Source of the DNA: Ascidia mentula | Lineage: Eukaryota; Chordata; Ascidiacea; Phlebobranchia; Ascidiidae | Direction of reading: 5' to 3' | Length of the DNA: 64,000 nucleotides | Assembly: GCA_947561715.1 (NCBI GenBank) | Contig: OX387199.1 | Span: 1,617,001-1,681,000 of the forward strand | Shown: in pieces, positions 1-64,000 of the stretch | How the letters are laid out: each line of letters opens with the position of its first letter | How positions within the stretch are numbered: the first letter of the stretch is position 1 | Made by a program: the position numbers and the translations under genes | The notes under the pieces: generated by a model | Told to the model about the DNA's origin: nothing | Database searches by the model: none | What the model saw: the letters and a program-made list of their open reading frames with translations, nothing else

Positions 1-770
1 AATCATCAACCAGTTAAAGCAAACTTTCCCATTACGAACAACGAACTGTTGGTGACGTAGTAAACAGAACTTTTACCTGCGGAACGAACATCTGATGATG
101 GCGACAAAAAGCCACAACGTAATGTCAATAAAGTCTGCGGGAGATTTATTCCTTACATCTAATCAATACCGCCTCCAGTGACAGAAGTGCATCTAATAAG
201 CGTAAGGTTCTTAGCAACCGTTGCCAACTAATAATTTTTTCCAGTTGTTTAAGCAGTGTATTTTTACTCAACATGTTTCGTACAAACAATTTTACAAAAA
301 CAATAAAAATTTTTACAAAAACAATAGAAAATTTTTTTCAATGGCAGTTTTGCATTCGTGGCAACCGGATTCGGCCGCTTAGCTGGGTGTTCAGACCTGA
401 TATTGGGCCGCGTTCACCCAACTACAATTCATTTACTTGGAACAAAATCACATATTTTGTAACCGTTCACCTAACCTTAAACGTTGCTGCTGTTTCGGCT
501 ACAGATAACATACGCTTAAATGACAACTACGTGAGAATATATGTACGTTGGCTCAGTGCCGGATTAACTATTTAAGCAAACATGGCACATGTCTTAGTTG
601 CTGTTAAAAATCTAGGCTAACTTAATAACTTTATGATGTAAAGTTAGCGATTAAATTAAAATTACCTTTTATTTTTGATTAAATATTTCAGGCGTTTCAC
701 TTCACCATTATACAAAGTACTTTATATTATTTATCAGCTGTGTTAGTGAATATGAAATATAAAAACTAAC

Positions 771-2678
771 CTGTACAAGCCGACACCGAGATACTCCCAG
801 TCATAATAACGACACATCCAACGTGTGAGTAGTAAATGAACGGCGTTGACTGGATTGGAATCTGACTCTTGACCTCTGCATAACATTTGCTCGATGACAG
901 CTTTTCGCACAAGTTTCACGAACAGAAATTGCTCAAAATGTTTAAACATCAGATTTACTAGCGCATTGTGCAAGCAAAAGTGATTGTTATTCACGAATAA
1001 TGCGTATTATTAGCACTAATATGAGCGTTTAACTTGGCTTATGATGTCGAAATATTTGAAAACGCAAACCACTACAGATAAATTGGTAACATTGAAATTA
1101 TATGGTTTATAAATGCTGATTATTATCAACACATGCGATTTGATCGCAGGTTTGGTCACAAATATTCTCACCTTACAGAAGTTGTTTCTTCGATATAAAA
1201 CCAGGTAATCCTGAGCGAGAATCGACCGATCATCCAATTGCCTGCCCTAATTACAACTTACACTTAAACGGATGTGGTAGTGGTGGTGGGGATTGTGGTG
1301 TTACCCAAGTAGAGACTCCATGTAACTATTGGTCGAAATGTTGGTGTACGTTACATTGCATCCGGTGACTCTGGAAATGTGCAGTTATCAGTATAAGTGG
1401 GAAGCAGACGCTTGGAGTCGGGATCTTCTACGTTGATCAGACTTCCGAGTGCAAACCAGAGAGACAACTTGTTCAACCAAGGCGCCGTGCAATGAAGTGA
1501 TGAATAATAGAAAATATTTTTTACATCATTCAAAACAAGATGAAAACATTCCGATTCTTCAACCTTTCAACGCTTCTATGATTGAGAATGTGATGAAACC
1601 GATGGTATGCGAACTTGAAGCACGCTGTCATCAAGACGATACCATCGTTAGCGTTGCAAATGTAACAAAATCGTTATTCTTTGGTCAAATTTATCAATCT
1701 TTAGTGATTTTATCGGATCGCAACGTTTGAAGTAGGCGTATACGCTACACATCCCCTGCACATAGCTATCAGCGTAATGATCATATTCGGGAAAAGAGCA
1801 GTACGGACAGCACTGCAAAACGACTTTTTGGTTTTGTATGGTTGTAGACGGGTCACTAGTTACTATAAATCCCATTACTGGTATTAACTCTCTAACAAGG
1901 GTAAGCTTCAGTTATGCCTCAAGCAATTATTAACACCAATGATTGAATTAAAACCCCATATTCTTATTTTCACTCATGTTTTGGAAACCAATGCAGGCCA
2001 AAAATACACAACCATTCGTTTCGTTAACGGAGAGTTACATTCTTGTGTCTTTGATAGACTTCCAAGTCAAGTATCGTTACCAAACTGACTGAATTAAACA
2101 CGCTGCTTTGGTTTGTGAGATGCGTAATCCATCCATACGCGTCCAGAAGGTTGTTCGAAACCTTGAATCCAAATCAAAATCAAACTGCCATGTTTATCTC
2201 TTAAATGTAAAAAAACATTAGGTCCGAAACGCAAACGTCAACCCTTTCTAACTGCGTCACACACGATAAGGTTGGGGAACCACCTGACAAGTTTCTTTTA
2301 ACTCAGGATTCAAATAAGCAAAGTAAACCTGATATATGGTGTTGAGTCGAAGGCGGTGAATCAAAGGAATGTAGAAGACGTGAGCAACCAATGTCGGTGC
2401 AACCATAGTTGAAGGAATACCAAATCGTCACCATTCCGAACAGGTTGGTCTCCGGTGGCAAAGCGAAGACGATGATTGCAGATATGAAGGTAACGGCGAT
2501 GGAAAAGTCGACCGGTACCTGTTGGTAAAACTACTTCTTTACTGTGGACTTCAGAGAAATATCAAATTTTATATCTGGACTTTGGTGACTTCTTTCTGCC
2601 ACCATAAAAGTAGTTCTCAACAATTTTCTTCCGTCGATCGAAGAAGATTCCGAAGGCGGCGGAAAGCACGAGGGGAAC
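771..2678 (-). pseudogene. SLC5-family sodium:solute symporter relic, copy 1
   Basis: Minus-strand pieces in the correct family order: 2678-2583 (VPLVLSAAFGIFFDRRKK, then ENYFYGGRKKSP), 2518-2329 (VPVDFSIAVTFISAI, then YIPLIHRLRLNTIYQ), ~1812-1670 (VRTALFPNMIITLIAMCRG, CDPIKSLKIDKFDQ), ~1533-1355 (LSLWFALGSLI, LLPTYTDNC) and 875-771 (FIYYSHVGCVVIMTGSIS). These match the GGR...SAITVLGxP, CDP...DQ and late-TM signatures of the SLC5 monocarboxylate/multivitamin transporter branch (family knowledge). The reading frame shifts once inside the 190-nt second piece, the first donor is mutated (AAAGTCC), and the middle TM exons were not found. It is therefore most likely dead. The missing start could lie in the unassigned DNA to the right. 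Confidence 0.6.
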
Positions 2679-2699
2679 TCAAAATTTCACCACAAGTTT

Positions 2700-5600
2700 T
2701 AAGTTTCACACCCACCTTTAATTCTTTCAACACACCTAGCGACTACAACTATAAGGAAGTTTTTAATCTATTACCACTTTCACGCTACAAAGTACACACA
2801 ACACACTCAACCAAAGGCCGTATTTGTATACAACTCCAATTGTTCCTAGTTTTATTCCCGGAAAGTACCAGAGACACTGGAACATGTCACCCCCTATCCT
2901 TGGCGATACTGTTGTAATAAATAACCTTAGGAAGTGGTAATGTTTCATACAAAGGCATGATTGACAGGATCGCCCCACTGCACAGGTCCTTAGGAACTAT
3001 TAAGGTTTTCATGAAGAAAAAAACCATTGAAGCTTCAGCATGCACTTTCCGCAAAATATATCACGGCTCTTGGTAACGTTTTATTACACCTATATTATGT
3101 AATAGAACTCTACACGCCTTCACGCTACAAGTAAACCCAACACACACCTACTGTAGAGTTGATGTTGCAATAAATTTATTACCAATACTAATTAGCACAA
3201 AAATGTCACATTGTTATGTTCCTGGAGCCGACCTGAACCGAACTGAGTGTGATCAGTGAACTATATCGTTGCTGATGACGTTGACAAAATTATGATCATG
3301 CAGACGCAAGCTTGTTTCTGCCTTCAAACAGAGGAACATTATGTCAAAATTTTGTAGACCCGGATCGGACTCTTTAGTACCACCTTGTGGCTGAATATTT
3401 TTTGGCACCATGCCCACTAGCGATATTTGTTGTGTATTGAATTACTGCAACGCAAATTCGTTTTTCTTAAATTTTACGTGTTGCCATTTTTGGGAGGAAA
3501 ACTTCTTACCAGTTTAGGAGGAAGTTGATCTCCACGAAATAATTCCAAACGATCCATCATATTTACTTGAATTCGATAAAAGGGAATCCTAGGAAGGAGT
3601 AGGCGGGTTATCTCTTACACAACGTCAACTTCCATTTACACAATGCAAAGCAACTTCTAGAACGTAATAACTCTTATATCTGAGGCTACTGCCAACATAC
3701 GTGAAAGAATTCTCAAGCCGAAACTCTATGGCGAGCGTTCATATTTCACGCCAAAGGCGATCGACAGCGAAACAGTCATGGAGCGAAACGATAAGATACA
3801 GCTAACAACAAACTATGCAGTATTTTGTGATGTCATCAACCAAATCAATTACTAAACAATGTTTTTGTGCACAATTTTTCTCCAGACTAATTTTCCTAAA
3901 ACCCGTTCCAATCAAAGCACGTAACTGTCAAATATTCTTCACTTAACCTTGACAAACAAGCAGAATTCCTCAACAAAACGCACAAAACATCAACCAAACA
4001 TTTATACAAAGCAACTGCAAAACTACAATCTGTCCTAGAGTGGAAAACAACGCACACAAAGTTGCCTCTCCACGCTGGAAGCTGGAACCTTGATTGATGC
4101 TGGAAACACTAGACACTGACGCCATCAAAGTTACCTGTTCTCTCACACGGCGTAACAAAAGTGAATGTGGATTACATGGCGTAACAAAAGTGAAAAGTGG
4201 ATGACTTCATGCTGCAATGGGTGGAGCGATATGAATTGTCCAAGTTGTCCGCATCTGGACGAGTTGCTTCATGTCACAGATTTTTATACTTGGAGTAATA
4301 AGAAACATGTGTTTCTAACTAATACGTACTATGTTGTCGGTTTACATGAATTGGCCCCAGATAATGCATTTTCTATCATGTGCAACCAAACATTATTCCT
4401 CAACAAAATGCATTAAACCAGCATAATTCTTGAAGCTTAATTGCAACGAAAACTCGAATTGGTGACGAAATTTAAGCAGAAATATTCAACATCGAAACTA
4501 TTTGAAACTCACAGATCAGTTTTGTTTCAGTAACAGTCGATAAAGCGACATTTAGCGGCAAAATATATTTCCACAAACTTACACTAGACGTCGTGCTAAA
4601 CAATACATCGGGTAAGAATAATGTTGGGTGACGTCATCCACGTTTATCAAGCAGAAATCCAGGATAACCTGGTTCCGAATATCGCTGTGGTAAAAAGGGT
4701 TAAAAGAAAAATGTATTGGGTGACATCGGGCAAATCAACACTTAAACATTGAAAAACAAACCTAATGAATGTCGGTCGTATCCCGGTGCTAGCTGCACAA
4801 TGTAACCCACCTTTCAATACAACTTAACAGATGCCTTTACAAATATCACTTCCCAACCGTAAGCACTTTGTATTGAAACAAAACAAGAAGTACAACATAT
4901 GTCGGGGATTCCACATAAGCAATTGACAGCATCGGTTAAACGCTGGGTGGCGACATCCAGCAGCAATGATTCACAATAGCGATTGCACAAAAAACAACAT
5001 TTAATGTTCAAATATTTACAACATAAACCTTCCACTTCCACCCGTTATAACTTCATTAAACCCATAGATAGATACAGATTTGTTTGAAGTAAACAAAAAA
5101 AAAACTTGCGCCGATGAAACCGAACCGTAGTTGGTGGAAGATCGGTTGTTCTCGTTATCAAACATATAAGTTACGAACATAAAAAAATCTTCGTTCAAAA
5201 ACCAACAAAGGGTTGCCAGAATTCACGACATAATGTATCAGAAAACAATGTAATGTGGAAATACTCGATTGTAATCAGTCAAAAATTAATATAAGTCGCA
5301 CGTAAATGTTGAAAGTAATGTTTAGTGCGGAAGTAAAAGTATTGTCACAAAATCTGTCGTTCAAAATTGTTAGGAAGGCGGATAACTTTGTACGATAAAC
5401 CTCTGCTGACGGATTTACACAAGAGAGAAGTAAAGACGAAACTCAGAGCAGGAGACAAAAATATTCGTGTTTCAAAGACGTCCTTGATTGTAAGCAACAC
5501 AAACAGTAAAACTTGGCGACAATTTCAAGGAAACCAGATACATAGAGACGCATTTATAAGTTTGGCAAAGAAGTAAAAATGAGAGTTATGGAGACAAACG

Positions 5601-7140
5601 GTATTGATACGTACATTGTAAATACAAATAACACACAGAAGTTGGATAAAGCACAGAAACATGTGAAGAATATTTACAGAGCATTTGGGAATGTTTCGTC
5701 TTCGTGACATGAAGTGGAAAGGTTTATTGGTGAGAAGTGACAGAAATCCGTGTTGATTCTGGCAGCAAACAGCCTGAAGTAATAATTGTTACTTGTCGTT
5801 CAACAGAGCTTAGCGCATTTCTATCTTAGCAAGATATCGACGAGAAACACTGAACTTTAGTGTGGAATGGCCACAATATTACGATACCGATAATATAAGT
5901 TAATTGAATTTTGAATGAGTTTTGTCGCCTGGTTGTAAATCTCAGGCCTTCTTTCCAGTATTTAAAAGTCACCCGATAACAGCAAGGTTTCATAATATTT
6001 ATGTGGTATTTTGTGAAGTTTGAGCATCAAAAGTTTCGTTACCAACTTTACTGACATGAAACGATAATCGTTACTTCCGCACTAACCTTGATACAGAGTT
6101 GCGGGAAATTATCAACGGTCACAGTTCAAGTAACTGCGTTGGAAAGTTTTTGTACTCGAGGTCAAAATAAACGCTGTTACTGAGATTTCTAAATTTTTGT
6201 GAACTCCAAATGCCGTACATGACTTTTGATAAATGTAAATTTGCAAACACCCATATCTTACGTCGTATTGTTAGTGATAACAAAGTTGTACTGAAGGAAC
6301 AACCGACTATAATATTGCAAGCACAGAAAACTACGGCAAAACTATCATTTAAAGTACTATAAGTCAATTGAGATTTTTGAAATAAATCGTCGGACGTGGC
6401 CCTTAACCAAACAATGGTTTCCGAAACATACAAACGAGACTGACTCTGATGCACCACCTTGTGGTTAAACATCTGCCGAACATGCGTCAATAGGTGGAGC
6501 AAGAGATTTTTCCGGGTTTTAAAGCCGATGGTTCACAACCAATAATCGAAGTGGAAATATTCAAACTTCACGTTTTATCGATGAAACGACATTAGGAACT
6601 TCTTACTGGTTTAGGAGGGAGTTGATCTCCACAAAATAATTCCAATCGATCAATCATATTTACTTGCATTTGGTAAACCCAAATAAAAGGGATGGATTGA
6701 AGTGGAGAGTGGGAGTGAGAGATCCCAAATTGTCAACTTTGGCTTCTACAATGCAACGGATTGGTTATTTCATACATCGTTTAACTATAATAACAGTAGT
6801 GTTGATGAAAGTTTTGTTGTGATTTAAAATTATTTCATAAAACAAATATTTTGTGACGTGTACTTATTTCCATAAACGCAACATCCTCTCAAACATAATA
6901 AAATACTTCTATTCAGTCGAGTTTGTTTGTGTGATTTTATTTTAAATCTTAAGTCACATAAACTGAAAATACATGGTAGGTATTGGGTGATGTTGACTTT
7001 GTTTATATTAACCCAGTGGTGGCAACCAGAGGCTTGCACATGACACAAGCCTTAATACAAGACAACCCATGAGGTTAACATATTATTATCGTGTGAGTAT
7101 CAAATAGCAATGAGAGTTTGTACGTGGAACAAATAGTTTT
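2700..7140. other. Long stretch without recognised gene (copy 2: 31.35-34.9 kb)
   Basis: Collinear between the two segmental copies, with substitutions in all codon positions of the small ORFs, so those ORFs look non-coding. The 3' exon(s) of the LRR gene and the 5' exons of the SLC5 relic should fall here but were not recognised. Confidence 0.5.
2936..3010 (+). mobile_element. Composite SINE fragment (segmental copy at 31598-31665)
   Basis: GTAATGTTTCATACAAAGGC followed by ATGATTGACAGGATCGCCCC matches the first segment of the 46.3-kb SINE. The same piece in segmental copy 2 shows that it predates the duplication. Confidence 0.5.
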
Positions 7141-7149
7141 CATGCTTAC

Positions 7150-7299
7150 AGGGTCTGGCAGGTTCTGAAATCTCTCTTCGAAGTCATTATCTATCTGTCG
7201 TCTGACTTCAAGTTCATCTTGTATATTGTGAACACACTTGAGTAAGGTTTCTGCCACATCGCCACGTATGTCATTCCCTCCAATAACCAACTTCCTTAT
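7150..7299 (-). CDS. LRR exon type E, tail of array (gene A)
   Basis: A 150-nt phase 0-0 exon (acceptor TTTCCAG|ATAAGG, donor CCT|GTAAGC) encodes IRKLVIGGNDIRGDVAETLL, then a charged helical segment (DELEVRRQIDNDFEERF). The gene B counterpart is at 34912. It still has a donor, so at least one 3' exon is missing from this annotation. Confidence 0.55.
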
Positions 7300-10200
7300 C
7301 TGGAAATAAAAGCTTGAATTAGGAAATTAGTTCAGAAAAATGTGACATTAAATGTTTAGAACAAATATAATTGCTGGTAAAATATTAAAAACATCGACCT
7401 ATTGGGTCTCATCAGTGCAGCTATGGATTAACTAGCCAGACATAGATTATTCCATTTTGTGTGCACTACTGTCTGGAACTCACTGATCATTATTGCCTCA
7501 TTGCTTGTAGATATTTTTTTCAGAAAAAAAGAGTTTTACAATTGCTTGTTTGTGTGATTGCGTTATCTTACCAAAACGCTGAAAAGTGTGTTTTGCGTTG
7601 GCACGTGCACCATAGTTTTCTTGCTCTTACTTTGGAAGATAATGATTAAATATGAAGTCGAGTGGACGTGGAATCTCTGCTTGAACACCTGAATTCTATT
7701 GAAACGAGTATCGAGTTCACAATGGAACGTGAATACGTCGGGGTGATATCATTTTTTGATGTTTCCATTTAAAGCGAGAACCGGGGCCCTTCCGCACCAA
7801 CGCATACTGGTAACTGACTCATTCCGACAGGTATCTCTCGTTTGGGTTCGCAAACCCCATTGCCCACAAGCGTGCTGTAGTGCGTGCATTGTGAGCGGAA
7901 ACCTTAGTTTCAGAGGAAGAGGCTCAAAAACAGGAGGTTGGTAATGTGCAAAGTGCTTTTAGCAAATGGCCACCCTCGTTCCACTTAGTGGCGAAACCAA
8001 GATTCCTCGCCTAAAGGTGGCGAAGGGTGGGGTTGTGTTGTTATATATTTTGCAAGGCCTTCAGGTGTTGAACGCCCGCCTATCAGACAGCCTGCTTTGG
8101 TTTCACATCTCAAAGATCGTACATGAGATGCGTTCGATGCTGGAGGTGTGACCGCATACCCTGTGCTGACTGCGACGGCGTATACATTGGCGAGACTGGC
8201 CGCGCCCGAAAAACAACGTAAATGAAACACAAACGCAACGTGACCAACAGGTAAAATTTGGAGAAACGACAGTTTTGGATAAAATAAAGATTATTTCAAA
8301 CGGATGTTTATTGAATAAATGCACCTGAAATGGCACTGAATGTTAAAAAGCAGACATTTTTTCCTTCAGTTTATCGGCACCTAGTGAACTTCCAAGGCAT
8401 CGCAGATTATAATGTTTTTCATTTAAGCCATTTGTTTACATTCTGGTTTGTTTTAAATTACGACAATGAAAGTGTTGCAGCTTCTGCGATACACATTTGT
8501 TAGTTTCGTGCACGAGCACTAAAAAGAGAAAAAAATCTGGAACGTCATAGGCTTGACTCTGATTGTCCAGTGTGCTTGTGGAGATGTGTGGTTGTACGTT
8601 GTAGCGCATTTTCGGCTTGCTACTTCCAACCCCCAATTTATTATGTTTTTCGCGCTTTCTCGCGTTGTTTACACTCACGCACTTTGTCATACAGAAGGTG
8701 ATTTTTTGATTTTTTTTCAAAGAATGATTTTTTTTCATATGAGTTTCCCAGCTAATAGAAATTGCTTGGTAGCGTGGGCCTCTTGTACCGCTCTCTCTGT
8801 ATACGACTATGCGTGTTGGTATTATATGATGCAATATGGAAGGTGTCATCCCGAATTACACATGGCTCCAACTGAATTCGCCCTTTCAGGTTTTTTTATT
8901 GAGGGGAGTGTACAAATATGTTCAAAGAATATTCGTATTCGTATGTTGAGCCTTAGTATTACTGTTACTTGTGATCGAGCTTTACAAACTACCAATGTCT
9001 CCGTCTGCCCTATTGTAACCGCGTTACGCTACCGAAAACTGAAACGCATCTTCAAACAGAGACCTTGTCACGCTTTTTGCATTGGAGGCGACGTCACTTT
9101 CAATCAAGTGCCAAACCACTTTCCGCTCAACAGATTTAAAATAAAATTTCTTTTTTTTAAAGAATTTGGTGCTGATTAGCGCAAGAGTAATTAAAATCGG
9201 TAGATATTTCAGAAAAAGCAAACAGCGTGAAAAGGCCGGTGTTTGAAGTTCTGATGAAATACTTCGCACTTTCAATTCAACATTGTAATTTGTGAGAAAA
9301 TACTGCTAACAAATTTTCCAATAATACGATGTAACCTGTTGTAATACCAACCCAGACGAAGTTCGAATGATCGTATTACAATTTATCGTGAAATGGTAAG
9401 CATTGGTGCGGAATGGTTTGGACTGTAAAACATTTTTTGATTCTGCCAGAATGACGATTGAAATTCAAACCAAGGTAGTGCAACCAGTACTTTTGTCTTA
9501 CTTCGACTTTTGTTTTTTTAAACAGAATAAAGTTATGTGTGGTGAACGATTCCAGATTATCCAAGTGTTTCGTGACCCAAGAAGTTTGGAAACCACTGAT
9601 CTAACATACAACTTACTGGTTTCTTGAGTTTTGATACGGAATTTGCAATATTACAGATTCCACCACTTGTCATCTTACAATCCCACAGAGACAGATCCTC
9701 AATCCACTGAATACATGAAGCAATAGCAGATGCACTTTCATCATCAACTTCGTTCCCACGAAGATTCAACGACGTCATCTGAAACAAATGAAAAATTACT
9801 GGAATCAGTTTTTGTGTCAACAATATCATTGTTATCAATTATGTCGTCACAGAGGCAGAACAATCACTTGGTGAATTTAATCTTTGAGCTCCGGTAGCTC
9901 AGTCAGTTACAGAAAGAACCCGCATTACACATGGTTCCAACTTAGTAACACGTTTGTGACTTTGGTCGCAGTTATATGCCCTGCAGTGCCACGTGACCCA
10001 ATAAATTCAAATGGCTTATTACAAGGAATAAACAAATTTATTGAAGATTTTAGATCGGACCTTCTGGGGTTTATGAAGGGGAGTGTACAAACATTGCGTA
10101 GGAATTTTCCTATTTTACGATTTTGTGAAGCCTTAATCGTTTGCCTTCACTATTTTTTCAATAAAAGACGTTTTATGCAACTGTGTTACGTCAACGAAAA

Positions 10201-13200
10201 CTGAAACGCATATTTTGCGGTGGTTCGTGAGCCATAGTTTTAATTGCTTACACTACTAACAAATTTTTATCAATATTATGTAACCTGTTATAATATAAAC
10301 CCAGAAGAAATTTAAATGTTCGTGCAGAAAGGTCATGTGAAATGGTAATCATTAGTGCGGAACGCTTTTGTCGACAAAACATTTTTAGATTCGACCAAAA
10401 TGATGACAGATTTCAAACCAAAGTAGTGTAACCAGTATTTTTGTTTCAATAAAACTTTATCTTAAACAAAATAAAGTTAGGTTTGGCGAAAGATTCAAAA
10501 TCAATCAAGTGTGTCATGACCCTAAGACAGTGATTCCCAATCTTTTTGTGGTTGTGTACAACTTGGAGGTAAAACAATTTCGACGCGTACAACCTAGTTG
10601 AGTGTTACAAAGTAACCTAGGGGATGAAGTAACGAACATTTCGGGACCACTTACAGTTTTTTAATTCGAACTAAATCCGCTAATTACGGAAAGGTTCTCG
10701 CGTATCACCTGGAATGCCGTCGCGTACCACCGGTTGGGAAACACTGACCTAAGAAGTTTGGAAACCACTGGTCTAACATACAACTTACTGGTTTCTCAAG
10801 TTGTGATATGGAATTTGCAATCATGCAGATTCCACCACTTGTCATCTCACAATCCCACAGAGACAGATTCTCAATAAACTGAATACATGAAGCAATAGCA
10901 GATGCACTTTCATCATCAACTGTGTTCCCATCAAGTTTCAACGACGTCATCTGAAACAAATGGAAAATTACTGGAATCAGTTTTTATGTCAACAATATCA
11001 TTGTTATCAATTATGACGTCACAGAGGCAGAACAATCACTTGGTGAATTTATTCGTTGAGCTCCGATAGCTCAGTCAGTTAAAGAAAGAACCCGAATTAC
11101 ACATGGCTCCAACTTAGTAACACGTTTGTGACTTTGATCGCAGTTATATGCTTGCAATGCCACGAGACCCAATAAAATCAAATGGCTTTTTACAAGGAAT
11201 AAACAAACTTATTGAAGATTTTGAATTGGCCCTTCTAGGGTTTAATAAAGGGGAGTGTACAAACATTGTGTAGGAATTTTCTTGTTTTGTGATTTTGTTA
11301 TACTTTAATCGTTTGCCTTCACTATTTTTAATAAAAGACGTTTTGTGCAACTGTGTTACGTCAACGAAGCCTGAAACGCATATTTTGGGGTGGTGCGTGC
11401 GGCATAGTTTTATTTGCTTACACTACTAACAAAGTTTTTATCAATATTTTGTAACCTGTTATTATATAAACCCAGAAGTAGTTTGAATGTTCGTGTGAAA
11501 GGTCATTTAAAATTGTAATCATTAGTGCGGAACGCTTCTGTCGACAAAACACTTTTAGATTCGACCAAAATGATGACAGATTTCATACCAAAGTAGTGTA
11601 GCCAGTATTTTTGTTTTAACAAATCTTCGTCCTAAACATAATAAAATTAGGTTTAGCCAACGATTCCAAATCATCCAAGTGCGTCATGACCCTACGACAG
11701 TGATTCCCAACCTTTTTGTGGTTGCGTACAACTTGGAGGTAAAACAATTTCGACGCGTACCACCTAGTTGAGTGTTGCAAAGTAACCTAGGGGATGAAGT
11801 AACGAACATTTCGGGATCACTTGCGATTTTTCAATTCGAAATATATCCGCTAATTACGGAAAGGTGCTCGCGTATCACCTGGAATGCCGTCGCGTACCAC
11901 CGGTTGGGAAACACTGCCCTAAGAAGTTTGGAAACCACGGATCTAACATACAACTTACTGGTTTCTTAAGTTGTGATATGGAATTTGCAATCTTACAGAT
12001 TCCACCACTTGTCATCTTACAATCCCTCAGAGACAGATTCTCAATCCAATGAATACATGAAGCAATAGCAGATGCACTTTCATCATCAACTTTGTTCCTA
12101 TCAAGTTTCAACGACGTCATCTGAAACAAATTAAAAATTGCTGGAATCATTTTTATGTCAACAATATCATTGTTGTCAATTATGACGTCACAGAGGCAGA
12201 ACAATCACTTGGGTGAATTTAATCGTTGAGCTCCAGTAGCTCAGTCAGTTAGAGAAAGAATCCGAATTACACATGGCTCCAACTTAGTAACACGTTTGTG
12301 ACTTTGGTCGCAGTTATATGCCTGCAATACTACGAGACCCAATAAAATCAAATGGCTTATTACAAGAAATAAACAAACTTATTGAAGATTTCAGATCGGA
12401 CCTTCAAGTTTTAAAGGGGAGTTAATAAATACGTATGAGGAATTTTCCTATGTTGATCTTTTGTATTACTGTTACTTGTGGTCGAGCTTTACAAAGTATC
12501 AATGCCTGCGTCTGCGCTATTTTTTCAACATAACACGGATTGTGTAACTACGTTACGTTGCCGAAAACTGAAACGCATGTTTTGCGGTGGTACGTGCACC
12601 ATAGTGCGATTAAGCGATATGTGATTCGCTGAAGTATTTTCTTAGCAAAGGATAGGCTACGCTTTAGAATTTACAAGCCCTATGCAATCAACCACATTAG
12701 AAACTTAAACGCATGTTTTGCGGTGGTACGTGCGCCATAGTTTTAGGAATTTTCCTATGTTGATCTGATGTGTTACTGTTACTTGTGATCGAGCTTCACA
12801 AAGTATCAATGCCTGCCCCTGCGCTATTTTTTCAATAAAATATGGATTGTGTAACTGCGTTACGTTGCCGAAAACTGAAACGCATGTTTTGCGGTGGTAC
12901 GTGCAACATAGTGCGATTAAGCGGTATGTGATTCGCTGAAGTATTTTCTTAGCAAAGGACAGGTATACGGTTCAGAATTTACAAGCCCTATGCAAATAAC
13001 CACATTAGCCAATTACAATGGTTCGTACCTTGAAAGTGAGGCCTTGGAAATATTTGGAACCAAATAACGATATGAATAAATACGCATTTACGTAGTCGAT
13101 AAAACTACAAACAAAATATTTTACATTTACAGTTGCCCGATGCAACCCTATTGACTTTTCAAACATTGTTGATACAGCTGAAAAATTAAATCCACTTAAA

Positions 13201-16200
13201 ATTTGGTGTACAACAATGATTACTGAGGCGATTATGTCGTGATCGCATGGAAAATAATGGCATTAAAATCACCATACATCTGAACTATGGGAATAGATTT
13301 CGGGTTTTTGTCTGCGTCGGCCCAACTTTTGCAGAAAAGGCGTATTGTGTAACTGTGGTACCGAACACCAAAACGCATGTTTTGCGGTTGTTTTGTTTCC
13401 GCTTGAATATTCATTTCTGTTGCTGTACATGTAATCCTGAAGTTTGCAAAGCAAAGTAATATATAAGTTCGGACTTATACTGGATCCCACGTCCCTATAC
13501 CTAGATACGCCCATGTATGCTGGAATCAAAACATTACTACACAAGGTGTCAATTAGAAGCAAATACACTGTTTGTGTTAAAAAAAACATACATTCAAATA
13601 CTATGTCATGCTGGCTGAATCAAACAAATTTTGTCGCCGTAAGCGTTCCGCGTCAATGAGTACCATTTCACACGATCGTTTAACACAAACATTCAAACTT
13701 CTTCTGGGTTTACAGTATAACAGGTTACATTATATGGATAAAAAATTTGTTCAAAAACGTTATCTTATGACACACAAATAAACCGATGTTGAAGTCCACA
13801 GTATTCAACAGTAAATCAGAGTGACTTCAAACACAAGCCTTTTCAAGCTTTTTGCTTTGGGGGCGACGTCACTTTCAATCAAGTGCCAAACCAATTTCCG
13901 CTCAGTAATTAAAATCAGTAGAGATCCCAGACAAAGCAAACAGAGTGAAAAGGCCGATGTTTGAAGTCATTCTGATGGCATACTTAGGACTTAAAATTTA
14001 ACATTGTAATTTGTTTGAAATCACTACTAACAAAGTTCCCATTAATATGATGTAACTTGTTGTAATATCAACCCACAAGAAGTTTGAATGTTCGTGTTAC
14101 AGGTTATCGTGAAACGGTAATCATTGGTTCGGAACGCGTTTGACGACAAAACATTTTTTGATTCAGCCCAAATGATGACAGAATTCAAACCAAGGTAGTG
14201 AAACCAGTATTGTTGTTTTAATTCAACTTTTTATTAAACATAATAAAATTAGGTGTTGCAAACGAATCCAGATCATCCAAGTGTGCAGTGGCTCAAAAAA
14301 GTTTGGAAACCACTGGTCTAACATACAACTTACTGGTTTCTTAAGTTGTGATATGGAATTTGCAATCTTACAGATTACACCACTTGTCATCTTACAACGC
14401 TGCAGAGACAGATTCTCAATCCACTGAAGACATGAAGCAATAGCAGATGCACTTTCATCATCAACTGTGTTCAGACCAAGATTCAACGACGTCATCTGAA
14501 AGAAATTAAAAATTACTGGAATCAGTTTTTATGTCAACAATATCATTGTTATCAATTATGACGTCACAGAGGCAGAACAATCACTTGGGTGAATTTAATC
14601 GTTGAGCTCCAGTAGCTCAGTCAGTTAGAGAAAGAATCCGAATTACACATGGCTCCAACTTAGTAACACGTTTGTGACTTTGGTCGCAGTTATATGCCTG
14701 CAATACTATGAGACCCAATAAAATCAAATGGCTTATTACAAGATATAAACAAACTTATTGAAGATTTCAGATCGGACCTTCAAGTTTTAAAGGGGAGTTA
14801 ATAAATACGTATGAGGAATTTTCCTATGTTGATCTTTTGTATTACTGTTACTTGTGATCGAGCTTTACAAAGTATCAATGCCTGTGTCTGCGCTATTTTT
14901 TCAACATAACACGGATTGTGTAACTACGTTACGTTGCCGAAAACTGAAACGCATGTTTTGCGGTGGTACGTGCACCATAGTGCGATTAAGCGATATGTGA
15001 TTCGCTGAAGTATTTTCTTAGCAAAGGATAGGCTACGCTTTAGAATTTACAAGCCCTATGCAATCAACCACATTAGAAACTTAAACGCATGTTTTGCGGT
15101 GGTACGTGCGCCATAGTTTTAGGAATTTTCCTATGTTGATCTGATGTGTTACTGTTACTTGTGATCGAGCTTCACAAAGTATCAATGCCTGCCCCTGCGC
15201 TATTTTTTCAATAAAATATGGATTGTGTAACTGCGTTACGTTGCCGAAAACTGAAACGCATGTTTTGCGGTGGTACGTGCAACATAGTGCGATTAAGCGG
15301 TATGTGATTCGCTGAAGTATTTTCTTAGCAAAGGACAGGTATACGGTTCAGAATTTACAAGCCCTATGCAAATAACCACATTAGCCAATTACAATGGTTC
15401 CTACCTTGAAAGTGAGGCCTTGGAAATATTTGGAACCAAACAACGATATGAATAAATACGCATTTACGTAGTCGATAAAACTATAAACAAAATATTTTAC
15501 ATTTACAGTTGCCCGATGCAACCCTATTGACTTTTCAAACATTGTTGATACAGCTGAAAAATTAAATCCACTTAAAATTTGGTGTACAACAATGATTACT
15601 GAGGCGATTATGTCGTGATCGCATGGAAAATAATGGCATTAAAATCACCATACATCTGAACTATGGGAATAGATTTCGGGTTTTTGTCTGCGTCGGCCCA
15701 ACTTTTGCAGAAAAGGCGTATTGTGTAACTGTGGTACCGAACACCAAAACGCATGTTTTGCGGTTGTTTTGTTTCCGCTTGAATATTCATTTCTGTTGCT
15801 GTACATGTAATCAAGGAGTTTGCAAAGCAAAGTAATATATAAGTTCGGACTTATACTGGATCCCACTCCCCTATACCTAGATACGCCCATGTATGCTGGA
15901 ATCAAAACATTACTACACAAGGTGTCAATTAGAAGTAAATACACTGTTTGTGTTAAAAAAAACATACATTCAAATACTATGTCATGCTGGCTGAATCAAA
16001 CAAATTTTGTCGCCGTAAGCGTTCCGCGTTAATGATTACAATTTCACACGATCGTTTAACACGAACATTCAAACTTCTTCTGGGTTTACAGTATAACAGG
16101 TTACATTATATGGATAAAAAATTGGTTCAAAAACGTTATCTTATGACACACAAATAAACCGATGTTGAAGTCCACAGTATTCAACAGTAAATCAGAGTGA

Positions 16201-19200
16201 CTTCAAACACAAGCCTTTTCAAGCTTTTTGCTTTGGGGGCGACTTCACTTTCAATCAAGTGCCAAACCACTTTCCGCTCAGTAATTAAAATCGGTAGAGA
16301 TCCCAGACAAAGCAAACAGAGTGAAAAGGCCGATGTTTGAAGTCATTCTGATGGCATACTTAGGACTTAAAATTTAACATTGTAATTTGTTTGAAATTAC
16401 TACTAACAAAGTTCCCATCAATATCATATAACCTGCTGTAATATCAACCCACAAGAAGTTTGAATGTTCGTGTTACAGGTTATCGTGAAACGGTAATCAT
16501 TGGTTCGGAACGCGTTTGACGACAAAACATTTTTTGATTCAGCCCAAATGATGACAGAATTCAAACCAAGGTAGTGAAACCAGTATTGTTGTTTTAATTC
16601 AACTTTTTATTAAACATAATAAAATTAGGTGTTGCAAACGAATCCAGATCATCCAAGTGTGCAGTGGCTCAAAAAAGTTTGGAAACCACTGGTCTAACAA
16701 ACAACTTACTGGTTTCTTGAGTTTTGATATGGAATTTGCAATCTTACAGATTCCAACACTTGTCATCCCACAAAACTCCAGAGACAGATTATCAATCCAC
16801 TGAATACATGAAGCAATAGCAGATGCACTTTCATCATCAACTGTGTTCTCATTAAATTTCAACGACTTCATCTGAAAGAAATTAAAAATTACTGGAAGTT
16901 TTTATGTCAACAATATCATTGTTATCAATTATGTCGTCACAGAGGCGGAACAATCACTTGGTGAATTTAATCGTTGAGCTCCAGTAGCTCAGTCAGTTAG
17001 GGAAAGAACCCGAATTACACATAGATCCAACTTAGTAACACGTTTGTGACTTGGGTCGCAGTTATATGTTTGCAATGCCACGAGACCCACAAAAAGCTCA
17101 ATGCGCGGAAACCAACCTAAATTTGAAAGATTATGCACGCCGTATAGTTTTCCGTGTTTAACTGTGTGAATCTATCGTTTTGAAGTGGCTGCATTAGCGA
17201 AAAGTGTTTAGCATGAAGGTTAACTGCTTTAAAATTGTTGCACAACTTCATGGTGTTTAATATTTTTCTGACCTACTGAAAAGACATCATGTTGCACCAA
17301 GTTACTATTTTGCAAAAATACCAAGTGAGTTGTAACTCATCACCACTCACGAAAATTGCGCTGTGTAACGGCCCACAATGCTGCAAACAGATTGTGTTCC
17401 CCGACCAAGACAGCGATTGTCAATTAATGTAAACCCACTGCTGTAAGTAGCAAAAAACTGGAGTGAAAATACCTTCTGCTTTATTGCGCTGGTAACTTCT
17501 TTGATTGCAAATGTGCTGACTTCTGTCATGGTTAGTTCCAGTGTAGGTGGAAATAAATGCATGACACATGACAAAGCACAAGCTTCTTTATCACCATACA
17601 CTGTCAGCTTGTGTGGAATGTTGTCCTGGCCCTGGGTAGATAAAAACAGCCTTTTCATTTTTAGCATAAATATTTTTTAAATGTAAATAAGGCACTTGTA
17701 TATCTTGCTTACAGAAGTACAGGTTGCAGTCCTTGTTTGAGTTTAAATGATGTATTTGCAGTTGAATCGCCAAGTGGATTACATATATAGAACATTCATT
17801 CTTAACACGCTAAACGTTTGCGTCAGATCAAGCATCCCACATAAAAAGTAGTCATCCTATTTGATCATTTTACTAATGATGATTACTGATTCGCTTATTG
17901 TGATGTAGAATATTAATTAACAGCATTAGGCTTAAGAAGCTTCGACTATATTTTCGATGCATCATTGAAAGCTACTTTATTTTACTACCGCAAATGAAAG
18001 TAATGGTGGATGTAATTGTCAACACAAACAAACACATTTTACATAAGAGCCTATTCATACATAGGTTTACTTTCAAATCTATACAAACACAGTCTTTCAT
18101 ATGTATGTGGTCCCCCTATTTAAACAACAACTCGTTGAACATCAGTCTCAAATAGCACTATATGTAGGTATTGCATTGTTTTTTTACGTAGTTCAATTTA
18201 TTTAAAAATTTAATGCTTCCACAGTTTTTAGCATATGAACATAAAATGAATTAATAAAAATTATATAGTTAAATCCAACACAGTAATGCCACAAACCTCA
18301 AACACTGATTTAATGTAAATTTGCATCAGCTCCTCTGAATTTGTTTGATTCTAAAATAACAAAAAAATAAAGTTTGATTTATTACAAGATATGCTGGAAT
18401 GTTGTCAATACCGTTTTTACAATTTGTTTTTGATAATTGTAGATGCAAACCTGGTACCTTTGAAATGCATGGGATGAAATTATATTTTCCAACATTTTTG
18501 ATACCATTTTCAGTTATTTTGAACTTGGACACAAACAACTCATCCACATTGCGAAGAAACGTTTCATTTAGGAGCAAGGGCAACATAGATTTAAAAATCA
18601 CAGTTTTACTTAAATCCAATGATTTTATCTGTAAGAAGTTGAACATCATTAGTCATCAGATTGCTTCTGCCTTTTTGGTACATAGAGGTTCAGTCTTCTT
18701 TGACACTATTTCAGCACAACTGCAAATCAACAATGTGATTAAAACTTACAGGATTCTTTAATTTTGATATGTTGTCAGTGATGGTTTTAAATGTACTATC
18801 AGATATGTTGTAGCCGGATAAGTCCAAATGCTCTGTCATTTGTGCTACTTTAAATGCACATTCATCATCTACCTTGCACCCAATAAGTTTCACCGATTTC
18901 AACTGTAACAAACATCACATTAAGTTCTCTTCGTAAAAAAAGGTTAACAATCTATTTTATAAACCAGGTTTTGAAAATACTTTTATCTATTCTTTTGTTA
19001 GGTTTACAGGCTTCGCGACCCAAGCAAATCCCGCTTAGACTTGTAAGGACTTGTTATTTGAAGTGGCTGATCCAGCTAGGCTGCTATGTCTGGGCTGCTA
19101 AGCCTCTAAACCTAAAAACTTCCATATGATAGATGTTATTGCCAAGTAAGGAGTGGGGTGATCCTGCCAATCATGCCATTGCATGAAACATTACCATGTT

Positions 19201-20670
19201 ATCTATTAGTTTGTTAACACTAACATTTTCAGGGAAATATGATTTAGTGTAAGATAGTATATAGTCAATTTAATTGGATAATTAATTTTGTTGATCAAAC
19301 AATAAAGTAGATACAAATAAAAAATCTTACAGCCCACACCTTGCTTTTCAAAGACCTAGCAACTTCGAGAATTGCAAAGTTACTAATGTTCTCAAAAGTA
19401 ACTTCCAGTGTTGAGGGAATTAAATGCAAACCACAAGAAAAAACACATGCTTCTTCATCACTATTAAGCACTATCTTATCTGGTGTGGATTCCACCTGGA
19501 CAAAAGTAAACTTAGAAGGGTTTATTGCTTATATCTTGTTTTTGCAAACCTCAAACATCTGATTAAGTAGCATTTCATGAATCTTCTCCTGTTCCACTTT
19601 AATCTATAAAAGAAACTGTTTCCTGCATGAACCCACTTTTTATATTTTGTGATGAGCAACTTTGCCTCAAAAATCTAATTAATATATATCATACCAAACT
19701 AACATGCAACAACATCATTGGAAAGCAAGGTTTAATGGGTTTAAATTCAAAATTTACGTATCTTTGCTTAAGCTAGCATAGAAATAAACCACATGAACCA
19801 ATTAAATATAACACATTTGCACAAAATAATTACTTGGGGTTTGTTCTCAAACAAGTCAACTTTTCCGAAAGCTTTAATCCCATTTTTTGATATTTTGAAC
19901 TTTGTTACAATCAGCTTGTTGATATTCATTCTTGTTGAATTGAGGGAGATTATTTGTAAAATTGAGCTTGGAATGTAAACTTCGCTGATATCCAAAGAAA
20001 ACAACTGAAATATATTCAACATAGTCTTTTTTAAGTGTTTTAAAATTCCCTGTTCTACTAATGGGTTTAGAGGGATGAATAACTTCTATAGTAAAGTTAT
20101 ACTGGGAAAGGTAAGTGAAACCTGAGCGCTGTTAGTCCTTCGCAACAGAGATTACATACCAATTGGTGAGCTATACAACACATGAATTTGAATTTTTAAC
20201 ATAAATTTTTGGCAACAATGATGCAAGGTATATAATACTGTGTGTGCCAGGTGTCTTAAAATTAAATTTTAAAAATTAAAAAAAAAAATTAAAAACTCAT
20301 TGTCACCTATTAAGGTAGCATAACATCAGTGTTATTACAAAACTTGTATACAGATAGCTTGTGTATAAAAACTTACTGGGTGATCAAGGTTTGTTATAGC
20401 ACATATGATAAATGCAAATGCAGCACTGGAAACAGAGCAACCAGATAAACACAATGCTTCTGTGACATTTAAACATGATGCAAGTTCACTTTTATTTGTT
20501 TCATCAAATTCAAATCCTTTAAGCCATAAAGATGGTATCTGAAACAACAAAGCCAAACAAACAATACAAAACATTAAGAGTGTGAGTCAGTGAGTAATGG
20601 TAATCTTATGTGGATATGCAAGTCCAGCACTTAAGTTTTTACAATGATTAATAAAGCAGCCGACTCTTGC

Positions 20671-20708
<38 letters not shown>

Positions 20709-23700
20709 AATAAAAAATATTATTGATAGAAAATATTTCATTGCAATATCGCTGCACACCAGGGCGAGTTATTTTATAAAATTGGTTTTATCAAGTTTAT
20801 TTGGCTTTTGTTTCTAGATGTGTTTTGGGTGATGAAGAGTAAATTGAGTTGTGGGTCATTACACATTGACCTCTGACAAGTTTTTTTCCAAACAGTTACA
20901 AGTTTGTTTCAATAACAAAATATAATACTCAAGGTTGGTTATATATATTATAATGATACTTTTTTTATACATAAAAAAAATATGTATGTATTACTTCAAA
21001 CGTACATGTGTCTATTAATTACGATGATATTTATAATTACGATAAAAAAATATGATAAAAAAAGGAAGGTCACTTACTTTTGTCTGCCCAGCTGGCTTAA
21101 AATTATCAGCAAAGTGTTTGAAGAAGTTTTTAGATTGGTTGGTGTCCAAGAAACCATTCTCTTGAGTATCAATTATTAACTGACCCTTAATTGATGAGCA
21201 TTTTTGTGCCAAATCCTTTATAACTTGATTGGTTACTTTATGGCTAAATGTGAAGTCCTGTCAATGTTAACACAGAGTTTATTCAAAATGTCCAAAACCT
21301 AACAAAAATTTTATTGCACCAAAATTTTGCCACACCTGTATTTGTTGAGAAATTTGATCAAACAAAACTTCCAAACTTCCACGATAAAACTTGCAACCTT
21401 TTGACACTTTTATGTTGTACAATTTTTCTGATTTACCCAAAACAGAACCAATACTGCGAGCATCAGTTGAAGATATATTTCCAGATAACACTAATGTGTC
21501 TGGCAACAAAGACAGACATTCTGTGTAAAATGTTGGATCATCAACTTCACACAACCCTGAGCAAATTTGCAAAAGTTTTTTTCCCGGAACTTCAGCTTTC
21601 TGTAGTAGTTTATTGCAGAGCTCCTTGAGTAGGTTTTTCTTTTCAGTCATTTCTTCAAAGTTTTGCCTGTAAATAGTGTTTTAAATAAAAAAAGCACAAT
21701 GAAGATGTGTTTCTACAAACGTTGGAAGGGTGGGTGCAAGCTGTGAAGACACTTGCTGGTTACGAGTGATCATTTGAGGTTCAATTCCTTGTTCATAGTT
21801 ATGCAAAGTTGGTTGTGCACTTCGAACAGGAATCATTGCCCTTGGGTGCAGAATACCTTGATGGGAATTTCCCCATGCTGGTGGATGCCATCCTCCACCA
21901 TAATGTTGGTAAGGTGAATATCCTGTGGGATTGGGGTAAGGTTGTGATACATTGGTTGCCTGTGGGATTCCTTGATCCGGTTGTGTTGACTGAGGAATGT
22001 TTGTTTGTCCAACATCATAAGGTAAGGAATCCTATAATGATAGAAAAACAAAGAGTATTATGTTTTTATCAGTCAACATCAAATTGCTGAAATACAATAG
22101 GACTATGTTGCGTTATCATGATGTTATATTTAAAAGTCATTTTAAAAGTAACCTTTGCAATAACTGTTTTAATGCCATTGGCTTATGACCTCCAGATAAT
22201 AGCTAACAACCCCAACCCCCATATGTGTCACAACCACTCATACGATAAAAATACTCCTTTATTAAAGAAAGTAAGATTGTACAAGAGTTTACCTGATTGG
22301 GTTGCTGAGGTATTTGTGGTTGTGGAAAACTTTGGGTTTGGTTAAAAGCTGGTACATTGGTTGTCTGTGGGATTCCTTGACCTGGTTGTGTTGACTGGGG
22401 ATTATAAGGTTGTTCAGGATGGGAATTCCCCTGTGCTGGTAAATGCCATCCACGATAATGTTGGTAAGGAGTATATCCTGCAGGATTAGGGTAAGGTTGT
22501 GAGGGTTGTGGAGTGTTATGAGGGTGGCAATTTCCTAATTCTGATGGATGGCTTTGAGGTATTGCATAAAGTTGAGATACTGATGGTGCACTAAGATGAT
22601 GAGAGGTTACATCCTGGTTGGGTTGCTGGGGAATTTGTGGGTGTGGAAAGTATTGAGTTTGGTTGAAAGCTGGTACATTGGTCGCCTGTGGAAATCCTTG
22701 ACCTGGTTGTGTTGACTGAGGATTGTTTGTTTGTCCGAGATCATGAGGTAAGCAATCCTAAAGCAATAGAAAAACAAACATTATTATGTTTTTACCAGTT
22801 ATGTGCTGCACCAGATCTGGGTGCTTAAATTCTGGTCGAATATCAACTTGTTTTCAGTATTCGCCCCCGGTCAGGCAATAAACTTGGATTTACAGGATAG
22901 CTGCAGAAGCATTAATGTCAAAACAAAGCAAGATTATTCCTTTTAGGATCCTCCAGCACAAAATAATAATGGCTGGCTGGCACAATGATAGGTTGTTTGT
23001 TGCTAATTATATTCTTGATTTATTGTGAGTTGTGCCTCAACTAGTTACTTAATATATTATAAATTAGTCAGGTGCCAAACCGAATGTTGGCTTAATTTTC
23101 ATATCTGTGTGAACCTGAATTAAGAGCAAATATTTATTAGATCGTATAATGATAGTTGGGTGATATAGCGGTTAAGTTTTTGGTGTTTTTCCACATCATC
23201 TAGACTAGAATGATACCATACTTCTACAAACACTACCATAACAGGTGTATTTGCTTTTGCCATTGTTTTAACATCACCTACGTGAAAAATGTAACTAAAA
23301 AGACATTTTGCTTGGAAAGAAATACTGATCGTTTAACACCATATAATTTGTAGTCTAAGGGTTACTATAACCCAAAAGCGCAAGTCTTGTGTTGTTTGAA
23401 ATTACAATTAATACATACATTTAACATGTAATTACTTTATTATATCGGCTAAAAAAGCAAAAAAAAGTGTAGGTTTGTTTTGTAAAAAAATGAATCACAG
23501 AAAGTACCCTTCATTTGCAACAAAGTAAAGTCACTAACCCTCCTCTACACAATGCATTCAGAATTAGATGTCTCGTAACTGTTTATGGGCCCCCCAAGGG
23601 CTGTTTGTACCCTCCCGTTGGACTGGCAGTTTGGCGGTAAGTCTTTGTAAAACCTCCCCATGTGCTGTCTTAATGCAGCTGCAATCATTTTTTTTCTGTT

Positions 23701-25184
23701 AAGCAATAGTAGTCCCCCTTCGTGAGTCATCAGACCTGGAAATTGTTTTTGGCAAACAAGAGAAACTGTCACCAGGTGCATAAAAGTGAATGACCTCTAA
23801 AGCTCAATTTTCAAGATTTAATTGTGAGATACGGCCTTTAACTAGGGTATGGGTAATTTAGAATGTTGAAAGTTTACCAAAATGTGTTTGTAATCCAACT
23901 GTATCAAAACAATCGCAGCCTAAGCAACATACTTGCTCGCATAATGCTGGGTGACCAGGCCATTGGTGACGGCACACTTAACACACATGGCATGAATATA
24001 TTTGGATTTCAAACAAATGATAATTCTTAATTATTCATGTTACCACACACATCAACAAAACATATTATTCTTCATGTAGCGACTATTTTTGCCATGCTGG
24101 TAAAACACATGCTTGTTCGGATATCATCAATAATTCTATACATTTGGCCAGTTCAGGCCTTTTTTTATAAGGTTAGTAGTGTTTTGAAGCACTGATATGT
24201 AGAAGCTTCAGATTGTCAAGTTTTTTAGGTTAAAATCAACAATTTCATGAATCTTCAACTTCAGTCAAACAATTTGTTGAAATTTGGCCGAAACCAATCT
24301 TCCACGCACACAAATATTCTTGAACAACAGCAACAGTAAATGGCTTATGATTGTGTAGCAATAATAAAACGCTTATTGAGACAGGATATTTTGGCGTTAA
24401 GTCATAGCATTAACGATCACCAAGACCACACATATTCCATTCAAAAATGCTGACTGGTTAGATGGTAGACACAGACAAGCTAGTTATTGGTTTGTTTATA
24501 CATTAGTAGGTATTTATGCACATTAGTACTGTCTGTCTGCCAGTAAAACTGCTGCAAAAATGTCAAAACCTGAACATAAAGGTTCACCTTGTGTCATAAT
24601 TGTGATTCAGCGTGGGAGTGATGTATGTGGTTTAACCAGCAAAAACCAAAATAACCCACCGAGCTACCCAATTACAATGAAAAATATCGTTTGGTAAAGA
24701 ATGCCACAAGCATTAATATTCAATTTTACCCAAAACTCACTCTAAATATAAATTTAAATGGTTATAAAAGATCTTTTAAACAAAAAATTTTAAAACTATT
24801 TTCAAGAAGTAATCTGGACATACCGGAATTGTTTGGTTCTGGAACATTTTAGAACTGTCACCATCATAATTCTGGTCCATTCTAGTTGCTTTTGATGGCA
24901 ACTCAGAACAGTTTTGATCAACTGCAACTCTTTTTCTCTTTAATGTATGACAAAAATTAGTTTAAGTATAAGTTTGAATGGTTATAAAAGATATTTTAAA
25001 CATAAAATTTAAAAATTATTTTTAAGAAGTAATCTAGACATACCGGACTTGTTTGGTTCTGGAACTCTTTAGAACTGTCACCATCATAATTCTGGTCCAT
25101 TCTAGTTGCTTTTGATGGCAATTTAGAACAGCTTTGATCAAATGCAACTCTATTTCTCTTTAATGTGTGACAAAAATTAGTCTC
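7150..25184 (-). CDS. NLR-derived LRR gene A, lacking the NACHT core (multi-exon)
   Basis: Exon chain on the minus strand: 25184-25044, 22757-22293, 22031-21721, 21666-21336, 21257-21078, then LRR exons 20538-20377 (A), 20004-19834 (B), 19603-19550 (C), 19495-19331 (D), 18902-18750 (A), 18628-18458 (B), 18350-18297 (C), 17631-17473 (D), five A exons (16.7, 14.3, 12.0, 10.8, 9.6 kb) and the E exon at 7.2 kb. Splice phases agree throughout and all exons are open. By family knowledge, NLRs are cytosolic sensors whose NACHT ATPase drives oligomerisation and whose LRRs bind ligand. This protein keeps a Pro/Gln-rich N-terminus and a long LRR array but has no nucleotide-binding core, so a decoy, regulator or adaptor role is inference. 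The tail beyond the E exon was not found. Membership of the five distal A exons is inferred from order and phase only. Confidence 0.65.
7393..7500 (-). mobile_element. Degenerate hammerhead-like repeat, copy 1
   Basis: The minus strand has AGCTGCACTGATGAGACC and then AATAGGTCGATG, i.e. stem I strand, CTGATGA and stem II are kept, but GATG replaces GAAA and the stem III/stem I return strand does not follow. A sequence like the ribozyme's 3' half lies inverted 55-90 bp away (CTGTCTGGAACTCACTGATC). It is a rearranged, inactive relative of 51687-51884. Confidence 0.5.
7656..8300 (+). mobile_element. Penelope-like element fossil, copy 1
   Basis: Plus-strand similarity to the C-terminal part of a Penelope-like reverse transcriptase (LLEHLNSIETSIEFTMEREY) and to a GIY-YIG endonuclease (IPCADCDGVYIGETGR). 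It is broken and 5'-truncated. Confidence 0.65.
8340..9610. other. Repeat-rich intergenic or intronic DNA
   Basis: Holds a block (about 8.42-8.90 kb) shared with 36.44-36.68, 40.24-40.74, 42.05-42.55 and 44.55-44.95 kb. No gene recognised. Confidence 0.5.
9617..9778 (-). CDS. LRR exon type A (gene A, most distal A)
   Basis: A 162-nt phase 0-0 exon (acceptor GTTTCAG|ATGACG, donor CCA|GTAAGT) encodes MTSLNLRGNEVDDES and IEDLSLWDCKMTSGG. Its 3' flank shows the empty form of the hAT target site (GACCCAAGAAG). Confidence 0.7.
9886..10260 (+). repeat. tRNA-like-headed repeat beside LRR exons (8 copies)
   Basis: Begins GAGCTCCGGTAGCTCAGTCA (A-box-like) and runs about 370 bp. Other copies start at 11058, 12228, 14604, 16976, 37890, 39032 and 44262, always just upstream (in gene sense) of a type A exon. 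No clear B box was seen. It was probably a SINE that was then copied along with the exon unit. Confidence 0.6.
10528..10746. mobile_element. hAT-type miniature element, 219 bp
   Basis: Terminal inverted repeats CAGTGATTCCCAA / TTGGGAAACACTG. Target duplication CCCTAAGA (10520-10527) / ACCTAAGA (10747-10754), 8 bp as in hAT. There is no ORF. It sits just beyond an LRR exon donor. Confidence 0.75.
10789..10950 (-). CDS. LRR exon type A (gene A)
   Basis: A 162-nt phase 0-0 exon (acceptor GTTTCAG|ATGACG, donor CCA|GTAAGT) with strands MTSLKLDGNTVDDES and IENLSLWDCEMTSGG. It shares the hAT insertion with the 11959 unit. Confidence 0.7.
11698..11916. mobile_element. hAT-type miniature element, 219 bp
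   Basis: Same element and same site relative to the next LRR exon (8-bp flanks CCCTACGA / CCCTAAGA). It is a duplicate of the 10528 insertion, not a new one. Confidence 0.75.
11959..12120 (-). CDS. LRR exon type A (gene A)
   Basis: A 162-nt phase 0-0 exon (acceptor GTTTCAG|ATGACG, donor CCA|GTAAGT) with strands MTSLKLDRNKVDDES and IENLSLRDCKMTSGG. A 219-bp hAT-type miniature element lies 42 bp beyond its donor. Confidence 0.7.
12550..12606 (+). repeat. Short interspersed motif (about 17 copies)
   Basis: The motif ACTGAAACGCATGTTTTGCG, continuing GGTGGTACGTGCACCATAG, recurs near 7.57, 10.2, 11.37, 12.56, 12.7, 12.87, 13.36, 14.93, 15.09, 15.25, 15.73, 35.35, 37.03, 38.2, 39.28, 39.58 and 43.03 kb in one orientation. 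It may be a transposon terminus or a tandem sub-repeat. Function unknown. Confidence 0.6.
14334..14495 (-). CDS. LRR exon type A (gene A), copy in 2.4-kb tandem repeat
   Basis: A 162-nt phase 0-0 exon (acceptor CTTTCAG|ATGACG, donor CCA|GTAAGT) encodes MTSLNLGLNTVDDES and IENLSLQRCKMTSGV. The VDDESASAIASC core is shared with all young A exons; the changes fall on the strand positions after LxL. Confidence 0.7.
16710..16871 (-). CDS. LRR exon type A (gene A), copy in 2.4-kb tandem repeat
   Basis: A 162-nt phase 0-0 exon (acceptor CTTTCAG|ATGAAG, donor CCA|GTAAGT) with strands MKSLKFNENTVDDES and IDNLSLEFCGMTS. It lies in near-identical intron with the 14334 exon but differs from it at 18 of 162 bases and 13 of 54 residues. 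Confidence 0.7.
17473..17631 (-). CDS. LRR exon type D (gene A, module 2)
   Basis: A phase 0-0 exon (acceptor TACCCAG|GGCCAG, donor AAG|GTATTT) encodes DNIPHKLTVYGDKEACALSC and PPTLELTMTEVSTFAIKEV. A second AG six bases downstream could serve as acceptor, shortening the exon by two codons. It closely resembles the gene B D exons. Confidence 0.65.
18297..18350 (-). CDS. LRR exon type C, 54 nt (gene A, module 2)
   Basis: A phase 0-0 mini-exon (acceptor ATTTTAG|AAT, donor GAG|GTTTGT) encodes NQTNSEELMQIYIKSVFE. Its length, the VFE ending and the position between B and D are the same as in the other modules. Confidence 0.65.
18458..18628 (-). CDS. LRR exon type B (gene A, module 2)
   Basis: A 171-nt phase 0-0 exon (acceptor TTACAG|ATAAAA, donor AAAG|GTACCA) encodes IKSLDLSKTVIFKSMLPLLL and NVDELFVSKFKITENGI, two LRR strands of the B pattern. 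Confidence 0.7.
18750..18902 (-). CDS. LRR exon type A, diverged (gene A)
   Basis: A 153-nt phase 0-0 exon (acceptor GTTACAG|TTGAAA, donor CCT|GTAAGT) encodes LKSVKLIGCKVDDECAFKVA and EHLDLSGYNISDSTF. It is three residues shorter than standard A exons but keeps the VDDE signature and both LxLxxN/C strands. Confidence 0.7.
19040..19200 (+). mobile_element. Composite SINE fragment
   Basis: Tail sequence GTGGCTGATCCAGCTAGGCT matches 46580-46630. It is followed by GATCCTGCCAATCATGCC and GCATGAAACATTACC, which match the complement of the first segment of the 46.3-kb SINE. It lies in a gene A intron. Confidence 0.6.
19331..19495 (-). CDS. LRR exon type D (gene A, module 1)
   Basis: A 165-nt phase 0-0 exon (acceptor GTCCAG|GTGG, donor GCT|GTAAGA) encodes PDKIVLNSDEEACVFSCGLH and PSTLEVTFENISNF. 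The strand motifs KIVLNSDE and LEVTFENIS are LRR-like. It aligns with IPNKLTVxGDEEA and LELTMxEVS of the other D exons. Confidence 0.65.
19550..19603 (-). CDS. LRR exon type C, 54 nt (gene A, module 1)
   Basis: A phase 0-0 mini-exon between TTTATAG and GTTTGC encodes IKVEQEKIHEMLLNQMFE, probably a helical connector between LRR strands. The other three C exons have the same length, the MFE/VFE ending and the GTTTG donor, which makes this short exon credible. Confidence 0.65.
19834..20004 (-). CDS. LRR exon type B (gene A, module 1)
   Basis: A 171-nt phase 0-0 exon (acceptor TTTCAG|TTG, donor CAA|GTAATT) encodes LFSLDISEVYIPSSILQ and NINKLIVTKFKISKNGIK, i.e. two LRR strands. It matches gene B's type B exons (SLDISGT, NVNKLYxSKFQIS). 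Exons B, C and D always occur in this order. Confidence 0.7.
20377..20538 (-). CDS. LRR exon type A, diverged (gene A)
   Basis: A 162-nt phase 0-0 exon (acceptor GTTTCAG|ATACC, donor CCA|GTAAGT) encodes two LRRs: IPSLWLKGFEFDETNKSELA, then EALCLSGCSVSS. It is the most divergent A exon and the first of the array in gene A. The later copies are far more uniform, which fits an old proximal and a young distal array. Confidence 0.65.
20676..20701. repeat. (AT)n microsatellite
   Basis: About 13 AT dinucleotides in a gene A intron, upstream of the first array exon. Confidence 0.9.
21078..21257 (-). CDS. Gene A linker/LRR-like exon
   Basis: A 180-nt phase 0-0 exon (acceptor TTGACAG|GACTTC, donor GTAAGT) encodes 60 residues including QLIIDTQENGFLDTNQSKNF. 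The spacing LIIDxQENGFLD resembles a degenerate LRR. No counterpart was seen in gene B. It sits between the NACHT remnant and the regular array. Confidence 0.55.
21336..21666 (-). CDS. Gene A exon homologous to the C-terminal end of the NACHT exon
   Basis: A 331-nt exon (acceptor TTTACAG|G, donor CAG|GTGTGG) starts QNFEEMTEKKNLLKELC and ends YRGSLEVLFDQISQQIQV. It aligns with the last 110 or so residues of gene B's NACHT exon (AEKKNLLKGFC to FYHGSLKVLLNQLCQRIQV). Nothing upstream of that point survives: no Walker A, Walker B or winged-helix segment. The acceptor seems to have arisen inside the ancestral NACHT exon. Confidence 0.7.
21721..22031 (-). CDS. Gene A Pro/Gln-rich exon 2
   Basis: A 311-nt exon (acceptor ATTATAG|GATTCC) begins like exon 1 (DSLPYDVGQTNIPQ versus DCLPHDLGQTNNPQ) and ends with GILHPRAMIP, then AQPTLHNYEQ. 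The latter part matches gene B exon 57799-57997 (GILHQRGMIP, AQPALRNYEQ). The donor AC|GTTTGT is chosen because it leaves phase 2, matching the single G that opens the next exon; the type C LRR exons also use GTTTG donors. The resulting intron is only 54 bp. Confidence 0.55.
22293..22757 (-). CDS. Gene A Pro/Gln/Asn-rich exon 1
   Basis: A 465-nt phase 0-0 exon (acceptor TTTAG|GATTGC, donor CAG|GTAAAC) encodes 155 residues of low-complexity Pro/Gln/Asn/Tyr sequence. Two internal repeats start NPQSTQPGQG and end PQIPQQPNQ; between them lies PSQPYPNPAGYTPYQHY. There is no stop and no recognised fold. Gene B has no counterpart to this exon. The composition suggests a disordered, possibly self-associating or SH3/WW-binding segment; that function is inference. 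Confidence 0.65.
22758..24823. other. Gene A intron
   Basis: Its 23.04-23.45 kb part matches the gene B intron at 58.1-58.5 kb, and part (23.04-24.0 kb) matches 49.13-49.72 kb. No exon seen; a minus-strand open stretch at 23545-23781 matches nothing I know. Confidence 0.5.
24824..24960 (-). pseudogene. Tandem duplicate of the gene A first coding exon
   Basis: This is a second copy of the preceding exon, made by a tandem duplication of about 215 bp (24.75-24.96 against 24.96-25.18 kb). It keeps an open frame, the same MDQNYDGDSSK segment with its ATG at 24880, and the GTATGT donor. The TTTTGCAG acceptor seen in the other copy is absent, so it is either dead or used as an alternative 5' exon starting from its own promoter. 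Confidence 0.5.
25044..25184 (-). CDS. Gene A first recognised coding exon
   Basis: This is a 141-nt open exon. The acceptor is TTTTGCAG and the donor is GTATGT, entering and leaving in phase 0. It encodes a short basic stretch (LKRNR) and then MDQNYDGDSSKEF. The ATG at 25100 (AGAATGG, A at -3 and G at +4) is the likely translation start, because the gene B counterpart has an in-frame stop upstream of the same ATG. No domain is recognised. Confidence 0.6.
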
Positions 25185-28100
25185 CTGCAAAACAGAATGT
25201 TTGTCTCTTGCATCAAAAATGTACAAAAAAATATCCCCATACATTCCAATAAATTGCACTATAAAAAGTAGTATATATTATATAATATAAAGCAGTACTT
25301 TATAACAGGTAGGAAAAGAAATATAACAATTCTACTTCCACCTAAACTAACAAATCAAGGACAAAATTTTGACATTGCATTTTCACCATCAAATATAGCC
25401 GGTCTAACAATACCTTATTACATCCCACTATTTGCTGATCTTTGCAAAAGGTAATCAGCAAATAAGTTACAAGAAAAAAAAAAGGTTTAAAACATGCTGG
25501 CTTGCTACTTCCATTTATACAACAACTAACTTGGTTATGCAACATTTACATCATAATAAAGTCATTCCTATCTATCACTAGGCCATTGTTCCTTTATACA
25601 GTAGTTTAGGTTGTTGGAATTTAATCAAAAGGTGTTTGCGACACAACTATAAAAAAATTCATAGCTCATGCAACATACTTGCACGCATAATAAAACTGAC
25701 AGTCAACATTTGTGCAATGAAACGCACTTGGACGACATCCAATATTTTAAAAGAACTTTGAAAAAACTGATATTTAGGGAAGTGGCCAAAACGAATATCA
25801 GGATATTTAACAACATTTTTCACAAAAATAGCGGTTTTCAACCACAGAATACTAAAACACCAAACCCATAATCCGAAGTAAGCTACAGAAACGGTTATGA
25901 GACATTATGAAGTCCACAATTAAAAATAAGGTTTTCGTTACTTTACAACTGTGGGTTTTGTTTAGCTCACGTACGTGTGTATTATATAGGATATGTGAAA
26001 ATAAATGCTTGCTATTCCTCCGAAATTTACAATAAATAGGAACAAAATAAATTCAAAGCAAGAATGAGCGATTATCTCATACAAAGACCCTGATTGGGTG
26101 ATAAGCAAAAATCAAATGTGCATGTCAAACCCTAGAATATTGGACCTGTAGTATTCTATTGGACAAACGCCAAACGCCTCTATTGTACAAAGATAAAGTG
26201 AAAGCAGGGCAAAAAACTTAACAAAAGAGAATAAAAATCAATTACATTGCGGCCCTTTTTCATGCTAGATCCATCATCCACAAACTGGAAAGATATGAAA
26301 CAAAGAGAGATCTTCATAATGCGCAACAAAAACTTAGTTATACAGAAGGAAGCTGAAGAGCAAGAGAGTTTTCTACCTACAAAACAACCGCCTGAAGGAT
26401 CATTCACCAGTAAAAGCAAACTTTTCCATTCCGAACAACGAACTGTTTGGTGATGAAGTAAACAGAACTTTAACCTGCGAAGCGAAAGCTTGATGGTGGC
26501 AGAAAAATTCAGATCGAAATAAAAGTGAGTGGGTGACCCATATACCTAGAAGAAAATCTGACCAACACTGCTGTGTCAAGTATTGTTCGTTACAAGAACA
26601 ATTTGTTTGAAAGTTAATTGCGCGCTGTGTTGTTGCCAAAAGTTAAAGCCTAACCAAATACAATTACAAAACAAGCGCCTGTTCTGAGACTAAAGTACAG
26701 AAATTATACGCCCAATTGCATTATTTTTACTTCATAAAAGTAACACAAAGTTACTTTGTCCTATTATGACATCAACTGTGGGATCAAAACGTGTACATGT
26801 TATTAAATTATCTGTGGAACGCTGAACAAACACTTGGTTGCCAAACTCGTTGATGTAACATTTGCGTCAATCCTCTGTAGCCGTAAAGCAGGGGTTTCCA
26901 AACTGCTGGGTTTGTGGCAACTGAACATGTAGGGTTGGTACAACAAAAAGTGGAACTTACAGTATGTGCACTGTTACAAATAATTGCTGCAGTGAATCAT
27001 TGGCGTCATGAATGTTATTATAGATTATCGACCTTAAAAGCGCCAGCACTCGTTATGTATATATATCTTGACAGTCTGACTACCAGGCAACCTCCTAGTC
27101 AGTTAGTCCACAATGTAGCAAATTGAGAAGAGCTTGAAAAGCTAATGCTGTTGGCCATTCAAATAAAGTTGTTTAAAGAGGTTGGAACCGGTTGGTCGTT
27201 TGACAAAAAAGCAAAACAATCAAAAAAATGGGATCCCATTGAATGAAAAACTACACAAACGTCACCCAGGAATCAGGTTTATCACAATAGGTGGCGGAAG
27301 TTGGCAAAATGAAAATATACATCATGTGATCATGTAGCAACCAATCAACAACACAACAAGTACTTTACAACCGAAACTTGCGGTAGCTGAGTGTTTTTGT
27401 CCGCAATGGGTAGATAGTTGCTGCAATAAAACATCACGTTTGCAGTAAGTTGAGCGACAAAAGCTCATAAAAAAATATTTTATAGTTGTAACGAGACAAT
27501 TGTGATATTTCCACTTCAAAACCCCGCAACACCACTGGTAAGACGATTTAACGCGTCACTAACAAGGAAGATACTTTTACACCGGGTCACAAAGTTTTTT
27601 CCAAACTTGATCCACATTCAGCCTATGTAACATAGAAATCTGTGCGAATATTAACGCTACGATTTCGTGTAGTATTGCAACTCATATTTGTATACAAAAA
27701 TAACAGGTGGTGGCCCTGTTTACACCTAATCATTAAAATTCTCACAGATTTCTTTTTTACACAGACTTATACGTGTATCAAGTTTGGAACAAACTTTGTG
27801 ACCCGGTGTAGTAGTATTTTCCCACTTCACAAGAGAAGAACTTACCACGCTTGGTTGCTTGTTGACCAGATGAGTTCTACAAAGAGATTGGAACCGGTTG
27901 AATGTTTGAAGTTAAAACAAACGTCCCAATAATTTTTCTGCGAAGAAAACTACACAAGCGCCATTTGCGTCAAGAATGTGATAAACAAAAAATAAATGCT
28001 TAGACGAAAAGTTTTTTTTGGTCTCAACTTCACACAAAATACACTGGGTCACTATATAGGCTTGTACTGTTATCAAGTCATTTAACTATAATTGTTGGTC

Positions 28101-28395
28101 AATAAATATGTAACAAATTATATAACTTTGAAACACAGGAGGTCGAGGTATTTTTTAAATCAAACCACGATTGGTGTGAAAAGGTTTGGTTATCCTGGTA
28201 AAGAAAATGTTTTCTACGAAGCAGATCTGACACAAGTCGTCACGGTAGTTGGTTAAATACAACAGCACTTATTTCAACATACTGTGATCGTAGCAACACA
28301 AGTTCTTTTACCAACAAGGTCTGGCGACCGAGGTACAAAGTTTCGGAAAACAATCGCCCTGTCTACTTTTCTACGCGAACGAGCGATGCGGCACA
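25185..28395. other. Upstream region of gene A
   Basis: 25.31-25.87 kb matches regions upstream of gene B (59.34-59.72, 60.65-60.95 and 61.2-61.35 kb). An end-like CAGGGGTTTCCAAACTG at 26889 suggests a hAT end. A GGTTGGAACCGGTTG segment occurs twice (27.18 and 27.89 kb). No promoter motif could be identified. Confidence 0.45.
26240..26510. repeat. Diverged copy of the segmental-duplication edge
   Basis: Matches 61800-62100 (AACAACGAACTGTTTGGTGA, GCGCAACAAA, ACAGAAGGAAGCTG). It carries the same short open stretch (minus-strand VKVLFTSSPNSSLFGM) as positions 1-60, 28.73 and 62.04 kb. Confidence 0.6.
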
Positions 28396-29450
28396 GAGGC
28401 GCCACCAAGTGTCAATAATACATAGTTTTGTTGGTGGACTTTTTCCAACAATCAAGACCCTGTTGGATTTACATTTTGACTTTAGCGTTGTGTAAGTGAT
28501 GAACTTAGAGGTTAAGTATCGCCTATAATAAACAAACTGGTCAAATGATTGCTGACAAAACCGATATTCCGTTCTGTTGTAAAACAACTTAGGTGCGTCC
28601 TGTTTCCATGCCAACACTCAATATTGATTGGACATTTACGAAATTATCTGCATTCAATCGCAAAAAAAGAGAACCTTCTACTCATAAAACACCCGACCGG
28701 AGAATCATCAACCAGTTAAAGCAAACTTTCCCATTCCGAACAACGAACTGTTTGGTGACGAAGTATACAGAACTTTAACCTGCGGAACGAACATCTGATG
28801 ATGGCGACAAAAACCCACAACGTAATGTCAATAAAGTCTGCGGGAGAATTATTCCTTACATTTAATCAATACCGCCTCCAGTGACAGAAGTGCATCTAAT
28901 AAGCTTAAGGTTCTTAGCAACCGTTGCCAACTAATAAATTCCTAGTTTTTTAAACAGTGTATTTTTACTTTACATGTTTCGTGCAAACAATTTCACAAAA
29001 ACAACAAAATGTATTTTTTCCAACGGCAGTTTTGCATTCGTGGCAACCGGATTCGGCCACTAAGCTGGGTGATCAGACGTGGTATTGGGCCGCGTTCACC
29101 CAACTACAATTCATTTACTTAGTGCAAAATCACATTACATTGTAACCGTTCACCTTCAAACGTTGCTGCTGTTCCGGCTACAGATAAGATACGCTTAAAT
29201 AACATCGACGTGAGAATATATGTATGTTGGCTCAGTGCCGGAATAACTATTTAAGCAAACATGGCACATGTCTTAGTTGCTGTTAAAAATCTAGGCTAAC
29301 TTAAATAACTTTATGATGTAAAGTATGCGATTCAATCAAAATTACCTTTTATTTTTGATTGAATATTTCAGGCGTTTCACTTCACCATGATACAAAGTAC
29401 TTTATATTATTTATCAGCTGTGTTAGTGAAAATGAAAGGTAAAAACTAAC

Positions 29451-31338
29451 CTGTACAAGCCGACACCGAGATACTCCCAGTCATAATAACGACACATCCA
29501 ACGTGCGAGTAGTAAATGAACGGCGTTGACTGGATTGGAATCAGACTCTTGACCTCTGCATAACATTTGCTCGATGACAGCTTTTCACACAAGTTTCACG
29601 AACAGAAATTGCTCAAAATGTTTAAACATCAGATTTATTGGTACTTTACAAAGCATGCAAGCAAAAGTGATTGTTATTCACGAATAATGCGTATTATTAG
29701 CACTAATATGAGCGTTTAACTTGGCTTATGATGTCAAAATACTTGAAAACCCAACCCAAAGATAAATTGGTAACATTGAAATTATATGGGTATAGTTTAT
29801 AAATGCTGATTATTATCGACACATGCGATTTGATCGCAGGTTTGGTCACAAATATTCTCACCTTACAGAAGATTTTTCTTCGATATAAAACCAGGTAATC
29901 CTGAGCGAGAATCGACCGATCATCCAATTGCCTGCCCTAATTACAACTTACACTTAAACGGATGTGGTGGTGGTGGGGATTGTGGTGTTACCCAAGTAGA
30001 GACTCCATGTAACTATTGGTCGAAATGTTGGTGTACGTCACATTGCATCCAGTGACTCTGAAAACGTGCAGTTATCAGTATAAGTGGGAAGCAGACGCTT
30101 GGAGTCGGGATCTTCTACGTTGATCAGACTTCCGAGTGCAAACCAGAGAAACAACTTGTTCAACCAAGCCGCCATGCAATGAAGTGATGAATAATAGAAA
30201 ATATTATTACATCATTCAATACAAGATGTAAACATTCCGATTCTTGACCATTTCAACGCTTCTATGATTGAGAATGTGATGAAGCGGATGGTATGCGAAC
30301 TTGAAGTACGCTGTCATCGTTAGTGTTTTAAATGTAACAAAATCGTCATTCTTTGGTCAAATTTGTCAATATTTAGTGATTTTATCGGATCGCAACATTT
30401 CAAGTAGGCGTACGCTACACATCCCCTGCACATAGCTATCAGCGTAATGATGATATTCGGGATAAGAGCAGTACGGACGGCACTGCAAAACGACTTTATT
30501 GGTTTTGTATGGTTGTAGACGGGTCACTCGGTACTATCCATTACTGGTATTAACTCTCCAACAAGGGTAAGCTTCAGTTATGCCTCAAGCAATTATTAAC
30601 ACCAATGATTGAATTAAAAACTCATATTCTTATTCTCGCTCATATTTTGCAAACCAATGCAGGCCAAAAATACACAACCATTCGTTTCGTTAACGGAAAG
30701 TTACATTCTTGCGTCTTTGATAGATTTCCAAGTCAAATATCGTTAGCAAACTGACTGATTTAAACACGCTGCTTTAGTTCTTAAGATGCGTAATCCATCC
30801 ATACGCGTCCAGAAGGTTGTTCGAAACCTTGAATCCAAATCAAACTGCCATGTTTATCTCTTAAATGTAATAAACATTGGGTCCGAAACGCAAACGTCAA
30901 CCCTTTCTAACTGCGTCACACACGATAACGTTGGGGAACCACCTGACAAGTTTCTTTCAACTCAGGATTCAAATAAGCAAAGTAAACCTGATAAATGGTG
31001 TTGAGTCGAAGGCGGTGAATCAAAGGAATATAGAAGACGCAAGCAACCAATGTCGGTGCAACCATAGTTGAAGGAATACCAAATCGTCACCATTCCGAAC
31101 AGGTTGGTCTGCGGTGGAAAAGCGAGGACGGTGATTGCAGATATGAAGGTAACGGCGATGGAAAAGTCGACCGGTACCTGTTGGTAAAACTACTCCTTTA
31201 CCGTGGACTTCAGAAGAATATCAATTTTATGTTTGGACTTACTGGTGACTTCTTTCTGCCACCATAAAAGTAGTTCTCAACAATTTTCTTCCGTCGATCG
31301 AAGAAGATTCCGAAGGCGGCGGAAAGCACGAGGGGAAC
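29451..31338 (-). pseudogene. SLC5-family symporter relic, copy 2
   Basis: The second copy of the same gene has pieces 31338-31243 (32 codons ending GGRKKSP, with an intact GTAAGT donor that the other copies lack), 31177-30988 (same internal frame shift), ~30482-30350 (AVRTALIPNIIITLIAMCRG, YAYLKCCDPIKSLNIDKFDQ in one open frame), ~30180-30058 (FALGSLINVEDPDSKRLLP) and 29555-29451 (TM piece ending in a GTTAGT donor). It is the best-preserved copy, but it shares the frame shift with the others, so inactivation probably predates the duplication. Confidence 0.6.
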
Positions 31339-34300
31339 TCAAAATTTCACTACAAGTGTTAAGTTTCACACCCACCTTTAATTTTTTCAACACACCTTGC
31401 GACTACAACTATAAGGAAGCTTTTAATCTATTACCAGTTTCACGCTACAAAGTACACAACACAACACACACAACCAAAGGCAGTATTTGTAGCCAACTCC
31501 AATTATTCCTAGTTTTATTCCCGGAAAGTACCTGAGAAACTGAAACATTTTACCTCCTTTTCTTGGTGATACTGTTGTAATAAATAACCTCGGGAAGTGG
31601 TAATGTTTCATGCAAAGGCATGATTGACAGGATCGCCCAACTGCGCAGGTCCTTAGGAACTGTTAAGGTTTTTATGTTGAATAAAACCATTAAAACTTCA
31701 GCACTTTCCGTTAGAGGTTACTCGCAAAATATTTCACGGCTTGTGGTAACGTTTATTATACCTGTATTATGTATTAGAACTCTACACGTCTTCACGCTAC
31801 AAGTAAACCCAACACACCTACTGTAGAGTTGATTTTGCAACGAATTTATCACCAATATTAATTAGTGCCAAAATGTCATATTGTTATGTTCCTGGAGCCG
31901 ACCTGAACCGAACAGAGTGTGATCAGTAAACTATATCGTTGCTGATGACGTTGACAAAATTATGATCATGCAGAAGCAAGCTTGTTTCGGCCTTCAAACA
32001 GAGGAACATTATGTTAAAATATTGTAGACCCGGACTCTGCTGCATCACCGTGTGGCTGAATATTTTTTGGTACCATGCCCACTAGTGAGATTTGTTGTAT
32101 ATTGAATTTCTGCCACGCAAAATAGTTTTCTTTAAATTTAATGTGTTGTCATTTTTGAGAGGAAAATTTCTTAACAGCCTAAGTGGGATTTGATCTCCAC
32201 GAAATGATTCCAATCGATCCAACATATTTACTTGAATTAGATAAAAGGGATGGATAGGAAGGAGTAGGCGTGTTATCTCTTACACAACGTCAACTTCCAT
32301 TTGCACAATGCAAAGCAACTGGTAAAACGAAATAAATCTCAAATCTGGCGCTACTGCCAACATACGTGAAAGAATTCTCAAGGCGAAACTCTATGGCGAG
32401 CGTTCATATTTCACGCCAAAGGCGATCGACAGCGAAACAGTCTTGGAGCGAAACGATAAGATATCGCTAACAACAAACTATGCAGTATTTTGTGATGTCA
32501 TCAACCAAATCAAATACTAAACAATGTTTTCGTGCACAATTTTTCTCCAAACCAATTTTCCTAAAACCCGTTCCAATCAAAGCACGTAACTGTCAAATAT
32601 TCTTCACTTAACCTTCACAACCAAACATTATTCCTCAACAAATCGCATTAAACCAGCATAGCAAGGAATTCTTGAAGCTTAATTGCAACGAAAACTCGAA
32701 ATGGTGACGAAATTTAAACGGAAATATTCAACATCAAAACTATTTGAAACTCACAGATCAGTTTTGTTTTAGTAACAGCCGATAAAGCGACATTTAGCGG
32801 CAGAATATATTTCCATAAACTTACACTAGATGTCGTGCTAAACAATACACTGGGTAAAAATAATGTTGGGTGACGTCAGTCAAGCTTATCAAGCAGAAAG
32901 CCAGGATAACCAGGTTACGAATATCGCTGTGGTAAAAAGAAAAATGTATTGGGTGACATCGGGCAAATCAACACTTAAACATTGAAAAACAAACCTAATG
33001 AACGTCGGTCGTATCCCGGTGCTAGCTGCACAATGTAACCCACCTTTCAATACAACTTAACAGATGCCTTTACAAATATCACTTCCCAACCGTAAGCACT
33101 TTGTATTGAAACAAAACAAGAAGTACAACATATGTCGGGGATTCCCCATAAGCAATTGACAGCATCGGTTAAGCGCTGGGTGGCGACATCGAGCAGCAAT
33201 GATTCACAATAACGATTGCACAAAAACCAACATTCAATGTTCAAATATTTACAACATAAACCTTCCACTTCCACCCGTTATAACTTCATCAAACCCATAG
33301 ATAGATACAGGTTTGTTTGAAGTAAAAATAAAAAAAACGTGCGCCGATGAAACCGAACAGTAGTTGGTGGAAGATCGGTTGTTCTCGTCATCAAACATTT
33401 TAGTTACGAACATAAAAAAATATTCGTTCAAAAACCGACAAAGGGTTGCTAGAATTCACGATATAATGTATCAGAAAACAATGTAATGTGGAAATATTCG
33501 ATAGTAATCAGTCAAAAATTAATATAAGTCGCACGTAAATGTTGTAAGTAATGTTTAGTGCGGAAGTAAATTGTCACAAAATCTGTCGTTGAAAATTGTT
33601 AGGAAGGCGGATAACTTTGTACAATAAACCTCAGTTGGCGGATTTACACAAGAGAGAAGTAAAGATGAAGCTCAAGAGCGGGAGACAAAAATATTCGTGT
33701 TTCAAAGACGTCCTTGATTGTAAGCAACACAAACAGTAAAACTTGGCGACAATTTCAACGAAACCAGATACATAGAGACGCATTTATAAGTTTGGCAAAG
33801 AAGTAAAAATGAGAGTTATGGAGACAAACGGTATTAATACGTACATTGTAAATACAAATAACACACAGAAGTTCGATAAGGCACAGAAACATGTAAAGAA
33901 TATTCACAGAGCATTTGGGAATGTTTCGTCTTCGTGACATGAAGCAGAAAGGTTTATTGGTGAGAAGTGACAGAAATCCCTGTTGATTCTGGCAGCAAAC
34001 AGCCTGAAGTAATATATTGTTACTTGTCGTTCAACAGAAAAATGTCGCAAGTGCTTAAAATAATTCGGTAAAACTATCATTTTGAGTAAAAATGTTAAAA
34101 CGTTTCTTGTACTATAAGTCAGTTGAGATTGTTGAAATAAATCGTCGGACGTGGCCCTTAACCAAACAATGGTTTCACAAACATATATACGAGGCTAACT
34201 CTGATGCACCACCTTGTGGTTAGACATTTGCGGGAAACACGTCAGTAGATGGAGCAAGAGGTTTTAGGGGGTTTTAAAGCCGGTGGTTCACAACCAATAA

Positions 34301-34911
34301 TCGAAGTGGAAATATTCAAACTTCACGTTTTATCGATGAAACGACATTAGGAAAACTTCTTACTGGTTTGGGAGGGAGTTGATCTCCACAAAATAATTCC
34401 AATCGATCAATCATATTTACTTGCATTTGTTAAACCCAAGTATAAGGTATGGATTGAAGTGGAGAGTAGGAGTTAGAGATTCACCAGTCCGAAATGTCCA
34501 ACTTTGGCTTCTACAATACAACGGATTGGTTATTTCATGCATCGTTTAACTATAATAACAGTAGTGTTGGCGAAAGTTTTGTTGTGATTTAAAATTATTT
34601 CATGAAGCAAATATTTTGTGACGTGTACTTATTTCCATAAACGCAACATCCAATCAAACATAATAAAAATATATTCAGTCGAGTTTGTTTGTGTGATTTT
34701 ATTTTAAATCTTAAGCCACATAAACTGAATATACATGGTAGGTATCGGGTGATGTCGACTTTCTTTATATTAACCCAGTGGTGGCAACCTGAGGCTTGCA
34801 CATGACACAAGCCTTAATACAAGACAACCCATGAGGTAAACATATTATTATCGTGTTAGTATCAAATAGCAATGACAGTTTGTACGTGGAACAAATAGTT
34901 TTCATACTTAC

Positions 34912-35064
34912 AGGGTTTGGCAGGTTCTGAAATTTCCCTTCGAAGTCGTCATCTATGTGTCGACGACGGACTTCAAGTTCATCTTGTATATTGTGAACAC
35001 ACTTGAGTAAGGTTTCTGCCGCATCACCATGTATGTCATTGCACGAAAGATTCAACTTCCTTAT
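34912..35064 (-). CDS. LRR exon type E, tail of array (gene B)
   Basis: A 153-nt phase 0-0 exon (acceptor TTTGCAG|ATAAGG, donor CCT|GTAAGT) encodes IRKLNLSCNDIHGDAAETLL and then a charged helix (DELEVRRRHIDDDFEGKF). It differs from the gene A copy mainly at the strand positions (NLSCND versus VIGGND). Confidence 0.6.
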
Positions 35065-38000
35065 CTGCAAATAAAAGATGAAATTAAGAAATTAGTTCAG
35101 ACAAATGTGACATTAAATGTTTAGAACAAATATAATTGCTGGCAAAATATTATGAAACATCGACCTATCGGGTCTCATCAGTGCAGCTATGGGTTAACCA
35201 GCCAGACATAGATTATTCCATTTTGTGTGCAATACTGTCTGCAACTCACTGATCATTATTAGCTTTGCTTGTGCATACTTTTTTTTACAAAAGCAGTGTT
35301 TTACAATTGCTTGTTTGTGTGATTGCGTTATCTTGCTAAAAAACTTAAAAGTGTGTTTTGCGTTGGCACGTGCACCATAGTTTTCTTGCTTTTACTTTGG
35401 AAGATAATGCTTAAATATGGAGTCGAGTGGACGTGGAATCTCTGCTTGAACACCTGAATTCCATTGAAACGAGTATCGAGTTCACATTGGAACGTGAATA
35501 CGTCAGGGTGATATCATTTTTTGATGTTTCCATTTAAAGCGAGAACCGGGGCCCTTCCGCACAAACGCATACTGGTAACTGACTCATTCCGACAGGTATC
35601 TCTCGTTTGGGTTCGCAAACCCCATTGTCCACAAGCTTGCTGTAGTGCGTGCATTGTATACAAGAGCGGAAACCTTAGTTTCAGAGGAAGAGGCTTAAAA
35701 CAGGAGGTTGGTAATGTGCAAAGTGCGTTTAGCGAATGGCCACCCTCGTTCGTTTCTGTGGCGAAACCAAGATTCCTCGCCTAAAGTTGACGAAGGGTGT
35801 GGTTGTGTTGTTATATAAGGGGTCCAGGTGCTTAAACGCCCGCCTGTCAGACAGCCTGCTTTGGTTTCACATCTCAAAGATCGTACGTGAGATGCGTTCG
35901 ATGCTGTAGGTGTGATCGCATACCTTGTGCTGACTGCGACGGCGTATACATTGACGAGACTGGCCGCGCCCGACAAACAACGCAAAAGGAACACAAACGC
36001 GACGTGGCCAACCGCGAGTACAGCGTTGTCGCAACATGTAGCGGATACAGGTGAATTTAAAAGAAACGACAGTCCTGGTAAACTCCGCATAGAGTTACAC
36101 TCGTCAAGGTTCTTAACACGCAGTTTCGTTTGCCTCGTATTTGCGATCTACAAAACCCAACACAAGCGAAATGTTTGTGACGAACGTGTGGAGATAGAAT
36201 TTGTCCTTTGTGTAGAGAAAATTGATTATCGAGTTCGTCGCGAAAACATTTACCCTAAACAATGTTTCGTCCAGTTTTTAGATAACATTGTTCGCCGGCC
36301 AAAAAAATTGTTAACATTATAGACCCTATAACTTGTATAATATGGCGTTCAAACAACCTTGTGAGCTTAGCATTATTTACTCGCCGCACCCCCGTTGATG
36401 TGCAAAACTTTATGCCTGTGCTCACAAAGCATCGCAGATTTTCATTTGGTAAATATTTGTGTTAAATTAAGCCATTGTTTACATTCTTGTTTGTTTTAAA
36501 TTACGACAATGAAAGTGTTGCAGCTTCTGCGATACACCACATTTGTAAATATTGCCTGGGAGTCTGGGCCTCTTGTACCCCTTCCTGTTTACGACTATGC
36601 GTGTTGGTATCATATGATGCAATATTGAAGGTGTCATCCCGAATTACACATGCCTCCAACTTAGTAACACGTTTGTGACTTTGGTTGCAGTTATATGCTT
36701 GCAATGCCACGAGACCCAATAAAATCAAATGGCTTATTACAAGAAATAAACAAACTTGTTTGAGTTTTGAATTGGTCCTTCTGGGGTCTGAAACAGGGAA
36801 TTGTACAAATATTGTGTAGAAATTTTCCTATTTTGTTATACCTTAATCGTTTGGTAACAGATCACGGATTTACTCATACTCATAATTCTGAGAATAAAAA
36901 AATGGCCCATATTGTTATTAACATTGTCATGTTTAAAACGTTTCGGCAAGAACTTATGCCATTAACCGTTAGCCTTCACTATTTTTTCAATAAAAGACGG
37001 TTTGTGCAACTGTGTTACGTCAACGAAAACTGAAACGCATATTTTGCGGTGGTGCGTTTGCCATAGTTTTAATTGCTTACACTACTAAAAAAGTTTTTGT
37101 CAATATTTTGTAACCTGTTATAAGATAAACCCAGAAGAAGTTTGAATGTTCGTGTAAAACGGTCATGTGAAATGATAATCATTAGTGCGGAACGCTTTAG
37201 TCGACAAAACACTTTTAGATTCGACCAAAATGATGACAGATTTCAAACCAAAGTAGTGTAACCAGTATTTTTGTTTTAATAAACATTCTTCTTAAACATA
37301 ATAAAGTCAGGTTTGGCGAACGATTCCAAATCATCCAAGTGTGTCATAACCCGAAGACAGTGATTCCCAACCTTTTTGTGGTTGCGTACCACTTGGAGGT
37401 AAAACAATTTTGACGCGTACCACCTAGTTGAGTGTTACAAAGTAACCTAGGGGATGAAGTAACGAACATTTTGAGATCACTTACAGTTTTTGTAAATTCG
37501 AACTATATCCGCTAATTGAGGAAAGGTGCTCGCGTACAACTTGGAATGCCGTCGCGTACCACCGGTTGGGAAACACAGCCGTAAGAAGTTTGGAAACCAC
37601 TGGTCTAACAAACAACTTACTGGTTTCTTAAGTTGTGATATGGAATTTGCAATCTTACAGATTCCACCACTTGTCATGTTACAATTCCACAGAGACAGAT
37701 TCTCAATCCACTGAATACATGAAGCAATAGCAGATGCACTTTCATCATCAACTGTGTTCCAACCAAGATTCAACGACGTCATCTGAAACAAATGAAAAAT
37801 TGCTGGAATCAGATTTCATGTGAACAATATCATTGTTATGAATTATGACATCACAGAGGCAGAACAATCACTTGGTGAATTTAATCGTTGAGCTCCGGTA
37901 GCTCAGTTAGTTAGAGAAAGAACCTGAATTACACATGGCTCCAACTTAGTAACACGTTTGTAACATTGGTAGGTGTGATATGCTTGCAATGCCACGAGAC

Positions 38001-41000
38001 CCAATAAAATCAAATATCTTATTACAAGAAATAAACAAACTTATTGAAGATTTTGAATTGGCCCTTCTGGGGTTTAATAAAGGGGAGTGTACAAACATTG
38101 TGTAGGAATTTTCAATTTTGTTAAACCTTAATCGTTTGCCTTCACTATTTTTAATAAAAGACGTTTTGTGCAACGGTGTTACGTCAACGAAAACTGAAAC
38201 GCATATTTTGCGGTGGTGCGTGCGGCATAGTTTTAATTGCTTACACTACTAACAAAGTTTTTATCAATATTTTGTAACCTGTTGTAATACAAATCCAGAA
38301 GAAGTTTGAATGTTCGGGCAAAAAGGTCATGTCAAATAGTAATCATTAGTGCGGAACGCTTTTGTCGACAAAACACTTTTAGATTTGACCAAAATGATGA
38401 CAGATTTCAAACCAAAGTAGTGTAACCAGTATGTTTGTTTTAATATAGCCTAACTTTATCTTAAACAAAATAAAGTTAGGTTTGGCGAACGATTCCAAAT
38501 CATCCAAGTGTGTCATGACCCTAAGACAGTGATTCCCAACCTTTTTGTGGTTGCGTACAACTTGGAGGTAAAACAATTTCGACGCGTACCACCTAGTTGA
38601 GTGTTACAAAGTAACCTAGGGGATGAAGTAACAAACATTTAGGGACCATTTACGATATTTAAATTCGAAATATATCCGCAAATTACGAAAAGGTGCTCGA
38701 GGACCATCTGGAATGCCGTCGGGTACCACCGGTTGGGAACCACAATCTAACATACAACTTACTGGTTTCTTAAGTTGTGATATGGAATTTGCAATCGTAC
38801 AGATTCCACCACTTGTCATCTTACAACGACACAGAGACAGATCCTCAATCCACTGAATACATGTAGCAATAGCAAATGCACTTTCATCATCAACTGTGTT
38901 CCCATCAAGATTCAACGACGTCATCTGAAACAAATGAAAAATTACTGGAATCAGATTTTATGTCAACAATATCATTGTTATCAATTATGACGTCACAGAG
39001 GCAGAACAATCACTTGGTGAATTTAATCGTTGAGCTCCGGTAGCTCAGTCAGTTCGAGCAGGTTTTCCCAAACTTTTTTGGCCGCGGAACCCTTATCTTA
39101 CGTCAGATCATTTTTCCCACGTAATCAGTGGAAAATAATTGTCCACTATACGTATTGTAAAGCTTACGAAACCACTCAAGTTATAAATTACTGCAGTGAA
39201 TGCTGCTTAGGCACTGTATGAAACGTACCAGTTGCGTTTTAAAAATATCTTTTAACACTTGTGTAACGGTGTTGCGTTACCGAAAACTAAAACGCATGTT
39301 TTGCGGCGGTGCGTGCCCCATGGTTTCATTAGCTTTTACCAGTCGAATCCAGTAAATCGCAAACAAATACAACTGCTGGTACAATGTTAAAAAACATCGA
39401 CCTATCGGGTCTCATAAGTGCAGCTATGGGTTAACTAGCCAGACATACATTATTCCATTTTGTGTACACTACTGTCTGCAACTCACTTATCATTATTGCC
39501 TCATTGCTTGTACATATTATTTTACAAAAAGCAGGGTTTTACAATTGCTTGTTTGTGTGATTGCGTTATCTTACTAAAAACCTTAAAAGTGTGTTTTTGC
39601 GTTGGTACGAGCACCATAGTTTTCTTGCTTCTACTTTGGAAAACAATGCTTAAATATGGAGTCGAGTGGACGTGGAATCTCTGCTTGAACACCTGAATTC
39701 CTTTTAAACGAGTATCGAGTTCACAATGGAACGGGAATACGTGGGGGTGATATCATTTTTTAATTTTTCCATTTAAAGAGAGAACCGAGGGCTAAAGGTG
39801 ACGAAGGATGCTTGTACATATATTTTTAAGAAATGCCAGGTTTACGAAATGCTACATCGCGTGCTTTGGTTTCGCCTTCCAAAGATCGTAAAGGAGATGC
39901 GTTCGATACTGGAGGTGTAACCGCATACCCTGTGCTGACTGCGACGTCGTATGCATTGACGAGACTGGCAGCGCCTAACGAACAACGCAATAGGAACACA
40001 AACGCGACGTGCCCAACCGCGGGTACAGCGTTGTCGCAACTTATAGCAGATACAGGTGAATTTTGGAGAAACGACATTTTTGGGTAAAAAAATGACAAGT
40101 TTAAACGGATGTTTATAGAATAAATGCATATGAATTCACGCTGAATGTTAGAACGCAGACATTTTTTCCAGCAGTGTATCGACACCTGGTAAACTCCCAA
40201 AGCATCGCTGATTTTAATGCTTAATAATTCAGTTAAATTACGTCATTGTTTCCATTCTGGTTTGTTTTAAATGGCATCGTTGAAAGTTATAGGCTTGACT
40301 CTGATTGTCCAGTGTGCTTGTGGAGATGTGTGGTTGTACGTTGATGCGCATTTTCGGCTTGCTTACACCTTTCGTCTTTCTTCTTCCCACACCCCTTGGC
40401 GTTTTTTCGCGCTTTCTTGTGTTTACGGTGTTGTTTACATTCACGCACTTTGTCCTAACAAAGATTGATTGCATGACGACAGAAACGTCGATCAAATAAA
40501 TTTAACGCACGAGCTTCAAAAATTGATTAAATAATGCTTGAATATGATTGGGACCAAAAATCATTTAACTGAATACGAAGTTGTGTATGGAAAAAAGAAT
40601 GCAAAGTTTTTTTTTTACGAGGTTTCCAGCTGATAGATTTTGCTTGGGAGCCTGGGCCTCTTGTACCCCCTCTGGGTACGACTATGCGTGTTGGTATCAC
40701 GAGATGCAATATGGAAGGTGTCACTGGAGATGCATTGTTTGAAGTTTGGGTAAAAGTAAAACATTCATCTAAACTGGGGTTGTGCAACCTGTGGCTCGCG
40801 GATTGAAATTCTGCTGCCCGCTATAATTTAGACAAAAAAATTATTTTAAACTAGTCCTACTACGTAGAAATGTTCCACGACACGTCATCAAGCAATCAGT
40901 CATGCATGAAGGTTAATATTAGGCCCAAGCGTTGAGCATAGACGCGTGTAATACTCATTTCGCAAGGATAATTAAATTTCCTGCTATAAAGCCAAGTCTC

Positions 41001-44000
41001 ATTTCACGTTAGAATCATTCTATTATTTTGTGCTATTTGAAAATACAACATTGGCGATGAGGAGACCTTTGAATTACTCTTAACTGCTGAACGGAAGAAC
41101 ACTATAGGGAATTTTTTTGAACTTGTATACATAAGCAGATGGACGCACAGGAGTGACGTCGCCAGGAGTTTATAATGGAACGTGAATATGTCGGGGTGAT
41201 ATCATTTTTTGATGTTTCCATTTAAAGCGAGAACCGGAGACCTCTCCGCACAAACGTATACTGGTTACCGACTCATTCCGACAGGTATCTGTCGTTTCGG
41301 TTCGCGAACCCCATCGCCCACAAGCGTGTTGTAGTGCGTGCACTGTATACAAGAGCGGAAACCTTAGTTTCAGAGGAAGAGGCTCAAAAACAGGAGGTTG
41401 GTAATGTGCAGAGTGCGATTTTAGTGAATGGCCACACTGGTTCGTTTCTGTGGCGAAACCAAGATTTCTCGCCTAAAGGTGACGAAGGGTGTGGTTGTGT
41501 TGTTATATATTTTGCAAGGCCTTCAGGTGTTTGAACGCCCGCCTGTTATACAGCGTGCTTTGTAAACTCCCAAGCACTGGCGTGGAGTACGAGACTTCGG
41601 CTTTCGTCGGTTTGAACCGTGGCAAAAATGAAGGCGCATTTCACTGCTGTTTAAACGTTCTTAACACGCAGTTTCGTTTGCCTCGTATTTGCGATCAACA
41701 ATAACGCAGCACAAGCGAACGTTTGTGATGAACTTGTGGAAGGAAGAATTTATCGTTTGTGTAGAGAAAATTGACTACCGAGTTCGCCGCGAAAACATTT
41801 ATTTAAAACCACGTTTTGTTTTGTCCAGTTTTTCGGTCGAAGATTACATATACCAATGGCCATAAAAATTGTCAACATCGAAGATCCTATAAACTGAATA
41901 TTATTGCGTTCAAACAACCTTCTGAGGTTAGCATTAATACTCGCCGCACCCCGGTGATGTGCAAAACTTTACGCCTCTACTCCCAAGGTATCGTAGATTT
42001 TAATTAATTTATCTAGTTAAATTACTCTATTGTTTACATTCTTTGTTGTTTTAAATTACGTCGCTGAAAGTCTTGCAGTTTCTGCGATACACCAAATTTG
42101 TAAGTTTCGTGCACGAGCACTTAAAAGAGAAAAAATCCGGGGACGTCATAGGCTTGACTCTGATTGTCCAGTGTGCTTGTGGAGATGTGTGGTTGTACAT
42201 TGATGCGCATTTTCGGCTTGCTTACACCTTTCGTCTTTCTACTTCACGCCTCCCCTTCGTGTTTTTCGCGCTTTCTTATCTTTACCGTGTTGTTTACACT
42301 CACGCACTTTGTCCTGAAGAAGTTCGATTGCATGACGACAGAAACGTCGATTAAACAAATTTTATCCCGTGAGTTTCAAAATTAATTAAATATGCTTGAA
42401 AAAATTTAGAACAAAAAATTTTTTAACTCCATACGCATTTGTGCAGAAAAAAAATGATATATTTTCATATAAGGTTGCCAGCTAATAGATATTGCTTGAG
42501 AGCGTGGGCCTCTTGTACCCCCTCCCTCTGAATACGACTATGCGCGTGGGTATCATTTGTTACAACATGGAAGGTGTTGTTGCGCTCACTTTACCGCATT
42601 AAAACGAAGCGGATTAAATTCCTTTTTTCGCCGCGTTTCTCTTTTGCGGGTGTTGCGTGGACTCGTGGAGTCAGTCGTAAACTTTGGCAATGCAATCAAG
42701 CAGCACAGCGCTTTAGTGTCATCTCGAATTACACATGGCTCCAACTTACTAACACATTTGTGATTTTGGTCATAGTTATATGCTTGCATTTTCACGAAAG
42801 CCAATAAAACTATTACAAGGAATAAACAAACATATTTTTGCATTTCACCTTTTAAGTTGTTTTATTAATGGGTAGTGCACAAATATGTTCAAGGAATATT
42901 CGTATTCATATGCGAAGCTTTTTTATTACGGTTACTTGAGAGCAAACATTACAAACCACCAATGTCTGCGTCAGCGCTATTTTTGAAATAAAAGACGGTT
43001 TGTGTAACTGTGTTACGTTATAGCGAAACCTGAAGCGCATGTTTTGCGGCGGTGCGTGAGTCATAGTTTTATTTGCTTTTACTTTGAAGTAAGGTCTGGG
43101 AAATATTGAAACCAAATACAGATAGGAATAAAAACGCATATTGGTAGTCAATGAAAATTCCAACAAAAATTTGTATTTGATATAAATTTGCCTGATGCCA
43201 CCCTGAGTAAATTGTAAGTCAGACAATGAGTATTGCTTGTTAGTCCGGACCTACTGGATCCCAGTCACCTAAACCTAGTTATTCCCATGTATGCTAGTAT
43301 CAGAAGATTGCTACACAAGGTGTCAATAAAAGCAAATACACTGTTAGGGTTAGAAAAACATATATTTAAATACTTTCGTCATTCTGGCAGAATCAAAAAA
43401 AATTTATCGCCATAAGCGTTCCGCGTTAATGATTACAATTTCACAAGACCGTTTAACACGAACATTCAAACTTTTTCCGGGTTTACAGTACAACAGGTTA
43501 CATTTTATATATCGACAAAAACTTTGTTCCAAGAACTTGGTGCTAATTAGCGTAAGAGTAATTAAAATCTTTAGAGATCCCAGATAAAGCAAACAGCGTG
43601 AAATGCCCGGTGTTTGAAGTCATTCTGATAAAATACTTCTGACTTTAAAAAAATTCAACATTGGAATTTGTGAGAAATTACTGCTATTAAAGTTTCCATC
43701 AAAATGATGTAACCTGTTGTAATATAAACCCAAAAGAAGTTTGAATGTTTGTGCAAAAAGTTATCGTGAAATGGTAATCATTGGTGCGGAACGCTTTTAA
43801 TGATAAAACATTCTTTTCATTCTGCCAGAATGATGATTTAAATTCAAACCAAGGTAGTGTAACAGGTATTGTTGTTTTAATTTAGCTTTTCCTAAACAGA
43901 ATAAAGTTATGTGTGGTGAACGAATCCAGAACATCCAAGTGTGTCGTGACCCTAAAAAGTTTGGAAACCATTGGTCTAACATACAACTTACTGGTTTCTT

Positions 44001-47000
44001 AAGTTGTGATATGGAATTTGCAATCGTACAGATTCCACCACTTGTCATCTCACAATACCCCAGAGACAGATCCTCAATCCACTGAATACATGAAGCAATA
44101 GCAGATGCACTTTCATCATCAACTGTGTTCCAACCAAGATTCAACGACGTCATCTGAAACAAATGAAAAATTACTGGAATCAGTTTTTATGTCAACAATA
44201 CATCATTGTATCAATTATGTCGTCACAGAGGCAGAACAATCACTTGGTGAATTTAATCGTTGAGCTCCGGTAGCTTAGTCAGTTAGAGTAGGTTTTCCCA
44301 AACTTTTTTGGCCGCGGAACCCTAATCTTACGTCAGATCATTTTTCCCACGTAATTAGTGGAAAATAATTGTCCCCTATACGTATTGTAAAGCTTACGAA
44401 ACCACTCAAGTTATAAATTACTGCAGTAAATGCTGCTTAGGCACTGTATGAAACGTACCAGTTGTGTTTTAAAAATATCTTTACGGACCCCCGTGCAGTC
44501 ATTGCGGACCCCAATTTCGGAACCCCTGAGTTAGAGAAAGAACCCGAAATGTTTGTGGAGATGTGTGGTTGAACGTTGATGCGCATTTTCGGCTTGCTTA
44601 CTCCTTTCGTCTTTCTTCTTTCCACATCCCCTTGGGTTTTTTTCGAGCTTTCTTATATTTACGGTGTTGTTTACATTCACGCACTTTGTCCTAACGAAGA
44701 TTGATTGCACGACGACAGAAACGCCGATCAAACAAATTTTTACGCACGAGCTTCAAAAATTGATTAAATAATGCTTGAATATGATTGGGACCAAAAATTA
44801 TTTAACTGAATACGAAGTTGTGTTTTTTTTACGAGGTTCCCAGCTGATAGATTTTGCTTGGAAGTTTGGGCCTCTTGTATCCCCTCCCTACGACTATGCG
44901 TGTTGGTATCACGAGATGCAATATGGAAGGTGTCACTAGAGATGCATTGTTTGAAGTTTGGGTAAAAGTAAAACATTCATGTAAACTGGGGTTGTGCAAC
45001 CTGTGGCTCGCGGATTGAAATTCTGCTGCCCGCTATAATTCAAAAAAATATTTTAAACTAGTCCTACTACGTAGAAATGTTCCAGGACACGTCATCAAGC
45101 AATCAGTCATGCATGAAGGTTAATATTAGGGCCAAGCGTTGAGCACAGACGCGTGTAATACTCATTTCGCAAGGATATTCAAATTTTCTTCCAAGTCTCA
45201 TTTCACGTTAGAATCATTCTATTATTTTGTGCTATTTAAAAATACAACATTGACGATGAGGAGACCTTTGAATTACCCCCAACTGCTGAACGTAACAAAA
45301 CTATAGAGAAAATTTTTGAACATGTACAAAAGCAGATGGACACGCAGGAGTGACGTCACCAGGAGCAAATGAATGTAATGCTGAAGCTTATTAGAAGATG
45401 AATGTTAGGACGGAAACGTTTTATTGTTCGTGAGTGGTTCAAGTTCAGGAGTGGAAGCCAGGAGAAACCATAAGCACTGCGGACAAGATTCGTTTGTTCC
45501 GTGATTAACAAGACAATGTTAAAGGCTCTGTTTAAGGTTAAGAATGAAGAACTGAAGTTCGTTTTTGTGGAAACTGAAACAGTTTTTGGTCCTGAAAGGG
45601 ACTCCTCCGTCAATAAGTTTAAAGGGGGCAAGACTTAATTTTCCGGGATACCTCAAAGGAATCGTTAAAGTGCCACAGGTGCGGGAAATCTGGACATTTT
45701 GCATTGGCCTGTCGTATTAAAAACTCGGTCTAACTTCTGCAAACGCAAAGGTCATCTGCAAGCTGTGTGTCGTTAGAAGACCCAGATTTCAAGTGTGAGG
45801 TTGGTGACCTCTGCTAACTGCAAAACGGTTCCAAAACTTGTATTTCTACTTGTTGACTTCTTCAAATCGTTCAAGGTGGAACTCGATACCCCTGCAGGTG
45901 GTAACATTTTGTTACCTAACGTTTTGAAAAGCACTGGACGATCGAAGCTTGAGGCCACTAGCGTTTCTCACCGATCTGCCTCCGGTCTTCCCCTGAATAT
46001 TATTATTTCATGCCGGTTGAAGGTTTACCTTCCAAATAAAGATATCACGAGCGTGCTTACGTTTTGCGTAACACGACTTGACAATTGAGAGTATTCTGGG
46101 AAGAGACTGATTTAAGGAACTGAAGATTTTTCTGGACAACATTTTGTATGGAACAGGAAAGCTGTCCACAAAGTTGTTGTCTGGCATTGAATCGCATGAA
46201 GATTTCCAACAAGAATGCAAGAGAATTTGCATGGATTTTCCTAATTTGTTTAAAGAAGTAATATTTCATGCAAAAGCATGATTGGCAGGATCGCCCCACT
46301 GCGCAGGTCCTTGCTTGGCGATCACAGCTATCGTACGGGGTATATTGCATGAAATATTACTGCGTTATCTGATACGGTGGTAGAGATCCCCTACGTATAT
46401 GTGAAGGTTGCCTGGCAACAGCAAACAGTGTACCTTGGCCACAATATACCCCGTGAAACCACTGAGCTCCTGTAGCTCAGTTGGTAGAGCGTTGGGCCTG
46501 GTTAGCCCAGGGTCGTGAGTTCAAACCTCAACGGGAGCTTGATTTTTCAAATCTTGCTCCGACTTGTCAGGAAAAAGTGGCTGATCCAGCTAGGCTGCAA
46601 TGCCTGGGCTGCCAAGCCTGCAAACCTAATGATTGTTTAAAGAAGGGTTGGAAACGTTACAAGGCGTCGAGTTAAAGGTGCAGTTCAAGCACAACCCAAC
46701 TCCAGTGTATCACAAACCAAGGCAGGTTCCGTTTGCTCTGCTTGACGATTTGAACCAATGTTACGAAGCAGGAATTCGAATCAGAAAATGGACATCAGCA
46801 GGGGAACACCGGTAGTTCCAGTAAGGAAGTCTTCATGACCAGGTCGGACATCTGGTAAAGTGAGTGGCGATTACTCGGTGACGGTTAATCCCCAACTAGA
46901 CACACACCGCCAGCCGCTGCCGTTACCAAGCTATTTGATGCAGCAATTGGGTGGAGGTTACGGTTTTACCAAGAAAGACCTGTCAGACGCTGCCAGTTGA

Positions 47001-50000
47001 AAAAATGCAAATTCGCACCTTGGGCATCTTCTCACCATAGAGGGTAGAAAAGCAAGGTCGACGTATCATAAAAATGCTCCCACCTGAAACTGTGTCAACC
47101 CTCCGATCATTTTTGGGTGCTCTTCAGTTTTACAGCATGTTTCTACCCCCGGAATTTTCAGCAGTCGCAGAACCGTTGTACCGGCCAACGAACAAAGGCA
47201 GTTACTTGGAGGTGGCAGAAGAAAGAACAAGAAGTTTTCAAGCAATTCAAACATCTTCTTTCATCAGACAATGTTCTCACACATTTCGATCCAAGCCATC
47301 CGATTGGAATAGCATGTGGTGCACCCAGTATAGAAATTGGTGCAGTTTTATTTCATCGTTTCGCGGATGGAAGCGAAAGGCACAAATATTTCAAAAACAA
47401 AGGCTGAATGTCAGAGGAGATACAGCCATATCCAGAAGGAAGCTTAACCAATTGTGTTCGCCATTCGCAAGTTTTTTCAGTTTTTTTCAATCGAAAATTT
47501 ATTTTGATGACTATCCACAAACCGTTGTCGTCGATTTTTGGACCGACGAAGGCTGTTTCAACGTTCGCAGCAAGTCGTTTGGCAAGATGGACGCAGCTAC
47601 TCATCAAGTTCTCTTATGATATGGAGTACATAAAAACTTTCGACATTCACAATGCCGACGCTCGTAGTCGTCTTCCAGCTGGAAAGTATCGCACATTTGA
47701 TGAGGAGGAAACCGCCGTTTATACGGACACGGTATGTGCGATTACTACGTTGAGTAATCAAGTGAAGCCCGCAGACGTGACAGCTATATTTGTCCGAGGT
47801 CATGAGGTAAACTCAAGAAGGTTGGCAAAATTAACATTTCGACAAGGGAAGTTCGCTCAGTCGTTACAGTCAGATTACAGATTCCCTTAGCGTCAGTCAT
47901 GGTTGGTTACTGTACGGCTGCAGAGTTGTGATACCTGCAAAACTCCAACCCGAAGTTTTCAAGTTGTTGCATTATGGTCACTTGGGAATGCAAAAGATGA
48001 AGCGATTGGTAAGAACAGCTGATACAGGGTCAAATATTGACAAAGACATCATGGATACGTGTCGCAAATGCCACAACTGTGCATCAAAATGCTTCACCGA
48101 AAGCTTCATTTTATCCTTGGGTTTTACCTGAAAAACCTTGGTGTCGACCACATGAGGGCCATGCCAATGACTTTATGGGTCACAATGGACGCGGAATGGG
48201 AATGGTTATTCGACTAGACAACTTCTCAACAATCAGCAAATGCGTACGAAGATTGACGCGCTTATACCTTCAACACTCATATTACTCAGGATAAATTGTC
48301 GAGAGAAACTTCAGACGCGAACTCGACAAAACATCGCAGTGCACGGACTGCGTACAAAGTAGGGATGCCATGCTACGCATTGCACTACGGCTCAAAACAT
48401 GAACGTGCACCACGTTGGGTTCCAGCTGTAACCCGATCTGTTGCAGTGAAAGTGCTGCCAAGCGGGCAAGTGTGCCGCCGCCACATTGAGCAACTGCGCC
48501 ATGTGCTGTTGCTTGTGCGAATTTGAGCTTAATATGGACAGTTTTAATGAAGCATTTAAATTAAACAATCATTTTCGTAAACAGGTTCAAACTGTATGCA
48601 TCAAGTGCAATCACTTGACTGTATTAAATTTTTCCTAAAAATGTTGACTAAATATAGTTGAAAAATTAAGTCCACTTTAAATTTGGTATGGCGAACGAAT
48701 CCAGAACATCCAAGTGTGTCATGGTCCTAAAAACTTTGGAAACCACTGGTCTAACATACAACTTACTGGTTTCTCAAGTTGTGATATGGAATTTGCAATC
48801 TTACAGATCCCACCACTTGTCATCTTACAACCCCACAGAGACAGATTCTCAATCCACTGAATACATGAAGCAATAGCAGATGCACTTTCATCATCAACTG
48901 TGTTCCCATCAAGTTTTAACGACTTCATCTGAAATTATTTCATATACAAATTAGTTACAAGTGGACAACTATTGATTTTTCCCGTGAATATTTTATCATA
49001 ACTTCAAATATATCCAGGTTTCACATGAATACTGTTGTTAGTTTAAATTACTAAAAGTTGTCTTAATTTCCTGCCCCCCAACTATCCTTCATGTAAAACC
49101 AATTCCTTGATTCAACTACAAACTGGGGGATATGCCAAAACGAACACGAACCCGAAGATTCTGCAAATGGCAGCTTAATTTTAATATTTGTGTGAAGCTG
49201 AATAATAAGTGATATTCCGGGGCAAATATTTATTAGTGCGTATAATGATAGTTTTGTAATATAGCGTATTATAAAATTATATAATGCTATAACTTAATAC
49301 CAATCATTTAACACCATTTTATAATTATGGTGGCCGCAAAAAATTATAATGTGGCTGATTTGTGGAAGTTTATCAAACTCCCTAAATAAAAAAGCCAAAG
49401 CTAAAGGTGCTGCTCATCATAATGCTGGTAAAGGTTTTGAACTCATACAGCATTATGATGAACAGCATTCTAGCTTTGGCTTTTTTATTTAGAATACTTA
49501 ACTACAGATACTTTGCACCCAATTATCAAACTGTGTTTGCAGAATTCTGATGTCTGTAATTAGTCGTAGCCTGAGCAACATACTTGCAAGCATGATACAG
49601 GCCAAGCTAATGGTGACGTCACACTTTACACACGAATATATTCATTTTGTGCAAATAATGTGTCGCATTATTTAACGTAAAAATACTTTTATTTTGATGG
49701 CAAAGTTCGCAAGCAAATGAATAATAAACATGATACATAAAATAGCACCAATAAAACCATAAGGGTTATCATGTCAAGTGTCCATGTATTGCCACGAAAC
49801 TTGAATCTTTGTCAATTTGGGACATCCCTACCACATGCAACTACAATGTGACAGGAAAAATCTCATGTGTGACTTCAAGATATTTATCGGTCACCACATT
49901 TCCAATATATAACAATTTGCTAAGGTTAAGGCATATTGCCAAATGCTCAGTTTTGACCAATTCGGCAAATATACCTTTTGGTTTATTGCTTCAATCACTT

Positions 50001-53000
50001 CTCGTATCCCATCCCCACTAACTTCTTTCATAGTAAGTTCAAGTGTGGGTGGAAATAAATGTAAAACACACGACAAAGCAAAAGCTTCTTCATCACCTTC
50101 CACTGTAAGCTGGTTTGGGATGGAATTAATCTGGTAATAAAATGTCAGTTTACACAAAGTTGTTTAACCACTAAATATGGATATTTACAAAAAAATTGTT
50201 TTTTTGTCAACACAAATACTGGATAAAGTGTCATATGTTAATTTGATTTATACATATGTAAACAAAGTAACCTAAGAAAAATCCTGACTTACAGACAAGT
50301 TTATTTTACAATGCTTACAAACCTCAAATACTGAATCAACAAATTTGGTTGTTATGTCCTCTTTCTTTACCGAAGTCTGAAAAAACAAATTAATCGTCGT
50401 CATTCAGTACATATTGACAAATAACAGCAGGGCTGACATAGAATGTTATGTAAAACAGAAAAACTATCAAGCTATTGAAAAATGTTTTATGCAGTTCTTT
50501 GTAAATGCATCTACAATAGTACCATTCCCTCATTTACTAGAAGTGTTTTTAATTTTTTCTTGGCAAAATGATAAGCCTGGTAACCTTTGAAATGCAAGAA
50601 ATAAGATCACATTTTTCAATCCTATGGATGCCCTTCTCTGATATTTGAAACTTGGATGTGTAAAGCTTGTTAACATTTTTGTGGAAAGCTTCATCCATGA
50701 TAAATGGTAATTGAGATTTTGAAACCAGAGTTCCACTGATATCCAAAGATTCCATCTATAATGATTAAAATATGTGGTTTTACACAAGCAACATTTAAAA
50801 GCCAAACAATACTCTTGCTATTTTTAAAAAGGGCGATAAAAAAACTTTTTGGAATGCTTTTCAAAATTTAATTCCAGCAACCACTCATTCTCATGCACAA
50901 AATAATAATCACCCAAATTAATCAGTTTAGTAAACAACCATAACTTGAAAATTCATATAATTTAGTACAGAGGTTGGAAATTCACAACTTTGCAGCTACA
51001 TGTGGCTCCTTTAGATTTATTTCTAGTTTCATATGGCAACCTCATTCAAAACATTTTTTTTAGTTTGTGGAGTATTTGTACATCCAAAAGTATGTTAACC
51101 ACTTTAAACGTAGGTTTTGAATAACTAAAATTTAGTTTAGTACATAATCATGCTAAGTTTAGTACATAATCATGCTAACTTCAAACAGGCTTTAAACATT
51201 TCTAAGTTGTTGAATTAATTAAATTATGGGATGTATGTAAAACATATCAGTATGGATGTTTAAATATTGGAGAACCACTGGTCTAACATACAACTTACTG
51301 GTTTCTTAAGTTGTGATATGGAATTTGCAATCTTACAGATTCCACCACTTGTCATCTTACAACGCCACAGAGACAGATTCTCAATCCACTGAATACATGA
51401 AGCAATAGCAGATGCACTTTCATCATCAACTGTGTTCCCATCAAGATTAAAGAATGTAATCTAAAATACAAATATGTTGATGTTCTAGTTCATGACAAAA
51501 GAATTTCTCAGTGACAACATCCCCGGCCAGCAATGGTGGAAGTAACACTAAATGCAATCAATCCTGACATGAAATAATTGGTAAATCAAACTGTGAATAT
51601 ATATACAACTAATAATATTTTACACAACAGAGTGAAAGTTAAAAATATAATATAACAGGAAAAGTTTCCTAATAAAATTAACTTGATTGTTACCTAGTTT
51701 GGTAACCAACATATCGACGATTGACCAAAAGGTACCACAAAGTGGAAATCTGTGTGCCTGCTAGTCTACCAGCTAGCACAGTGCCACATCAACAGCTGCA
51801 CTGATGAGACCTACAGGTCGAAACAGTGCGTGTATACACCCTGTCTGCAGCTCTCATTGATTATTATGGCTCTTTTGCGCATAAAAAATTAACTTGGTTT
51901 TTGATGCTGCCAGGCATATTATCAATACCAAATGCTCTTTTGGCAATAAAATTTGCAAATATTGACGATTTTGTTGTTGTACAACGACCTTTATCATGAT
52001 GTACTATCAATTTTAAGCCCTGACAAAAGTTGTTGCCAATAATAAGAATGTCATTATTCAAATGTTTTACTGCCAAAAAAACAATATATGCCGACAATTC
52101 TAATCTAATTCAAAATGCCAAAAATGTAGTTGTCCAAGTCTGACATTGAACTCCCATTTACTGAGCTGACAGAAAATAAGGTTTAAAATTAATGAAATTT
52201 ACTTGACAAATTAAGCAGGCAATACCCAATTAAAAAAGTAAATAATAATTTGAACCGACTTGCTACTTTCTCTTTAATTTGTGCATTCGTTAAAAATTCA
52301 GCAAATATACCTTCTGTTTTATTGCTTCAGCCACTTCTTGTATTAAATCCCCATTAACATTTCTCAAAGTAAGTTCCAGAGTTGGAGGAAATAAATGTAA
52401 AACACATGACAAACCAAAAGCTTCTTCATCACCTCTCACTGTAAGCTTGTTTGGAATGGAATCAATCTGGTAAAAAAATCTCAGTTTACACAAAGTTGTT
52501 CAACCACTAAATATGGATATTTACAAAAAAAATGTTTTTGTCAAGCATTTGTCAACACAAATGACTGGATAAAGTTTCATATGTTAATTTGAATTAAACA
52601 TATGCAAACAAAGTAACCTAAGTAAAATCCTCACTTACAGACAAGTTTATTATAACAATGCTTACAAACCTCAAATATTGAATCAACAAATTTGGTTGTT
52701 ATTTCCTCTTTCTTTACTGAAGTCTGAAAAAAACAAATCAATCGTTGTCAAACACTACGTATTAACAAACAACAGCAGGGCTGATGTAGAATATCAAGTA
52801 AAGCAAAAAAAAATTAAAAAGGTTTTAAAAATGTTTTATGTAGTTCTTTGCAAATGCAACTACAATAGTAATATTCACTCATTCACTAAATGTGTTTTTA
52901 ATTTTTTTCTTGGCAAAATGTTAAATGCTGGTAACCTTTGAAATGCAAGAAATAAGATCACATTTTCCAATCTTATGGATGCCCTCCTCTGATATTTGAA

Positions 53001-56000
53001 ACTTGGACATGTAAAGCTTGTTAACATTTTTGTGGACAGCTTCATCCATGATCAATGGTAATTGAGATTTGGAAAACAGAGTTCCACTGATATCCAAAGA
53101 TTCCATCTGTAATGATTGGAATATGTGGTTTCACACAAGCAACATTTGAAAGCCCAAAACATCTTTTGCTATCTTTAAAAAAGGACGATAAACAAACTTT
53201 TAGAAACACTTTTCAAAATTAATTCCAGCAACCCATTGTTCCCATGCAAACAATAACAACTGAATTTAATCAGTTAATATGTCAAAATTAGGATAAAAAT
53301 ATATATAGTTTAGTTCAGAAGTTGGCAATCCACAGTTTTGCAGCCGCTTCCTGCTTTTTAGTTTGTGGAGTATCTCTGTAGGGATGGGCAATATAGAATA
53401 ATACACTATTCTAGAACAATCTGGAATAGTTAAATCGAATCCAGAATACCAAACCCTATTCTGTTTTTGTTTTAGCTTGTGCACTGAAGCACAAAAAAAC
53501 ATTTTTTTTACATGACTCCAACAACAAAACACAATCAAAGAATAAATTTATTGCACTGTAATATATTTAGGCTCTCTATGTGCTTGCCTGTCAAGCGACA
53601 ACGTAATTTTGTGGCTGTCAAACCTGCACGTCACAACCGTAGCACCTTATTTACTCGATTGTAAGCAGCGGCTTATAAAGTTGTTTAAGCAACCGTTTGT
53701 GATGCTTACAATCAAGGGCGACTTGTATTACTCAATGTCAAGCAAATAATTTGTCTGCGGCTCTGAGTTTCAATGGAATTAACCTTTAACTCGCTCTGGC
53801 TTACCAGTACGTTTTTATCAAATATATTTATCAGTGTACCTGACAAAGAAGGCTTATATTAATTTTTCAAATACGGAAAGTTACCGTACATAGAAGAGAA
53901 ATAACGAAACCTATCATTCGGTTTGAACACAATTTGGATTCGGATAGTTTAAGATTCGAATCCTATGGATTTGCTATTCAGAATTACCCATCCCTACCTG
54001 AATATTTTAGTGTGGTTCCCTATCTCTGTATACCAAAAAAATATGCCCAACCAATTTAAACTTAGATTTTTGAGATCCGAAATCAAGTTTAGCACAAATC
54101 AATGCTGACTGGATTTAAAAGTCCTAAAGTTGATGACTTCATTGCAGTCATGCGAACAGATGTTGAAACATACATATAGAATCACTGGTCTAACAAACAA
54201 CTTACTGGTTTCTCAAGTTGTGATATGGAATTTGCAATCTTACAGATTCCAACACTTGTCATCTCACAATATCGCAGAGACAGATTCTCAATCCACTGAA
54301 TACATGAAGCAATCGCCGATGCACTTTCAACATCAACCGTGTTCTTATCAAGTCTCAAATACGTCATCTGAAATAAAAATATGTTTACAAGCCGAATCTC
54401 ATCCATAGCAAAAAAAAAAATTAAACATCCCGACTGGCAAAGATTTAAAAACTGTTATAAAAAGTCACCCAACAGAGTGAAAGCTAAAAGTTTAATGTAA
54501 CTAGCAACGTTGCATAATGAAACTAAATTGGTTGCCGATGCTGCCATATATGTTATTGATACCAAATGATCTTTTGGAAAAATATTGGTACCTTTATCAG
54601 CAAGTACTACTTTAGGGCTTGTTGATAGTTGTCTAACAACCACAATAAGAATAGTTTAATAAATATTACCAGTACTGGCATAAGAGCCTACAGTATAGAG
54701 TTTACAATAAAAGTTACATCACAAAGCAGTACTGTGTGTGTAAATTACACTTGGGACACATTGTTGCCCACAACTTTAGAGTAACTTGCATTCCATGTTT
54801 GTAAAACATTGCTGTTTGCTACAGTTTTCTGAAGTCACCGACGATCACCAATTTTGTGTATGCATACAACTTACTGGTTTCTGAAGTTGTGATATGGATT
54901 TTGCAATCATACAGATTCCACCACTTGTCATCTTACAACCTCCCAGAGACAGATCCTCAATCCACTGAATACATGAAGCAATAGCAGATGCACTTTCATC
55001 ATCAACTGTGTTTCCGTCAAGTTTCAATGATGCCATCTGAAAAGGGAAATTAAAAAATATTATTGCCTTGTAAGATGACACTATGTAGCTTCACAAGTAT
55101 TTGGTTTTTGAACATTTTATTCACATCATGGGACTGTACCATGTGCCATGGCCAAATTTTGATAATTATACCTGGTAATGTCTTAGACACATTTTTGCAA
55201 ATTTACTGAAAAAAATGAATATTACTCGTGTGGGGAAATATATTTTTATCCAGAACAGTTGTTGCTACTTTCATATGACCATATAAATTAGCTAACAAGA
55301 ACAGCTAAAATTTTGGTCACAAAACTCAAAAAAAACTTACTGGTTTGTGAAGTTGTGATATGGAATATGCAATCTTAAAGAAATTATCACTTGACATCCT
55401 ACAATTCGCCAGAGACAGCTTCCCAATCCACTGAATACATGAAGCAATAGCAGATGCACTTTCATCATTAACTGTGCGAAGTTGCAGCTCAGTCAACTGA
55501 AACGAATATTCACATATTTCTTAGTGGTAAACATGGTGCTGTAAAGCAAATTTATGTCTCATTGACAATTCCAAAAAAATTGTTTTTAGTTCTTACAATA
55601 ACAAAAAACTCTTAATATGATATATTGTCATACCTGTATACGTTGACATAACTGATTCAACAAAACTTTCAAACTTCCATGATAAAAATGACAAGTCTCT
55701 AAAATGTTTATGTTGTACGATTTTGGGGATTTGTTTAAAACACCAACAATGCTATGAACATCAGTTAGAAGTAATTTTCCTTTCAGACTAAATGTTACTG
55801 GCAACAAATTTAGACAGTCTTTATCGAATTCTTTGTTGTCAGCTTCATGTAACCATGAGAAAATTCGCACTAGCATTTCTTCCTCAACTTCTTTTTGTAG
55901 TTCTTCGCGACAGAACCCCTTAAGTAGATTTTTTTTCTCAGCAACTTCTTTGTACTTTATGTTGCTGAAACAAACTTTTGCAGCTTCATTAGCTTTATCA

Positions 56001-59000
56001 TTACAAAGTCCAAAAACAAACTTTGCAACAACTTCCCATCTGTTTGTTTTAAGTTGGGGAAGTAATTTAGAAAACTCTTCAACACTCAAAAAAAAGACAA
56101 GGTAACAAGCAGTGAAATATTCCTGCCAAATCAAATGTGAAAAGTAGCTCTTAATATCAGAATCCATAAACGCCATGTTCCAATTTTCATCAGTCACGAA
56201 TGTTGTAAGAAGCCCCCTTAATGTATCTGGCTCAATTCCTACTTCTCTCAGGTCATCCTGAGTAAAAACAAGTTTGCTATCTTTAAAACCATTCCATGCC
56301 AATCTAGCTATTTTGTTCAAATATTCTTCTTTTTTCCTTTTTTTGCCCCTGATAAAGTCCTGCCTAAAATAGTATTGGAATCCATTTGCAAAAACATGAG
56401 TAAGAGAGTGAAATCGGCCATCACGATCCTCTTTAAGACTTTTCCAGATGACAAAGGCAATAAAAATGCATTTTGCTGGGACATAGCAAGAAAATGAGAA
56501 GTTGGGATTGTCTTTTATGACATTCCACACTTCAGCACCCCTATCTCTACAAATCTGGTTGCAAAGTTTTTCTTGGGATTGTTCACTAAGACCCATAACC
56601 TCAGCAACAAACAATGGTCGATGTTTTGCATCAATTGAGAAAAAGTGCTTCTGTCGTGAAGTGAAAACTTTCTTTGCATCTTTGAGCAATTTACCCATCA
56701 TGAGAGCATAGATATAAAGTAATGGTTTATTCTCTTTTGTGGGATCGAATGCTTTGAATTCTAAATCCCAATCTGCTGCAGCCTCATCTAAGCCATCCAT
56801 TGTAATAAATACATTTTCTGATATTAGCATTTTGAGAAAACAAGCTTCACTGTTTTTCTTTATCGGTGAATCTGTGTAGGAGTCCAAAAATAAGGAGTTT
56901 TTCAACAAAAAATCAACAAATGTTGTGGGAGTATCAAAGTCAATGTTTTTCACTGAGATGTAAAAACAATATTGAGTTTCTTTAACATTCTCTATTGCAC
57001 CATCCATTGCTTTTTCAGTTATTACTTTGGATAGTGTCGTTTTCCCAATCCCTGGTTGTCCAATTAATGCTAATGTGTTTGCAAATTGAGGCTGTTTTCT
57101 ATCTTTTGCTACAATTTCTGCTCTAGCAAATAATTCTTCAACTGATACTTGACTGTCCTGTTTCAAGTCTATTGTCTCATAATCTTGTCTCCTGTTGTAA
57201 TGTCCATCTTCATCACTGTAATAACCACCCTCATAGTAGAACTCTGTAGATCTGGCAGGGTTCACTGCTTTTATTGGTTTATCTGCTATGTCCAGTTCAC
57301 AAACTTCAATATGCTGCCCAGTCAACACTTGAAAATTTTTGTTGCTGCATTGGTCTTTAGCACTTTTGTGCAGCAAATCTTGAATCAGCTTGAAGTCATC
57401 TAAAATAAAATTGTGACATAGAATTTCCAGTCCAAAAAAAAAAACTGAAATGATAAATAAAAACATGGATTTACACACAAAATATTATTTCCAGGATACT
57501 TTATTTATTTGTAAGATTATTCAACTATCAATTAATTTACAAATAAGTAAACTAATGAAACAAACTTGATTCAAAGATTAAAAAATATTCAGTTAAGTCA
57601 TACAGCTATCAGGGGATTTTTAGTTATTGACTCTTATCAGCACATTAACAACTTATTACAACAAAATCTTGCTATTTTTCATATTACTTACCCTGACTGA
57701 GTTCACCATTTTTGTTGTCATTTAAAGTATTTTCCGAAATGTCTGTAATATTTAAGGTAACTTTATAAAACCCAAAACAGAATTACTTTATAACTTACTT
57801 ATATCATGTGCTGCTATGAAAAATTTCGGGTTTCCTGAAAAAGTACTATCAGATATTTGTGCGATAGGTTGAGGATCACTCCTTTGTTCATAGTTACGCA
57901 AAGCTGGTTGTGCAATTCGATCAGGAATCATTCCCCTTTGGTGCAGAATACCTTGATCGGAACTCCCCAATCGTAAACGTTTCCTTTTAGGACTTTCCTG
58001 CACAAAACAATACTTGCTGGATGGAACAATGATAGATTGTTTGTTGCTAATTATATCCTTGTTTTGCCAGTGGTGTGATGCGTTGCACCTCAACAAGTTA
58101 ATCAATTTTACTATTAATTAGAGACATGACAAACCAAATGTTAGCTTAATTTTAATATTCATGTGAAACTGAATTACTAGCAATAAGCAAGTATTTATTA
58201 GAGCATATAATAATAGTTGTGTGATACAGTGGTTAAGTTTTTTGTGTTTTCTCACATCATCTTTAATGATACCACACTGCTACAAACACTACCATAACAA
58301 GCACTTGTTTTTGCCATTGTTTTATCAAGACCAATGTACACAACATAATGAAAATGACTTTTTGCTTGTAACAAAATACCGATCGATAAAACTGTATCAA
58401 TTTGTAGAAGGAATGTTACTGAAAGAAAAAAACGCAACTCATGTGTTGTTTGTAATTACAATTGATATGTCTACAATTGACAATTACAGTTGACATTTAG
58501 ACTCTAAATGCTTTATTATGTCATAGTATTTCCCTATCACTAGCGCACATTGTTCCTTTGTACGGGTAGGCTCTTTGTGCGATTGATATCAAAACAATCG
58601 TAGAGTCTTAATTTTTTGGGTTAGCCCAAATTTATTTTGCTACTGTTTTTGTTGGAAGCAGTTTTCTTTAAAGGCCAACCAGGCAGCTGCAGGAGCTCAG
58701 TGGTTTCACAGGGTATATTGTGACCATAGTACACTAGTGTGCAGGTACACAACTTGTCCTACAACCTTCACATGTACGTAGGGTAGGGGGTCTTTACCAC
58801 TATAATGTGACAACGTAGTAACGTTTCATGCAATGACATGATTGCTCCACTTGGCGACTACAGCTGTAATAATAATTAACACCATGTATATCCTTTTTAA
58901 AAATTATGGAAGAGGTTAGATGGTAAAAACACATATAAGTCAGTTGTTGGTTTATTTATGCATTAATTGGTATTTATTAAATCATCATTGTTTTTTCCAC

Positions 59001-59236
59001 TCCTGACAAAAGATCATTTGGAACATAATATTGGAACACGAAACTAACATAATATTGGAACACGAAAAACTTGTTATGGTGAAGTAGTGTAGACATACCT
59101 GACTTTCTTTGTTCTGGTCTGTACTTGAATTGTTACCATCACAACTGTGGTCCATTCTGGTTGTTGTTGATGCCAAAGTAAAACAGTTTTGATCAACTCA
59201 ACTTTTTTTCTTTAATGTGTGACAAAAAATAGTTTT
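34912..59236 (-). CDS. NACHT-LRR receptor gene B (NLR family, multi-exon)
   Basis: Exon chain on the minus strand: 59236-59099, 57997-57799, 57742-57692, 57399-55634 (NACHT), then LRR exons 55496-55341, 55036-54875 and 54367-54206 (A), 53106-52936 (B), 52723-52670 (C), 52466-52311 (D), 51460-51299 (A), 50755-50585 (B), 50376-50323 (C), 50130-49975 (D), then A exons at 48.8, 44.0, 38.8 and 37.6 kb and E at 34.9 kb. Phases match at every junction. By family knowledge it should be a cytosolic STAND ATPase immune sensor. No death-fold domain (CARD, PYD, DEATH) was recognised upstream of NACHT. The exons left of 48 kb lie beyond a Gypsy fossil in a large intron, so their use by this gene is inference. 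The terminal exon was not found. Confidence 0.7.
35158..35270 (-). mobile_element. Degenerate hammerhead-like repeat, copy 2
   Basis: Minus-strand AGCTGCACTGATGAGACC with stem II CGATAGGTC and GATG in place of GAAA; same arrangement as at 7393. It precedes the Penelope-like fossil by about 150 bp. Confidence 0.5.
35417..36060 (+). mobile_element. Penelope-like element fossil, copy 2
   Basis: Same parts and orientation as the 7.7-kb copy, of which it is the segmental duplicate. It is broken. The adjoining 36085-36320 is shared with 41650-41880. Confidence 0.6.
36330..37350. other. Gene B distal intron or intergenic, repeats only
   Basis: Composed of the blocks described at 8.42-8.90 kb, 9886-10260 and the short interspersed motif. 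No gene seen. Confidence 0.5.
37358..37578. mobile_element. hAT-type miniature element
   Basis: Same family and orthologous site in the gene B distal array; flanks CCCGAAGA / CCGTAAGA. Confidence 0.7.
37621..37782 (-). CDS. LRR exon type A (gene B, most distal A)
   Basis: A 162-nt phase 0-0 exon (acceptor GTTTCAG|ATGACG, donor CCA|GTAAGT) with strands MTSLNLGWNTVDDES and IENLSLWNCNMTSGG. Confidence 0.65.
38527..38743. mobile_element. hAT-type miniature element, right end truncated
   Basis: Same left end (CTAAGA|CAGTGATTCCCAA). The right end breaks off at GGTTGGGAACCAC, directly before the LRR exon flank. Confidence 0.65.
38763..38924 (-). CDS. LRR exon type A (gene B, distal)
   Basis: A 162-nt phase 0-0 exon (acceptor GTTTCAG|ATGACG, donor CCA|GTAAGT) with strands MTSLNLDGNTVDDES and IEDLSLCRCKMTSGG. 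A truncated hAT-type miniature element follows its donor. Confidence 0.65.
39059..39253. mobile_element. Second hAT-type element, truncated copy
   Basis: Same left end, at the same place in the tRNA-like repeat (AGTTCGAG|CAGGTTTTCCC). It is collinear with 44289-44480 and then cut off, so it is a duplicate of one insertion. Confidence 0.65.
39388..39500 (-). mobile_element. Degenerate hammerhead-like repeat, copy 3
   Basis: Same layout as the 7.4- and 35.2-kb copies, with CTTATGA in place of CTGATGA. Again it lies just left of a Penelope-like fossil. Confidence 0.45.
39655..40085 (+). mobile_element. Penelope-like element fossil, copy 3
   Basis: A shorter relic with the same RT-end and GIY-YIG segments (IPCADCDVVCIDETG). 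It is broken and internally shortened. Confidence 0.55.
40784..41166 (+). mobile_element. Gypsy LTR plus leader fragment
   Basis: This is a second copy of the LTR/leader region at 44992-45362, closely similar over about 380 bp with no internal region after it. The DNA to its left (40.27-40.78 kb) also matches 44.55-44.99 kb, so the fragment probably arrived by segmental duplication with later deletion, not by independent insertion. Confidence 0.6.
41165..41880 (+). mobile_element. Penelope-like element fossil, copy 4
   Basis: It carries the post-RT segment typical of the family (THSDRYLSF, then ALYTRAETLVSEEEAQ). It is broken, and abuts a Gypsy LTR-plus-leader fragment on its left. Confidence 0.6.
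41880..43990. other. Intron of gene B, repeats only
   Basis: Contains another copy of the 8.42-kb block (42.05-42.55 kb), the interspersed motif (43.03 kb) and a relative of 13.44-14.2 kb (43.2-43.8 kb). No gene seen. Confidence 0.45.
43992..44153 (-). CDS. LRR exon type A (gene B, distal)
   Basis: A 162-nt phase 0-0 exon (acceptor GTTTCAG|ATGACG, donor CCA|GTAAGT) with strands MTSLNLGWNTVDDES and IEDLSLGYCEMTSGG. The 3' flank shows the empty hAT site (ACCCTAAAAAG). Confidence 0.65.
44289..44528. mobile_element. Second hAT-type miniature element, 240 bp, perfect 8-bp TSD
   Basis: Direct repeat AGTTAGAG at 44281-44288 and 44529-44536. The ends are TAGGTTTTCCCAAAC and (complement of the right end) CAGGGGTTCCGAAATTGGGG. 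It is inserted into the tRNA-like repeat that recurs beside LRR exons. Confidence 0.75.
46259..46632. mobile_element. Composite SINE, 374 bp, with 13-bp TSD (inside the Gypsy fossil)
   Basis: Flanked by perfect direct repeats TTGTTTAAAGAAG (46246-46258 and 46633-46645). Parts in order: a segment bounded by inverted AGTAATATTTCATGC / GCATGAAATATTACT (about 46257-46361), a middle region, a tRNA-like region 46465-46539, and a tail ending GCCTGCAAACCTAATGA. Because the direct repeats enclose all parts, the composite moved as one unit. I recall a composite SINE from Ciona (Cics-1); equivalence is not verified. Confidence 0.75.
46465..46539 (+). other. tRNA-like region of the SINE
   Basis: A 75-nt cloverleaf-compatible stretch: acceptor AGCTCCT/GGGAGCT, A box TAGCTCAGTTGGTAGAGC, anticodon stem TGGGC/GCCCA with loop CTGGTTA (GGT), and B box AGTTCAAACCT. 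It is interpreted as the pol III promoter head of the SINE and not as a working tRNA, because it lies inside the element bounded by target duplications. Confidence 0.65.
48767..48928 (-). CDS. LRR exon type A (gene B)
   Basis: A 162-nt phase 0-0 exon (acceptor ATTTCAG|ATGAAG, donor CCA|GTAAGT) with strands MKSLKLDGNTVDDES and IENLSLWGCKMTSGG. It lies immediately right of the Gypsy fossil. Confidence 0.7.
49383..49491. mobile_element. 109-bp foldback element
   Basis: The two halves pair over about 45 bp: AATAAAAAAGCCAAAGCTA at the left against TAGCTTTGGCTTTTTTATT at the right, then TCATCATAATGCTG against CAGCATTATGATGA, with a small internal mismatch region. It starts and ends with TA, fitting a Tc1/mariner-type miniature element. 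Confidence 0.65.
49975..50130 (-). CDS. LRR exon type D (gene B, module 2)
   Basis: A 156-nt phase 0-0 exon (acceptor TACCAG|ATTAAT, donor AAG|GTATAT) encodes INSIPNQLTVEGDEEAFALS and PPTLELTMKEVSGDGIREV. Confidence 0.75.
50323..50376 (-). CDS. LRR exon type C, 54 nt (gene B, module 2)
   Basis: A mini-exon (acceptor TTTTCAG|ACTTCG, donor GAG|GTTTGT) encodes TSVKKEDITTKFVDSVFE, phase 0-0. Confidence 0.7.
50585..50755 (-). CDS. LRR exon type B (gene B, module 2)
   Basis: A 171-nt phase 0-0 exon (acceptor TATAG|ATGGAA, donor AAAG|GTTACC) encodes MESLDISGTLVSKSQLPFIM and NVNKLYTSKFQISEKGIHRI. Confidence 0.75.
51299..51460 (-). CDS. LRR exon type A (gene B)
   Basis: A 162-nt phase 0-0 exon (acceptor TTTTAG|ATTACA, donor CCA|GTAAGT) with strands ITFFNLDGNTVDDES and IENLSLWRCKMTSGG. 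A hammerhead-bearing element sits 227 bp upstream in its 5' intron. Confidence 0.7.
51687..51884 (+). mobile_element. 198-bp hammerhead-ribozyme retroelement with 12-bp TSD
   Basis: The element is bounded by the perfect direct repeat AAAATTAACTTG at 51675-51686 and 51885-51896. The paralogous intron near 54.52 kb keeps the uninterrupted site. It contains a full type I hammerhead at its centre (51794-51852), a short TTACC/GGTAA hairpin at its left end, and no coding capacity. Direct repeats of this size point to retroposition; Penelope-like elements and retrozymes are known carriers of such ribozymes. Confidence 0.75.
51794..51852 (+). ncRNA. Type I hammerhead ribozyme
   Basis: Stem I is AGCTGCA (51794-51800) with TGCAGCT (51846-51852). 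The core CTGATGA starts at 51801. Stem II is GACC-TACA-GGTC (51808-51819). Core GAAA is at 51820-51823. Stem III begins ACAG/CTGT and contains the palindrome GTGTATACAC, followed by the cleavage triplet GTC (cut expected after C51845). Every conserved core base is present. A short palindromic stem III is typical of Penelope-associated hammerheads, which tend to act as dimers (family knowledge). Self-cleavage itself is inference. Confidence 0.85.
52311..52466 (-). CDS. LRR exon type D (gene B, module 1)
   Basis: A 156-nt phase 0-0 exon (acceptor TACCAG|ATTGAT, donor AAG|GTATAT) encodes IDSIPNKLTVRGDEEAFGLS and PPTLELTLRNVNGDLIQEV. Confidence 0.75.
52670..52723 (-). CDS. LRR exon type C, 54 nt (gene B, module 1)
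   Basis: A mini-exon (acceptor TTTTCAG|ACTTCA, donor GAG|GTTTGT) encodes TSVKKEEITTKFVDSIFE, phase 0-0. Confidence 0.7.
52936..53106 (-). CDS. LRR exon type B (gene B, module 1)
   Basis: A 171-nt phase 0-0 exon (acceptor TTACAG|ATGGAA, donor AAAG|GTTACC) encodes MESLDISGTLFSKSQLPLIM and NVNKLYMSKFQISEEGIHKI. It is close to the 50585 copy, part of a tandem B-C-D-A duplication with a period of about 2.35 kb. Confidence 0.75.
53379..54020. mobile_element. 642-bp insertion with 8-10 bp TSD (hAT-like)
   Basis: TATCTCTG(TA) occurs at 53371 and 54021. The paralogous intron at about 51.06 kb runs straight through the site. The inner ends carry TAGGGATGGGCAAT and its inverse (ATTACCCATCCCTA), a hAT-like hallmark. 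The right terminus extends 34 bp beyond that inverse repeat, so a nested or two-step insertion is possible. No ORF. Confidence 0.6.
54206..54367 (-). CDS. LRR exon type A (gene B)
   Basis: A 162-nt phase 0-0 exon (acceptor ATTTCAG|ATGACG, donor CCA|GTAAGT) with strands MTYLRLDKNTVDVES and IENLSLRYCEMTSVG. Its upstream intron pairs with that of the 51299 exon. Confidence 0.7.
54875..55036 (-). CDS. LRR exon type A (gene B)
   Basis: A 162-nt phase 0-0 exon (acceptor TTTTCAG|ATGGCA, donor CCA|GTAAGT) with strands MASLKLDGNTVDDES and IEDLSLGGCKMTSGG. Confidence 0.7.
55341..55496 (-). CDS. LRR exon type A, diverged (gene B, first)
   Basis: A 156-nt phase 0-0 exon (acceptor GTTTCAG|TTGACT, donor CCA|GTAAGT) with strands LTELQLRTVNDES and IGKLSLANCRMSSDN. 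It is two codons shorter than standard and the most divergent A exon of gene B, next to the NACHT exon. Confidence 0.7.
55634..57399 (-). CDS. Gene B NACHT ATPase exon
   Basis: One uninterrupted 1,766-nt exon (acceptor ATTTTAG|ATGAC, donor TACAG|GTATGA) of about 588 codons. Order within the exon: an acidic/Tyr-rich segment (residues ~40-85), Walker A GQPGIGKTT (~114-122), Walker B FITMDGLDEAA (~198-208), a sensor-1-like FTSRQ (~246), a winged-helix-type CYVPAKC (~305), and HLIWQEYFTACYLVFF (~422-437), the NACHT-associated helical motif of NLRs. The last ~110 residues match gene A exon 21336-21666. Family knowledge: this domain binds ATP/dATP and drives oligomerisation. All signature residues look intact, so an active ATPase is expected. 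No break was seen. Confidence 0.9.
57692..57742 (-). CDS. Gene B small exon, 51 nt
   Basis: Acceptor ATATTACAG|ACATTT, donor CAGG|GTAAGT, phase 1-1. It encodes ISENTLNDNKNGELSQ. The phase fits both neighbours exactly: the preceding exon leaves one base, and the NACHT exon opens with two that complete the codon. That agreement is the main support for it. Confidence 0.6.
57799..57997 (-). CDS. Gene B basic exon with possible nuclear-localisation motif
   Basis: A 199-nt exon (acceptor TTTGTGCAG|GAAAGT, donor TAA|GTAAGT) in phase 0 in, 1 out. It begins ESPKRKRLRL, a classic monopartite basic cluster, and continues with GILHQRGMIPDRIAQPALRN, which aligns with gene A's second Pro/Gln exon. The basic cluster is absent from gene A. 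Confidence 0.6.
58676..58876 (-). mobile_element. Composite SINE fragment
   Basis: The complement matches the middle of the 46.3-kb element (CACAATATACCC, GTGAAACCACTGAGCTCCTG) and stops at the start of the tRNA-like region. It lies in gene B's first identified intron. Confidence 0.6.
59099..59236 (-). CDS. Gene B first recognised exon (translation start inside)
   Basis: A 138-nt exon (acceptor TTTTGCAG, donor CAG|GTATGT) homologous to gene A exon 25044-25184. Its 5' part has an in-frame TGA, and the frame then opens. The ATG at 59155 (AGAATGG context) gives MDHSCDGNNSSTDQNKESQ and is conserved with gene A, so it is the most likely initiator. Upstream exons are then untranslated. Confidence 0.55.
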
Positions 59237-61435
59237 CTGCAAAACAGAATGCTGGTTTTTTATTTATAATGAACAGACAAACATATTTTAACATTCTAAT
59301 AAATAGCACAATAATATAGAACAATATTTTAATGAAAAAAAAACAGATGGAAAAAGAAAAATAACAATGCTACTGCCACTGGAAACTAGTAATTTGAGAC
59401 TTAAATATTAATATTGAAAGGTGATTGATTACCAATATTAACTTAGCAACACTAGTACAATTACACCAAAGAGACGTTTGATGTCACATCTTGTTCCACT
59501 AGTAACAGCATAAAACACACTTTCAATGCCATTCACATCTGCTTTTGACAATATCCAATACAATGTATTAATGGAGAATGAAAAATTAGTAGTTGAATGA
59601 AATAGACAAAATTTTAACATTGTATTTTTACCATCTAATATAACCAGTCTAGCAACGACTTATTGCATCCCACTATTTGCAGATCCAGTCAAAGCGAAAT
59701 CACAAATAAATTACAAGTTTCCATAAAATAAACTTTCCAAAACATACCGATTCATTAATTTTCAATGACCGAGGCACTAATGGTCTTAATAGCGACATAA
59801 AATCCAGGCCACCTAATATACAAGCATCAAATATTGTTTTAAATTCATACATTTAAATTCTAACATTACAGACAACAGTTTCAAAATTCAGTCACACAAA
59901 CAATTGCTAATTGCGAAACAAATTATCAACAAACCAAACCACACAGCACCCTCATCTAACATGTCAACTCTCAAACACATTCACACTGATGACTTTACAC
60001 ACAACGTCACCCTAGGTATCTTACATTACGACATATATGATCATATGCCAGTGTTTTTAGTAGTATACATCACAATCACAATTATTCCCAAACCATCTAA
60101 AAACATACATTTTGACTTGGAACAGTTTATGCAAGACATTCATTACATTGGACACTGCATTCTCCATATCAAATGTAAACACCCACCTTAGAGCAGATCA
60201 CCAAGCTCCACACATAATACCAAAACTTCAAAAACATTGGAATACTAAAATTTGTAAAAAAAAACAACCACAATTCACATGTTCTATCCTTGATAAAAAC
60301 ATTTAAATGTGCAAACCTATTGATATAGCAAATGCATTCAATATTTTCTGCATACTGGAAACAGTATGACATCAACAAATCCTATCACCTCAAAATCACC
60401 ACTAGACTACTTAAAAAATCACATTTTAAACAAATTTTGCAAGAATCATCAAACAAAGAAATGTAAAGATTTGGTATTTGGCTTGAATCAAACAGACTCT
60501 CACTAAATTGTCAAAAAAACAAATATATCTAATTTGAAAACAACAACTGAATACTTGTCTTTTGCATAACAATGAACAGACAAAAATCCTTTAACATTAT
60601 AAATGACACAAAAGGCCTATGTTTTTATAACAATATTTTATAACAGGGCAAAAAATAATTATAGCAATGCTGCTGCCACTTAAACTAGTAATTAAACAAT
60701 AAATCAAACAGACAAATTTCATTCTGGAATTTTCACTGTTTAAACCGAACAACATCTTATTACATACCATTATTTACAGATCTAGTCACAGAGAAATCAT
60801 CAAAAATATTTTAAACAAGTTTGCATATATTTAAATCCAAGAAAAAAGTAACCTTTAAAAACATGCTGGTTTACCACTTCTGTTCATACAACAATTACCG
60901 TTATTTATGCAACTATGTTTTTTGCACCTTGTTTTACTTTAACTCATCAGAATCAGGAACTTAATCTTGTGACAAACCAAAGCATTGTGGGTAATCCTGA
61001 TTAATCTTTAACTAAAACTGAATACAACTAAAATGTTAAAAATGTGTTGAAAAAGTAATTTTGCCTAGAACGAAATACTGATCGTTGAACACCACATTAA
61101 TTCATAGTACGAGTGCTAATGAAACACACAAGCGTTGTTAGAAATTACAGTTGATTTGACTAAAATCATTATTACATCGTAGTATTGTCATTCATATCAC
61201 TAGGCCATTGTTCCTAGTGCAGATACTTAAGAAAGTATACCAAAATGTGTTTGAAACTGAACTGTAAAAAAATAATAATTACTTTAGCAACAAACTTGCA
61301 TGCATAATAAAACTGCCAGTCAACATTGGTGCAATGAAACGCACTGAGAGGACATGCAAAAAGTCAAAAAAACTAAGAAACTGAACGCGCGATGTCGGTT
61401 TTGGCTGCGTGAATTCCAACAGGAAAGTGGCACGT
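59237..61435. other. Upstream region of gene B
   Basis: Two copies (59.27-59.72 and 60.58-60.95 kb) of the block found once upstream of gene A, separated by the LINE fragment. No exon or promoter identified. Confidence 0.45.
59870..60480 (+). mobile_element. LINE fragment (APE-type endonuclease end)
   Basis: Plus-strand translation contains KHIHTDDFTHNVTLGILHYD and IYDHMPVFLVV, the C-terminal AP-endonuclease pattern (I-x-SDH-x-P-x-F) of non-LTR retrotransposons. About 250 bp further on, IDIANAFNIF resembles the linker before the RT. It is truncated at both ends and interrupted; the clade cannot be assigned. Confidence 0.6.
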
Positions 61436-64000
61436 AGGCGTCACCAAGTGTCAATAATACATAGTTTTGCAAGTGGACATTTTCCAACAATCAAGACCCT
61501 GTTGGGTTAACATTTTGACGTTAGCGTTGTGTAAGCGATAAACTTAGAGGTTAAGTGTCGCCTATAATAAACAAACTGGTCAAATGATTGTTGACAAAAA
61601 CGATATTCCGTTCTGTTGTAAAACAACTTAGGTGCGTCCTGTTTCCATGCCAACACTCAATATCGATTGGACATTTACAAAATTATCAGCATTCAATCGT
61701 GTTATGGCTGGGGTGGAAATACTTTAAAAATAAACGTCGTAAGCCAACAACATTAATTTGCCCTTTGTGTCGCTGAACCAGACTTTAAAATCAAATCAGA
61801 TAAAATCATTTTTATGGAAGTAGGGGGTGGAGCTTTTTTACTTTTAACTGGAAACATACAAAAAGGAAGGTGATATTTACTAAAGTTCGTAAAAGCCTGA
61901 TCTTTACTATGCGCAACAAACGTAAACTTAGTTTTACAGAAGGAAGCTGGAAAGCAAGAGAACCTTCTACTCATAAAACACCCGCCCGGAGGATAATCAT
62001 CAACCAGTTAAAGCAAACTTTCCCATTCCGAACAACGAACTGTTTGGTGACGAAGTAAACAGAACTTTTATCTGCGGAACGAACATCTGATGATGGCGAC
62101 AAAAATCCACAACGTAATGTCAATAAAGGATGCGAGAGAATTATTTCTTACATTTAATCAATACCGCCTCCAGTGACAAGAGTGCATCTAATAAGCTTAA
62201 GGTTCTTAGCAACCGTTGCCAACTAATAATTTTCTAGTTTTTTAAGCAGTGTATTTTTACTCAACAGGTTTCTTACAAACAATTTCACAAAAACATCAAA
62301 ATGATTTTTTTCCAACGGCAGATTTGCATTCGTGGCAACCGGATTCGGCCACTAAGCTGGGTGATCAGACCTGGTATTGGGCCGCGTTCATCCAACTACA
62401 ACTCATTTACTAGATACAAAATCACATTACTTTGTAACCGTTCACCTTCAAACGTTGCTGATGTTCCCGCTACAGATAAGATACGACAATATAATTATGT
62501 TGCCTTGGTGCTGGATTAACCATCTTGGCAAACATGGCACAAGCCTTAGTTGCGGACAAAAATCCAGGCCACCTAATGACGTAAATTGATAATATTGAAT
62601 TTATTTAGTTATAGTTTAGTTTCACAAATGCTAATTATTATCGACACATGCAATTTTAACGTAGGTTTGGTCACAAATATTCTCACCTTATAGAAGTATT
62701 TTTCGAAACCAAGCTAGCCTGAGCTAGAATCGTAACTATTGTTCGAAAGATGTACGTTACATTACATACGGTGACTCTGAAAATGTGCAGTTATCAGTAT
62801 AAGTGGGAAGCAGACGCTTGGAGTCGGAATCTTCTACGTTGATCAGACTTCCGAGTGCAAACCAGAGAGACAACTTGTTCAACCAAGGCGCCATGCAATG
62901 AAGTGATGAATAATAGAAAATATTTTTTACATCATTCAATACAAGATGTAAACATTCCGATTATTGACCCTTTTAACGCTTCTATGATTGAGAATGTGAT
63001 GAAACCGATGGTATGCGAACTTGAAGTACGCTGTCATCAAGACGATACCATCGTAAGCAAATGTAACAAAATCGTTATTCTTTGGTCAGATTTATCAATC
63101 TTTAGTGATTTTATCGGATCGCAACGTATGAAGTAGGCGTACGCTACACATCCCCTGCACATAGGTATCAGCGTAATGATCATATTCGGGAAAAGAGCAG
63201 TACGGACGGCACTGCAAAACGACTTTATTGGTTTTGTATGGTTGTAGACGGGTCACTCGTTACTATCCATTACTGGTATTAACTCTCCAACAAGGGTAAG
63301 CTTCAGTTATGCCTCAAGCAATTATTAACACCAATGATTGAATTAAAACCTCATATTCTTATTCTCGCTCATATTTTGGAAACCAATGCAGGCCAAAAAT
63401 ACACAACCACCTTACTGGAGGCTTGCATTCTTGTGTGTTTGATGGACTTCCAAGTCAAGTAACGTTGGCAAACTGACTGAATTAAACACGCTGCTTTGGT
63501 TTGTGAGATGCTTAATCCATCCATAAGCGGCCATGTTTATCTCTTAAATGCAAAAAAAACATTAGGTATGAAATGCAAACGTCAACTCTTTCTAACTGCG
63601 TCACACACGAAAATGTTGGGGAACCACCTGATAAGTTTCTTTTAACTCAGGATTCAAATAAGCAAAGTAAACCTGATAAATGGGGTTGAGTCGAAGGCGG
63701 TGAATCAAAGGAATGTAGAAGACGTGAGCAACCAATGTCGGCGCAACCATAGTTGAAGGAATACCAAATCGTCACCATTCCGAACAGGTTGGTCTCCGGT
63801 GGAAAAGCGAGGACGGTGATTGCAGATATGAAGGTAACGGCGATGGAAAAGTCGACCCCTACCTGTTGGTAAAACTACTTCTTTACCGTGGACTTCGGAG
63901 GAATATTAAATTTTATATTTGGACTTTGGTGACTTCTTTCTGCCACCATAAAAGTAGTTCTCAACAATTTTCTTCTGTCGATCGAAGAAGATTCCGAAGG
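61435..64000. repeat. Segmental duplication, copy 3 (left part)
   Basis: Collinear with 28395 onward. It carries about 270 bp at 61700-61970 that copy 2 lacks; a diverged relative of that piece lies at 26240-26480. Confidence 0.8.
62757..64000 (-). pseudogene. SLC5-family symporter relic, copy 3 (runs off the window)
   Basis: Pieces: 63927 to the window end (YGGRKKSP end of the first piece), 63862-63673 (VGVDFSIAVTF), ~63211-63070 (AVRTALFPNMIITLIPMCRG, YAYFIRCDPIKSLKIDKSDQ) and 62939-62760 (LSLWFALGSLINVEDSDSK). The last TM piece is deleted: copies 1 and 2 carry about 500 bp here that copy 3 lacks. Its presence implies a further repeat unit to the right. Confidence 0.55.

What the first reader, a model, noticed from the sequence alone, without database searches (positions are those of the whole stretch)
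14334..16871. LRR exons diverge about 25-fold more than the intron that touches them
In the 2,376-bp tandem duplication, exons 14334-14495 and 16710-16871 differ at 18 of 162 bases (13 of 54 residues), whereas the 233 bp of intron immediately left of each (14101-14333 versus 16477-16709) differ at 1 base. The upstream intron also stays nearly identical. Exons are normally more conserved than introns; here change is confined to the exon and is overwhelmingly amino-acid altering. Strong diversifying selection, or replacement of only the exon by conversion from other array exons, would explain it. A targeted diversification process cannot be excluded.
Basis: seen in the sequence. Interest (0 to 1): 0.95.

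Follow-up and report, generated by a model that had tools for sequence, protein, structure and literature searches.

The report
Hypervariable LRR exons in NLR array
In a genome that is probably a sea squirt's, copied immune-receptor exons keep near-identical introns and silent sites while the few amino acids expected to touch a ligand change very fast, which looks like strong selection for new recognition and needs no special mutator.

Summary
Exons 14334-14495 (A4) and 16710-16871 (A5) differ at 18/162 bases and 13/54 residues. Their left introns differ at 1/233, the whole introns at 31/2213. The duplication joint lies at 14552-14560, outside the exon, so A4 and A5 are sister exons.

Each exon encodes two LRRs. 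I compared 75 splice-intact copies. Change is concentrated in seven codons at the x positions of LxLxxN/CxL, taken as the concave face. In 12 independent sister pairs (A4/A5 not among them), flanks differ at 29/2001 and exon silent sites match (6/421). Hypervariable nonsynonymous sites differ at 62/192, 22-fold more. Silent sites in the same codons differ at 0/51, where mutation blind to meaning predicts 16.3. NACHT exons of three close gene copies look purified.

Best explanation: unequal crossing-over, then very strong diversifying selection on ligand-facing codons, with some exon-limited exchange. Across the array, exon silent divergence stays flat while near flanks rise from 1% to 13%; selection on residues alone does not explain that.

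Codon-blind hypermutation is rejected. An exon-bounded (for example RNA-templated) exchange is not excluded. Closest known: brown-algal LRR exons and venom-gene ASSET.

The parts
14334..14495 (-). exon A4, 54 codons, two LRRs (MTSLNLGLNTVDDES...SISQLKKP)
   Evidence: open frame, AG/GT borders; Pfam LRR_6 22.1 bits, just under the 23.4 cut-off; PDB profile hit 4r5d, E 2.5e-4
16710..16871 (-). exon A5, sister of A4
   Evidence: 18/162 differences from A4, of which 17 nonsynonymous
14466..14483 (-). A4 hypervariable codons 5-10 (first LRR strand; same in A5 at 16842-16859)
   Evidence: and codon tables
14391..14402 (-). A4 hypervariable codons 32-35 (second LRR strand; same in A5 at 16767-16778); codon 34 itself is a constant Cys
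   Evidence: codon 33 is NNT in 75/75 copies with 12 of the 16 NNT codons used
14101..14333 (-). intron left of A4; its copy 16477-16709 differs at 1 base
   Evidence: next best match in the genome search 88%
12121..14333 (-). intron A3-A4, duplicate of intron A4-A5 (14496-16709), 31 mismatches
14552..14560 (.). joint of the unequal crossing-over that made the tandem copy
   Evidence: A4 follows A5 up to 14551 and A3 from 14561
11959..12120 (-). exon A3
   Evidence: 12 differences from A4, 17 from A5
9617..9778 (-). exon A1
10789..10950 (-). exon A2
37621..37782 (-). exon A6
38763..38924 (-). exon A7
43992..44153 (-). exon A8
48767..48928 (-). exon A9
51299..51460 (-). exon A10 (ITFF type)
54206..54367 (-). 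exon A11
54875..55036 (-). exon A12
55341..55490 (-). A13, diverged exon of the same type; left out of the 75 (splice border not found in the 54-codon frame)
55628..57478 (-). NACHT exon of the gene that carries the A exons to its left; used as control
   Evidence: Pfam NACHT 53.8 bits, cut-off 26.7; NOD2_WH 27.5, cut-off 23.1

Best explanation
The exon is a two-repeat LRR cassette of an animal NLR array. Unequal crossing-over in the introns copies cassette plus intron (shown for A4/A5). Selection for new ligand specificity then fixes amino-acid changes at the strand x positions of the LRRs, so these codons diverge about 20 times faster than introns and silent sites (rates shown; ligand binding inferred). 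Exchange limited to the exon spreads codon blocks between copies and keeps the rest of the exon uniform across the array (supported statistically; mechanism inferred). No mutator is needed.
For: A4/A5 are sisters on both sides of the exon: left 1/233, right 56 bp with an indel only, yet 17 nonsynonymous and 1 silent change. Sister pairs chosen by near flanks alone: 6 independent pairs, flank 9/1006, backbone silent 2/185, hypervariable silent 0/28, backbone nonsynonymous 15/625, hypervariable nonsynonymous 22/94; 12 pairs, flank 29/2001, silent 6/421, hypervariable nonsynonymous 62/192. Codon 33 changed in 12 of 13 independent pairs with intron divergence under 5%. Nonsynonymous rates per site are alike at the three codon positions (0.159, 0.129, 0.158), as expected if meaning and not position decides. 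NACHT exons of three close gene copies: pS 0.046-0.062, pN 0.019-0.027. Exchange: identical codon 32-33-35 blocks among exons with flank p>=0.06, 35 pairs v 19.5 +/- 4.8, 0/400 shuffles; exon pairs with <=5 differences and flank p>=0.10, 24 v 4.5, 0/100; C52:2147906 and C52:1875053 differ at 2/162 in the exon but 17/175 in the near flanks, although the latter's flanks lie 5.5% from exon A8, whose exon differs at 9 bases, all in codons on the hypervariable list.
Against: The hypervariable list was drawn from the same family before the rates were measured, though it equals the x positions of LxLxxN/CxL minus the constant Ser30. One close pair shows no hypervariable amino-acid change. Exon and flank histories are only partly decoupled: nearest neighbour shared by the two flanks in 16/74 exons, by either flank and the exon in 10/74. 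The constant multi-base share (0.45, 0.41, 0.36, 0.41 from youngest to oldest pairs) fits import of whole codons better than slow point change. Silent sites stay near 0.6 differences per pair while near flanks go from 1% to 13%, which selection on residues does not by itself explain. No codon-model fit was obtained (the IQ-TREE output gave no omega) and no structure was predicted.
Confidence: 0.78

Rival explanations
1. The exon alone is overwritten by conversion from other array exons; ordinary selection is enough and the A4/A5 contrast is just a donor difference.
For: Exon-limited sharing across unrelated flanks; share of multi-base codon changes does not grow with age; in C-type exons of the same genes silent divergence exceeds intron divergence (for example 105226 v 216604: introns 16/397, pS 0.18).
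Against: Closest A-exon sister pairs have exon silent divergence equal to the flanks (ratio 0.99-1.13). No donor closer than 7 bases (A4) or 12 (A5) among 75 exons. A4's codon 23 and A5's codons 7 and 27 carry bases seen in no other of the 75. In the nine closest pairs 8 of 23 changed hypervariable codons are multi-base (counted from the listing), within reach of repeated single hits. Conversion moves diversity but does not create 12 NNT codons at codon 33.
Confidence: 0.13
2. Targeted hypermutation of the hypervariable codons (AID-like or error-prone copying).
For: Changes sit in seven codons; codon 33 is NNT in 75/75 with first and second bases near saturation.
Against: Silent sites inside the same codons do not change: 0 seen, 16.3 expected in 12 pairs; 2 seen, 23.3 expected in 19 pairs. 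Third-position nonsynonymous changes are as frequent per site as first and second.
Confidence: 0.04
3. The exon contrast is an artefact of where the duplication joined (hybrid exon) or of assembly.
For: Tandem near-identical 2.4-kb units are error-prone to assemble; a third exon A3 lies on the other side.
Against: The joint maps 57-65 bp outside the exon; 17 of 18 changes are nonsynonymous; other loci repeat the pattern.
Confidence: 0.02
4. Silent sites of the A exons are themselves constrained (splicing enhancers or RNA function), so the flat silent divergence says nothing about exchange.
For: Fourfold sites differ at 27/3366 in pairs whose introns differ by 6-12%, with no gradient in the adjoining intron.
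Against: Seven related B-type exons differ from the A consensus at 22/66 fourfold sites; over all 75 copies silent variation is higher at codons 2-4, 7, 8 and 51 than in the core, whereas splicing constraint would be expected strongest at exon edges (recalled). In pairs with intron divergence 5-12% that edge effect is not seen at fourfold sites of codons 1-8 (0/579). NACHT exons of the same genes show fourfold divergence 0.038-0.064.
Confidence: 0.25

Closest known systems
Brown-algal LRR-ROCO genes (Ectocarpus, Saccharina; PMC11378527, passages read)
   Different: One LRR per 72-bp phase-2 exon and a ROC-COR core there; two LRRs per 162-bp phase-0 exon and a NACHT gene here. In the passages seen (terms searched: synonymous, gene conversion, intron) silent or intron rates were not compared.
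ASSET in snake three-finger toxin genes (PMC2474615, passages read; PMC2711939, listing only)
   Same: Introns alike between paralogues while segments of exons differ; scaffold kept, target surface changed.
   Different: Whole exon segments of unrelated sequence are switched there; here single codons change on an otherwise constant exon.
Zebrafish NLR-B30.2 family (PMC4852459, passages read)
   Same: Large NLR array shaped by gene conversion, exon shuffling and positive selection.
   Different: That paper finds the LRRs 'not particularly variable' and places recognition in B30.2; here the LRR exons are the variable part.
Plant NLR LRRs and jawless-vertebrate VLRs (recalled; plant case also stated in a passage of PMC11378527)
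   Same: Concave LRR residues under diversifying selection.
   Different: Plant LRRs are not exon cassettes of this kind; VLRs are assembled somatically. Neither point was tested here.

Membership tests
Animal NLR (NACHT-LRR) | NACHT NTPase with winged-helix region | tested here: met
   Minus ORF 55628-57478: NACHT 53.8 bits (cut-off 26.7), NOD2_WH 27.5 (23.1); NLRC4_HD2 24.6, under its cut-off 33.1. Met for the 28-60 kb gene; the gene that carries A1-A5 shows only the C-terminal part.
Animal NLR (NACHT-LRR) | C-terminal LRRs in the same transcript as NACHT | not testable with these tools
   Order, strand, phase and splice borders fit, but no transcript was available.
RI-type LRR | Repeats of about 28 residues with LxLxxN/CxL | tested here: met
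   MTSLxLxxNxV... and NLSLxxCxM...; profile hits 4r5d E 2.5e-4 and RanGAP1 E 0.0019; Pfam LRR_6 E 1.4e-4 but 1.3 bits under its cut-off.
LRR exon cassettes under diversifying selection (brown-algal kind) | nonsynonymous excess over silent change at strand x positions | tested here: met
   62/192 v 0/51 in the same codons, 12 pairs.
LRR exon cassettes under diversifying selection (brown-algal kind) | shuffling of exons or their parts between genes | tested here: inconclusive
   Block sharing above shuffles, but nearest-neighbour test only mildly discordant.
ASSET | exon segments switched for dissimilar ones with introns kept | tested here: not met
   Introns kept, but changes are single codons on a constant backbone, not segments.
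Diversity-generating hypermutation | silent and replacement sites of target codons both mutate | tested here: not met
   0 silent seen, 16.3 expected.

The most novel reading that the evidence does not exclude
The array has an exchange process bounded by the exon itself, for example templated by spliced RNA or cDNA. It would keep the exon uniform at silent sites whatever the introns do (0.8% at fourfold sites beside introns 5-9% diverged within 20 bp, with no gradient), pass codon blocks between genes on two contigs, and so feed the rapid change of ligand-facing codons.
Probability: 0.08. Interest if true: 0.95.

Novelty: new variant of a known kind. Interest (0 to 1): 0.64.

Why it matters
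It would be an animal NLR array whose LRR exons, not an added domain, behave as a germline repertoire of recognition cassettes, with replacement change at ligand-facing codons about 20 times the silent rate. Near-identical introns and silent sites give each sister pair its own internal clock, so selection, exchange and mutation can be told apart directly, which is rarely possible in immune families. The exon-wide silence of synonymous sites is a second, separate puzzle.

Tried and rejected
Hybrid-exon joint: rejected, the joint lies outside the exon. Codon-blind hypermutation: rejected. Immobile third bases at hypervariable codons (suggested by NNT at codon 33): not general, third-position nonsynonymous rate equals the others. 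Strong linkage between adjacent hypervariable codons at amino-acid level: not found for 32-33 or 33-35 (11 of 66 codon pairs had p<0.05); the codon-level block test was positive. Flank v exon nearest neighbour: weak difference. Codon-model omega by IQ-TREE: output gave no omega. A first exon scan returned nothing because of a wrong pattern, repeated. Structure prediction never ran.

Rows left out: 79 exon places collected, 4 dropped for borders; 74 of 75 used; 51 exons; 1465 of 2775 pairs passed the flank-length filter. The genome search scored 40 of 210, 40 of 212 and 40 of 125 candidates, so the 75 exons are a part of the family.

Full report
Setting. The window is G000:C52:1617001-1681000 of a 195.8-Mb, 79-contig genome. 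The genome has a bacterial-type cellulose synthase piece on a 19.9-Mb contig (for place and length, for the PDB matches); since tunicates are the animals known to have such a gene (recalled), the source is probably a tunicate. This was not tested further. A minus-strand NACHT exon lies at 55628-57478.

Observation. A4 (14334-14495) and A5 (16710-16871) differ at 18/162, the 233 bp to their left at 1. The introns A3-A4 and A4-A5 differ at 31 of 2213 aligned bases with one gap. Of the 18 changes 17 are nonsynonymous. Three-way alignment with A3 puts the joint of the duplication at 14552-14560: left of it A4 follows A5, right of it A3. So A4 and A5 were one exon when the unit was copied.

The exon family. 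The window holds 12 full A exons and a diverged thirteenth. With 200 kb to the right and further stretches, 79 places were collected and 75 kept. Each exon is 162 bp, phase 0, two repeats of the form LxLxxN/CxL. Variation is concentrated in codons 5, 7, 8, 10, 32, 33 and 35, the x positions of the two strands, with lesser variation at 2, 28, 39, 43 and 52 (51 exons, 75 exons). That these face the ligand rests on the known LRR fold; no structure was predicted here.

Rates. Sister pairs were chosen by near flanks only (130 bp upstream, 38 bp downstream). In 6 independent pairs flanks differ at 9/1006, backbone silent sites at 2/185, hypervariable silent sites at 0/28, backbone nonsynonymous sites at 15/625 and hypervariable nonsynonymous sites at 22/94. 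In 12 pairs the figures are 29/2001, 6/370, 0/51, 35/1247 and 62/192; in 19 pairs 67/3165, 9/585, 2/80, 53/1974 and 88/302. A4 enters these sets with C52:1821882 (flank 1/167, 7 exon changes, all nonsynonymous), so A4/A5 itself is not counted. Mutation blind to meaning would give 16.3 silent changes in the hypervariable codons of 12 pairs; none is seen. The NACHT exon of three close gene copies has pS 0.046-0.062 and pN 0.019-0.027.

What selection alone leaves open. Between copies whose near flanks differ by 1% to 13%, silent exon differences stay at 0.33 to 0.78 per pair, and fourfold sites differ at 27/3366 where introns differ by 6-12%, although intron bases 0-20 from the exon differ by 5-9%. 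Other exons do not do this: NACHT fourfold sites differ at 0.038-0.064, and C-type LRR exons exceed their introns. Z-type LRR exons also vary at strand x positions, with few fourfold changes. Two readings remain: exchange limited to the exon, or constraint on silent sites. For exchange: block sharing 35 v 19.5 (0/400), near-identical exons in unrelated flanks 24 v 4.5 (0/100), the pair C52:2147906/1875053 (2/162 exon, 17/175 near flank), more silent variation at exon edges over all copies, and B-type exons that differ at 22/66 fourfold sites. Against a simple form: the edge effect is absent at fourfold sites of codons 1-8 in moderately diverged pairs (0/579), flanks show no gradient, and the nearest-neighbour test is only mildly discordant (16/74 v 10/74).

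Point change or import. The share of multi-base changes among changed hypervariable codons is 0.45, 0.41, 0.36 and 0.41 in pairs of rising age, which favours import of codons from the pool. But the nine closest pairs have 8 multi-base codons of 23 (counted), which repeated single hits can give, and A4 and A5 carry bases found in no other copy. Both probably act.

Literature. Ten searches of the open library were made. In the listings shown I saw no report of this pattern in a tunicate or other animal NLR; most listings were cut (for example 12 of 48, 12 of 57), and subscription journals are mostly missing. Passages of PMC11378527, PMC4852459 and PMC2474615 were read.

Verdict. A real and recurring pattern: extreme diversifying selection on LRR cassettes of an NLR array, with an unexplained uniformity of the rest of the exon. 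New variant of a known kind.

Noticed in passing
21282-22757 (-): The gene that carries A1-A5 shows only the C-terminal part of a NACHT exon (about 110 aa, 50-66% identical to the others) behind proline/glutamine-rich open frames; its NTPase core was not found in the window.
   Followed up: partly
7150-7299 and 34912-35064 (-): A second LRR exon type (Z) near the gene ends also varies at strand x positions: 76% amino-acid identity within a region 91% identical in DNA; the copy at contig position 1685022 has a stop.
   Followed up: partly
49975-50130, 52311-52466 (-): C-type LRR exons differ more at silent sites than the introns beside them in several pairs, unlike A exons; this looks like import of diverged exons.
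   Followed up: partly
1-8248, 28703-36012, 61429-64000: The 3' module of the NLR gene recurs at 91-95% identity, so the window holds at least two tandem genes and the start of a third.
   Followed up: no
13040-14333, 15416-16709 and other A introns: Introns carry repeats with ends like CAGTGGTTTCCAAAC, reminiscent of transposon ends (recalled); homology of many A introns stops about 38 bp from the donor site at such a sequence.
   Followed up: no
46465-46540 (+): ARAGORN calls a tRNA-Thr (ggt) inside the NLR gene region; it may be a real gene or a derived repeat.
   Followed up: no
codon 33 of A exons, e.g. 14397-14399: All 75 copies have T at the third base while 12 of the 16 NNT codons are used; Glu and Lys never occur there though they are common at codons 32 and 35.
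   Followed up: partly
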